Below are positions 1 to 64,000 of a stretch of DNA of 64,000 nucleotides, piece after piece (positions within the stretch are counted from its first letter, which is position 1; each line of letters begins with the position of its first letter). Source of the DNA: Astropecten irregularis (taxonomy: Eukaryota > Echinodermata > Asteroidea > Paxillosida > Astropectinidae); contig OZ020244.1 in assembly GCA_963971285.1 (NCBI GenBank), forward strand, positions 26,908,001 to 26,972,000, written 5' to 3'. The notes under the pieces are model-generated. The model searched no databases, had not been told where the DNA came from, and saw only the letters and a program-made list of their open reading frames with translations. The position numbers and the translations under genes were made by a program.

Positions 1-820
1 TCTTTATTATGACAGTCAATCATATTGCCTTATATTGTAGTGTAGACCACTCGGTTCATGTTTTGTAAGCGGAGTAGCATTTGCGTCTGTTAGATGTTTC
101 TTATTGTGAATAGTCTGTTAGAAATAAAATTGAAATTCTCCCGATTTAAAAAATAATCATAAATTTTCAAATTAATAATTTCCATTTTAATAATTTCCCG
201 TTTTAATATAAACACACAGATAATGAATTGACATCCAACGTCGATATCTAAATCTTTGTTCCAACTTTTAATTAGACATATTAAAAATCTATAAAAAAAA
301 ATCCCCCCAAATTTCGTATTTTAGACACAGAAATGTTTTTCCTCATTTCTCTAATGCAAACTCACACAGCACATTGAACAAACATCACCCACTACAATAA
401 CTTAGGAAACGAACAGTAAAAGTCAAGATTTTTGTAAACGGCACACTCTTAAAACACTGCACTCGGTTTGACCGAAAAGAATCTATATCCAAATAAAAAT
501 AATACAACTGAAGAGACTATTGCACGGAAATATAATAAAGAGTTTAGCCTTGTTCTCTTTGCACAATTTCTATCAATTCTTCAAACACAAACTGAATCGC
601 AATCCATGTATAGATCTGAGATGTACTAAAACGAAATAAAAAGAATGCATTGTGTTCTTGCTCAATTTGGCGTTAACTTTATCAACGAAGACACACTCTC
701 TGGAGCGAGTTCAAGGAAGCGTTTAATGGTACGCCTACTTGGGCCTATTTCCAAAACTCGGATCCGGTATGGGTCAGACTTTATCGTCCTCAACGAAAAC
801 CGGAAATACAGGCTAAAGCT

Positions 821-958
821 CTGTCTCAAATCTGTGGCTGCTGCTGCTACAAATTACACACGCACATATATATGGCAGCCACTAGCCAGTGACTGCAGCC
901 GTTCCCATAGACGTGTGCGTTATTTGCAGCGGTCGCTGCCACAGATTTGGGACACGGT
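821..958. repeat. Imperfect palindrome, related to 42135-42245
   Basis: Left arm GTCTCAAATCTGTGGCTGC is the near inverse of the right arm GCCACAGATTTGGGACAC. The internal AAATTACACACGCAC and GGCAGCCACT stretches recur at 42135-42245. The 118-codon ORF over it is therefore not taken as a gene. Apart from this and the family-1 element, bases 1-2186 show no gene. Confidence 0.55.
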
Positions 959-1121
959 GTTATACTCTTCGGCTACAGTAGCAGGACCCTTTCTTGTTTA
1001 AAACAGAGTATCTATTTTGAAACCTTATACTTAAAATCAGATCTTTGATGTGGTGCTGGAGACCAAGCCGAGGTTTTGGAATTGGGCCGCTAAGATACAA
1101 ACTAGCCTTTATTACAGGACA

Positions 1122-1338
1122 TAGGCCCTAATACGAAACCAGGCATGAGGCTAGTCTTGGGACTTTCGCTACCGCCAATTGAGGCCCATAAAACGAAATG
1201 AAGGGATTTGTTGGCCACATCACGAAGCCGAATAAAGGCTCCAGCTTCACCATGTATTCATTTCTTCAAGGACACAAAATGGCGCGGTAGCAAAATAAAT
1301 CTCCAGCCTACCCTCAAGCCTCATTTCGTAATAGCCTA
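1122..1338. mobile_element. Foldback (MITE-like) element, family 1, copy 1
   Basis: About 220 bp with imperfect terminal inverted repeats (left ACGAAACCAGGCATGAGGC, right GCCTCATTTCGT). The internal sequence (GGCCCA..AAACGAAATGAAGGGAT..GGCTCCAGCTTCACCATG..ACAAAATGGCG) is shared with the copies at 4912-5130 and 5475-5681. No ORF. Confidence 0.7.
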
Positions 1339-2186
1339 TAATCATCGATGTTTAAAAACTATTGGCCGCTTATGACCAACTACTCCCTAAATCGATTATT
1401 TTGCGTTTATTTTTTTATCACACACTTCAAACTGCGCAGATTTTTCTTTTAAAATAAATTGCGTAGGCCTTAATTTATTTAGTTCATATTTAAAAGTTCT
1501 GGCTGAGAAACCATGAATATTTTAATTTGAATGACGATGGCGTTATTTTAACAAAAACAAGCAGTTACAATAAAAATCAAAATTCAAATGCCCCGAAAAT
1601 TCGGCTAAGATTCTACGCTACGAATACGTCAGCTGCGCGAACCAGTTTAAGAAAGAATTAATATACATTACGTGGAATGTTTGAAATTATTTGGTTGGTA
1701 ACCTAAAGCAAAACTATGTCCGAGATTAGCACCTCATCACTGGTTCCCTTACGATAATCACCAATGCATATACACTACATCGTGATTCATATTAGTTTCT
1801 GTACTCAGATAGTTGCCTTATAATGCTCTCTCAATACAATGGAAACATACCATTTATGACTTCCAATGCTAATTAACATTCTGTCTTTCTGCCTTCACCA
1901 TAATTTGGAGAAGACTGGTTTTGGAATTTAGCCGTGGTCGTCAAGGTAGTGACACTGTAGTGTTTTTCATGAGATTTCTTTTCTTTGCACTCAGTGGACT
2001 CGAAGCTTTCTGTGTAATACTCGGGAATCTGCAAAAACGAATCAAAACAGTCTTACATGTCAGCATTTTTCTCCAAATTCAAATTGAACAGAGAGTGAAA
2101 TAGCAACTCTTTATAAAAATAAAAGACCTTTACGACGGCTACCAAAAGAAATAGAATAAAAATTATACTTAAATGTAATATGAATT

Positions 2187-2251
2187 TTTATTCTGTGTCA
2201 TGTTTGTCGTGTGAATTATATTTATCGTGTTCGTTTTTAAATTAATTTATT
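2187..2251 (-). other. Candidate polyadenylation signals for the EF-hand gene
   Basis: AATAAA on the minus strand occurs at 2246-2251 and again at 2187-2192, about 165-230 nt downstream of the TAG stop. The surrounding sequence is AT-rich. Confidence 0.45.
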
Positions 2252-2414
2252 AATTTATGAATTCCATAACATTTTTATACTGATTAATTTCTTTATGCGG
2301 TGGAACGGTTATATATTCTAGATCGAGTGTGGAACTTTTTTGTTCGTATTATACTTCTTTTCTCACATCTTCGACTTTCTTGAAAAGTAAATATTCAAGA
2401 TTCTCGCTCATGAC

Positions 2415-5280
2415 CTACCTGGCACCGTGTGCCTGAGCCAAAGTACCACCGTCAAGCTGGTCTCCTTTCTCGATGAAGTTAGTCCGGGGCGTCGGTGCTG
2501 CCGCTCCTCCTTCACTGGCCCAGGACGGGATACCAGACGGGAAGATCTCCTTAGGGACCCCGGCGTAGCTCCGGTTGAGTGGCAGGCCCAGTGGATTCAT
2601 GTCTCTCTGCATCTCGGCACGGTTCAGCTTGGTGTACTTCTCCTGCCGGTCCAGTGGGTTGTCGATGATGTTCTCGTGCATCGACAGGAAAAGAGGTATG
2701 TAGGCCATGTAATCGAAGAAGGAAATCTGTTGGAATGAAATCAGAGTCATATCCAGATGTTTATTAAACATTTTTGTGTTTTGATATGTAAAATATTGTG
2801 AAGAAAGATGTTTTACAGATTGATAACTTTCCCTTACCAAACTCGCTCCCTGTAAATTATTGTATTCAAAAACGATCGAAATGACACAACTCTTCCAAGT
2901 AAAATGGCGACTGCAACAACAGGGCTGATGCAGTATCACATTTCAACAAAGGTCACTATTCATCTTCTTTAACGTTTTAAATGTCATGCTAGGAGTTAGG
3001 AGGGCCTGTCGGCTGGATCCTGCCAGGATCAAAGCGCGTCTGGCCCTCCTTACTCCAATTTTTTTTTATTAATTTCAGGTCATTATTTTGGCTGATGAAC
3101 AGTTTGCAGCAGTTTATTACTTGTGTTGTTTCTAATTTGAGATAATTAACTTGATTAGAATTATGTTATCGTGTTAACGTCATCTGAGTTCGGCTTAGTG
3201 CAACCAGAAGGAATAATTGTTGGAGAAAAGTGAACAAGCAAGTAGCATAGACATTCATTTAGCCTAATGCATTCGATTTTGTTCTAGTCTGTCTTTAAAA
3301 AGTGACACAAAATCTCAATTCGAGCAAGATTACCTCTCCATACTCATTGGGGTTCATCTTGGACATGATGTAGCGCTCTTGTTCTCTGTTCAGACCCCCA
3401 GCTATCAGCTCGATGCGGAGGGATTCGGCGGTGATGTGGTTATCACTCCGCTCCGAGTTCACGTTGCAGTAGAAAATCGACTGTGTAAAGAACAGCAACA
3501 AAAACATCACGTTTTGGTTTTTTTTTATATTTGTAAATTTAAATGAATGTATAAAAACCTTGTATAAATTCAGCTTATGGCTGCGAATTGGTTTTAATAA
3601 AAGTAAATATGAATATGAATATGAATAATATCCCACTTTATAATGTTGGTCAGTGCGCAAGGTTACACAGTAAAATCTGTTTTCAGGACACCAATGTAAG
3701 CTTTCTCAAATGTAGCTAAATGTGGATTATTCTATGAAGATTAATGACCTATTTAAACGATGCTTGAACCGAAAAGATCGAATGGATAAAACTAATGGCA
3801 ATTCAGTTTAATGTCATTACCTTGTATAACGCCATCTTGCGGGCTATATCGAGCAGGTCCGTTTTGTCCAAAATGTACTTGCCAAAGGAGCTAGACAAAG
3901 AATTCAAACACAATAACGATTTATTATCGACAATTTAAGCAAACAAGACAAAAATGAATTTGTTATTTAAAAGCATGAAATAGTTCCATAACTGCAGAAC
4001 AGTGAAGTTGACTGAATCGTTAAAGTGAATCGTTGTCAGAGGTCAGAGGTCAAAAGCTACTTTTCAAAAGATGAAAGACAGCTTTTCTTCCCTATATATC
4101 TAGTCTTTTAAACCGGGAAGAAACTATCGACATAATGTCCCACTTACTCCATGTTGCACATCCTCTCACATACTCCGGCCACCACGGCAAACATCTTGAA
4201 CGAGACGGTCGTGTGATCATCAATATTCAACACCTGAAATATTTATATATGAAAAGAATATCATCAATATTCAACACCTGATAATTTGCATACGAAGTGT
4301 AGCCGCCATTACTCGCCACCTGAAACATTTGCATATAAAAGAGCATCGTTACTATTCAATAGATAATATTATTGCATATAAAGGGTTATATCAATACTCA
4401 ACACCTGAATCATACAAAGGGGCATTATGAACATGTCTAACTGTGTAATCTATTTCTAAATTGCCCATTGAGATTTCTGTTTTGGTTTTGGGGGTTTTGC
4501 TTTTTGAGTAAACTTACTTTGAGTACATAGTCTAGCTGCTTTGGTTTGATTGACGAAAGAGAAGGCACGCCCTCTATGGCAAATCGCATCTCCTGTTGAC
4601 AAAAATGAACCAAAATGTAACTAATTGGAATATGATAACTCAAATAACAGAAAAGACATGGATGATGATGTCATTATGATGTCAATAAAGAAACACTGAA
4701 GCTCGTTTTCTGATACCGATGGGGCTGCAAGACCCCTTCACTTGCTCAAAGTGTATGTAGGGCCTAGGATTGTATACCAAAGGTTGGGAAACTTAATTCC
4801 TCATCGCATTATTAGCTCGCCCTCCAGAATACAGAGTATGCAGCTTCTGTCCACGTTACATCAACGCATTTTTTGATACCAAATGTTCATGAGCAGTTGG
4901 TGCACAGCCCACCTTTAATAATGAGGCTTGAGGCTAGGCTTGGGATTTATTTTGCTACCGCCATTTTGTATCCTAAATGAGATGAAGGTCTTGAGATACA
5001 TGGCGAAGCTGGAGCCTTTCTTTTGCTTCATCATGTGACCCAATCCCTTCATTTCGTTTTGTGGGCTTGAAATGGCGTTATAGCGAAATAAGTCCCATGC
5101 ATAGCCTCAAGCCTGGTTTCTTAAAGGCCCCAAAACAAATATACGAATCTGCCTTTACCTGTGCGGTCAGGGAACAGTCGTAGTCATCGTCCTCAACAAC
5201 GAATGCTCTACCTAGTGGATCCAGTTTGTTGCTCTCCACAAGACGAAAATGGGTGATAAAATCCACCGACTCCCATGCAC
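2415..5280 (-). CDS. C-terminal EF-hand array (exons 22-27)
   Basis: Loop 1 (residues about 1412-1423) is D-D-D-Y-D-C-S-L-T-A-Q-E. It has Asp at 1, 3 and 5, Leu at 8 and Glu at 12, so it should bind calcium, but position 6 is Cys instead of Gly. Loop 2 (about 1450-1461, NIDDHTTVSFKM) lacks the terminal Glu. Loop 3, around SERSDNHITAES, is degenerate. Loop 4 (about 1542-1553, NPNEYGEISFFD) has Asn at 1 and 3, Gly at 6, Ile at 8 and Asp at 12, so it is weak but plausible. Spacing fits two EF-hand pairs. A tail of about 90 residues follows, with Pro-rich and Gly/Ala-rich parts, ending AHGAR. Confidence 0.8.
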
Positions 5281-8200
5281 CTGAAAAAAAAACACATTTA
5301 TAACAGACTCTAGGTATAAATAAACTGATTCGTCCTTTTATTTCTAGCAAGTATGGCTGTCAGTTAATGCCATTTGTCTTTTCTAATCTTGCCGATATTT
5401 CTTCCGTGTGCATCCATACCCTTGGTTTGACGGCGAAGTTGAAATTCATTTTCCTGTACACATCTTGCCAATCGTTGGGGTTGAGGCTAGGCTTGGGACT
5501 TAATTTCGCTTCCACCATTCGAGGCCCACAAAACGAAATGAAGGGATTGGGCCATATGACGAAGCCGAAGAAAGGCTCCAGCTTCACCATGCTTCTCAAT
5601 CCCTTCATTTCATTTAGGACACAAAATGGCGGTGGCAAAATAAATCCCAAGCCAAGCCTCAAGCCTCATTTCGCAAAGGCCTTTAGAAAGTTGAATGGTG
5701 CAATTAAGCATTACCATCAGGTCTACTTGACCTACTGAGACCTAACTACAGCAATCTTACTTCTTTCATAGCTCCCCCTAGCTGCCTCGGCTCGCTCCCC
5801 AGCTCTAGGTTCGTTCAGCTCTGATGCCGTGTCTAGAACTTTCTTCAGATGGTCTTTTAAGACGCCGTTGTCTTTACGGAAGGCGTGATGCACCTTGCGC
5901 ACCCCTTCAACTGTTAATAGAGGTTAAAAAACAAACAATTCAATTGCCAAAAAATAAAAACGGTTACATATATTCCAAAACTATTGTTATCCGTTTGAAT
6001 TAAGGCTATTGTTTTTTTTGTAAAGGTTACAACCCATAATTCAAATCCGTTACTACTTTCCATAATCGAAACCCTCTCAACCATGTGTATCGTCCTCTTG
6101 GCATTTAGCCTTTAAGAAATATCTTGCTTAGATCGGAACGTCAGGCCCTCCTAACTCCAAGTATTTTACATATTTTCAGGTCATTGTTTCGGTTGATGAG
6201 CTTTTTGCAGCTGTTTATTACAAAAATACTGTAACCTGTATATCTAAAACGGAAACGTGCTCATTTATTAACAGTTTTTTGTAGATACAGTACACTATTT
6301 GTTTTCGTCTTACATTAGCATCTTGAATACTCACGTCTCAAATTTATACCATTATGTCAACATTATACTGTTTTAGTAACTACATTTGTCAATTTGAATC
6401 CATTTTAAAAAATATTCAAATTGTTCTGAATAGTAACTTTGTTGGGTTTTCATAAACCTACAACTTTGACACCTTCGTGAATGTATCGTGGAAGAGTAGA
6501 GGTAATGGCATCGGTAACGATGTGACGATTTAAAGCATGGCACTCACACTTGATCTTGCCTCCCTGTGTCGGTGTCAGCGGAGGTTCTGGCTCGGGTGCG
6601 AATCCCTCCCACCTCACGGTCCGATCGGCCACCGTTAGCTCCACTGTCTTGGGCTGGGTCAGCATATTCCCCTCGGCGTCTATCTCGATTGACTCGGCGT
6701 CTGAGTCGCTGTCCCGTGCCACCGTACCGTCCTTCTTCAGGCGGATCTTCCTGGCCTGCCGCCACACGTCGAACATGCTGGTCTTAGGCACGCGGATCAC
6801 ACGGCCGTCCGGTGCCTTCAGCTCAACAGTCTCTCCTGAGAAAATTAAATTTAGTCAATTGAAAACTTAAAAAACTTTTAGCCATTTGAAAAAGATCCTG
6901 CTAGTATCGAAACGCACCAGGCCCTGCTAACTCAAAGCATTTTTAAAACTTTAAAGCTCAATCACGCGGCAAGCAGTCATCTCTTGGGTCACTTGCTTTT
7001 CGGGAAGTCCCCGTTTATATCAACCAGGTACACTGGGACTCAAGTCCGATCTTCTGCTGATAAACCTCTTCTGTCTTTTCCTTGTGGGTCGACATCTTTT
7101 CGGAGATAGATCGTTTTCTATAGCAGGTCCCAAACTTTGGAACTCTGTCCCTGTCAACATCAGGAATTCTCCTTATGTCACTAATTTCAAGAAAAGACAT
7201 CTCATAATCCTGTCTTTGTCATTTTGTTTGTCTAAATATTATGTAAGCCTACAGCTTTGATCTTGTTTTGCAAAGGTGCTTTATGAATACTTCTTATCAT
7301 TAACACATAATTTTCTTTCCTTTTGGGATGTTTAGTGTGGTATTTGTGGTTCTGAATAGAACCGGTAAGTCTACGTTTCGGACAGCAGACCTATGTGATC
7401 TGTCCGTACTGGCTTCCTAACTTATTGCCAATCCACCATGCTAACCTTAAAGCATTTCATAATTAGGCCTATCTTTTGTTATAACAAAATACCAATATTG
7501 ACTGATATAACACCAAATGAATGAAAGTTTTTTTAATTACCTGTAAATTCACCTTTCCCCTTTTTGTTCTTCTTCCGTTTTTCTTTTTCTTTCCTATTCT
7601 TCCAATCGCTGAAAGAAAATGCACAAATGACAGATTTAAAGGAACGTGTCAAACAAGGCATTGGGACAGGTTTAAAGGGGGTGCCCCAATTATACATGGA
7701 TGTCATTGACGTCATTGTCTTTTATGACGTCACTGTTGATGATCAGGATCTGATGTCAATTTGTATTTATTTATTTATTTATTTCTGGTAATGACACCAA
7801 GGATTCGTCAAAAGTGCCCTTGGAACTGTAGCTCGAAAGCCTGGTGAAACCTTTAATGGAAAGATGATGAGAAGAAGATACAAATTTAGAGATGGGAGAA
7901 AAACCCCAGAGTAATATTCTGGATAAACCCCACAGAATCTGGTAGGGACTAAAAACCCAAATCAACTTGTGGACCGAGCCGGACTTGAACCCGGTCCACA
8001 GAGGTGAAAGGCGAGGAAAGAACCGCTACGCCAACCAGACTCCCAAGTCCGAATTTCTAATTTTAGACAGAACAATTTGCTCTCCTAAGATTCTTGTCTG
8101 GTAAAACTCATCAATGCTACATATTACACAAGTACATCTCAATCTGAAATCTACTTTAACTTACTCCAGCCACTCTAGCCCCTCGCCGTCCACCAGGCCC

Positions 8201-11200
8201 CGTTTACTGCCCTTGGAGTATTTGACCATGGTCTTGCGAACCTCCGGGGGAAGGTCGTAGAAATCCTGCTTCCCTCTGGCATAAGAATCATCGGAAGATC
8301 CCGATCCTTTCCGGCGTTGCCTGAGTGAAAAGGATCAAAATTGGAGGGAGGGATTTTACTTGTGAGTTGTGTGAAGTTGCAGTATAGACCTTACTCAGGC
8401 TGCATCCATCTTGTCACCTTCCTTGTATACCCATTGGAAAAGATAACACCAATTCTAAAAAGAAAACGGGTACCAGACTATTTTGAATCCAAGCCTCGGT
8501 TTGATTGCACTGCTTCGAATGCAGGATGGATGCACCGTGAATAAGTTCTATACAGATGATTTGGGAAGTGATTTCAAATTACTTAGCAAGATAATAGTTC
8601 TTTGTTTTCGATTCAGCAGAAAAATGAAAAGTAAATCTTTTACAGAAGAGAAACGATATTTAAATGTAGTTTCATACTTTGGTAGCTTACCGAAATAGTA
8701 ATCTCCACAAATTTATACTTAAATGTTTTTACTTACAGGGTATAAAGATGGTGATGATTGAAACATACCGTTAACATTTTGTCTGCGTGAAATTGTATCC
8801 AGAAAAGAGAAAAACTAATGAGCATTTTTTTTTTCTTTTAAATATAAAAAAAATAACGATGAAAATTTGTGGTTTTTTTTCGAATGCTGTGGCCGTTTTT
8901 CACAATTTTTCAAAAAGTGGGCACCGTATGGGACTGAAAATTTCACAGATGACTGTTAATGTATATCTTCATTGATAATTTTGGCCATGGATCTGCATTT
9001 CTTTGACAAAACCCAAAGTATGATATTACCTTTAACACTGTGACCTATAGATTCACAGGGCAAGTTGGAAGTCGTAGGTTACCTTTTGTCTACCCAGGCA
9101 GCCTTTTATTTGCTTTTTCTGCACGCGAGTTTAGCCTAATCTAGCTAATTATGGCAGCCAATGCTGGCAGCCAATCCCCCATTCATCATGATAGTAATGT
9201 ATTCTTACCTCTTGGCCATGACTTTCTGCACGGCCTTGAACAGCTTCTTCTCTTTCTTCTTCTCTTCCTTCTTCTTCTTCTTCCTCTCCTGTTTCCTCCG
9301 GACTTTCTCCTCTGGGGTGAGATCCTCATCTTCCTGACCACTCAGGCTGGATAGATCACTGCTGTTCACGCTACTCACATCACTAGGACTACTCATCCTA
9401 TCCAGCTCACGCTCAATCTCACGTTTGATTCTGAGATCGTGATAAGAGAACAAAATTAATACCAGGGGCTCATTTCATAGAGCTGATTAAGCACAGAATT
9501 TACTTAAGCAAACAGGATTCGCACTGATCTACATAAAAATATCTTTATTTTGTAATTGTTTGTTGGTTTGCTTCTCCAAAAAAATTGTGTTTGCTATTTG
9601 CCGGTGAAATTGATAGTTGGGCTGGGACTGTTTCACAGGTCAGCCGTCCAATTCTCTGATCGGACAACACACAGTTTGTCAGAGCAAAGATCAGATTCAG
9701 GTTTCTATTTGATTAATATACCACTAACCAAACACACTCCAACTTGGGCCAATTTATAAGTACAGTAGATCACTTTTAGTTCATTCCTGTGAGTACTGAG
9801 TGTCTCTTATGACAGAGGTGTTGCGAAGTGCAAATAGTTTTTTTTTTATTTGTTCCCATGTATGAATTGTCTTCTTATTGCAGGAAGGAACAAAACCAAT
9901 CGAGTTGTGTACAGAAACAGTGGAACAATCTCTGTACCTCAAACTCAAAGACTGATGCACCCTCAAGCTTTTTCTGTTTGGATCTACCCCCGTGATATAG
10001 TTTGCATGGGGAGACTGCAACGGGATAGAAAATAGTGCAACTCAGGGAAGAGTGTGAGTCTTCGAGGATCGATCAATCAATCAGTGGGAGCATGAGCTGC
10101 GACAACGCTTTGCCGCATCTACCTTCGAGCGGTATTCCTTCGGTCTTCTGGTGGCCATCACTCAGGCAGCCACGCGACCCATCCCAGCAAAATAACAATC
10201 CACCTGACGCAACCGAAGATGCATCTGTATAAAGAGGTTAGTGCGATTTTCTCGATTCACCTTTTGCGTTCTTTCTCCTTGCGTTTCTCCCTGTGTTCCT
10301 CCTTGACCTTCGTGACTTTCTCCTTCTGTTTGATGTCCTTCTTCTCTGCCCTCTTCTTAGCCTTCTTAGCCTCTACGGCTCGCTTCCTCTCCTCACCGAC
10401 CAGCTGGCTACCAACGTCAGAGATGTCATCGCTGTATACACTAGAGACGCTACTGCACTCGCTGACAGAGCGACTGGTCGGAGTTCGGTGACGTCTGTGG
10501 GCAAACAAGAAAATATTCCCAATTCATCTCAAATCTCGTTTTAGGCTTCCCCTGATGTCACCTCACCGGACAGTCTTCAGAGAAGGGGGCCCAGCGGCTC
10601 AAGGAGGCAATACATCATTTTCTATGAGGCCAGCCATAGTCCGCGTCTTCATGTTTTGTAGCAGAGTTTTAACCCAAGCATATTTCTAGGCTCTTTGCTG
10701 TGCGTGCCATCTTCCTTGTGTTGTATTTTGTGAGAGGTTTTTTGGTTTCCAATTGGCGCTATTTGCCATGTTTGACCGTAGCCAATAGGTTTGAGTTTTG
10801 TATAAAAAAAAGGGGTTAACACTATTAAGGACGCACAACACTGAGGTCAATTACACAGCTCCTTAAAAACATGGGCATCTACAATTAATGTCCTGAAAAC
10901 GTTCTCCTCTCTTAACAACTGAACCTTTCGGAGGAAATTTTGTTTTATTTAGATAGGCCTAGTTTAAACAATTCTCCATTTCATTTGCCTCCATAATTTT
11001 GTTTAAAGTACAAACAAAAACTAATATTTTAAAATTTCCATACGAGTTCAAATCCTTCCCATTTGTCATGTTGTCTCGTATAATTGTTATAGGCTTCATT
11101 CCGTTTGGATCTTGGAAGAAATGCTATCTGAAAAGAATGTGGTTCTAGGAAGACGAGAAAGTTGGAGAAGTTGGTATCCTACCGTCTTCTCTCCCGCTCG

Positions 11201-14200
11201 TCTCTTCGGCGTCCCCGTCCCCTTTCTCTCCTATCCTCCTTCCTCTCACGTCGTTCCTTTCGTCTTTCTTGTTTCCGTTCCTGCTTCTCTTTCTTAATCT
11301 TCTCTCTCTTGATCTCACGTGCTTCTTTCCTTACCTCGACCTGTCTCACAAAACATTTATGTCAAATGGCAGGCATATTTATTTTCGTTGTGCATTCTGA
11401 AGCCAATGTCACACAAGGCAATTTACAGGCAACCTGCAGCTTCACGCAATCTCCAAGAAGAAATAGCAGTCATCGTTCATATAATCCAGGGGGATAGTGA
11501 GGAACTACCAGAAACATTTTCTTTTGTACCAGCAAGGTTTTCCTCCTCCATGTGGTGCTATTGGTTGCTTCCAAGTTGCCTGTAAAGGACCCTTAATATT
11601 TAGCAAACCGATGTACAGTGTGTCCCCAAAAAACGATACCCATTTTCAAAAAAAAATATGAAAAGAAATTATATATTTTCAGCTACTTGATGTTTAGTCT
11701 ATTGCATTCACTATCTCACTGTGTAAATTCTGACCAAATTTCAATGCAATCCATTCATGCATTACCGAGAATTGCTACCATTACAAATGAGTAACAGTAA
11801 TTGTGGTCATTATTAGTGGGGATCTGTGGACAGTGAATGTGGGCGGGCACGTCGAGGGGAGATATACATATCACAACTAAGAATGTTAAGACGACCACCA
11901 TTGTCACTCAATTGTAATGGCGGGAAAATTGACTTTTCCAGACAATCAGTAATTACTACAATAGCTACAAAAGCTTCTGTAGTAACAAATATATAATTCA
12001 TCAGATGCAACGATGAGTATATTAACTGGTACAGAAACTTAAAATATGAAATTAAGAATTATAAGAGAAAATAAAAGGAAGCTACGATTTACTGAGAAAA
12101 ATGCTCCTGGAGCTATCCTATAGGGAGTTTCAGTATGTGAATGGCAAATTGTCTCTTGCATCCCTCAAGCAGATGCAGTGTCCACACGGCGGTAACTAAT
12201 GACTGACCTTGAGTTGCTGTTTGACGGCCCGTTTCTCCTCCATCTTCTTGGCCTTCTTGACGGCCTTGATGCGCCTTCGCTCCTCCTCATCTAGGTTGCT
12301 ATCGATGTCCGAGAGGTCTGAAGAATGGACACTGCTTGGGTCACTGGCATCGCTGACCTCAGAGCTGTCCGGCAGGGACTCGGACGAGGAAGAGCTGTCG
12401 AGACAACAATATTATGGGAGATACATGATGGCAAGTATAAAGTACATTTTGCACCAAACATTTGACGTTGATGTCAAATCACTGTATTGTCATCCAAGTG
12501 TACTTCAATATAGTTTGGTCTGCAATTTAGATATTGGTAAATTTTTCAAACGGCTTTTCTGTAGGATAAAATGATTTGCACAGCAAAGGCATTCAAGGTA
12601 CAGGTATACTATTAGGACAACGAAACAGAAATCTTCACAGATTTACCTACAACTTGCAGGGTATAAAGATTGTGATGGTTCTACCGTTAAAATTTGCCTG
12701 CCTGAAATGCTGTATTTATCAGAAAAGTAGTAAGACCAGTTTACCTAAAACAACTCTAACGGGTGAACAGATTTTGAAATACTGTGGGCGTTTTCACCGT
12801 TTTCTTCAAACGTGGGCACCTTATGGGACTGGGATTTTCACAGATGACTGTTACTGTATCTTTCTTGATTTTCTTCCACGAATATGATGCATTTCTTTAA
12901 GCCAGTCCATCTAAAAATCGACACCACAAAAAGAGAAGCAGATTCGACTTGCCGAACTTTGGCATTTTCAGCTACCGATCAACTTCATTTCAAAATCCCA
13001 CAAATTAATGGTATGGAGAATGGTGAAAGATTCGAGGAATTCACACTTACCTGTCGTAAGAACTGCTTGCCGTTGAGCCTGAAACAAAGAATTATATATC
13101 ACAGAACGTGTTAAGATTTGTTCAAGTCTGATATCAGGTAGTAATTGAGTGTTTGCATCAATTTCGAAGAACCTGCCATTTAGAAGTCCATTTGGAGCAC
13201 GGTAAAGAAAATTGTAACATTTTGAAAAGTATACATCTTCCATTCGGTCACGGTTCACGGTAGGCTTACCCAAAATGGCGCTTCTGTAAACATTGTGATT
13301 CTGCCACTTTTACATTTTTTTATCTACAATTAGTTTCAAACGAGTGGTAAACCTAAGTGGGAAAATGAGATTTTACATTAAACATGTTTAAAAATACACC
13401 AATTCACCAATTAAAATGTTAGTAAAATGTTTGTCACGCAGAGGCGGTGCATATCATGTTGCGTGTGCAATGTCATGAGGTTACAATTGTCAAGTGCTCG
13501 AAACTTATCACGGTTAATCTTAATAATGTGCAAGTCTCACGTCGTTTGCGTGATGAAATAGTTAAACTGTGACACATTTCGTGAACGGGTGACGTGTGCG
13601 AATGTAAAAAAAAAAAATATTGTCACGCGTGAACAAACGGACTGTTTAAACGTCTGTGTATTTTACGATGAGGTGACTTCGATCAAGTGTCGACATTGTC
13701 ATGCTTGTGTCTGATCAACTGTGATTGTACAATGAGTGGAAAGGGCACAGGAACAATCGGTGCAGGTTGTTTCAATACCAATGCCTACCACCGTGGAGGA
13801 GGGCGCCACTATCGGCAGGCCCTCCTCTGTCCTCATTTCTACTAGACCGTTTTGTTCCGTAGCGTCTCTGTGATTCAGACGACCCCTCACTACTACTGGG
13901 ACCGGATCCATCGCCAGGGCCCCGTCGGGCTCGTCTCCCCCTTTCGCCCCTTGTCCGATTTCTGTTTCTGAGTGAGGGGTTCTTTTTCCGACCCCTTGTT
14001 CTTAGGCCCCAGTCGGAGAGTGATGATTTACCAGCTGAGGAGTCGTCGTCACTCAGCGATCGACCGTCTGAACCGCGCCTGGCTCGGCCCCGCCTGCCGC
14101 GTGCCTTGCCCTTGGTGCGGCCGCCGTGCCCACGGCGTCTTCGGCGTGGGTTATCCGAGTCAGAGTCGAAGGAGCTACCTTCGCTATCGAACGAGCAGTC

Positions 14201-17200
14201 GTCATCGCTGGAGTTTCCCCTTCCACGGTGTCTCCTGCGACCGTGTTTGCCTCCACCCCTTCGGCCGCCCTTCTTCCTGCCACCCCGTCTCCTGTCGTAG
14301 TCGCTGTCGTAGCTTCCGTCACTGTCTGAGGAGCGATGTCTTCGGCGTCTCCGCCTACGACCACGCCCTTCTCCATCTCCAGATCCGCCCTAAACACAAA
14401 GGTATGTTATAAAGTTGAGTTTATTCACACAATTAAGACATTAAATGTTGTCAGTAATTATATTATGTAATTCAGAATATTTCGATATTCTTATAAAGGG
14501 TAGTCTAGGATATTTCTCTTATCCAGGCTTGAAAATCAGAAGTGTGAACGATCTCCCCTTATTAGAATTGTACATGCATGTTATCCACTTGTCCACCCCA
14601 AACAGAAATGTAAAACATCGACATTAATAAGATTGACCACAAATATTTAGTTCGTTGTAGTCACTCAATTTCCCAATTATTTTCAATTCATATTTTTTTA
14701 TCTTGTGTTTGAATTGGTGCTTTTGGTTGAAATATTTCAAATAAACATATCATGGCGAGAGTTTAGAATAAATGATGTAGCTCTAAAAATGGAATCGGTG
14801 ACTCTTCTTTAAACATCGTCTACAGCTCTGGCTCTGGCTTTGGCACTGGCTCTGGCTTCCACTGCATTTCTCACATCCATTTTAGATATTAAAATAGAGG
14901 CTTGTCTTTCTCCTGTTTTGGATGACCGTGTATGACAGAAGCCTAAGTCACTGTTTGGATAAAAGCCAATGAATGACAGTAGAAACACACTTTCATGCTA
15001 ATTTTACTTCTCTATCAATCACTTACATCGGAATCAGAATAACTGTCTGAATAACTATCAGATCGTCTGTGTCTCCTGCGACGCCTCCTGCCCCCTCTAG
15101 CTCCGCCTTCCCCCTCGTAGTCGTCGCCGTCCTGCGAGGACATGCTGTCGTCACTGTACCGCCTGCGGTGGTGACGCCGCCCTCTACGGCGACCTTTCTT
15201 CCCGTCGCCGCCCTCTCCCGGCGACCCGTCTGACCCACTAAAGTCATCGTCGCTGCCATGGCGACGGCGGTGACGTCGATGGTGACGTCGGCCTCTTCTT
15301 CCTTTTGGTGGGAAATTGGCGTGAAACGTCACGTGGTATCTCCCGGCTTATTATTTTTGTGTTTCGTAGCCTAAAGTTTTCTGAGTTTTTTTTTGTAAAT
15401 CCTTAGTTTTCCCGCGCACTACAACATCTAGGCTGGTTTTTTTTTTTGCTCGCGAGTATGGAGGCCTAAATCATTGTGTTTTGTTTCACGTAGACATGAC
15501 TGTATTAGTTCACAGTGAGTGACAGACAATGTAATGTTTCATGTGATGCGAAGTTTCAGTTCAATCCATTACATAATTCCTTCCAGTTGATTTTTATACT
15601 GCTATATCCTTGGGATATATAGCAGTATGTGAGTGGTTTCATGGCTTCTGACCGCCAAATGAACATAGATAATTGACTATTAGGAACACCACCAACATAG
15701 GGCTGGATAGCGCAGTTGGTAAGATCGCTGGTATGGTATTCAGGAGGTCGCAAGTTCGAATACCGCTTCAGTCAATTTTTCAAGTTCACTTTTCAGTGGC
15801 TTTATCAAAATGATAGCTGCTTCGAGCAGGCAACAATGACATAATGCTCTTAATTTTACATAAGGCGCCCTGGACGAATAGAAATGAACTGATACTTCGT
15901 GTATGTTATATGACTACGCTATATTATGATGGTGACAAAAATGATTGATGTGATATTAAACATGAAAGTAATACTACTAGGTCGTTATATACATGAAGAT
16001 TATAAACAAGGACTAACTCTACTAAATGATTATTCAGACCAAATTTTAGAGAAGTTTCAAAACAGGTTAGTAGAAATACAAAATACGTCACCTTGGGGTA
16101 ATATTCAAAAACTGAGAGATTAAAACAAAGAATGGAAAGACAATGTAAAGAATGTTCTCACTTGAATCGTCACTATCGGAATAGTCCGATGAGTCGGATG
16201 ACGAGTGACCCCGATGACGTCGTGACCTGTGGTGGCGCCCTTTACGTTTCCTGTGCCCGTCCTTTCCACCACCCTCCACTGATGAGTCACTCTCGTCCGA
16301 GTATGAGCTAAAATACACAGAGAATGAGAAGTAACAGTTAGTATACCTAAATAAATCATTATTGCAACTAAGGGAGAATTGCAAAAGTTTTTATTTTTCA
16401 ACAAAATAATGTACATGTATCTATAACATCTGTAACAATTTTACATCTTTTGCAGCATGCACATAAATTGGATACGAATGCACGACGGGAGTCATTTAGG
16501 ATTTGCATGTGTACTTATATTAATTATTAACTATTCAAGGGTGATTCTGTTTCAAAATGCTCATCATGTAATCTAAAAGCTCTTTGCGAAAGCACCAAAC
16601 TATATGGACAAAATAAACAAATGTCAAATGAATTATGCCAAGGAGTACTGTGTAGCGATACAAACATTGAACTTTTTAAGTTCGAAAACCAAAAATGTCT
16701 TCAATTTAATTTTGTTCACAAGCGCTAATTTGTCATCAAAATGTGTGCATATGCAACAAAATGTTTAAACTTTAAGGAGGGTTAGCATGTGTGGCGTGGT
16801 GTTATTTTTGTATAATAAAAGGATTCTGTTTTACTGTCAGTGTTTGTTAATCAAACTAATTTGTACCTATATCTCCTCCGATGGCGTCTTCCTCCTTTCC
16901 TCTTCCCTTTTCCTGACCTCCTAGAATCCTGACTGTCATCATCAGAGTAGCTACTATACCTCCTCCTACCTCTCCTAACCCCTCGTCTCCTACCTCTCCC
17001 TCCACCGTCCCTGCTATCATAACTTCCATCACTGCTACCGTCATCATCGCTGTAATCACCGCGATGCCGACCGCGATGGCGTCGGTGACCGCGACGTCCA
17101 CCGCCCCGTCGCCGTCCCCCACGGCCGTGCTGACGGCTGTCGTCGCTGTCGAATCCCGTACCGGAGTCGCTCCCGCTGTAGGACCGGCGACGTCTGTGCC

Positions 17201-20200
17201 GCCTGCGGCGTCTGTGATGTTTACCGTCTTCATCTAGAAAAATGAATCGCCAAGAAAAAGGAAAGTCATTAGTTCTATCTGGTATTTTGGCAAACTTATT
17301 TCGTGGCTTTTCAGAAGCATTCCTAACAGCCCCAAGCCCCTCAAACTTCTACAGGCAATTCTATCGAGTTTTGGCTTGTTTGGTACCAAACAGTATAGGA
17401 CCTGTTGTTGGACTTTGTTTGAGTCAGTACCGAAGGTCCAGGAGTAGGCCTACACTGTTACTGAAGAGTAAGGCATGAGACATGTAGAAACAAGTGTTGG
17501 AGTTTGTGGCAGTGCGTTGGCATTGATTTTATTTGTGGGTAAGGCTGCCCATGGACTATAGTACAGTTGCACAGGAAGTTGTTGTGGTGCACTTGTGTGA
17601 TGAAAGGCACTGTGACATTTTGTTAAAAGCCATTGTGGCATTAATAAGGAAGATAAGAGGAATCTCCACCAATTCAAAATTAGCTGAGCTTGAAACCATC
17701 CAAATTGTTTCCCAAACGAACGGTCCAAAACAAATTTCACAGACGGAAAAGTAATGTAACAATCACCTGAGTATGAGCTTTCGGAGCCGTCCCAGCTACG
17801 GCGCCTGCGTCGCCGGCGCACCTTCCGTTCCCGTCTCGTCCCTCCAGCACTGACGTAAGACTCGACCGACTCGACCGAGGTGGAGCGATCCCCAGATCCA
17901 TGACGCCCTCTACGACCATGCCTCTTCCTTCTCCTCCGGCCTACCTCCCCTTCTTCCAGGATGCTGTTTCCCATGCCGCTTTCAAAACTGTCGCTGTCGC
18001 TGTATCGACGGTGGTGGCGCCCTTTACGTCTGTGCAACATTGATAAACAATTAAATTAATCCAAAGTTATCCCCCCTTTTTTTTTTACAGAGCTCCACGA
18101 GTGCCATTCCACTTATCCAGATATCCACATTTATCTCGCCAAGTCGACTTTTGGAGTGGTAAAAGTCGTTTTGTCTCAATAATTATCTCAACAAGATGAC
18201 TTTAAGGGAAAACGAAAATTCAACTTATCCTGATAATGTATCTGGCAAGTCAACGAAGTGCATCTAAAAAGTCGTTTTATTTTGATGAATAACGTCAGTT
18301 TTATTAAGAAGTATTTACAAGCTATCAGGACAAGTTGACTGCCTTCTTTCAGTAAGTCGTCATGGCGAGATAACTTATCAAGAAATGCCGACTTCTTAGT
18401 TTTCACTAAGTCATCCTGTACGAATAAATTATCTCGATATGTCGACTTTTAGGGCTTAATAAGTCGACTTGGTGATATAAATTATGTAGTTATCTGGATA
18501 AGTGGAATGGCACTCATGGAGCTCCGTACTTTTTTTTACAAATGCATGATCAGTCATATAGGCCTACGATACTCCAATCGTGTCAAAATGCATGTCGTTT
18601 CAAGGTGCACATTTTACAGATGATAATGCGTGAGAAACAATGGCAAGCAATCTTGATTAAGGGAAAACGGATTTTCTTCGACGGATTGGAATTTCTCATT
18701 ACTCGCCACCATGACCACAACTTACCCTTTGCGCCTTCCCTCTTTCCCGTAGTAATTGTTGTTGTTGACATCAGCACTCTCAATGCTCTCTTCATAAGCA
18801 CTGTCTCGAATCTTTCGTCTCGAAGCTGCATCGGTTGAAAGTGGATGGAAGTATTAAGCAGTGTTGACGAAACGTTATACTAAACAGGACCATTGATACG
18901 TTGTGAGCGGAACTGCTAGTGAGTTATTAGAAGTTTCACAGTATAAGACAACACTGACATCTCAGAATTAAAGAAGTTTGCCATAGTTAGGTTATTATGC
19001 AAACTTACACTGAAAGCAATTCACTTGACGAGACAAAACAATAACCTTGACCGAAGAACTACATATAAAAATCACTGTGAAATATTGTGCACATACGCCA
19101 TCAACCTGTTTTCCTTTTAAGGCAAAAAGTAACAATCTATGCCTACTGTATATGCTAAGATTATCATCAAAGAAGCACAAGGGAAACTGACTGGATTAAT
19201 TCGAAGTCATTGAAAAGTGACAAAGGGAAGAAAATTGACTGGAAAATATTTTCTTTGTTCAATTCTCAATGAATGTACCGAGTTTCTTAAAGGTAATAGA
19301 TGTATTATACTTTGTTTTTTTTTTTTTTCAAAGAAATGCAGATTCGTGGGCAGAAAATACCTAGGAGATAAAGTAACAGTCATCTGCGAAATTTTCAGTC
19401 CCATACGGTTCCCCACTTTTTGAGAAAACAGTAAAAAAGTCTTTTAAGCATTATTTTTTATCTTTGGAAGATCAAAATTGTTTTTGGTCAATGTTTTTAC
19501 TCTTTTCTGGATAAAAACAGTATTTCAGCCCCAGGCAGAAATATTTTAACGGCATGTTTCTACAAGCACCAGCTTTCTACCCTGTAAGTAATAGGTAAAT
19601 CTGTGACAATTTCTGTTTCGGTATGCAACCAAAGTAACTATGATAACAAAGTAACTTTAATGAGACCATCAATTTACCTTTGACGATTTCTCCCTTTTCG
19701 TCCATGATGTATTTCTGCCTTGAGCTAACCCAGTCATCTAGCTCCTCATCCTCGGCCAATCCTAGGATCTTCCTGGCTAGCTTGTCATCCTTCTTCATCT
19801 CCTGGTATTCCTCTTCCGTCACGAAGCAGAGGCGCTTCACCAGCTTGCCGTCTGCTCCACGCACGTACGTCTTGATTTGACGCCTTGTCTGTGCTGTATC
19901 GTCAAGAAGAAGAAAAATAGACAGAAATCTGTTTCAGTCTCGGTTGTATTTATACTAATCGAAAATATCAGTCTGGGCGTGCACGTGCAGAAGTAACGGA
20001 TAATAGTAATGGTCACAGAACAGCACACACACACTTTGATCCCGCCATAGAGTAAGGAAGAGAGAAACTTGCACTGATCTTCATGAATTAGGATTGCCCA
20101 AACTGTCAGATAAACTACAAGCTAGAAGGCGTGTCTGAGTATGCTGAGTATGGCACAACATCCGTCATCCAGAACTATACTAGCAAGTAAAGTCATTCTC

Positions 20201-23200
20201 TGTGAACCACGCCACGGAACAAGAAAACATGGTAGAAAGCAAACAAACTACATTAGCATGATGAAGAGGGACACTGGTATAGACAGTATCAAGGAGCTAA
20301 GGACTGTCATGTTGGATAGAGTGGCCTGGATGGGATATGTTCATGATGACCGAGCAGGCATTGGCTAAATCATGCCTAATGTCTTCTTGACATAGTAGTA
20401 GTAGTAGTAGGAGGAGCTAAGGACTGCCATGCTGGATAGAGTGGCCTGGATGGGATATGTTCATGATGACCGAGCAGGCATTGGCTAAATCATGCCTAAT
20501 GTCTTCTTGACATAGTAGTAGTAGTAGTAGTAGGAGCTAAGGACTGTCATGTTGGATAGAGTGGCCTGGAGGGGATATGTTCATGGTGACTGAGCAGGCA
20601 TTGGCTAAATCATGCCTAATGTCTTCTTGACATAGTAGTAGTAGTAGTAGTAGTAGAAGGAGCTAAGGACTGTCATGTTGGATAGAGTGGCCTGGAGGGG
20701 ATATGTTCATGGAAATCATGGTGACTGAGCAGGCATTGGCTAAATCATGCCCAATGTCTTCTCGACGATTAAAACAAAGTCACGATAAATTTATGATGAA
20801 ACTCGAAACCGATTCAAGTTTTCACAAACCATATTTTTTTTCTTTCTCAGATAGCTTATGCTAAAATAACACCTAATAGGACGGACGTCATTTTTTGCAT
20901 TTGAATGTTTTCTAGATTGTGCCCGATTAGTGTGTCATTAACTGGTCCCCTTACCTTTCTTGGCCTTCTTAGCCAATTCCACTAGGTACCTCTTCTGCAC
21001 CTCTTCCACCACTTTACGATGTTCCTGGGAAAATAAAAAACCATACCATTATGTTATTCTCAAACATCTAGGTCTATACTTTGAACATCTTTACCGTTCG
21101 AAGAAAAAAGCGTGTGGAATTCAAACATAAATGTCATACACGTAGAAAGTTGTAGAAACCTCAAGTTGTCCTGTCATTTAAAACCACAGACACGAAATCA
21201 TATCATTGGCAAATTTCCACTCAACACTCAACACGTAAACTTTTGAAAAGTTTTAAAGTCTTTCAAAAATTGTAGGTTCTTTTGAAATGAGAGTGTGGTT
21301 GTTGGCTAGAGTAATATGTGTGTTAGCATGCATAATTTGTCATTAACAAGAATTCTCAAGGGCCTTTATTCTGAATGTATCATTTACCACTTCAATGATG
21401 TCCATTGTCTGCTTGATGTACCAATAACTGTGCCGAAAACCACCACCAACGCGAAGGTATTTATGCTACAAACAAATAAACAAGTAAATAACTAAGTTAA
21501 CAGTTACCACATCTTAACATATTGAAAGGAATTAAAAGGAAGCATTATACACTTATTATATCCTAAAAAGAACGATTGGTAAAAAGGTAAAGTACATGCA
21601 AGTACTGAGATTTTCCCCCACCATTCCGTGATGTGTATACATTTTTCTTATCCTTTTGATTCTATAAATCTTGCCAAATAATGTCAAACGAATTATATAT
21701 TGCTGCTGGTTGATTTTTCTGCTGGTTTATAATGATCCAGTCTGTGCTTATTCATATTATTTCCAAACTTTCACTGTCAGGAATCGATAATGATCCCGTA
21801 TCGGTTTTTTTAGGAGGGATGGGATCACACAAGGTTCCCACGCACACCAAGCGATCAGGACCACAAACAATAAGTTCGAGAGGGCGCTTTGCCTTTCGCA
21901 TTCAGACCCAAGTCGATAAAAATTAACGACCATAAATTGAGTGGCCATGAATATTCGCTGCATGGCAGACACCCAAACACCCTCACGCCTCAACTGCTCT
22001 TTTGTTACACAACCCAAAGACTACCAAATACCCTCAGGGTGAGAAAATTTCATATGATTGTATAATATTGAATAATGGATTGTTTGGGATGCTGCTTATA
22101 TACAGTACCCGTTCGCAAACAGCGTGGTCGGTCTGAAGCTGGCAGCGAAAACATTCGTCTGGCCCCAGAGGCTGGAGGACAAAATAATTAACTAATATTA
22201 TACTCATCGCAATAAGTATGGCAAAATACAACAGAATAAACTGTAAAGTCAGAAAGTGTCTCCAGCTTTTCAACTTATCAAGGATAATGTCATATATAAA
22301 TGTTAGGCCTAAGTGTTTTTGTTTCTTTTCAATAGACCAAACTGACTTTCCATGAAACTTTTCAATCAAGTTGGTCTGACCATTGTAATGTTTGACCTCG
22401 TCACTTGGACGATTTAACTTGTATGGTCGTTAAGGATGGCTGTCCTTTTTTGTTCTTTATCCAAATCAAGATTGAAGAAATTCGTCCTTGCTTCGTATTA
22501 TGGAACTAAAGTCTGATGCAGGAGAACTTTGCTGTGGATAGTGGTAGGCGGTTCACTATTGAACATTTTCTTGCCACAGTCCGACCGAATTGAAATAGTC
22601 TAAGAGACGAAAATGCTAGTTAGAATCGTGCTATCACAAGTGCTAGACCCTAACACTAGAAGGCCTAGTCCGATTTCACCAAACCCTGAGATTAATCTTA
22701 ACTTTGAGTTGTCAATAATTATCCCCATGGTGATTTGTATTGTGATATCACACTTTGCTTAGTAATAAAGATTGATTTAGGATTTAAGATCAATCTTAGA
22801 GCTTCGTGAAATCGATCATTGGAATTTTCTTTTCTTTCTTGGATTTCAATTGATACAGAATTTGAAGGCGCTGTGAATGCACTAATTTCTATGTTAGCTC
22901 ATTACAAAATGCCAACCTTTGAAAAGTAACTAAGGTAAACGTACATAATCTCCTTCCTATATTTCACCATTCCACCTTCATTAATCTAAATTCCTCCATC
23001 GTTAACCAATAACTTCACATCACTGGATTTTTCGTCAAGTGTATGTGAGCAAAATATGTAATTCCTCTTATATTTTAAATGCTCTTTGAAATAGACGCCG
23101 ATATATGGATATTCAACATCCACTTAATATTAAGTTGATATAATAGGCCTGTTATGTTGGTTTATTTTTATTCTCGTTAAGTTATCTAAAGTGTTAAATT

Positions 23201-26200
23201 AGATGCATGATCACACTATGACAGAAACATGCTCGTATAATTTTACAGTAGAGAAAAGTAAGCTCTTTTATAAAGGTAACATTAGGGAGACGGGGTAGCA
23301 TCTGAAAGTGAACGTTTTCTGGAGACATCGGGAATTAGGGAGACATTTTGACATCTCCCTAAGATATCAGCTACCTTGTAACACCTTTTTATCGTCCGTA
23401 TTTTAACAGAAGATCACAATGTGAACATATGTCACTTTCAATTTGTCAATTTCAAGTTCAATGGTTTGAAGGATGCTAAGAAATAGATTTGTAAACTTCA
23501 GTGTACAAACCTATGGGGATGTCTATCAAAGGTAATTTATTATCATTAGAGGCAATTATTATTATCATTATTTGTATTTATTTATTTGTTTATCTACTTG
23601 AAAATGCTCAAATGAAATGGATGCTTACCTTGTATGCTTTCCTATCCCATGATTTAGGTCTGTCCTTAGGAGCTCTGTGCTCGATGGGTGGAGCTGATAC
23701 AAAGGTAATATATCGTACTATCCTATCCATCCTCGCACTCTGAAGAAAGGAAACAAAATGACACACATGGAGTCAGTTTCATACAGCAATATTGCATTCT
23801 TCGATTTTAATTTTGTTTGAGAAAGGGCTCTTATCGTGAAGATTTGTTCGTATACATTTGTTATTGTTTTAGCAATTATACTTCTTCCATTTAGTTTTGA
23901 CATGGAGGAAATCCCTTCTTGGTCCATCATGATCGTAAGAAGTGCATAATTTATAAGCTTAAATGCTGCAACAAAATTCTAGGGTCTTCGTCGTCTTTAT
24001 AATTTTAGAATTAGATTGACTAAGTGAATTGCCGAGCCCACAAAAGCTGGAAATAATAGAAAACCACGCATGGTAGCAACAGACTTGCCAGTGTAAAACT
24101 CATAACATTGCTTTGTTTAGACATTTTTGTAATTTAAGATGTCGTGATCATAATTATAATTAATTAATAGCAATCGCCGAATGTTTCCAGATGCCTTTTC
24201 GAGAGAATACTGTATTTCCATGACATATTCTGCTTTTGGACAAAAGACCACAGCATGAGAAGAATAAACTGCCTAAACGGGCACAAAATAACGCTATTAG
24301 TCATCCGCTTTGCATGGCCATTTCGGGCATATTTGGTTATTTTAATCCAATGTTTACTCAACAGAGTGTTTGTAGGGTAATGTATCAGTATCGAGTTATC
24401 ATCACCCCAACCATGTAGTGGCAAGTGAAGTGTATTTAGGGCATAACAACAGCCACGTGTTTATATCAAAATGAAACCAGATAACCGAATGATACCTTCA
24501 TGGCTAGCTGGTAACATTAGGACGCTTTGAAAAAACAAAATCAACAGTTGAAATTCTGATTGGAATGGGTGTAATTATAACGAAGCCATGTGTATCAACT
24601 TGACTTTATCTAGTGGTTAACGGGAACAATGTCCTATAGTTCAAGTGTGCTGACTGACTAAATAAAATGGGAAATGAGCCTTCAGTTGATGGTAGACCCG
24701 GCAACGGCTAAGAGCCCTCTGGGTCGGGGTAAACATTTCTGTCACAAGCTAGATTACAACGCGGAGTCTCGTCTGGTGTGATTTGTTTTCCTTTTATCAG
24801 AAAGGCTATTAAATGTCAAAAAACTACATTTCCGTCAAAAGAATGGATTTGATTAAATATTCCACAAAACACGCTATTCGTAAAGCCCACTAGCTCACAT
24901 AAAATCTGCCGTCTAGGACTTAAGCACGCGTCAGTTTATGAATGAAGAAGACGAATTTCACCGAGTTTTAGCCCGAGGCCGATTGTTTGTTTGCAAATCC
25001 GGCGAATTCATAAACAGCAAACTTTACGATTCTTATACACCCGAGGGAACAGAAGTACAGGTCAGGACAGACATGGTTTGGATACAATCAAGGCAACTTT
25101 GTATGGTTCACTGACGACATGAAGCAAAATGTTCATCAGATTCACCCTCATAATGTTTTATACGAGATCGTCAAATTGAGTAAACAAGACTGATCGAACA
25201 GTAACCTAAATGATGTTTTTATCGCACAAAAGAGCACAACTTTTTAAGCTGGTAATTTATAAACAATGTTTGGGTTTCCTTTGTCGTATATACTGCAGAT
25301 TTTTCCTTTTCAAAATGGAAAGCAAATAATGGGAGGCCCAAATTCCTCTCATATATTTCTTGTTGATTGAAACTTAATTAGGTTAGTTTATCGGATGCAT
25401 GGGAACGTTATGAAGTGCAGTGAGAATCCGCTCAAGAAAAGGTATGCCGAAAGTCATCATGCCGTAGTTTGCATGTAATCATTGGCAGAAGATCAAATAG
25501 TTAATACTGGATATAAACGTTCCATCAAAAATTGATTAAACTCCTTTTTAATAACATCTCTGAACTATTGGCGACCTGTAACAACAAATTAAAATTATGT
25601 TTTTAAAATTCGAATAAACAAAATGGTTTACAAAATAGCAAGCATAAGCCTTTAGTTTGCTAATAAGTCTTCTAGAATCCTTAATCCCTTTAAACATAAA
25701 ATTTTTTATGCAAAAACGTAACCATCTGTCAGATAAAAAAAATTGTTTGCTGTTCTTGGGGTCATTGTAAAGTCATTGTTTGAAATTAATTCTGTCACTA
25801 AAACAGCTTGGAAGATTTACAGACAGGTGTTTGAAAGGTTTTACAAAATATGGCACTGCACTGATATGATTGACTGATTACAGTGTTTGAAGAGCTTGTG
25901 GGGTTTTTCAGAAGGTATTATGATACGTTTTAGGAAGATATCTCCTGTTTGAAATCACACATAATGGGTGGAAAGTTTCAAAGTGAAATGTATTAGTCCA
26001 AACAGCGTTGGGTTGATTTGAAGCTCATAATTTCAGTTTTCCAGAATCTTCTCATGTTTTACTCGGAAGTGAGTATTTAAGTGCTAAATATCATTGAGAA
26101 CCTCTTCACTTAGTTTCTGGCTCATTCTGGGGCCAATTTCATTGAGCTGCATTAAGCAAAAAAGCACAAAAAAACTTTGGCTAATAAAATCAGTATGCCA

Positions 26201-27718
26201 GCCAAAACTCCTTGTGAATGTTATGCTCACCAAACAATGGCCGAATACAAGTCAAAAGCAGTAAATATCACATGGAAATTTGATTGGTTATCCTGTTTGA
26301 TCAAAGAAGACTGTTCGTGCTTAAGCAAAATGTTGTGCTTAAGCAGCTCTTTGAAATTGGGCCCAAATAACAGTTTGTAATAATTAGTGTGTTTTCATCC
26401 ATTTTGCGGTATAAGATTCGGGGCCAAAGATCGTTCAAAGAATCGGTCACACTATGTATAAAAATGCTTACCATAATGGACGGATGAATAGCTGGAAACC
26501 TCTGGACATCACTGAATGAGGTGCGACATATTCCTTGCTCTATCATCCCAATAATAGTAGCTCGATTAGCTGCTCCCTGCTGCAACAGTTCTAACATGGT
26601 ATCAAAAATAAGGATATTGCTATTATTTGATGCATAATAAGACAGCCAATTTAAATGCAGCATTGTGTTTAGAAATACATGTTAAAACGTAAATAATGAC
26701 TTGATTGGCCCTTTTTAAGCCACTACCTTGACAATGAGGTTTTAATTAATTTTATGATGTTCGTAAGAACATTGTTTAGAGTTAATATGTTTAGATTTAA
26801 TTATGTTTAGAGTTAATTATGTTTAGAGTTAATTAAGCACATGTTAATGTATCTATATACATGTAGTCATTTTTGCCTTACAGTATAATCAAAATGGGCA
26901 TGTAACTTCGTGGTTGATTACTAATGAAATATTGAACGTTCCCGTGTCCCAATTATTCTAAACTAACGAAAACCATTGTCAAAGGCCGGCATCGTGCTCA
27001 TTATATACTAGTAACGATTTCGAAAACCTTTAAGCAGAGATTTTAATTATCATTTGTGGCTCATTTGTAACGTGCAGGGGAATGTTACCAATACGTCACG
27101 AAGTATTAAGATTACTCTTAAAATTGATTCAATTCTAGTTGCTAAACAAACTGTGATGTAACAATGCAATTTACTACGATGATACTGAAAGCTCATAAAG
27201 ATTATTAAATTTTATAGTGGTTGTGAAATCCAGCGCATGTTTCATTAGTCTGTCCCATTTTATGGATAATTAAAATCAAAATATGCATAAACGGTTTGGG
27301 GTTTCACAAAGTGACTTCAGATTAAGCTGTTGAATTATGCGCCTTAACACTAAAACAAAAGTTCTTCAATATTATTAATTTTGACGCATACTATAATACC
27401 TTCAATCTCTGGCAGCTCCGGTGCATCACGGAGTCCAACGATATGATCGGTCATGAGGGAGCAAGACGCAGTGGGTTCGTGGGAGACATGACGGCGGTGT
27501 GTCTGGGGTGAGTAAAGCTGGTGGTGAGGGTGACGCTGGTGGTGAGCCTGCCGCCTCATCATGTGGTGAGGAGGCAACAGAGGATGGGTTGACACCCGGG
27601 CAGTCCCGGCCATCGGAAGGGAGGAAGCGGTGTGAGCCGTCTTGGCCCTCTGGGGCGGTGTTGCCACTCGTCGGCCGGTGCCCAGTGGCGGCAGGACGGT
27701 TGCTGAGTTACTTGGCAT
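2415..27718 (-). CDS. Large EF-hand protein with Arg/Ser/Asp charge-block region (27 exons, 1651 aa, unrecognised family)
   Basis: Hand-built model. Coding exons 5'->3': 27718-27400, 26590-26472, 23739-23629, 21465-21388, 21024-20955, 19893-19678, 18825-18726, 18029-17767, 17233-16867, 16307-16162, 15301-15027, 14389-13789, 13078-13051, 12394-12208, 11340-11183, 10494-10261, 9430-9209, 8320-8165, 7608-7553, 6835-6548, 5910-5761, 5280-5159, 4592-4518, 4233-4148, 3890-3821, 3480-3334, 2726-2415. The total of 4956 nt divides by three and every junction is GT..AG with matching phase. Layout: N-terminal part (1-304), R/H/S/D-rich region (305-897), K/E/R coil (898-1235), linker (1236-1381), EF-hand array (1382-1651). 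The ATG at 27718 has G at -3 and an in-frame TAG upstream, but an alternative upstream exon is possible. The TAG stop at 2415-2417 overlaps a donor-like GTAGGT, so an extra 3' exon cannot be excluded. I know no named homologue. The EF-hands suggest calcium-regulated scaffolding, which is inference. Confidence 0.85.
2990..3060. mobile_element. Foldback element, family 2 (GGAGGGCCTG..), copy
   Basis: GTTAGGAGGGCCTG followed within 60 bp by its near inverse CTGGCCCTCCTTACTCC. The same signature occurs at about 6145-6205, 6885-6950, 45120-45235, 50375-50440, 61015-61075 and 62705-62825. Confidence 0.6.
4216..4420. repeat. Tandem duplication of the exon-24 3' splice site region
   Basis: ATCATCAATATTCAACACCTGA occurs at about 4216-4237, where its first part is exon 24 and its last bases the acceptor, and again at about 4260-4281. 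More decayed copies (CACCTGAAACATTTGCATAT, CAATACTCAACACCTGAATC) run to about 4410. On the minus strand each good copy has an AG acceptor followed by exon-like sequence. Confidence 0.6.
4912..5130. mobile_element. Foldback (MITE-like) element, family 1, copy 2
   Basis: Same family as 1122-1338 and 5475-5681, lying in the intron between exons 22 and 23 of the minus-strand gene. Its right edge is only about 30 bp from exon 22. Confidence 0.7.
5475..5681. mobile_element. Foldback (MITE-like) element, family 1, copy 3
   Basis: Most symmetrical copy of the family: left GAGGCTAGGCTTGGGACTTA, right end its near inverse complement. It lies in the intron between exons 21 and 22, so the 122-nt exon 22 is bracketed by two copies of the element. 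Confidence 0.7.
5761..6835 (-). CDS. Linker domain before the EF-hands (exons 20-21)
   Basis: Exon 20 (6835-6548) encodes a segment with KAPDGRVIRVPKTSMFDVW, then an acidic stretch DSDSDAESIEID and a Pro-rich end PEPEPPLTP. Exon 21 (5910-5761) encodes a helix containing VRKVHHAFRKDNGVL that leads into the EF-hand region. The donor of exon 20 is GTGAGT after a phase-1 T. Function is unknown. Confidence 0.8.
6145..6220. mobile_element. Family 2 element, partial
   Basis: Carries CAGGCCCTCCTAACTCCAAG followed by TTTTCAGGTCATTGTTTCGG, the same right flank as the copies near 3050 and 45220. Confidence 0.5.
6885..6950. mobile_element. Family 2 element, partial
   Basis: GATCCTGCTAGTATCGAAACGCACCAGGCCCTGCTAACTC is split into the two recognisable halves of the family-2 terminal repeat. 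Intronic, just 3' of exon 20 on the plus-strand map. Confidence 0.5.
7553..12394 (-). CDS. Lys/Glu/Arg-rich coiled-coil-like region (exons 14-19)
   Basis: Residues about 898-1235. Exons 14, 16 and 17 follow one pattern: a Ser/Asp-rich head (such as SSVHSSDLSDIDS, SVYSDDISDVGS, SSVNSSDLSSLSG) followed by a dense Lys/Glu/Arg helix (such as KKAKKMEEK). This points to a second set of internal repeats, with an acidic Ser turn followed by a charged helix. Exon 15 is almost pure K/E/R helix. Exon 18 is different, with an ordered motif DFYDLPPEVRKTM. Exon 19 is a 56-nt, very basic exon. No Leu heptads are obvious, so a single charged alpha-helix is as likely as a coiled coil. Confidence 0.8.
7763..8047 (-). 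mobile_element. tRNA-derived SINE, full length
   Basis: On the minus strand the element starts GTCTGGTTGGCGTAGCGGT (A-box-like) and has a B-box GGGTTCAAGTCC about 45 bp later. The body ends in a (AAATA)n tail, seen as TATTTATTTATTT on the plus strand at 7763-7785. Head, promoter boxes and A-rich tail in this order are diagnostic of a tRNA-derived SINE. It is intronic (between exons 18 and 19) in the same orientation as the host gene. Confidence 0.75.
8735..8980 (+). repeat. Dispersed repeat, family 5, copy 1
   Basis: Shares CAGGGTATAAAGATGGTGATG at one end and GTGGGCACCGTATGGGACTG..TTTCACAGATGACTGTTA at the other with 12657-12880 (+), and inversely with 19313-19590 and 30915-31150. About 250 bp, no ORF. 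Confidence 0.6.
9463..9545. mobile_element. Family 3 element, partial
   Basis: GGGGCTCATTTCATAGAGCTGATTAAGCAC resembles the terminal repeat of the full copies at 26128-26364, 42256-42500 and 49340-49566. Confidence 0.45.
12657..12880 (+). repeat. Dispersed repeat, family 5, copy 2
   Basis: CAGGGTATAAAGATTGTGATG to TGGGACTGGGATTTTCACAG, same order as copy 1. Lies in the intron between exons 13 and 14. Confidence 0.6.
13051..13078 (-). CDS. 28-nt microexon (exon 13)
   Basis: Acceptor TTTCAG and donor GTAAGT flank only 28 nt, which read STASSSYD in the phase needed by both neighbours. The preceding exon 12 has two usable donors three bases apart (exon end at 13789 or 13792). Both keep the frame and differ by a single Gly. 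Confidence 0.75.
13051..18825 (-). CDS. Arg/His-Ser/Asp charge-block region (exons 7-13)
   Basis: Residues about 305-897. Exons 8, 10 and 11 each carry a variant of the same block: a run of Arg/Lys/His (such as RKGRHHRR) followed by Tyr-Ser-Asp/Ser-Asp runs (such as YSDSDS). Exons 9 and 12 are longer, Gly/Arg-rich versions. The alternation of strongly basic and Ser/Asp-acidic blocks makes a polyampholyte with many SD/SE sites of the CK2 type. Because the blocks repeat exon by exon, internal duplication is likely. The reading frame is supported by phase, since the other frames of the same exons also stay open over long stretches owing to GC-rich composition. Confidence 0.8.
15638..15785 (+). 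mobile_element. tRNA-derived SINE, second family, copy 1
   Basis: GGTTTCATGGCTTCTGACCGCC, then AATTGACTATTAGG..CACCACCAACATAGGGCTGG, then a tRNA-like part with TAGCGCAGTTGG (A box) and AGTTCGAATACCGC (B box). A close copy lies at 40655-40812. The tRNA-like part lacks a convincing cloverleaf and sits inside a longer repeated unit, so it is not called a tRNA gene. Confidence 0.65.
18088..18528. mobile_element. 440-bp foldback element with long terminal inverted repeats
   Basis: Left end CAGAGCTCCACGAGTGCCATTCCACTTATCCAGAT and right end ATCTGGATAAGTGGAATGGCACTCATGGAGCTCCG are near-perfect inverse complements over about 35 bp. The interior is rich in repeated AAGTCGACTT-like and TTATCTCG-like motifs on both strands. 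It is intronic, about 60 bp from exon 8 of the minus-strand gene. No ORF, so non-autonomous. Confidence 0.75.
19313..19590 (-). repeat. Dispersed repeat, family 5, copy 3 (inverted)
   Basis: Contains the inverse complements TAACAGTCATCTGCGAAATTTTCAGTCCCATACGG and TACCCTGTAAGTAATAGG of the family ends. Intronic, close to exon 6. Confidence 0.55.
19678..27718 (-). CDS. N-terminal part of the EF-hand/charge-block gene (exons 1-6)
   Basis: Exon 1 (27718-27400) encodes a Pro/His/Ser/Thr-rich tail that looks disordered. Exon 2 (26590-26472) continues as an acidic helix (PEIEELLQQ), and its phase-1 join fits only the acceptor at 26591-26592. Exons 3-6 encode an ordered-looking, aromatic-rich stretch (for example FRHSYWYIKQT) followed by Lys/Glu helices and a segment with ADGKLVKRLCFVTEEEYQEM. 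Residues 1-304. This is the part of the protein most likely to be conserved and the best query for finding relatives. The first six introns are the longest in the gene (0.4-2.7 kb). Confidence 0.8.
20141..20368 (+). pseudogene. LINE reverse-transcriptase 3'-end remnant
   Basis: An open stretch reads ..RHGTRKHGRKQTNYISMMKRDTG..IDSIKELRTVMLDRVAW... The pattern 'G-x-(3-5)-R-x-x-x-(10-12)-DTG-(6)-ELR-(5)-DR-x-AW' is typical of the tail of non-LTR reverse transcriptases. Only this tail is left; the rest of the polymerase is absent. Intronic, opposite in orientation to the host gene. Confidence 0.6.
20282..20770 (+). repeat. Minisatellite built from a LINE tail plus (AGT)n
   Basis: About four tandem copies of a unit of roughly 117-125 bp: GGAGCTAAGGACTGTCATG..TGGCCTGGATGGGATATGTTCATG..GGCATTGGCTAAATCATGCC..TTCTTGACATAGTAGTAG. 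Each unit ends in its own (TAG)n tract of varying length. The last unit has an insertion (GGAAATCATGGTGACT). Confidence 0.8.
22671..22815. mobile_element. Short foldback element
   Basis: CGATTTCACCAAACCCTGAGATTAATCTT at the left and GATCAATCTTAGAGCTTCGTGAAATCG at the right are imperfect inverted repeats around a 90-bp centre. Confidence 0.5.
24938..25114 (+). other. 58-codon ORF of unclear status
   Basis: An ATG-to-TGA frame inside a minus-strand intron, with balanced amino-acid composition (for example FVCKSGEFINSKLYDSY) and richer in charged residues than chance ORFs nearby. No splice sites or homologue recognised. The rest of 23740-26127 holds nothing I can name. Confidence 0.15.
26128..26364. 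mobile_element. Foldback element, family 3, copy 1
   Basis: GGGCCAATTTCATTGAGCTGC at the left and GCAGCTCTTTGAAATTGGGCC at the right. The interior AAACTCCTTGTGAATGTTATGCTCA..CAAACAATGGCCGAA is shared with 42256-42500 and, inverted, 49340-49566. About 240 bp. Intronic, 108 bp from exon 2. Confidence 0.75.
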
Positions 27719-27803
27719 GACTTGTTTCCTTTTGTACGTTTTTGTGCGTTTTTGAGGCTACGTGGCCTGCAATTATTGTTTCACCTCCCTGCCCAAATTT
27801 CAA

Positions 27804-28031
27804 TCATGCAGAGTCCGGTATTCCAGCTCGAACCGTGGCCGAGACAACCGCGGCCGTTGATGAGGAGTAGGTCAGTCCAAGAGGCTGCGAAGTCGTGTTG
27901 ATAACGCTCACAGTACCCGGAGGTCCACCACTCGCCGTGAACGAGTAGGCCATCACGGGTACCTCCAGCTTGGTGCGAGTGTGAGATGTAACCGGTGTTT
28001 TGATAATCTTCCGTCCAAGCAATGAAGTCAA
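27804..28031 (-). other. Possible upstream exon or uORF of the EF-hand gene
   Basis: A 75-codon open frame on the same strand, 85 bp upstream of the proposed start codon, in a locally GC-richer stretch that may be the promoter/5'UTR region. It contains a GTGAGC donor-like site. Joining it to the AG just before CCTCAAAAACGC would extend the main frame N-terminally in phase. The acceptor has a poor pyrimidine tract, so a uORF or chance ORF is equally possible. Confidence 0.25.
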
Positions 28032-30289
28032 TATATCACATCCACAAAGTCCGAGGTTTCACTATTGTCCAACACAGTCTTCCTCTATACTCCGCACTCT
28101 CCGTCAGTTCCTCAAGTATCGACAGACTCAGTGTCTAGTGTCCTTAGCTCGCCTGGTGTGTTCATCGTCACTCAGCGTAAAATTAATTCACAATTCACAA
28201 ATAAATAAAAAACCGTTAAAGGTTCCTCACCTCTGGAAGCGCATGAAGTTAAGCTCTCCATCATATATCTCGTCTGATCCTCATTTTGATGCGTCTTCTT
28301 CGTACTCCCATTCAAGTGTCTTCTTAGCAGATGGTCTCAAGATTTCGTCGCGTTGATCTCATTACCTTAATCCGTTTGTTTACCGCCGGGAGAGCCTCTC
28401 TACCAACCGGTTCCATAAGTGAGGGTCAGGCATCAACACAGTGCATTCGATTCTCCAGTGCCTGGTATTATACGTGAATAACCGCGTGGTTTACTGTGTG
28501 TGGGATCAACGACTGATTCTTTCATATAATATCGAGTTGGTATAATTCGATCGGTTCTGTTGTCTAGCCACGTGACCTCGTTGCACAGAAGCGGTGCTGT
28601 CGGTCATGTTGTGTTTTCATGTGGGGTTGGTGTTGGTGGGGGGTTGGTGGTACACATCTGTTTTTGCCCCATACAGTCAGGGGTGTTTTTCCTCGAACGG
28701 TTCTCTTTTCGTCAGGCTGAACCTGACCTGATCTTGTGCAGTTTATTACTGTGCCATATTTCCTCATCTACGCTGTGTATTCTTTATCCAGCTGTGTATG
28801 CACACTGCTGCTCCATGGATATGTAGGTTTTGTCTTGGTAGCCCTACGAGCAATGATTTGAAGAAGCTACTGAGAAAGTCTGCATAATTTATTCAGCCAG
28901 AGCGGATGCACAGCACGACATTAACATTTCATAAGATCGACCTCTTTTTCAGATTTGAGTGTCTTGTCAAGATTTGTGTCCTAGATTCTAAATGAAAAGC
29001 ACTTATAGGGGCCTACATTCCACCATGGAAGACGAATACAAATTAGGCCTGTAAAATATTAAAATCGCACACAATATTATATAATAAAAGAAGAATAGGA
29101 AAAACAACTAACAACTTAACCCCTTATACCCCCTGTACGAAACGAATAGTTTGAACCCTGGCAGAAGGGCGTTCAAGTTGTTTGAACCATTTCTGTTTAG
29201 TTTTAAAGAGCGGTTGTCCTAACGACGGAGAGAAGCCCAAGGCGTAAACAAGATGGGGAATTGGGAACTTAAATGTGATGTTGATCAAATTATCCCTCGT
29301 AAACCTCGGCAACATTACAATTAATCATTAATGTCATATGTCGGTAGAGGAGGCCTAGAATTGTAAATTTGTTTTCTGATAAGCAACTTCTGTTTGATTG
29401 GCACGCTCATTTCTAAGGGGAGTTGTGTCTTTCTGGCCACACGAACAGTCACGCACCATGTAACAGTATAAAGCCTGGTATGAATACAATATTGCTGGTG
29501 AACTCACTGAACAATGGCAAAGAAACAAAACCCGAATCGAAGTCCGCCCGATCAATCAGACGGCAAGCTATCATTATTATAATACAGCAGGATCTATGCA
29601 TGTCCCCTAGCGAGCACAGTGGGCCAGTGGCGTCCTGTTACCATGGGGGTTGCTTAGGCCAGGAGCGTGCCAGGTCGAGCTAGCTGGTGGAAAGGTCATC
29701 CTGGTTCAGGGTACGTACAACCTGGAGGGTGGAAGATTCACAAAAGCTAGTAGGGGGATCGAAAAACAACTTCTCCCCAAAGCTTCATATGACTAGGTTC
29801 ACTCAACATGCTGGTGCAACGGGACTTGTTTGCACCACATGCATCACTAATCGGCTATTATGTATTCACGATTATCCGAAATCGATGATACCAGTATCGA
29901 TTCTGCATTGGCTGTATTTTATCCTCTTTATGCAGGAATTATCATCTCTCAGCCGTCCACGGATAAGATACGCGGGGCAACATTATTCAAAGATTGAAAG
30001 GGATTAATCTTAAAAAGCTCCTTCATTGAAATAAACGATCAAGTGACCGTTATTAACAGTCTGAGTGGATTTTAGTGTATTAAAGGTTAAGTGGCGAAGC
30101 AGCGCTAAAAGTAAAAGTGCCATAAGTGGAGCGCGCCTCACATCGTACATAGCTTGTTGACATAGCCTAGATGTATCATCTGATACACTGCATGGTGACA
30201 CGATTCACAATGTTGTGGACAACATTATAAACAATAGCCGGCCAAAAAATCATCAAATGGCTACAAGAGAAAACAAAGCCATTCAAAAG

Positions 30290-30365
30290 TTAACAAAGAC
30301 AAATTGACCGGAGAGGGATTCGAACCTGCACCGATACCCCACCGGAATACCCCGATGACTTAAAC
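30290..30365 (-). mobile_element. SINE-like tRNA fragment
   Basis: On the minus strand it carries GGTTCGAATCCCTCTCCGGTCAATTTG, a B box followed by the same flank type as the copy at 46565-46700. Confidence 0.45.
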
Positions 30366-30914
30366 TAAACAACACATTGAAGGCGTTGATTAAAGAGGCA
30401 CGCAAATCCTCTTATAATATTACCCCCCTACTGCAATTACGATTAAGATACTTTTGAGGCACAGACATGGCCTGTATAATATTTTACATAATTTATAGGC
30501 CCTATTTGAATGTGTTCAGTACTTAAGATTATGGACAAACGTATATGTTTTCTCTGATATCTATAGGACTTTAAATATTGAGGGAGGAATGGAAAATTAC
30601 CTCCCTCACCTCCCTACCTGAAGAACGAGCAATACGCATCATAATGTACTTTTTATTGTTCCTCCAATGCTCCAGCTAAGAGGGCACTTTCTTCTGACTT
30701 TGATACCAAAAAAGACAAATTAATTTCATGCAAAATATTGTATAATGATACATTGCCGGGATAAACCCTTTGACAGGCCTTATCCCCTTTTTGCTTTGGA
30801 CTGAATTTTAACTATTTTTCAGTTCCTATTTGCATTCAACTCAAAGAAGGCTTTTTTTGTTTGCCTGTTTTTAATTTGTCAAAGAATTAATTTTAATTCA
30901 TGGTCCGAAAAATC

Positions 30915-31150
30915 ATGATCAAGAAAGATGTACGGTGCCCACCTTTTGTGAAAACAGTGAAAATCCTCACTGGTTTTTTTTTCAAATCTATTCACGGTTT
31001 TAATCTCACCCCGTGAACAAAACCAGTCTCTCCTTTGGTGTGGTTTTGGGTAGACTAAAAAGAAACAGAAACACAGACAGAAAGATTGTTGCGCAGTACT
31101 TCTACCATCTTTATATTTTATACCCTGTACGTTTTAAGTAAACTGTGACG
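30915..31150 (-). repeat. Dispersed repeat, family 5, copy 4 (inverted)
   Basis: GTACGGTGCCCACCTTTTGTG at one side and CATCTTTATATTTTATACCC at the other match the inverted family-5 ends, in the intergenic gap upstream of COMMD7. Confidence 0.5.
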
Positions 31151-32041
31151 ATTTCTGTTTTGATATGCTACCAGAGTATGATTTTACCTTTAATAGTACA
31201 CAGTGCGTTTTCAGTGCTTTAAGGATCGACAACCAGTGGAAAAGTTCCGTTCCCATCACCACACCCCACCCCCATCCCACCAGTTCCTGTAGGCCTATAT
31301 GACAGGCCAGACAAGGCCAGCTAGGAAATGGTTGAGGGTGATGACCATTGTTGGCCTAATTACCGTACTCTGCTTTAACCGGGCTAAGTACATTCATGAA
31401 GGTGTTAGAGAAACACGCACTGTGTACATAACCATGTTTATCATGTGAGATAAATCAACATGATCCTATGGTGAACTGAAAGATGTTTGATAAAAATAGC
31501 GTAATGTCATGACTAAAGAATTAATAATGATCGGGATTTTGTAGTATTGAAATTTCTCCAGTGTCATTCTGCAAATCATGGGCTAATAAATAATTTAAGA
31601 ATCACGTTCGATCCACCGCTTCGGCCGTGCAAAAAGAAATCGTTGCAGTTAGTGTAAAAATCTCCTTACAAATTCTCCCCCAAAAAAGCAAAAGCAAACA
31701 AATGACATTGAACTTTAACTTGACAATAACTTAATATTGTTTCTGTTTCTTCTATGCTATTGAGCTGTCGCCTAATCACACATTTCCATTGATATTTTGA
31801 ATCCCTGGATATTTTCAATAATTTGTCGTTATTACTTCATTTCATTAATTTCCGTTTTGCTCACTGACAATGCAGCTTAAAAAATTAGTCGTAATGCAAA
31901 GTTGCAAACCATTTTCCTTGTGCGGTCAAAGGAGGGCGCACTTCAGCGAAAGCAGACGCCGGAGATAATGGTCAGGTAACCAAACGTCACCTACATGTAT
32001 ACGAGGCAGATAATTTACAGGGACCCGACTACTCTCACAAA

Positions 32042-35000
32042 ATGGCTACAACATTTCATTTTATGGCGGAAACGCCGCCTGATTCGATGTTTTCTGAGAT
32101 CCAGACGCTGAATAAATTCAATAATGAGGTAAAGTTTTAATGTATAGAGTGTAGTCGGGACGTAGGCAGTATATTGTTTCAATTTTGTCGTGTCTGTTAC
32201 TGTATCTTCCGTCATTATCTTCTGTCATGACTGTGCTGTGTAGACGTCGTGAGTGGGCGTATTAAACTAACGTACGGTGACAGTCTGATGCACTATACAC
32301 TGCACTGCCAGTCGAGTCTGACATGGCATAGGGACATTAGGTCCATGTCCCTATGTCAGACCAAGGCCAGGGTTAGGATTATTGCAACTAGTTTTTACTG
32401 AAAAAAAAATAGATCACAATCTCACCGATTTTTGTTTCAGTTAATTGGCAGTTTAATGCGTGTGCGCTGTATAGTGTTAGGGCCTAGTACTGTTACTGTT
32501 ACTGTTAGTCTTGTTAATGTATTGTTAGTGTTAATTTTCCATTGTGTGCGTGTTACTTGTCATTCTTCATGTCACTGACTTCCCTCATAATCTCCCTTAA
32601 CGTTAAACTTAAACACTTAAAACCCTGCCAACTCTCCGGAACCTTAGCCGACATCAAAATGGATCTCAAACATGTCAAACAAACAGTTTACATATATGCG
32701 TGTAGGCCCCCTCGATCTGTGAGTTTGGAAACAGTGAAGTGTAATTCTCTTCTTCGAGTATAATGCTTTTTTTGTTTAAAACAGTTCATCTTCATTAGTA
32801 TTATGTACAGTATTTTGTCTGCTGTGTACTGCAATAACAGTAATTTACAGTATATATTCGCTGTTTGCTTTGTCTTTCAGCAATTCAATGAGGTTGTATC
32901 CATAGTGTTGGCATTCCTTCTGGACCCTGAAAAGGTACGTACTTGAGAGTTTTTACACAGAGGAAGCCTGAGACTAAAAATCAGCACATGACTTTCCCAT
33001 GATTGTTTATTAGTCAGTAAGCATTTGCTTCAATGAGATGACGATTCAGGCCAAGATTGACCTGTGCTAGATTTTGCAAAGCACAAAATTAGTGTCACCA
33101 TATTGTGACAATCACCCTTTGCTTAACAGCAATGGGAGACTTGTGAGAACTGGGGCCGATTTCATAAAGCTTTGCGACGCGTCGCAACTCGATTTTTGAC
33201 GCGTCCTAGCTGCGACGCGTCGCATCTATTCGGCGAGTCCATAGAGAAAGGATGCGTCTTAACTCTGCGACGCGTCGTAAGTTTTATGAAATCGACCCCC
33301 GGTCTTCAGGTCAACAGCGCACGCGCGCGCAATTGTGAGCATGTGCGCATCATTTTGCACCTGCGCTGTTGTGCGTGCGCGTGTGCTGTTGACTTGAAGA
33401 TCGGTTATCCAAAGTCTCCCATTAGGATTGATTTTAAGATTAGTCTTACAGTTTCTTAAAATTTACCCAAGATACTGTAACTTGTCACTACAGTATTTGG
33501 TATTCAAGAAATACAATTTGATGGAGTATAGCAGGCATAATCAAGCAGTGCTTGGTTGAATGGTCTCAGAACAAACTTGCCCCATGGATATAGAAAGGTT
33601 TGTCCTCTCCATTCCCCACCTCCCTGGCTTGTTTTTAGTGTCACTCTCAATAACCAAAACAGATCATGGATCAGTTGGGTATTCAGGATTGAACAAAGCA
33701 AATGTCAAACCAAACTTGTACTCAATGATATGAAATTTAGCATGTTGACAAAACAATAATTGTCCAACATCCAGTTAAACTTGAAACAGTTGCAGAGTGT
33801 CTGCAGAGGGCAAACTAGGGAGCCCTTTGGAGATCATAAATAATTGTTGATTGTCGTTTTTTTATATAGGCCGGTCAGTTGATTAGCCGGCTGGATGACT
33901 TTGCCCAAGAAGAAGGAGTCAGCGTAGCGCCTCTCAGGAATATAGTCCGTAGCCTCATCACCATCCTCAACAGTAAGTCAGAACATTAGTCTGTAGCCTC
34001 ATCACCATCCTCAACAGTAAGTCAGAACATAAGTCCGTAGCCTCATCACAATCCTCAACAGTAAGTCAGAACATTAGTCCATAGCCTCATCACCATCCCC
34101 AACAGTAAGTCAGAACATTAGTCCATAGCCTCATCACCATCCCCAACAGTTAGTCAGAACATTAGTCCATAGCCTCGTCACCATCCTCATCAACAGTAAG
34201 TCAAAACATTAGTCTGTAGCCTCATCACCTCAACAGTAAGTCAGAACATTAGTCCATAGCCTCATCACCATCCTCAACAGTAAGTCAAAACATTAGTCCG
34301 TAGCCTCATCACCATCCTCAACAGTAAGTCAGAACATTAGTCCATAGCCTCATCACCATCCTCAACAGTAAGTCAGAACATTAGTCCATAGCCTCATCAC
34401 CATCCTCAACAGTAAGTCAGAACATTAGTCCGTAGCCTCATCACCATCCTCAACAGTAAGTGACAACATTAATCCATAGCCTCATCACCATCCTCAACAG
34501 TAAGTGACAACATTAGTCCATAGCCTCATCACCATTCTCAACAGTAAGTCACAACATTAGTCCGTAGCCTCATCACCATCCTCAACAGTAAGTCAAAACA
34601 TTAGTCCATAGCCTCATCACCATCCTCAACAGTAAGTCAGAACATTAGTCCGTAGCCTCATCACAATCCTCAACAGTAAGTCACAACATTAGTCCGTAGC
34701 CTCATCACCATCCTCAACAGTAAGTCAGAACATTAGTCCGTAGCCTCATCACCAACCTCAACAGTAAGTCAGAACATTAGTCCATACCCTCATCACCATC
34801 CTCAACAGTAAGTCACAACATTAGTCCATAGCCTCATCACAATCCTCAACAGTAAGTCACAACATTAGTCTGTAGCCTCATCACCATCCTCAACAGTAAG
34901 TCACAACATTAGTCCATAGCCTCATCACCAACCTCAACAGTAAGTCAGAACATTAGTCCATAGCCTCATCACCATCCACAACAGTAAGTCACAACATTAG

Positions 35001-38000
35001 TCCATAGCCTCATCACAATCCTCAACAGTAAGTCACAACATTAGTCCATAGCCTCATCACCATCCTCAACAGTAAGTCAGAACATTAGTCCATAGCCTCA
35101 TCACCATCCTCAACAGTAAGTCAGAACATTAGTCCGTAGCCTCATCACCATCCTCAACAGTAAGTCAGAACATTAGTCCGTAGCCTCATCACCATCCTCA
35201 ATAGTAAGTCACAACATTAGTCCATAGCCTCATCACCAACCTCAACAGTAAGTCAGAACATTAGTCCATACCCTCATCACCATCCTCAACAGTAAGTCAC
35301 AACATTAGTCCATAGCCTCATCACAATCCTCAACAGTAAGTCACAACATTAGTCTGTAGCCTCATCACCATCCTCAACAGTAAGTCACAACATTAGTCCA
35401 TAGCCTCATCCCCAACCTCAACAGTAAGTCAGAACATTAGTCCATAGCCTCATCACCATCCTCAACAGTAAGTCACAACATTAGTCCATAGCCTCATCAC
35501 AATCCTCAACAGTAAGTCACAACATTAGTCCATAGCCTCATCACCATCCTCAACAGTAAGTCAGAACATTAGTCCATAGCCTCATCACCATCCTCAACAG
35601 TAAGTCAGAACATTAGTCCGTAGCCTCATCACCATCCTCAACAGTAAGTCAGAACATTAGTCCGTAGCCTCATCACCATCCTCAATAGTAAGTCACAACA
35701 TTAGTCCATAGCCTCATCACAATCCTCAACAGTAAGTCACAACATTAGTCCGTAGCCTCATCACCATCCTCAACAGTAAGTCAGAATGTTAGTCCGTAAT
35801 CTCATCACCATCCTCAACAGTAAAGTCACAACATTAGTCCGTAGCCTCATCACCATCCTCAACAGTAAGTCAGAACATTAGTCCGTAGCCTCATCACCAT
35901 CCTCAACAGTAAGTCACAACATTAGTCCGTAGCCTCATCACCATCCTCAACAGTAAGTCACAACATTAGTCCATACTCCATAGCCTCATCACCATCCTCA
36001 ACAGTAAGTCAGAACATTAGTCCATAGCCTCATCACCATCCTCAACAGTAAGTCAGAACATTAGTCCATAGCCTCATCACCATCCTCAACAGTAAGTCAG
36101 AACATTAGTCCGTAGCCTCATCACCATCCTCAACAGTAAGTCACAACATTAATCCATAGCCTCATCACCATCCTCAACAGTAAGTGACAACATTAGTCCA
36201 TAGCCTCATCACCATTCTCAACAGTAAGTCACAACATTAGTCCGTAGCCTCATCACCATCCTCAACAGTGAGTCAAAACATTAGTCCATAGCCTCATCAC
36301 CATCCTCAACAGTAAGTCAGAACATTAGTCCGTAGCCTCATCACAATCCTCAACAGTAAGTCACAACATTAGTCCGTAGCCTCATCACCATCCTCAACAG
36401 TAAGTCAGAACATTAGTCCGTAGCCTCATCACCAACCTCAACAGTAAGTCAGAACATTAGTCCATACCCTCATCACCATCCTCAACAGTAAGTCACAACA
36501 TTAGTCCATAGCCTCATCACAATCCTCAACAGTAAGTCACAACATTAGTCTGTAGCCTCATCACCATCCTCAACAGTAAGTCACAACATTAGTCCATAGC
36601 CTCATCACCAACCTCAACAGTAAGTCAGAACATTAGTCCATAGCCTCATCACCATCCACAACAGTAAGTCACAACATTAGTCCATAGCCTCATCACAATC
36701 CTCAACAGTAAGTCACAACATTAGTCCATAGCCTCATCACCATCCTCAACAGTAAGTCAGAACATTAGTCCATAGCCTCATCACCATCCTCAACAGTAAG
36801 TCAGAACATTAGTCCGTAGCCTCATCACCATCCTCAACAGTAAGTCAGAACATTAGTCCGTAGCCTCATCACCATCCTCAATAGTAAGTCACAACATTAG
36901 TCCATAGCCTCATCACCAACCTCAACAGTAAGTCAGAACATTAGTCCATACCCTCATCACCATCCTCAACAGTAAGTCACAACATTAGTCCATAGCCTCA
37001 TCACAATCCTCAACAGTAAGTCACAACATTAGTCTGTAGCCTCATCACCATCCTCAACAGTAAGTCACAACATTAGTCCATAGCCTCATCCCCAACCTCA
37101 ACAGTAAGTCAGAACATTAGTCCATAGCCTCATCACCATCCTCAACAGTAAGTCACAACATTAGTCCATAGCCTCATCACAATCCTCAACAGTAAGTCAC
37201 AACATTAGTCCATAGCCTCATCACCATCCTCAACAGTAAGTCAGAACATTAGTCCATAGCCTCATCACCATCCTCAACAGTAAGTCAGAACATTAGTCCG
37301 TAGCCTCATCACCATCCTCAACAGTAAGTCAGAACATTAGTCCGTAGCCTCATCACCATCCTCAATAGTAAGTCACAACATTAAGTCCATAGCCTCATCA
37401 CAATCCTCAGCAGTAAGTCACAACATTAGTCCGTAGCCTCATCACCATCCTCAACAGTAAGTCAGAATGTTAGTCCGTAATCTCATCACCATCCTCAACA
37501 GTAAAGTCACAACATTAGTCCGTAGCCTCATCACCATCCTCAACAGTAAGTCAGAACATTAGTCCCTAGCCTCATCACCATCCTCAACAGTAAGTCACAA
37601 CATTAGTCCATAGCCTCATCACCATCCTCAACAGTAAGTCACAACATTAGTCCGTAGCCTCATCACCATCCTCAACAGTAAGTCACAACATTAGTCCATA
37701 CTCCATAGCCTCATCACCATCCTCAACAGTAAGTCAGAACATTAGTCCATAGCCTCATCACCATCCTCAACAGTAAGTCAGAACATTAGTCCATAGCTTC
37801 ATCACCATCCTCAACAGTAAGTCAGAACATTAGTTTGTAGCCTCAGCCTCATCACGATCCTCCACAGTAAGTCAGAATGTCAGTCCGTAACCTCATCACG
37901 ATTCTCAACAGTAAGTCAGAATGTCAGTCCGTAACCTCATCACGATTCTCAACAGTAAGTCAGAACATTAGTCTGTAGCCTCATCACGAGGCAGCTTTCT

Positions 38001-40937
38001 TCATTTAAGAGGGGGCCAGAGCGGCATTTGGTATCCTGCACCACTGTGTAGTTTGTTGAGTAATACGTGGTTCATGATCCAGTCCCCCTTTGGAGACTCT
38101 GGTAATGCATGGTAAGCAGCTCTACACTCTTGCGTGGTATGTGCACAAGATTCAGGTTAACATGGTTAAAAGTTGACTTTCTTTAATAGCAATTCTCCAT
38201 TTGTTTGTGTCCAGATGCAGTCAAGAGGAACATGACACCAGCTCAACTAAAGGAGGATCTTGTTAATCTCGGTACGTATCTGTCATTAATTCTGAAGACT
38301 CATTCAAATCATTTGGCTGTGGCAAAAAAAAAAAACCAGCAGAGTGGCTCAGTTTTGCCAACAGCCCAACTGTCTAGCAAACACCCACAGAGCTCTTCAA
38401 CTAACATCACTTTTGTATGTATTTCTGGGTTGCATGCAAGATTTTGTCTGTTGCTTTCTGTTTCAGTAAGCCTTCTGACTTTTGTACAGATTTATACACT
38501 ATCCATTTTCATACTTTTCTTGAACAGTACTGTGATAGCCTCATAATTCTTAGCCAAGCATTTGAAATATCTTCTGTTTGGAAATGGGCTACTTAATTTA
38601 CGCTGAATTTGAGGCTTCTTGCAAATCCAATGCAGTCTTATGAGTTTCTTGTGAGCATGCAGTTTGTCCTACCTAAATTTTGTTTTCTCAGTTAACATTG
38701 TTTAGTTTTTCTCCTCTTGTGTGCCTTTACTGAATATTAATGAATTTTGACCGGTAAATTTCTTGTAAAGGTCTATCTGATGAAAGATCCAGCCATCTGT
38801 CAAATCAGGTAAAATTATGCGGATAATTTTGGTAAAATTTAATTCATGACACAAGTATCATGTAACCAGTGTTACCCACAGTTGGACTGCAAACATCCAC
38901 TTAAAGCCCCTTTTAGCATATACTTCACACACAGTTGGCCTCCATATCCCACATACTTTGAGTACACATTCTCATAGCCCCTTTCAGTATACACTTCACA
39001 CACAGTTGGCCTCCATATCCCACACACTGAGGACCGGTTCTTTTCCAGATTGTAGAGTTTGATTTCACGAAGCACTCCGATCATCCGTAACTTTAGTTAC
39101 GAAGGATAACCATCTTTTCCTGCATAGAGCAGCATTATTGATAGTAAGTTGCGATGAGTTTAGTGAAATCGAAATCGACCCCTGGCCAACTACAATTGGT
39201 CTAACATAACTTGCCCCTTTAAGAACCCAGTTTGTGACCCTAGTGGGGAAGTCTCAATCCAAGGGTCTTTGTTTTTTCCTTTGATTCAGTGGAAGTCCAA
39301 TCTTGTGGGATTGTCCAGGACGGCCGTGGGTCAGACATTGATGGTCAACCAGCTTGTTGACATGGAGTGGAAATTTGGAGGTAATTTAACCGTAACCCTA
39401 ACTTGCCTACCACAATACATCACAGTGTGGTTTGCATGGTAATGCGTGGTTTACAATCCAAAGTTTGGAGACTGTGGTAGTGTGTGGTAAGCAGCTCTTG
39501 CCTCGTGTAGTAAGCGTAGAGAGGTACGGTTAATATTCTGTCCCCTGTGGAGACTGTGGTAGTGTGTGGTAAGCAGCAATTTGTCTTGTGTGGTAGGTGC
39601 AGAGGGTTGGGGTTAAGGAAAAAATATCTCCGACAATCAACCGTATTGAAGGTCATGTCTCTATATCTCTGTGATATCAATATGTTCAGAATCTTTCTTA
39701 GTCTTTTACTGCTTGAGTGCGGACAAACTGTTATTATTTGCAGCATTCACTGATTCAATGTTTGTGGTATTTTGTCCTTTAGTGACTGCAGCTAGTAGTG
39801 AGCTTCAGCAAGTCGGCAGTACTTTCCTACAGGTGAGAAACGTGTCAGTTGTTCGGGTATAATATGTGATGGTTTCTTGCCAGGGCATTGATGCTGTCTT
39901 CACAATTGTCAACCCTGATGACAACATTTTAGTCCCACCAGTCTATCCTTGTTCTAGCCTTGAGTTGATGTATTTGTTGATTGTCCTCGATCACACGAAC
40001 CAACACATAAACGAAGAGGTATATTTTATTAATGCAGGAATTCCCAGCAGAGGTTAACCCATTTATACCCCTATTATTTACCTTTTTCACAAGAAACAAG
40101 TTGCCAAAGAAACAAGAGTTGTAGGCCAACTTTGGCCCAGTAAAAAATTGCGAAGGCCTTCAAAACCCACTGACTTTGGATGGTATGTGTATGGGTTTGA
40201 GAGAGAAAAACATAAACTCTTATTGGCGTTTCTTCTTATTTTGTTCCTCTGCTGCAGTTGAAACTTGTTGTCAACAAGGGAAACAAGACAGAGAATGTAT
40301 ATATGGGTAGGTATAAAATTTAATCTGGTCCTTTACTCACCCTCTGGGAGAGAACTAAGTTGGCTTCTTGGATCACCAGTTTGAATTCAGAAAATTGGTA
40401 TTATTCAGATACCATTGTAGGCTGTACATGATAGGAGTAAAGAGTACTGCCCTGATAACACCGTGTCCTGAACTGCTGGATTCCTTTCTGAGCCCCACAT
40501 AAAAAGCTCAGTTTGTATCTTTTACAACTTCTGAAATTATGTAATTGAAACCACTCACATACCGCTATATCGCAAGGATATCATTTAAGATTCTTGCAAC
40601 ATTAGAAATGCTGCAACATGAGAAACAGTACATGGGGGATAAAGAGGATGCAGGTGTGAGTGGTTTCATGGCTTCTGACTGCCAAACAAACAAAGATAAT
40701 TGACTATTAGGGGCACCACCAACATAGGGCTGGGTGGCTCAGTTGATAGAGCGCTCTTATGGTATACCGGTGGTCGCTGGTTAGAATCCCGCTTCAGTCA
40801 AGTTTTTTCTTTGTTAACAATTCAATCAATATTTCTACAATTTATTTTCTTTGTGTTCAGAGCTTTCCTTGCCACAGTTCTACTCATTTCTACATGAGAT
40901 GGAGAAGGCTAAAATGAGTCTGGAATACTTCAGTTAG
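32042..40937 (+). CDS. COMMD7: COMM domain-containing protein 7
   Basis: Nine coding exons: 32042-32128, 32881-32934, 33870-33972, 38215-38271, 38771-38808, 39290-39380, 39783-39832, 40258-40306, 40861-40937. These give 606 nt and 201 aa, against about 200 aa in vertebrates. The start ATG has a strong context (A at -3, G at +4). Recognition rests on the protein sequence: an N-terminal helical half with NKFNNEQFNEVVSIVLAFLL and IVRSLITILNNAVKRN, then the COMM domain with VGQTLMVNQLVDMEWKFGV, LKLVVNKGNKTENVYM and LPQFYSFLHEME. This matches COMMD7 along its length. COMMD proteins form the hetero-decameric ring of the Commander complex, which works with retriever in endosomal recycling; COMMD7 has also been linked to NF-kappaB. 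All junctions are GT..AG and in phase. Oddities: intron 3 is filled by a splice-donor minisatellite and intron 8 carries a SINE. Confidence 0.95.
33152..33300. mobile_element. Foldback element, family 4, copy 1
   Basis: GGGGCCGATTTCATAAAGC at the left and TTTTATGAAATCGACCCCC at the right, with GCGACGCGTCGC motifs inside. A shorter copy lies at 52879-52971. Located in COMMD7 intron 2. Confidence 0.7.
33301..33402. repeat. Hairpin with alternating purine-pyrimidine (CG) arms
   Basis: Left arm GTCTTCAGGTCAACAGCGCACGCGCGCG and right arm CGTGCGCGTGTGCTGTTGACTTGAAGA are inverse complements around a 35-bp loop. The GCACGCGCGCGC runs can adopt Z-DNA. It directly abuts the family-4 element. Confidence 0.7.
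33943..37988 (+). repeat. 44-bp minisatellite copied from the COMMD7 exon 3/intron 3 boundary
   Basis: About 90 head-to-tail copies of a 44-bp unit: AGTCCGTAGCCTCATCACC, then ATCCTCAACAGTAAGTCAGAACATT. The first copy is the real exon end: the last 30 bp of exon 3 (encoding IVRSLITILN) plus 14 bp of intron including the donor GTAAGT. Variants (CCGTAG/CCATAG, CAGAAC/CACAAC/CAAAAC) recur in order, showing higher-order duplications: a period of 1680 bp (34300-35980 repeated at 35980-37660) and an inner period of about 484 bp. The 3' end is decayed (TCACGAT, TCCACAG). Confidence 0.95.
40655..40812 (+). mobile_element. tRNA-derived SINE, second family, copy 2 (COMMD7 intron 8)
   Basis: GAGTGGTTTCATGGCTTCTGAC, AATTGACTATTAGGGGCACC and CATAGGGCTGGGTGGCTCAGTTGATAGAGCGC (A box), then GGTTAGAATCCCGC (B box). 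Same unit as 15638-15785. It ends about 48 bp before the acceptor of the last coding exon of COMMD7, so the branch point of that intron lies within or next to the element. Confidence 0.7.
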
Positions 40938-40977
40938 ACGGCAGTAACCTCAACTTCAACCTCCAGCTTCTAACTTC

Positions 40978-40997
40978 TAACCCTAACCCTAACCCTC
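40978..40997 (+). repeat. Short interstitial telomere-type repeat
   Basis: CTAACCCTAACCCTAACCCT, three units of the TTAGGG-type telomere repeat (complement), about 40 bp after the COMMD7 stop codon, in its 3'UTR. Confidence 0.6.
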
Positions 40998-40999
40998 GT

Positions 41000-43900
41000 C
41001 AGTATCCTGGGATTCAGCCAGACACCATCAAATCCAATTCTTTCCAGTCAGGTGCTACTGATTCCCATCTGACTCTTCAGATCTCATCAAATGCAGTTGA
41101 ATGCCATCATGATAGTCAAGGGGACTCACATACATGTACATTATCAAGGACAAATATGAAAAGCTACAATTTTATCGGACGTTCATTATCGCCATCATGT
41201 TTGGATCGGTGAGTCAGTGCTATTCAATCCTATCCTCATACTTTGTTCAATGTTGCCTTTTTTGGCCAAAGATTCCATTTTGCTTTATTTGTAGCTGCTC
41301 AGAAATATGCACAAGCAGTGCTAGTCATGGATGGTACATGTAGTTATAGAGGGATCCCAATACGATGCGATTTAGTGCGCACTTCTTCGTTCAAAAACGA
41401 GGCTGTCTGTGTCTGCTTCTGAAACACGCAGGTGTACATGTACACAATGCACTTTCATGGTCTACTAGAGCGAAGCACGCCAACTCATACCTGAGCTGAG
41501 AGTGTGATGTTCGTGTATTAATGCATGCAGGCCGTGCTCTGTGGAGTGGCCACAGCAGCGCGGCCGAAGCTCAGCACAGAGAGCCTCAGTTTCAGTGGGA
41601 ATATGCACAGACAGCACTTATTTGAAATACCTCTGTAGTGCATGATGTTTGCAAGCAGGACATTCCCCATCCTGGGCCCAGACCGATCCCATTGCTGCAT
41701 GTCATTGTTTGGAACATCAGTTATTCCTCATATCACCATTGGTAGGTCTTATCAAGGAACCTTTCTCAATGTGCCAAATTTGAGCACCGTGCCGTATCCA
41801 TATCGCACAGTTTTGAATTGGACCAATTTCTGGCCAGCAAGGCCCATACATGTATAAAGTTACAGTTAGCATGTGATACCCTACACAAATATGAGAGTTA
41901 CATGTATGATCTTAGTATTTTGAATGTAAGCACGGTTGGAACAGTTTCAATGTGTAGTTTGTTAATTGTCATTGTTTTAAAATGATATACATGTAATCAA
42001 TAATATAAACTTGTCCAAATGGGAACTATATTTTTAATTGTAGCCAATGGTGATGTCCATTTACAGATGAGAGTTGGTTAAGATTAACTGTCAAGAGAAT
42101 ATTACAAATGAATGTATGCTAGATGACAGTGTTAGGCCGTGTCCCAAATATCAGGCTGCGGCCGCAAATTACACACGCACCTATGGCAGCCACTTGCCAC
42201 TGTGACTGTAACCATTTCCATAGACATCGGGATACAGACTTAAATTGGAAGGACAGGGGCCAATTCCATAAAGCTGCTTAAGCAGCAAAATTTGCTTAAG
42301 CACCAAAACCTTTGTGAATAAAATCAGTAGGCCCTATGCCAGTCAAAACTCCTTCCGAATGTTATGCTCAGCAAACAATGGCCGAACGCCAGTCAAAAGC
42401 AGTAAACATTACATGAAAATTTAGTTGGTAATCCTGTTTGATCAAGGAAGACTTTTCATGCTAAAGCAGTGTGCTTAAGCAGTTCTATGAAATTGGCCCC
42501 TCATGTGAATTCTCGCCCCAAAACATAGGAATAGGCTCATCATTGATAAACATAGAACTGCATTTATATATGTTTTTGTACATTTAAATTTAACCAAAAT
42601 AATCTGAATAAACCATAATGTAGTATATAATATTTGTTTAAAAACCAGAAATCCCATCTTTGAATTGTATTTATTGAAATGTAACATCTAATTTTTTATT
42701 TTGAGTGGAACGAGGCCAGGAGGCTGACACACACAAGGACATACAAGGTCAGTTTTCCTTGACTTGATGAATAGCAGGTTTTTAATATCAGTTATTAATA
42801 CCAAGTTGGGCTAAGAATGTGAACTTGCAATTTTACAAGCTCTCAATCTCACCAAATGAGGCCATTACAATCCTGATTACCAAAAAAATAAGCAGTTTAC
42901 AGTTAAAAAAATACATAATGTACACATGATACTTGAAACAAAAAAATATCAGAAAGCAAATTTCTAAAAAATCTAGTAAGCAGTGTTACAATTTTCGAAA
43001 TCCTAATGTTAAATATAAAAGTCCAATGATATTTAGCCTTGTTAAAAAAATATCTTCAGGATATGGCCAGAAGTGTGAGAAAAGAAGACATTACTTTATA
43101 CACAGTACGTATTGCCATACAACAAAAAGATTTAAGCATTTTTAATAGGTACACCAGTCACTAGCAATGTATACGTTCTACACCTAGTGATAAAGTAAAT
43201 TGTACATGTACATGTATGCCCTACTGCAATCTTGAATATAATTACAAGACTAGACTTAATGTTAAACACTAATAATTGATGCCCAATATACAGACACGAC
43301 TGTCAAATAAATATCTAAATGCTCTGGTTTGACATTTCAAGATTTTCAACTGTAACATACATGTACTTAAAAAAATTAAAAAGTCCTTCATAAAAAGGGT
43401 GAAACACATCATAATGAGAAACTAATTGTTTGTTTTATTTTTTAGAATTCTACATTTTGCCTCAATGTTACAAACCTTCAAACATGTCAAATGCCATTTT
43501 GATTGGACAAATCAATGGGATATACATGTATGACAAAATGTACAATTTTGCCCAAAATTGATTAAGCTATTAGGCCTCATTGTACACTTTCCAACCGCAT
43601 TTAATTCTGATTGCCGTGATTAAAACAACCTGAATTGGCTGAAGGTATTCAGTTTGCTTGATGATGACAGCATTTCAGAAGGATATATTTCACAGGAAGA
43701 TTGGTAATAATACCCACTTTACATACGCTGTGCTTTCACCCAGAACCTGAACCATATTACCATGGTTATTAACAGTTCTGCATCATAACATTAAAATCTC
43801 ATTCCAATTAAAAATACTTATAGTCAAAGCAACATAGATCATCGTGGAGAAATACACCTAAGATATAGAACCAGCCATCATAATGATCATTTAATTGTAA

Positions 43901-44330
43901 AAAAAAAACAATGGCTGTACATAATTGCGTAGTTTTGGGCTTAAATTCATACCATACTTGAAAAGTCTGTAAGAAGTGGTCATTTTACACAAAGAGTTGT
44001 ATCCCATTTATGGCATGATACATGTAGTTCAGGAAGAGTCAAGATTAACCAAGATGAACCAAACATGAAAATCGGTTGCACTGCACAAAACACTAGCATG
44101 GATCTTTAGGCTAAACTGCAGAATTGCCTCACCGAAACACAGGATTATAAGAGCAGCTTAATCAGCAATGAACATTTGAGAACATTGCACAGTATATTAT
44201 GTGATGTCCTTAAATTATGCTTCTTAAGAACTGTCTTGAGGATGGTTCGTGAGCAAAACAATTCGGATGGATTCTAATGATTCCAGGCCTACTTCGTGAA
44301 TGATAATTGTAAAATCCTCAGGTTCATCAT
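41000..44330. other. Gene-free stretch between COMMD7 and the ITIH-like gene
   Basis: Contains the presumed COMMD7 3'UTR start, a palindrome-family fragment (42135-42245) and a family-3 foldback element. I see no further coding exon; the 60-72-codon ORFs here have AT-rich, random-looking translations. AATAAA at 42607-42612 is a possible but distant poly(A) signal for COMMD7. Confidence 0.45.
42256..42500. mobile_element. Foldback element, family 3, copy 2
   Basis: GGGGCCAATTCCATAAAGCTGCTTAAGCA at the left, TAAGCAGTTCTATGAAATTGGCCCC at the right. The interior matches the copy at 26128-26364. Confidence 0.75.
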
Positions 44331-44331
44331 G

Positions 44332-44337
44332 TTTATT
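44332..44337 (-). other. Candidate polyadenylation signal of the ITIH-like gene
   Basis: AATAAA on the minus strand about 465 nt after the TAA stop at 44800-44802; the first one met downstream. Confidence 0.4.
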
Positions 44338-44511
44338 GCAATTGCAGAGTATGTACGGTATGTAGCTGTCACACTGACACACAGTATACATGTAGGTGAA
44401 GATGAAATTAAAGAGCGTGTGTTCAAGATGCACACATCTTCCCTAGATCCACCCACAGATAAATGCCTGTGCAATGTATACATTATACTCTTATAGAAAT
44501 GAAACATGTTC

Positions 44512-44584
44512 TTGGCAAATTGCCAATAATAGGGAGGTCTCTTGGCAAATTGCCAATAACATGTAGGTCTTGGTAAATTGCCAA
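44512..44584. promoter_or_regulatory. Three clustered NFI-type palindromes
   Basis: TTGGCAAATTGCCAA at 44512-44526 and 44542-44556, and TTGGTAAATTGCCAA at 44570-44584. This is the TTGGC(N5)GCCAA consensus of nuclear factor I, repeated at about 28-30 bp within a short tandem repeat (..CCAATAACATGTAGGTC..). Whether it acts as an element is unknown. It lies in the 3' part of the ITIH-like transcript. Confidence 0.5.
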
Positions 44585-44799
44585 TAACATGGTGGTCTTG
44601 GCAATAACATGGAGGCCAAACGCTAATGATTAAGCAATGGGAAATGCACAGCTTTGTTTTATAGAGGGGTACCCAAGATGGACCAATGAGGTGTGGATAA
44701 ATAGGCTATAGCTGTGCGTTTTCCATTGTTTAATCATCGTTGTGAAGCATCATTCCCCATAACATTACCATCAATAATTATCACAAACCTCTGTGCGGT

Positions 44800-46925
44800 T
44801 TACACCGTACCAAACAGGTCAGACATTAGATAGTCTGTGTAATGTCCTTTGATCATGTCATCTGCACTGTCATGCTCTGCCATCCAGCATGGTATGCGTC
44901 GCTTACGTACATCGTTATTCCTGGTGCCTGCATGGACGTTGATGTGACGGCCATGTATGGCGATCTCTCCTCGCTGACCGCCCTTACTGTCACTGTGTCT
45001 TGTCTTGAAGTGGACCTTTGTGTGCTGGAATTGGCCTGGGGAATGGTTGAGGGATCGATACAGTCAATCATTTTTGCAGAGGAAATTGACTTTTTAAGTA
45101 TATTTGGTATTAAAATGCTTCCAGTTAGGAGGGCCTGGCGTTTCCATCCTTGCTGGACCATTCTCTTAGCCTTTGAGAAAGATCCTAAAAGGATCTGCCC
45201 TCCTAACTCCAAGCATTTTTTTAATATATATTTCAGGTCATTATTTCGGCTGATGAGCAGTTTGCAGCACTTTATTACCTGTACTGATTATATTTGGTAA
45301 AATTGATACATGGAATTAATCATCATTAACTAAATAGAACCTTTGATGTTGTATGAAGGTGCATCATTATGTTTTGGTTGTTTGTTCTCAACTTTCAAAA
45401 CTAGAAGCAGATGGGTATTCTGCCTAGGTATTTTTCTGCACTGTGACAATCTGCATTCCCGGTACATGAATAATGTTCCCAATATGTATAATGTTCCCAA
45501 GGAGGTACTCGATAATTCTTTCATGAAAATGTGGAGAAGTTTAAGGTAGGTTCAAGTGGAGGATTCCATGTGCTTAAACTAAATATCAAATCTTGATTTC
45601 ATGTTTCTGTAAATTTATGGCAAATGGTCTGGCTATAAACCATTCATGTTAGTGATTCTAATCCTCGGACATGTCACAGTCATAAGGTTATTTACCGATA
45701 AGTCCATGGGCACCGTCTGATAACCCGCTACCGTCGTTCATGAAGAACCCCATGAAGCTTGGCTTCTCCTTGTTGCTGGGCGGCATCTTGTGTCTCACCA
45801 CTGTGAACTCCACCCCTCTCCTGGGCGAAACCACGGCCAGTCTGCCGTCCACTCTCACCCGTACCCCGCCCAGCTGTAGACTCCGCTTGCTGCCCCACTG
45901 TAAGGTGTGGTTGCCGTTGATGATGATGGAGGACGGGTTGAAGGACATCTCGCAGGCAGTGCTGCCCGGTGACTGGGCAAAGACACCGCCTAGCTCACCT
46001 ATGTAGGTGCGCTGTTTCTGCTTCTCTAGCTTGGTTCCGCTCTTCTTAGAGGACTTAGGGGATGGTTGAGCAATAATCCTTGCATTGATGAACAGACCTG
46101 AAGGTCGGTGTAATCATTCAGAAGGTATAGGTATGCATCGTGTTTATTTTCCTAAAAATATACCCTCCCAAAGACAACCGCTTGTAACAATAATGGCCTA
46201 TTGTTAAAGCGCAACTCCAAAACTTTTTCACATAATCCAATGCATTTTTGTTTTCAAGATTTCTGTGTGTGTAAAGACATGCTTGAATGTGAACTTCAAC
46301 AGTAGGACATTGTAGACAAAACATGACAAAATGGTTGGAAACTCCCCTATGTCATTAATAACAGCTTTTGAAATCCACAATTCTCTACCTAGCTCCTTAA
46401 AATGCCCAGGTTAACATCAGACAGAGGAAGTGCGCTCCCGTTGAAATTTGTTTCCTTAGTGTGTTCTCACTGTTCTGGGCTTTGAAAATGTACTGATTAG
46501 TGATTACAGCACCACTTACCTCAAAGTCAATCTGTAATATATTCAAAGTCATAAAATAACCTCAAGGGAAACTGACTGGAGAAATGTTGAGACATTGAAA
46601 AGTGAACAAAGAAAAACTGACTGGAGGAGGATTCGAACCAGCGACCCGGGATATCGATACTGTACCGGCACACTACCAAATAAGCTCAGACGGCATTAAA
46701 TAGAACATCGCACAGGCCGACTCCGTTGTTCATACAAAGCAGGCGATGTGTAAAGTTTGTTTTAAATGGACTCTTAATACAGCATTGATAAAAAAACTGA
46801 GTGAAACTGCTTACCTCTTCGTTTGTCCTTGATCAGACTGAAGACGTCATCAGCTTGGCCATGGATGTCAAAGCACAGTGAGAGTTGACTCTTGGGCACA
46901 TTCACCACAAAGTGGGGATCTCCGT
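44800..46925 (-). CDS. ITIH C-terminal domain with DPHF processing motif
   Basis: Three exons, residues about 1774-2022. It opens with DGDPHFVVNVPKS. In vertebrate ITIH1-3 the Asp-Pro bond of the same DPHF motif is cleaved and the Asp is esterified to chondroitin sulphate; keeping it suggests the same modification, which is inference. Further matches to the family are AHGLIGQF, split between exons 45696 and 45035 in phase 1, and IKGHYTDYL near the end. The stop TAA is at 44800-44802. Confidence 0.88.
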
Positions 46926-49900
46926 CTGCAAAACAAGTCAACCAAAATTTTTCTTATTTTTTTTCAGATATATCAATAACTTCTTTAGAGCTATACATTC
47001 CCACTCTTGTAGCTTTCGGGACTCTTGGTTTCTATTACACAAGGGCTCTACGTACCAACACCAGTTGTCTCATTCTTCCCATCACCACTTCCTCCCTGAG
47101 GGGTCACGGATGGCTGCTCCGGTTGGACGGGCTTCGGCAGAGGGCTCAGTGCTTCCCCAAGCCCTTCCTTGATGTCCATCGGCAGGGTCCTGTCCCATAC
47201 CCTCAAAACTGGCGGCCCACGAGACGCGCCCAGCATCTCCCGGACAGTCATCCTTGTGTAGGGGTTCAGATAGGTATAACGAAGGGAGGTATCCGTGATG
47301 TCACGCTGGAGACCAGGGGTGGGGCTCGCGGTGAGGTCCCTCTTTTGTTGCAGTGTCTGGATCATGATGTAGGCCCAGATGCGCTCGATCAGATCCTCCG
47401 GAATGGATGGGTCCAGGAGAATACGAGAGGGAACCTAGGAGGAAGAAGGAATCACCAACAAACAGTTCACAGGTAAAAATCATTACTCATGAGTCATGTT
47501 TGAACTTTCCTCTGGCTAATTTATTCTCAAAAGTAGCCAAAGCCATCAATATTTGTGTTTTAGATGCAACACTCTCAGTAAAAGGTTCAAGATCTCTGAC
47601 TGGCATGTGAACATTGTATATATAGCTCTCTAAATTCAAAAGAGTGAAAAATACCAGGCTCGTTTAAAATCGAGTTGTCGTTTATATGGCTCTTCAAAAG
47701 AAGTAGTGGTTATTTCACTCTTTTGGAGTGGTTTTCACTCTGGGCCAGAGTGAAAAATCACTCAAAACGGTGCAAACGTCACTCTAAAAAAGTGGAAGAC
47801 ATCTCCAAAAAGAGTTGACCCTAGTATGGCTCTTCAAAGAGTGGCTTTTCACTCTTTTGCATTAAGAGAGAGGAACGTAAACACCTGTTACTTTGTCCAA
47901 TAAACCAGCTCTGCAATCACAGAGATGAGTTAGAGTTGATGAAATTTTAATGCCACACTTACAATGGTGTCTGTGCTCGATGCAAGAGAGATCTCCTCAC
48001 TGGCCGTCTTGCCATACACGAAGGACCTCAGGGTGTGACTAGAGAGTCTGCTCTCCTCCAGTTTACCCACCACCACTATCTCAGACCCGTTGAAGTAGTT
48101 GGAGAAGAACCTCTCGCTGAGAGTGTTCGGCACCACGCCTTCAGAGTAGTAGAACTGGAGATCATACAGCAAAGGTGTGGCCACCTCATCGTAGAAGCCC
48201 TGGAAGAGTACGCTAGCATCAACCCTCTCAGGGATACGCCTGGCCACGCCGTGGTTGTTGAGAGAAAGACGGTTGAGGAAGTCATAATCCGCATCCTGAC
48301 CAAAGCCGAGACAGAAGAGAGAGTAGTCGCCGTTGATGGCATCCTGGACGTTGCGCTCTATTTCCTTGGTGTCGGTCTCACCGTAGGTCGGTTCGCCGTC
48401 CGTCAGCACGATCACCATAGAGATGACCTTTTCCCCTCCTCGAAGCTTCTCACCTTCTCGCCTCAGCATGTTGACACCTTCTAGAATGGCGCGGTTCAGG
48501 TTTGTGGCTGAAATGTATAAGAATTATACAACTTTCCCAAAATGCTTCTTAAAACCTTTAACTTAAAGAAGAACTCTATGTTGCTACTAATCAATGTATT
48601 TTCCACATTAATCAAGTTAAACAGGATTCCATCCAAACTTCGACCATTTTGCAACTTTACAGTAGGGCTTGACTATCTTGGCAAAAAACCTTTAAACAGT
48701 TTCTGTGAAAGTAATGACCTTGAAAAAAAAAATGCTCTAGATTCTCAATGTCTTCTCCACATAGTGTAGTGGTACTATAAATATAAGTACCGGTAGCAGT
48801 ACAGTAGTATTGTTAATGTGAAATTGTTGGATGTGCTGAAATAATTCCTACCATCCAAAGCCTCTAGATTATCCACGTATGTCTTGGCATAATCCACGTT
48901 GGCTTCCGAAGCCTCTACCATCCTATACCGGTCCAGGAACTCGACCCTGTTAGAGAAGGGCAAGATGTTGAATTTGTCTCCCGGTGATATCTCATCCAGG
49001 ATGGTCTTCAGAGCTGCCTTGACCTGGGAGAGTTTGGTGCCTACCATGGAACTGCTGATGTCGATGACGAAGATGACGTGCTTGCGGAGGACAGAGAGAC
49101 CGCTCGGGGAGAAGAACTGCACGAAGTAGTCATTCAGAACCTGAGGGGATGGAAGGATCGGACATAAAAAAGAAGATAAACTTTGTAGTCAGTAGTGAGA
49201 AACCGAAGTTTTGGGGCTGTGTTCGATGGAAGAACAAATGTGTGTGTTTGTGTACGTGTATACAAACCTCTCTATAAATGTGTGTGGATTCATCTGGAAC
49301 TGGACTTAACACTTTGTTATACGTATACGTATGCAACATGCTTATAAGCACAAACATTTGCTTTTGCATGAAAAGTCTTCCTTGATCAAACAGGATTACC
49401 AACAAAATTTTCATGTGATGTTTAGGGCTTTTGACATGAATTCGGCTATTGTTTGCTGAGCATAACATTCACAAGGAGTTTGGCTGGCATACTGATGTTG
49501 GCTATACCAATGGTTTTGGTGCTTAGGGAAATTTCGGTACTTAAGCAGCTCTATGAAATTGGACCCAGTATGCTTATATTTAATAATAATAATAATAAAT
49601 ACATTCTTAAATAGCGCTTCACATTGTAAACACAATCTCAAAGCTCTTTACAAATTTCTGGTTTACAGCCACTATTGCAGCCCTAAAGTTGAATTGAAAT
49701 GGCATTACAATGTAGCTCAAGGTACATGCTTGAGCCTCTTTCAGTTGCCAACTTAAGTTTATAGCTACATTATATTAACATACATTACATGTTACACGAC
49801 CTGAGCAAATTTGTCAGTTTTTGACCAAAAATTAAATTTGAAATGGAATTGCTGTTTCTCTGCGCCTTTTTGCTAACCATGAACAATACAGATTTGCTCA

Positions 49901-52900
49901 AGCAAGCACACATCTTCTTATCACACAGTGTTTGTCATTATACCACGACGTTTCATCAACATCTACACACCTTAATATCTCCAGCATCATCAGAGTGGTT
50001 AACATCATACTCCACGATGAAATCTCCCATGATACCTTCTTTGCTCAGCTGCTGTTGCTGCTGTCTGGTCGGCTGGTAGGACACCTGTTGCTTAGTGTCA
50101 CTAACTCGCGTCACTGGCTGAGGGAGACGGGCCGAGGTATCAGCCTTAGACCGGTCCATGAGGTAGGCATCAGCAAAACTAACCCCTTGGGGTTCTATTA
50201 TACTGACATCAACTTGTAAGTTGTCAACGACCTGGACATGATGTGTAAAAACAGTGTAAAATGACAGCTCATACTTATGACTAGGGTCATTTACGAATAG
50301 GAGTCTACCGGGTTCCGCTTCAGGCTCCCACGCTGTTTCGTGAAACCATTCTAAAACAACGGGTATCAAAATACTTAGAGTTAGGAGGGCCTGACGCGTT
50401 TCGAACCTAGCAGGATCTTTCTCAAAGAGCATAATCAAAATAGAGACTTTTGGTTGCGGTTCAGAAGTAAATTCTATAGTTTGAAAAGGAAAACAGAGCT
50501 TCAGCTTCAATGAAAACCACAACCTATTTTTTCAGTTTATGGATGTCAGAGCTGGAGCCTGAGCCCGAGCCTCCGTTTTGTAAACGCCACAGGTTTATTC
50601 AGATTTGATGGTTTTCAAGGTGAGAAGACAATAGAGGAAGGTGGAGTTTGCGGTAGCGTTATGTGACATTAAACACTTATAAATTTGAGTGTTTCTGAGT
50701 TACCTTTTTGTCCTTTTCAGAACCACACAATCTCACAAAAGAGTATACCGTTAATATCACATTCTATTACCTGGCCGGGATACAGGCCCAGATGTTGTTT
50801 AAAAACGCCCCGCCGTCTTGGCAACAGGATTTGGTATGTAAGCGAAAACTCCGCTGTGTTGCCAGGTTTCAGGTTCACAGAGGTAACAAAGACGTTGCTA
50901 TCTGGGTCACTGTAATGAAAAAACAAAATCAACAAACATGATGATACAAACATAACAAGTAAAACTAATATCAGTTACAGGGGAAGAACTATAGTGGTAT
51001 TGTGAAGTCATCAAGCCCCTTCCGGACAGAAAGCATCTACATCAGTTCGCCTCACGGCGTGAGAAAAATTCATGATTTCGAATTTGTTCGCCTTTATTCA
51101 TGATTGCTTTCGTCATTTCCAATGATTTGGGCTATTGTCCAACGGAATGCAACCATTATACAAAGGTCTGCATTGTTTACGCTAAGCTCCCTGCACACAT
51201 GACCCACCGGCAGATGAACTTTATTTAACCGGTAGGTGATGCCTGTAAAACAACAAAAAATCCCGGGATGAAGGTATAAACTGTAGGGTACCAGTATATG
51301 CTTACAGTTCAGTAACGAATCCACCTCCTTGTGCGAATTCCAGATTACCGCGCTGCAATGTGATGTTCTGACTCTTCTCATCAGCAACACCTTTGTAAGT
51401 CTTGCCTTCGAGGTTCCTGGTAAAACAAAACAGTATCAAAGAAATGTTTAATATCTTGAGAAACTCCCATGAAGTATCTTCAGTAACTTCAATGTGCACA
51501 CATAATGTGGCACTCTCCTGAGGACGGCCAGCTAGAGCACATTAGCTGAAACGTCGACATATTTTCTCTCACTGGTCCTTTTCAGGACCACACGCCTTCC
51601 AAAAGAGTGTTATACATGGTGTCTCCGCAAGTCTTACTCATTCTATAGTGTCTCCACCATGCAAAACTTACAGTTCAATAAAATTACATTTTAGCCAAGA
51701 ACGAAATACATCCAGATTTTATAAGAGCTCCAGTGATACAAGACTGATCAGTTCTTACTGGAGTAATGTTAATCCAAATCTAGATCAGGTCACTCTTTAG
51801 TTAAGTTTTCATTAAAGAAATTGCAAAAACAGAGAAAGGATGTTTTTGTTTTGCTGAATGGTTTACAAATCACAAGTCCATCTGGCTGGTTAGAATTCAA
51901 CTTTGTCAAATTTCTGGTTTCTCTCTCAGGCACAAATCAAGAACCGAACTACATCTTTACAACCACAAGAAACTAGAATGGCTTGAACGTACAGGGTGAA
52001 GTCTGTGATGAATGCTAGGAGAGGAATCTTTTGTCTAAAGACGGCCCAGCATGCCTTGGCTGCCTGGTTCTCCATGGTAGAACTGATGACGGTGGTAGCA
52101 AATCTCAGCACGATCTGGGACTCTACCCTCAAGCTCCTCGTCACAATACCATCCTGTATAAAGACAGCAAATAAAGCTAGAGATAAAATTACAGCGTAAA
52201 TGAGTTTCAAGTTGATGTCTGCTTTGTAGTTTTGTACAGTACTTATGGTTAGTAGCCTTTCCACACTATCTCCTTTTCGATCTGTGTTGAAACCAACCCA
52301 CATCCGCCCCGGTTCAGCCCTGTAAGTTTTTGAACCGGATCGAAGAGACGCAATTAACATTTACACTACGTTTTGGGTGAACCGGCTCACACACACGACT
52401 CATATCACAACGAAAAATGCAGTTTGGAACCGGGTTGAGATTTTCAACCCTTGTTGATTTCGATCCGGTAAGGCTGTCCTATACCCGGGTTGGCTCGGGG
52501 TTAAACATTTTCAAGTGTGAAAGGTGTTGAACAAAAATTTCGGGATTCGATCCAGTTCCAACCCCAAGATTTTGGATAGTCTGAAAAACCCTTAAGATCC
52601 TGCAGGGGACCACAGTTTATGCAGCATACTGCACTGGAATTTCTTCTTTATTAAATATTTAGTCATTATACTTTGTTGGTCATCAATTTATTTTGGAGGG
52701 TTAACTCACTGAACTTTCAGTCGCAATACTGAAGATGTCCGGTCTTGTTTCAATTCCAGGTATTGTTTGTTGTCCTGTATCAAACAATCATTAATAAGAC
52801 ATGTAGAATAAATATGAAATATAATTGCAACATTAAAAAAGACTAGAAAAATAACATTTTTAAATTATTTTGTACACAGGGGCCGATTTCATTTCAAGCT

Positions 52901-55900
52901 TGCGATGAGTCCATAGAGAAAGGATGCGTCTTCTCTCTGCGACGCGTCGTAAGTTGTATGAAATCGGCCCCAGGGGTCGCAGGTTCGAATCCCGCTCCAG
53001 TCATTCGTTCTTTGTTCACATTTCAACAACTATTTTGTCGGACCTGACGGTACTAATTTAGGAATCCCTTCAGAGATCGAGCAATGAACAATTTAACAAA
53101 TTGAAAAACTTTTCATAAAGATCTGTTGAAATCTGTAATTTATGATATTTGATTTTGTTTTGAAATGAATCTTATTTGGATGATAATAGCTTGAAAAATC
53201 TAGCATATTTTGATTAATTGTCTAGTTTGACCTCCATAATTTGGCTAAAATGGACCTAAGGTCTTGACTATTGTCTTGTGATTACACCTGTCCACATACC
53301 GGGTAGATCTTCCAAAAGACTCCTGAGAATGTCCATGTTAGTTCCCGTATGCAGGATGGACGGTGGGGGCAGGCTGGCGTCCACTAGGGGCTGGTCGTTG
53401 TCTGGGTCGGTCAACAGCATTGGTGTAAGTGGGGTCACAAAGTTGTACCTTCAAAGGAATATAATCATGAGTATTACTTACAAAATTACAAAGATGAATG
53501 ATAACTTCCGGAATCTAAAATCTGATGAGAATGTCAAACAATTCTAAGAGCTAGCAATTTTCCTATTAAAAATAAATCTAACAGTGACAATTTTTTTTTT
53601 ATTTCGAAATATCTTTCACGATGTCTGAATGCAATAAAAAAAGATCTCTCAGTTATCCCCAACTCAAATTAAAGAGATATCTCTAACTCAATTAAGAGAC
53701 ACTCCTGAGAATACTGAGATAAAATGTCTGCTTTATAATTTGTACCCTTACAGTGACATTGTTTGTATTTAATATCATTATGTGTATCCCTTATATTGTA
53801 TTATTTTTATTCTATAAAAGTACTGTAGAAATGAAATAAACATAAACATAAAGATATACGGGATCCAGCATCCAAAACATTGTCTAAATGCCCAAGTGTG
53901 CATTGATATGAAATCATTCTTAATAATTATAAGACTCACTTCTGAATAAGGGCGAGTATCCCACCCACCGTAAGGTTTCGGACCTCAATTACATGATAAA
54001 AAGGTTTGGTATGGCCTTCTAAGGTCTTGTATGATAAAGATTTCCCTACCTCGTTGCCAGCAGGGCGATTCTGTCAGCCAGGGCCCGACGGGCAGCAGGA
54101 TTGTCAGTAATGGCATACTGGTTGATCAAGTCCTGAATGGTTTTTATAGCCCAGATACGCTCCACTACCTTAGGCACTGTATGATCTCTTGACAGCTCTG
54201 GTGATGCCGTCTGTAAAATAATAACAATAACATTTCATTCGGTAGGCCTACATGTTTGATATATGCATTTCAATTGCAATGATGGATTTTTGAATTATTT
54301 AATGATTGAAATCAAAAAGTGCATCTTTTAGTAAACCGTACTCAATTATTCTTAAAGTAGGAGAATAAAGCTGTGGTTTTGGAAAGAACCTGAATTTGGT
54401 TCCTTACACTATTTCATATTTTCTTCAAACAGTTTATCCGCATGGGATTATCAAGAGCCTTCTTTCAATGTTTGTACCACACCAAGACTCACTCAGTTCA
54501 TTTCTAAAGCATTTGTCGAAACTCACAAATTGAAGAGTATACAGGCAGTTGTCTTTTAAGTGGATTTAGGTTGTGGGGTGCTGTGGCCTAGTGGTCTGGC
54601 GGGTCGAACTGAAAGTCTTGTGGCCAATCTACAGATTGTGGGTTCAAAGCCAGCCACGGGCTAGTGGCACTTGCGTTCTTGGGCAAGACGCTTTATCACA
54701 TATTGCTCCTCTACACCCAGGTGTAAATGGGTACCTGCGATGGTAAAGATGCTTTGTGGTTTGATAAGCGGCTGTGCGCGTTAAAGTATAGCTGGGGCTG
54801 TATACTCTCCAGGGGGTTGAGATGGTTTCAGAAATGTAAATTAAGACCCAATGACCAGAGACAATAATATGTGCGCCACGAGTGTCTTTGGACAGATGTG
54901 TGCGCGGAATAAATTCAGAATTATTATTATTATTATTAGGTTGTAGTTATTGAATAGTTCTCAGAATAAACAGCCTACCTGGATGTCTGTCCTTGTGCTG
55001 CGGTACAGCTCACCAGTAGCTGTCTTTCCATGCACGTTTCCTTCAAGGGTGTTAGAGCTAGGATTCCCATACAGCTTCCCTGCCACAGAGATCTCAGAGC
55101 CGTCAAAGAAGTAGGGGAACCTGGAAGTTGTCAAGTCATCGGGGTTGGACACTCCAGACTCGTAGGTCATCTCCACATCGAAGACAACAGGACGTGAGAC
55201 CTCGTAGTAGAACCTCTGTAGCTGCTTGCTGGCATCAGCCGTCTCGTGGATCTTCCTGGTGTAGCCTCTATTTTGGAGCCCGAGCTGCACGAGGAGGTTG
55301 AAGGAGACGTTGCGACCGAAGCCCAGGCAGAAGAGTGCGTGTTCCCCGTTGATGGCAGTGTTGATGGTGCGGACCAGTTCCTCGGGGTCTGTGATGCCCA
55401 TGGTGGGTTGACCATCAGTGAGGATGTACATCATGGAGAGGATATTCTGGTCCTCACCTAGAGAGCCTGACTGAAGGTCCAACAGGTTGTCTGCTTGTAT
55501 GATGGCTTCTCCCAGATTCGTTTCTGTTTCAGAGAAGAAGTATCAGAACTGCACTCAAAAAATAATTCAACAAAATTCAAATAATACTTTCATAAAGTAA
55601 CAACATACACTGCATTTCCGATTCTAGGACAATCTGATGTAAAAGTTAGATTCCACTTTTAAACTGCTAATTTCTATTAGGCCGACTGACAATCAGAATG
55701 AAGTTTGGTTATAAAATAGTGTGATCATAAAAAAGTGTGATCATGGCTTAAAGTTTCTAACAATAGAAATATTATTTATCTTACATTCATTGTGGAAATA
55801 ATGACCCTTCCAAACAAATTCCTCGAGGAGAATATTATTATCAATTATCATTATCATTATTATTGGAAAACCATTTATAATGGTTCAATGATCTTTGATG

Positions 55901-58900
55901 AGCAAGACAACACAAGGTGCAGACAGTTCAATAAAATTCTATCACTAGCATTCAATCCAATTAAAGTATGGATGAAATCACGTTTTAAAATCGTTCCTTT
56001 TTTTTTTAGCTACAATTGTCAAGTTTTACCTCCTTGATCAATCAGATCATCAACAAACAGTTTAGCATCATTGATGTTCCTCCTGGTGGCCTGCACCAGA
56101 GCATTCCGCCTCCAGTACTGGACATTATCAGAGAAGACCAGGATGTTGAAGCGGTCCATGGATCCCAGGTCATCCAGGATGATCTTCAGAGCTTCCTTGA
56201 CCTGCCTCAGCTTGGTGCCTGCCATGGAGCCACTCACGTCGATGACGAAGACCACATGCTTGGCTGCGTGTTGGAGGGTCGTGGGCGAGAAGAAATGGGT
56301 GAAGTAGCCATCTTGCACCTTGAGGAGAAGTAGGAATGCAATTAAAGTCAGCGTACAGGATTTGCAAGGCCTCCACAAAAGTTATTGAGTCTGAGACAGA
56401 AAAAGGACTCAACAGTTTGTAAACAGTGCAAACAGTCACCATGGGAAATCTTGGTTCATCAGATGGTGGTTTTTTCAAGGAAATCAAGATTTAGTGTCTT
56501 TTAAAAAGACCGTTCGTCCGAGCGATTTAGTAGCATTTCGTGAAGGATTCGGTGGGGGCAAGATTTCTTCGGCCGTATTTCTGCTATCCAGATGAAAAAA
56601 GCGTAAAAAGGTATAGGAAACAACGTCTGTAAGGTAGTTTAAGACCTTCACTTCTGTTTAAGTACCAAATTCAGCCAAAACGCACATCTTTGAAAATCTT
56701 ATAATTGTGCTCCCTTTAAAGACCAATCATATTGCAATTCCTGATTTCCTGAATCTACATAATAGACGGTCTGTGTACTCCTTGATGCAGAAGACATTTC
56801 ATACCTCAGTGTAGCTTCCTTCTCTGGAATGGATAACATCATACTCCAGTACGACATCACCAGCCATCCCCTTGGATGTGTACGTCAATTGGTCTTCAGC
56901 TGACGGGGCAAAGTTCATGTGGGCTCTGTAGCCACTGCTACGCCGTATCGAGCTCTTTCGAGAGAAATAATCAAATGAGAACAGATGGTATGACTTAAAG
57001 AAGGATTGGTGCACTATTAAATCATTTTTACTACCAGTTCTTTGGAGGAAGTAAAAAGAGCATCAAAATAGTACAATCATTGCAATGAAAAGATGTTCAG
57101 GGCGAACAACAGTTCCACCTGCTGCCTCATCACGGAATAAGATATCAATCAGGAAAACTGAGCTATCATGCATCCCTACAAACCATAAAAACTTAGGTTT
57201 CAAAATGGGAGACGACATCAAATGGGACCAAATGGGACCAAAAATCAACTGATACCATTTGATGCGCCACTTAAACCATGGAATATTTTCCCGAACCTCT
57301 GCTCCAGCTTTGGCTCTGGCTTCGGCTCCATTTTTGTTCGTGCATAAACAAGTATCAAAAGGGAGGCTTTTGGCTACGGCTTTGAGGTTGATACTCTATT
57401 TTGAACAAGAAAACTGGGGTACAGCTTAAAATGTCTGAACAACCTAAGCTGCATTTACAGCATTTGGATGACAGATCCGGAGCCGGAGCTGTAGCCAAGT
57501 TTTGGAAAAGGCCCTAGAGACTACACTTCACAGTCGACAGTGGACTCATGGCAGTCATTCATTTGGTGCTCAAGGTGCTATACTTGGAGCCAATAACCAA
57601 TACCTGCAAATCCTCCTCGTCTGTTTCAGATGCACGCGGAGCATACTTGAAGAACAAATCACTGATGCCCTGGGGCTCGGTGATGTAGACATCTACTTGG
57701 AGGTCGTCAACCACCTGACCAGGCCAGAGGTTGATGCGATGCTCAAAGACGCCACGCCTCCTGGCCAAAAGCTCATCATAGGTCAGGTCAAAAGACACAG
57801 TGGACTGAGGAGCCACATCCAGGACTCGCATGGTGAAGGTGTCTTTGGTAGGGTCCCTTTGAACCAAACAGTTGAGATTACGTACATAACTTTTCATCCA
57901 GAGTACCGGTACTGATATTCTTTGCAAAGAAAACTTTAGTCCGCGACAATCAAACAACTTGAAGAGAGTTTCAAGCGACAACAGAAGTGTTTGGAAGAGT
58001 ACAATGTTAAGAAATCAATCTGCATGCATTATGTGACCTCTACACAAGGTAGGCCTATGAGGTTTGATATTTACCTTTTGGTGACAAGTGCTACCTGTCG
58101 GCCATCGGTGCTTGATGCAAATGCCACCTGCCAATCTGGGTTCCGTATGTCCTCCACTTTTCCCGTGTAGGTCCTGCCATTCAGTTCACTAAATGCCCAA
58201 GTACAAAATAATGATTTGATTATGAATCGCTTATCGCTAATTTATGTTCCCCTTCTGTAATAGGTATTCAACATCGCAAAGTGTATCTCATAATACCGTT
58301 GCTTAATAAACCACTTTTATATAGCACATATCACCATCAAAGATGTCTCTATTGTGTCTGAAAGACAATAATATAGGCTTATTTGAATTCATTCTGCAAA
58401 ACACGTTGAATTTTCCCACCGTTCATCAGCTCAATTCATGTCAATTCAATTCAATTCCATCCCATTCAACAAAAACATTTCATTCACATGTTAAAATGAA
58501 ACATATTGCGTGCAGACAATTTAAACAGAGAACAGTATAAATTATTTATGCATTTAATTTGTCCACCTTTCATTAACTGAAGTTTCAATTGTGGGTATAC
58601 ATGAACAAGCAAGTGGAAATCTCGGGGTAATAAGACCAAACCGTTTACACAGACAAAGAAATGCAGAATATAAATGAGGAGATAAAATAGGTGGGAAAAT
58701 GGAAGCTACGTCGCACATCTCCATGGGCAGTTCTTCTTCTGGTTATTTTAACTTCGAAAGTTCAGATGATTAACAACTTGTATGGTTTTTACTTACACAG
58801 AGAAGTTGGATATGAAGGCACCGGGTGGGATGTGCAGAGTAAAGGGGACATCTTGCCTGTCATCTGCTCGGTTGATCACTTCACCGGTCACTCTAGTCCT

Positions 58901-61900
58901 TGCATAACGGTCAGTGATCAAGGATTCTATGTGCAGTTTCTCCAGGTCGATTATAATCTATGGGTGTGGAAACAGGGAATAGTGTAATGTTGGAACTTGA
59001 ATCCTTATATTTTTTGTCATTGAATTTGACTCATAGCACTATGCAATTCCGACCAATGTGAGTTACAAGTATGGCAACAGTATAGTAGCTCCCGTTGGCT
59101 ACGCTCCATTTTAAGGCATCTCCTGGCGTGACCACATCCCAAATGTTACAATCTTGCAGCTCACTGGGACAACATTATGTTCACTTTGCTGAGACAGCGC
59201 CGTCTTCAGTGGGTTGGACACGTGTACAGACAAGATGATGGACACATCCCCAAGGACATCCTTTAATGGTGAGCTTGCTGATGCTGCCCGACCTTGCAGT
59301 CAACCAAGCAAATACCTAGTACAAGGTTGGCTCCATCTCAACCAAACATTACGTCGTTGACTGTGTGAAACGCCGACTCCATCGTCGATTACGACGGGGT
59401 GGGCCATGATGGGGATGATGATGATGATGGAGATGATGATGAGTAACAGTTGGCAAGTGAGAGTATATCAAATACTGCATTTTTAACCACTGCATTCATT
59501 TTTGTATGAAATACTTACGTCAGGAGTTTGGTCTACAGTGGTGTCCACACAAGCACTACCACCGATCCCGAAGGTGCTGTCACTCTGGCCTCGCTGCCCG
59601 TACACCGGCCCTTGAATGCCCCACTGCAGCCCTGGCGGGACGGTCGCGGTATTAAGATCACCACCAGCCCCGCCGGGGCTGCTGCTGCTGACTTCTCCCC
59701 CCGTAACAGGAGGAGAATCGACGAATGTCATGGACATGAGCGGAGTCAAGAGGTTGAATCTCTTGGACAACTCCAGCGACTTGCCTATGATCATTCGCTG
59801 TTCGTTGGCATCGTTGGACACGGTGTACTGCTTGAAGAGCTGGGCCAGGCTGATGAAGGCTGCCGTTCGCTCGGCAAAGTTATCGGGGACATTCTCCGAG
59901 TTGATCAGCACCGCTGGTTTCGTCTGAAAAAAAGGGGCAGATGATTGAAATGAATAAATCAACAGGATCGAATTCGGTACTAAAAAAGTGTGCAAGAGCT
60001 GCAGTGATGTGCTGTGTTGTCTACATCCTACTTCCATTCCCAGGAGCATTGTGCAGGAGTCAAGCCAGTCACCACTCACCACCTTCTACCTCACCACAGC
60101 CTTGTTATGCTTGCAAGCTCGTATAATGATTTCAAAGCGTGATACCAAACTGAAGTAGAAGCCCTTTGCTTGACAATCCAAGCAATGGCCTTCTACTAGC
60201 TCCTTACCTCATAGTGACATGGAACACTCATGAACTAAACAGCAAGTGCAATAATAGCAAGCATTTGCATGATGCAGTGCAGAAAAAACAACACAAAACC
60301 ACAGCAACTAAAACTGTCGAAGTCAATCATGTGCTTAATCTCAAATTTCTGTCTGGTTCTCACCAAAGCCATTTTCTACGATTGATCTAAAAGTTCACTG
60401 GATTCACTGCAAAACCTAAAGACCAATTGTGGTCACTAATCTCGACCACGCACAGATTCCGAAACTTAAGCCCATCAAACAACGTTTTTCTATTAAAGTA
60501 AAGTTTACAAAAATAGTGGATTGAATATTTGCCAAAATATCACTGATGATAGATTCGTTTGGACTGAAATTCGACCAGTGCTTTATACTGAACTTACATC
60601 TGCAATTGGCACATATTCCTCGATGATTATTTCACCCGTTGCACTGATAGCTGTGATCCTAATGGGAAGGTTAGCAGCTAAGGCGTTAGCCAGCTGACCG
60701 CTGATCGCAAACTCAGATCCTTCAAAGTAGTTTTGGAAGAACGTCTGAGTCAGAGAATCATCGTTGACAACGCTTCCAAGATACTCAATGGCGACATTGA
60801 CCAGGAGGGGCGTGGCAACCTCATCGTACACTCCTGAGGGGGGAAACAAATAATATTTGATTTATACAAGTAATAAACATTTGATCTTGCCTACCCCGGA
60901 CCCCTCTATCCATTACTAAACCTACTCCACCCTCCCTAAACCCCCTTTTTGTCCCGATCCTCTAAATTGTATATGTATCTTTAGTGCTTGCATGTTCTTG
61001 TTCTCTTGTCATTTTGGCCTTTGATAAAGATTCTGCTAGGATCGAAACGCGTCAGGTGTAGAACCTAACTCCAAGGTTTAATTTCCTAGGAAATATAGCC
61101 TTATCAACAGACCCTTCAGGACACCATCTTGTAAATACCAGTGTCGTAGTCATCGTCTGCAGATCGCCATTCTTATCTTTGTCATTATGCTCCATCCATC
61201 ATCGATCAACTAAGATCACCATCATTTTCACAGTCATCAACTTCGACAATGACATGATAATTGTTACAATTAAATTTCGCCACTGCTACAGTGATCACTC
61301 ATTCCAGCACTCCAAAGAGTGCAGAGTGATAACTGACTTAAGGTTTTGAATGAATCAGTTAATGAAGCAAAAGGATCAAAACCTCACCAATGAGCTGCTC
61401 AGAAGCAGCAGAATCCTCGTAAATCTTCCGCGCCACCCCGGAGTTCCCCAAAGCCAGACGGGCCAGGAAGTTGAAATCCACGTCCGTGCCGAATCCCAGC
61501 GTGACCACAGAGCACTTGCCCTGGTTATTATTCTGGATGTTCTGCTCAATGGACCGGGGACTGGTCACACCTTTGGACGGGACGCCGTCAGTCAGGACGA
61601 ACAGAATGCAGATGCCTGGATTGCTGGCCGAGATGGGGTCCATGGCACCGGCCACTCGAAGCTGATCTAGGCCTTCCATCATTGCATCGTTCAAGTTTGT
61701 ACCTTGTGGTCAAGAATAAATGGCAAAACTCTCTCAGTTCGCAAGAAATAATCTACAAACTATTTCAATTTAATACAAACGTAAACGACAGCTAAGCAAC
61801 GGAAATATTGCTTAAAGACTTGTCTGAGAGGCAAATAATTGGTTTAAAGACGACAGTTTTAGAATCTTACCTTTTTTAGACTCCAGTGTATTGATGTAAT

Positions 61901-63579
61901 CTTTGGCCATGTTGATGTTATTCGACGAGGCTTCAACCATCTCATCCTCTCGCCAGAAATAGACCTTGGCCAAAGCAGATCGACAGGAAATCGTAATTTT
62001 TCTTCGCATAAAAGCTCAGAGTAAAGCAACGCAAACTTGGAATAAAGGTGACCAAAGTCGCACGATGTCGTGTTGCTGGTAGCGACGTTTCGGCTGCTGG
62101 TACTGCTAGCCTTCATCAGACAACTGTATAGTACTATAGCAGTACCAGCAGCCGAAAGGTCGCTTTCAACAACACGACATCGCATGACATTGATCACCTT
62201 TTTTCCTTATCTGTATCTACCGCGATGAATAATTATTTCCTTTCTAATGCAATACGTCAATGTTAACAAAAGTTGATTAACTTTATATTACAAACAATTG
62301 GACATTAAATTCGAATGAAATTTGATTGTCTTCTTGTTTTTTAGAATTAAATTGCAAAGATTGGGGCGTGTACCTCATCTGAAAAAGGGATGATATTGAA
62401 GCGATCATCAGGCCTCATCTGACCCATGATGGTTACCAAGGCCTCCTTGGTCTGTCGTAACTTCGTCCCGTACATGGAACCGCTCACGTCGATCACGAAA
62501 GCAACTGATTTACGGATGGGACTCAGGCCTCCAGGAGAGAAATGATGGATGAAGACATCACCAAAGGTCTACATCCAGACACGAAAACGAGTTAATGCTG
62601 AACAGATTCGAATGTAGAGGCCCTAAATACAAGTAATAAACTCAATGCAAGTAATACAACTGCAGAAAACTGCTCATCAACCAATATAATGATCAGAAAT
62701 TCTCAAAATGCTCAGAGTTAAGAAGGCCTGGCGTTTCGATCCTAGCCGAGGTACCTTATTCAGCCTTTTGGTAAAACAAAATTTCCTGCAAGGATCGAAA
62801 CGTCAAGCCCTCCTAACTCTTATTTGTACTTTTTACTTTAATCTGCTAACCAATAGACCTTTCTTGAAGCAGGCTTCTGTTGGAAGAGTCTACAGTGTGC
62901 AAGTACGAGGTATGCAGTTGCCTTAACAATGCACTTGTTAACGGCCGCCGTTTGAAAGGTTTGATGTTGGAATGTTGATGAATTTGCCATAAATCATCTG
63001 GCAATTTCCAACGGGTAAATTATCATACTAGTATCATCATTGAGCATCTCTTCATTGTCTTGCAGTACTGGCCTGAGTGCACCTAAGCTGACTGTAAGTT
63101 AGAAGCCTGCCAGAATAAGCCTCATTTCTCCTTAGCATCGGAGCAACCTGCTCATTCATGCTCTGGCATGAACAGGGATCTCCATAAATGACCAGAAGAA
63201 CACCATCAAATTAGCTTAATAGCAATGTTCTCCTTGATCCCACATAGCTCATGTACCATCCAGTACATCATTTTACCTGGACATCTCCCACACTCAGCTC
63301 ATGTCTGACATCATACTTCAGGATGAAATCCCCGTTGATACCCGACGACTGACCCCCGATGGTCTGCTGCTCCCGTCGGCTTGGCGTGAACTCCATGTTA
63401 ACCATGGTCCTCCCTGTCTTACTGATGTATTCCTCCAGAGAGATGTAAGAGTCGGTGGAGCGGGTGGGTCTACTAGAGCCACCTAAAGTGCCTCCTGGGA
63501 TCTGAATGATGCCGGCTTCTACTTTGCTTATGCCCTGTGGCTCAGTGATGTAGGCTTTGATGCCAAAATCTCGCACAAC
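44800..63579 (-). CDS. ITIH-like protein with three tandem VIT-VWA modules (5' end outside the window)
   Basis: Exons 5'->3': 63579-63277, 62568-62374, 61964-61871, 61702-61388, 60833-60598, 59923-59519, 58957-58797, 58188-58075, 57856-57604, 56954-56805, 56318-56030, 55523-54979, 54210-54050, 53448-53300, 52774-52710, 52153-51993, 51416-51306, 50909-50771, 50231-49971, 49140-48852, 48507-47963, 47434-47056, 46925-46815, 46097-45696, 45035-44800. The total of 6069 nt gives 2022 aa visible, and every junction is GT..AG and in phase. Inter-alpha-trypsin-inhibitor heavy chains are secreted, bind hyaluronan and normally hold one VIT, one VWA and one C-terminal domain. Here VIT-VWA occurs three times before a single C-terminal domain. 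No start codon, signal peptide or C-terminal domain separates the modules, and the gaps between them (about 560 and 525 bp) leave little room for separate gene ends. The first part of module A and the signal peptide must lie beyond base 64000. A cluster of truncated paralogues is the alternative, which I think less likely. Confidence 0.85.
45120..45235. mobile_element. Foldback element, family 2, copy
   Basis: AGTTAGGAGGGCCTGGCGTTTCC at the left and ATCTGCCCTCCTAACTCCAAG at the right, then the shared flank TTTCAGGTCATTATTTCGG. It lies 85 bp upstream (in transcript terms) of the last ITIH-like exon. Confidence 0.65.
46565..46700 (-). mobile_element. tRNA-derived SINE fragment
   Basis: On the minus strand the B box GGTTCGAATCC is followed by TCCTCCAGTCAGTTTTTC; preceding sequence TCGCT..CCCGGG. 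The flank GACATTGAAAAGTGA..GAAAA..TGACTGGA also occurs at 19190-19245. Located in the intron between the last-but-two ITIH exons. Confidence 0.5.
47056..52153 (-). CDS. VIT-VWA module C
   Basis: Residues about 1146-1773. The VIT domain begins RSLRVESQIVLRFATTVIS, with QILLPRRRGVFKQH and SIIEPQGVS further on. The VWA domain has DISSS at 1396-1400, ATNLNRAI and VLTDGEP, so its MIDAS is intact with Ser replacing Gly in the DxSxS motif. The first VIT exon uses the GTACGT donor at 51992, which keeps phase with the next exon. The exon 47434-47056 after the VWA carries the ITIH mid-region (DLIERIWAYIMIQTLQQKRD) and a Pro/Gly-rich linker. Confidence 0.9.
47640..47870. repeat. Short internally repetitive foldback sequence
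   Basis: Repeated ATGGCTCTTCAAA and CACTCTTTTGGAGTGG motifs on both strands within about 230 bp of the intron between exons 47963 and 47434. Confidence 0.4.
49340..49566. mobile_element. Foldback element, family 3, copy 3 (inverted)
   Basis: Contains the shared interior in inverse orientation (CTTCCTTGATCAAACAGGATTACC..GAGCATAACATTCACAAGGAG) and ends TTAAGCAGCTCTATGAAATTGG. Followed by (TAA)n at 49580-49600. Confidence 0.7.
50375..50440. mobile_element. Family 2 element
   Basis: TAGAGTTAGGAGGGCCTGACGCGTTTCG followed by AACCTAGCAGGATCTTTCTC. One arm is clear, the other decayed. Confidence 0.5.
52254..52520. mobile_element. Imperfect foldback sequence
   Basis: GCCTTTCCACACT..AACCAACCC..GAACCGGATCGAAG at the left has a rough inverse at the right (TTTCGATCCGG..ACCCGGGTTGG..AAGTGTGAAAGG). 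Intronic. Confidence 0.4.
52710..52774 (-). CDS. 65-nt linker exon between modules B and C
   Basis: Encodes a short linker (QQTIPGIETRPDIFSIATESS). Acceptor ATACAG, donor GTGAGT. It enters in phase 1 from module B and leaves in phase 0 into the first VIT exon of module C. This is the only reading without a stop, and it ties modules B and C into one protein. Confidence 0.75.
52879..52971. mobile_element. Foldback element, family 4, copy 2
   Basis: GGGGCCGATTTCATTTCAAGC to TTGTATGAAATCGGCCCC. Shares GAGTCCATAGAGAAAGGATGCGTCTT with the copy at 33152-33300. A B-box-like GGTTCGAATCCCGCTCCAGTC follows at 52982-53002. Confidence 0.65.
53300..58957 (-). CDS. VIT-VWA module B
   Basis: Residues about 517-1123. 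The VIT domain starts with the typical RYARTRVTGEVINRADDRQ and contains DLTYDELLARRRGVFEH and VYITEPQGIS. The VWA domain has DVSGS at 769-773, ETNLGEAI and ILTDGQP, a full MIDAS. Exon lengths 161, 289 and 545 nt equal those of module C. The two middle VIT exons of module C are fused here into one 253-nt exon, while a separate 150-nt exon carries the VIT end. There is no DPHF motif or C-terminal domain. The last exon joins in phase 1 to the 65-nt linker exon that leads into module C. Confidence 0.9.
54575..54945 (+). mobile_element. tRNA-derived SINE with Nin-DC-type core
   Basis: tRNA-like head (GTGGCCTAGTGGTCTGGCG, then GGGTTCAAAGCC), followed by GGGCAAGACGCTTTA..CTCCTCTACACCCAGGTGTAAATGGGTACCTG. 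The latter resembles the Nin-DC conserved SINE core known from several eumetazoans. It ends in an (ATT)n tract. Complete, about 350 bp, intronic in the ITIH-like gene and opposite to it. Confidence 0.7.
59140..59410 (+). pseudogene. LINE reverse-transcriptase 3'-end remnant
   Basis: Reads LRQRRLQWVGHVYRQDDGHI then PKDIL and a stop. RRLxWxGHVxRxxDxxxPK is the standard tail of non-LTR reverse transcriptases. Downstream frames are broken. Followed by (GAT)n at 59405-59440. Located in the intron between modules A and B. Confidence 0.65.
59519..63579 (-). CDS. VIT-VWA module A (first visible, N-terminal VIT part missing)
   Basis: Residues 1-516 of the visible protein. The first exon encodes the C-terminal part of a VIT domain (AYITEPQGIS..GDFILKYDVRH). 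The VWA domain has a complete MIDAS: DVSGS at 128-132, GTNLNDAM for the Thr, VLTDG for the distal Asp. Two introns are found only in this module: one (61965-62373) splits what is a single 289-nt exon in modules B and C into 195+94 nt, the other (60834-61387) splits the 545-nt exon into 315+236 nt. The last exon (59923-59519) ends in a Ser/Gly/Pro-rich linker that runs in phase 0 into module B. Confidence 0.88.
61015..61075. mobile_element. Family 2 element, partial
   Basis: CCTTTGATAAAGATTCTGCTAGGATCGAAACGCGTCAGG, then CCTAACTCCAAGG. It lies inside the module-A-specific intron 60834-61387. Confidence 0.5.
62046..62200. mobile_element. 155-bp foldback element inside a module-A-specific intron
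   Basis: Left arm AAAGTCGCACGATGTCGTGTTG..CGACGTTTCGGCTGCTGGTACTGCT and right arm AGCAGTACCAGCAGCCGAAAGGTCGC..CAACACGACATCGCATGAC are inverse complements over about 60 bp around a 30-bp loop. A single arm of the same family lies at 63767-63850. Confidence 0.8.
62705..62825. mobile_element. Foldback element, family 2, nearly complete copy
   Basis: AGAGTTAAGAAGGCCTGGCGTTTCGATCCTAGC at the left and GCAAGGATCGAAACGTCAAGCCCTCCTAACTC at the right. This is the best copy for defining the family. Confidence 0.7.
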
Positions 63580-64000
63580 CTAAAATAATAAGAGTGACAG
63601 AATACTTTTACAAAACCACAAAATAACAGTGAAAGTTGGAATTGTAACACCAAACAGCATTTATATATCGTAATCATCACAAATCTGATAAAGAGCAAAC
63701 AATGGAATGACATTTAAAAAATTCCTCTTCATTTTTGTTTCCAATTTCCCTCTTTTCGGGGAAAAAAGGTGATCAAAGTCAGGCGATGTCGTGTTGTTGG
63801 TAGCAACGTTTCGGTGGCTAGGACTGCATATAACCTTCATCATGCAACTGAAGACTTGATGCTGTTGGTCCGCGTATAAGTCCGTGCTCACCAGTCTTTT
63901 TTATAGACAAACTTGGAAAAAATTGCTTATATCACATTTGCTCATTTTAGATGTAGAGGCTAATATGACTTTAAGCCCAACATTTTGCGAATTCTGCAAG
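63580..64000. other. Intron sequence to the window end
   Basis: No coding exon recognised. The upstream part of module A's VIT domain is not here and must lie beyond base 64000. Contains a one-arm copy (63767-63850) of the foldback element at 62046-62200. Confidence 0.5.

Follow-up and report, generated by a model that had tools for sequence, protein, structure and literature searches.

Minisatellite-like tandem repeats that run across exon–intron boundaries have been described in amphioxus, where they are known as 'mirages' and occur in Adh3 and in the globins BflGb6 and BflGb9 (PMC3087553). In the accessible text of that study, the Adh3 data and RT-PCR of the globins suggest that regular splicing is undisturbed by such repeats. 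Human CBS contains a 31-bp VNTR, c.1444_1467+7(16_21), in which a unit of 24 coding and 7 intron bases is present in 16–21 copies (PMC2630376, accessible part). More repeat units in CBS go with lower enzyme activity, according to the accessible part of a further report (PMC5188458), indicating that boundary arrays need not be neutral. The preliminary description of the locus studied here regarded an origin at a splice junction as unusual; such an origin is uncommon, but it has published precedents in these amphioxus and human genes. For echinoderms, no boundary minisatellite was found in the open-access literature, which leaves out most subscription papers.

The Astropecten irregularis DNA analyzed here (the window, 64,000 nucleotides) contains a repeat of this kind in an intron of COMMD7. 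The order of the mitochondrial genes points to a sea star. TRF returned a single array at window 33943–37987 with a period of 44, 91.4 copies, 92% matches and a score of 6680, that is, similar units arranged head to tail as in a minisatellite. Splitting the array at the donor gave 91 units, spaced by exactly 44 bp in 82 of the 90 intervals. In the first unit, 30 coding and 14 intron bases form the real COMMD7 exon/intron boundary. GTAAGT is intact in 87 of the 91 units; the remaining four read GTTAGT (one unit), GTGAGT (one unit) or GTAAAG, a 1-base insertion (two units). The hexamer is present in the array on the + strand only (87 copies, 0 on the − strand), and it occurs 11 times on the + strand and 15 times on the − strand in the 59,948 bases of the window counted outside the array. 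The array, its coordinates and copy number, and the make-up of the repeat unit (exon/intron boundary, 30 coding bases, GTAAGT) are thus as the preliminary description had them, except that its end had been placed 1 bp further.

The assignment of the gene to COMMD7, also made in that description, was confirmed. The translation of the eight joined exons gives a gapless alignment to residues 29–199 of the COMMD7 chain 8f2r_G (E 5.2e-59) and matches the Pfam entries COMM_domain and COMM_HN. The boundary exon, from which the repeat derives, is supported by its frame, its splice sites and an alignment to the COMMD7 chain that continues without gaps over the 3′ junction. The first coding exon was not found in one scan, so the numbering 'exon 3/intron 3' presumes one coding exon upstream. 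A second COMMD7 copy was rejected; a query of 88 residues from the last exons gave two matches, both inside the window.

Table 1. Exons of COMMD7 and parts of the intronic array, in window positions.
Feature	Position	Strand	Basis
COMMD7 exon, upstream of the boundary exon	32881..32934	+	
Boundary exon, source of the repeat, 103 nt; acceptor TATATAG, donor ACA/GTAAGT	33870..33972	+	
Unit 1 (last 30 coding and first 14 intron bases; real donor, G+1 at 33973)	33943..33986	+	
In-frame TAG in the path of all transcripts reading beyond donor 1	33987..33989	+	
Intronic part of the array: units 2–91 and one partial unit, 44-bp period	33987..37987	+	TRF, unit list
Higher-order block A, units 10–46	34338..35966	+	unit-by-unit comparison
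Higher-order block B, units 48–84; copied recently from block A, or block A from it	36018..37647	+	
Divergent distal edge: units 89–91 and a partial unit ending in CTCATCAC	37831..37987	+	
Next COMMD7 exon; acceptor TGTCCAG, the partner of the boundary-exon donor	38215..38271	+	
COMMD7 exon	38771..38808	+	
COMMD7 exon	39290..39380	+	
COMMD7 exon	39783..39832	+	
COMMD7 exon	40258..40306	+	
Last COMMD7 coding exon, stop included	40861..40937	+	

The COMMD7 array shares with the amphioxus mirages a unit that spans a real boundary, intact splice signals in many units, minisatellite turnover and edges that lie outside the homogenization, and its 44-bp unit falls within the 10–72 bp range given for amphioxus Adh3 (PMC3087553, accessible text). 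It differs in its host, an echinoderm COMMD7, and in its 91 units, compared with 6 and 3 units in BflGb6 in the same text; splicing and length instability have been examined in amphioxus, whereas the COMMD7 array was analyzed as sequence. As in CBS, the end of an exon is joined to the start of an intron with its donor, in the proportion 30 + 14 in COMMD7 and 24 + 7 in CBS. The accessible CBS reports describe 16–21 copies, a known polymorphism and an activity effect, whereas COMMD7 has about 90 copies in one assembly. The tandem duplication that takes splice signals along also resembles the Rogers model (cited in the accessible text of PMC3087553), but no new intron has arisen in COMMD7 and the copies lie inside an existing one.

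Unit-by-unit comparison at lag 38 showed that 32 of 37 units are identical between units 10–46 and 48–84, with 6 edits in all, and at lag 11 further copies appear, 22 of 80 units being identical. The edit distance to the consensus averages 1.9 over units 9–87 but is 12, 7 and 5 for units 89, 90 and 91, so the interior is homogenized and the distal edge is divergent. These block copies and the homogenized interior represent ordinary and recent minisatellite turnover. The recent block duplication makes variation in array length between alleles likely, as judged from one assembly. A global alignment of units 13–50 with units 51–88 gave 48 mismatches and 367 gap columns of 1864; it was set aside in favor of the unit-by-unit distances, since the repeats made the aligner slip and the block that was copied extends no further than units 46 and 84.

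Coding constraint is absent in the array, with 7, 10 and 6 variant types at codon positions 1, 2 and 3 (10 columns each). Within the donor hexamer, 6 unit-positions in total differ from the majority. Six columns drawn at random were as good or better with P 0.10, or P 0.36 when counted by variant types, and both values are rough given that the array units are not independent. Donor columns −3 to +6 have a mean of 1.2 departing units per column against 5.0 elsewhere in the unit, a gap owed mostly to two columns, with 40 and 45 departures. The case for selection on the donors was rejected as unproven.

Long tandem arrays are common in this genome; TRF rows with a period of at least 15 and at least 4 copies were present in 6 of 13 sampled 10-kb stretches. 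In this small sample (13 random stretches, 130 kb), none of the 21 TRF rows, some of which overlap, contained GTAAGT or GTGAGT on either strand. A dimer of the 44-bp unit was reported at no other place in the 475.7-Mb assembly, and a mobile-element origin was rejected on this ground. Triple GTAAGT matched 998 + 529 times and its reversed control 753 + 1057 times, so there is no genome-wide excess of donor arrays; these are counts of pattern matches, and boundary arrays as such would need gene annotation. The triple-GTAAGT places among the matches listed are those of another satellite rich in GTAAGT. A dispersed repeat is present in the 227 bp that follow the array, but it begins some 50 bp beyond the array's end and has no unit in common with the array. 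An assembly artefact, with a far smaller array in the animal or none at all, is very unlikely. Block copies with only 6 edits over 37 units are of the type that assemblers multiply or collapse, and one amphioxus case was misassembled in a draft genome (PMC3087553, accessible text). Against this, there are 35 different unit types in the array, some of them confined to a single place, as well as divergent edge units, and the locus lies within one chromosome-size contig (39 Mb). The unit variants and the imperfection of the block copies argue against a simple assembly artefact.

By U1-pairing score, the real boundary donor is the weakest of seven COMMD7 donors and is equalled or surpassed by 87 of the 90 donors downstream of it, which makes leakage to them plausible. 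The gapless COMMD7 match and the open frame result only from joining at donor 1. Joins from all 90 alternative donors meet their first stop at the identical residue, the early TAG, and this sequence rules out an array-derived protein isoform that continues beyond that stop. With duplicated donors, reconstituted splicing reportedly tends towards the intron-proximal one; such a preference would predict use of the wrong donor in the COMMD7 array. The array may compete for U1 or affect exon definition, as the preliminary description had suggested.

We have good confidence that the array is a near-neutral minisatellite that would have been seeded at the junction, with exon definition favoring the first donor. 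In the order of events that we infer, tandem duplication first affected 44 bp spanning the 3′ end of the exon. Unequal exchange, slippage or block duplication would then have expanded the copies to a minisatellite of 4 kb within the intron. Of these copies, the one in the exon would have been kept as coding sequence, the others being intron. COMMD7 would still be produced because exon definition would pair the one strong acceptor of the 103-nt exon with the nearest donor, that of unit 1. Exons of ordinary size could arise only from the first few downstream donors (147, 191, 235 and 279 nt), and use of any donor after donor 1 would bring in the in-frame TAG, with removal by nonsense-mediated decay to be expected. 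As a passenger, the array would impose a small cost at most, and its length would be expected to vary between individuals.

The donor strengths and the shared stop (87 of 90 and 90 of 90 downstream donors, respectively) would also suit a quantitative brake, by which some pre-mRNA molecules would use downstream donors, acquire the TAG and be broken down, array length thereby tuning the COMMD7 level. Ordinary exons have a size limit, however, and most of the donors are too distant from the acceptor to produce one; donor conservation is not significant either. In CBS, for whose VNTR such tuning has been suggested, a higher repeat number goes with lower activity (PMC5188458, accessible part), whereas the amphioxus study reports no splicing disturbance in its accessible text (PMC3087553). 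We regard such a brake as unlikely. A poison switch, in which a fixed share of the pre-mRNA would be spliced from donors 2–5 or beyond, acquire the TAG and be degraded, with array length setting the COMMD7 level, is likewise doubtful. A function for the array is not supported.

Protection against premature polyadenylation, another role proposed in the preliminary description, fails for want of signals. AATAAA and ATTAAA are both absent from the array and from the remaining 227 bp of the intron, AGTAAA occurs twice in the array, and none of six polyadenylation hexamers is present in the 227 bp behind it; cryptic signals that a telescripting element would have to guard are therefore lacking in this interval. 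The same absence bears on the idea that many intron-bound U1 particles form a platform that shields the transcript or raises elongation. In favor of such a platform, U1-complementary sites follow one another over 4 kb, on the sense strand only, but pairing of the repeated donor is modest, at −5.6, a level of −5.5 or better being reached by 262 of 3561 other GT sites on the + strand of the window, and the donors are not significantly conserved. The platform is highly improbable.

The array donors had further been said to have no matching acceptor, which is mostly right, although every unit terminates in the acceptor-like ...CATCCTCAACAG. Its pyrimidine share, 0.67 and 0.72 in two units, is within the range of the eight COMMD7 acceptors (0.56–0.83). 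The tract is T-poor in the one unit measured (20% against 40–60% in the COMMD7 acceptors), where the longest pyrimidine run is 5, against 6–11. The acceptor-like CAG that overlaps each donor could in principle make the units small cassette exons or stepping stones of recursive splicing. One unit would yield a 43-nt exon, but this is not a multiple of 3. Recursive splice sites have abutting ...AG/GT; the units instead read ACAGTAAGT, with CAG/TAAGT or ACA/GTAAGT and not CAG/GTAAGT, so splicing there rebuilds no donor, and recursive splicing was rejected on this geometry. Either use of the units is hardly credible.

The COMMD7 array is a real, very long case of a known kind of repeat, and probably a passenger that is spliced past. 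It adds an echinoderm to amphioxus and human as hosts of boundary minisatellites, with the highest copy number among the published cases compared (amphioxus and human CBS, from the accessible parts of the sources). If the anatomy holds, the locus offers a natural experiment on donor choice, in which the first donor, the donor closest to the acceptor or a spread of donors might be used; most array donors differ in position alone, and a downstream choice would be readable as 44-nt steps plus the TAG. Were the poison switch true, a fast-changing array length would set the dose of a subunit of a COMMD/CCDC22/CCDC93 trafficking complex. Next to the coding segment lies a large store of drifting copies, which could feed changes back into it via gene conversion.

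The array (33943-37987) is a single TRF call of 44 bp x 91.4 copies with 92% matches. Splitting it at the donor gave 91 units, numbered from the 5' end, with 35 distinct sequences and the consensus TAGTCCATAGCCTCATCACCATCCTCAACA/GTAAGTCAGAACAT. Donors are 44 bp apart in 82 of 90 intervals, and GTAAGT is intact in 87 of the 91 units; a chance origin of these hexamers is excluded, since only 11 forward-strand and 15 reverse-strand copies occur in the remaining 59,948 bases of the window. Unit 1 comprises the last 30 bases of the exon supplying the repeat and the first 14 intron bases, including the real donor (donor 1). The array itself, and the preliminary description of its unit as an exon/intron boundary with 30 bp of coding sequence plus GTAAGT, are thus confirmed; the interpretation built on them is supported in part. 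Unit 1 has seven exact duplicates among the other units, and the 30 coding bases are unaltered in 17 of 91 units, counting unit 1.

The eight exons of the host gene share one reading frame once joined. The resulting protein matches two COMMD Pfam domains and aligns without gaps to the solved COMMD7 chain 8f2r_G over residues 29-199 (E 5.2e-59), so the assignment to COMMD7 holds. One scan did not reveal the first coding exon, and the numbers 'exon 3' and 'intron 3' therefore assume one further upstream coding exon. A genome search using an 88-residue query from the last exons found no second COMMD7 copy.

Coordinates of the COMMD7 exons in the window
Feature	Position	Strand	Remark
COMMD7 exon	32881-32934	+	joins in frame
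COMMD7 exon supplying the repeat	33870-33972	+	joins in frame; ends at 33972
COMMD7 exon	38215-38271	+	joins in frame
COMMD7 exon	38771-38808	+	joins in frame
COMMD7 exon	39290-39380	+	joins in frame
COMMD7 exon	39783-39832	+	joins in frame
COMMD7 exon	40258-40306	+	joins in frame
COMMD7 exon	40861-40937	+	joins in frame

Elsewhere in the window, minus-strand frames at 46000-63600, apparently several tandem gene copies, are by eye presumably von Willebrand A-like and inter-alpha-trypsin-inhibitor heavy-chain-like; those at 13770-17350, by eye rich in Arg-Ser-Asp-Gly repeats, are perhaps exons of one repetitive protein. In the assembly, one contig carries a COX1 that can be read when TGA codes for Trp and AAA for Asn, and 13 tRNA genes, nine on the other strand, cluster before COX1. 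We take the frames after COX1 to be nad4L and COX2, the minus-strand frame before it to be nad1, and the order to be that of sea stars. A 552-aa COX1 frame without TGA on a small contig (L017, G000:C131:32162-33484) is perhaps bacterial DNA, and a COX1-like stretch with seven TGA on a chromosome-size contig (L019, G000:C25:9951047-9952018) may be mitochondrial DNA copied into the nucleus.

Units are homogenised in the middle of the array and divergent at its distal edge. On average, units 9-87 lie 1.9 edits from the consensus, compared with 2.6 for units 1-8 and 6.3 for units 88-91. Units 10-46 and 48-84 differ by 6 edits in total (32 of 37 identical; ~99.6% identity over ~1.6 kb), and an 11-unit period is also present (22 of 80 comparisons between units 11 apart show identity). 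The commonest variable site, CG in the exon itself, reads CA in 50 units, CG in 30, TG in 7 and CC in 4 (n = 91), a pattern that fits decay of a methylated CpG; outside the array, the window has a CpG observed/expected ratio of 0.70. Variant types in the coding-derived 30 bases number 7, 10 and 6 at codon positions 1, 2 and 3, without third-position excess, so constraint on these bases looks limited to the exonic copy.

No significant sign of selection on the donors was seen: six unit columns drawn at random vary as little as GTAAGT with P 0.10 by departing units and P 0.36 by variant types, although donor columns are calmer on average, with 1.2 departing units per column vs 5.0 for the rest of the unit. 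Protection against premature polyadenylation, a role proposed earlier, finds nothing in the array for U1 to guard: AATAAA and ATTAAA are absent, and AGTAAA occurs twice. The donors had also been said to lack a matching acceptor. Every unit does carry an acceptor-like CAG overlapping the donor. Its tract has an ordinary pyrimidine share in two units (0.67 and 0.72) but is T-poor in the one unit measured, which leaves the claim mostly standing. Recursive splicing at the units is ruled out because the overlap takes the form CAG/TAAGT.

Judged by pairing with the U1 5' end, 87 of the 90 downstream donors (donors 2-91) are at least as strong as donor 1 (-5.6 kcal/mol or lower), itself the weakest of seven COMMD7 donors. 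All 90 alternative joins run into one shared TAG at 33987-33989, five residues on, so choice among them changes just the amount of message lost. Paired with the 33870 acceptor, donors 1-5 would give exons of 103, 147, 191, 235 and 279 nt. We expect donor 1 to be mainly used, because exons from donors beyond 5 exceed the usual exon-definition size; the intron-proximal rule from test-tube work would predict a different choice. The array is most likely a near-neutral passenger. There is a testable chance that it acts as a brake on COMMD7, part of the pre-mRNA being spliced from downstream donors, meeting the TAG and being degraded, which would lower the COMMD7 level. Such leakage may occur by analogy with human CBS, where more repeat units are described as going with lower activity (PMC5188458).

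Other repeats were noted in the window and elsewhere in the assembly. The intron preceding the repeat-supplying exon contains nested inverted repeats (33131-33423; arms of 27 and 48 nt, GCGACGCGTCGC palindrome) that resemble a small inverted-repeat element; the part at ~33140-33310 is a member of a dispersed family with at least 40 matches (40 of 3606 candidates scored), the best besides itself at 89-95% identity. A second dispersed repeat (38039-38164) starts ~50 bp 3' of the array; among the 40 of 750 candidates scored, the best matches other than itself are 77-87% identical across query 52-176, and its family is tandem at some places, e.g. C1:15685819-15686744. A tandem array of 120 bp x 3.8 at 20292-20766 encloses an AGT microsatellite. 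A GTAAGT-rich satellite of ~76-bp period with internal inverted copies occurs at several places on contig C1 (L009-L016; G000:C1:1839720-1840355 and similar).

Long tandem arrays are frequent in the 475.7-Mb assembly (168 contigs), occurring in 6 of 13 random 10-kb stretches; a donor hexamer (GTAAGT or GTGAGT) was found in 0 of the 21 tandem-array rows sampled there, and triple GTAAGT showed no genome-wide excess over the reversed control (1527 vs 1810 matches). The distinctive feature of the COMMD7 array is its location at an exon/intron boundary. Its origin at a splice junction, initially considered unusual, is special in this respect but has precedents. In amphioxus Adh3 and globin genes, tandemly repeated exon-intron boundaries are described as mirages, with AG/GT signals kept in many units and regular splicing apparently retained (PMC3087553). 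The human CBS VNTR, named c.1444_1467+7(16_21), has a unit of 24 coding and 7 intron bases, present 16-21 times (PMC2630376). The COMMD7 array resembles the former in repeating a boundary in tandem and the latter in uniting coding and intron bases, but is very long and lies in a different phylum from both. It is a new, very long case of a known boundary-repeat type, and its value lies in the natural experiment it offers on how a donor is chosen, not in a new mechanism.
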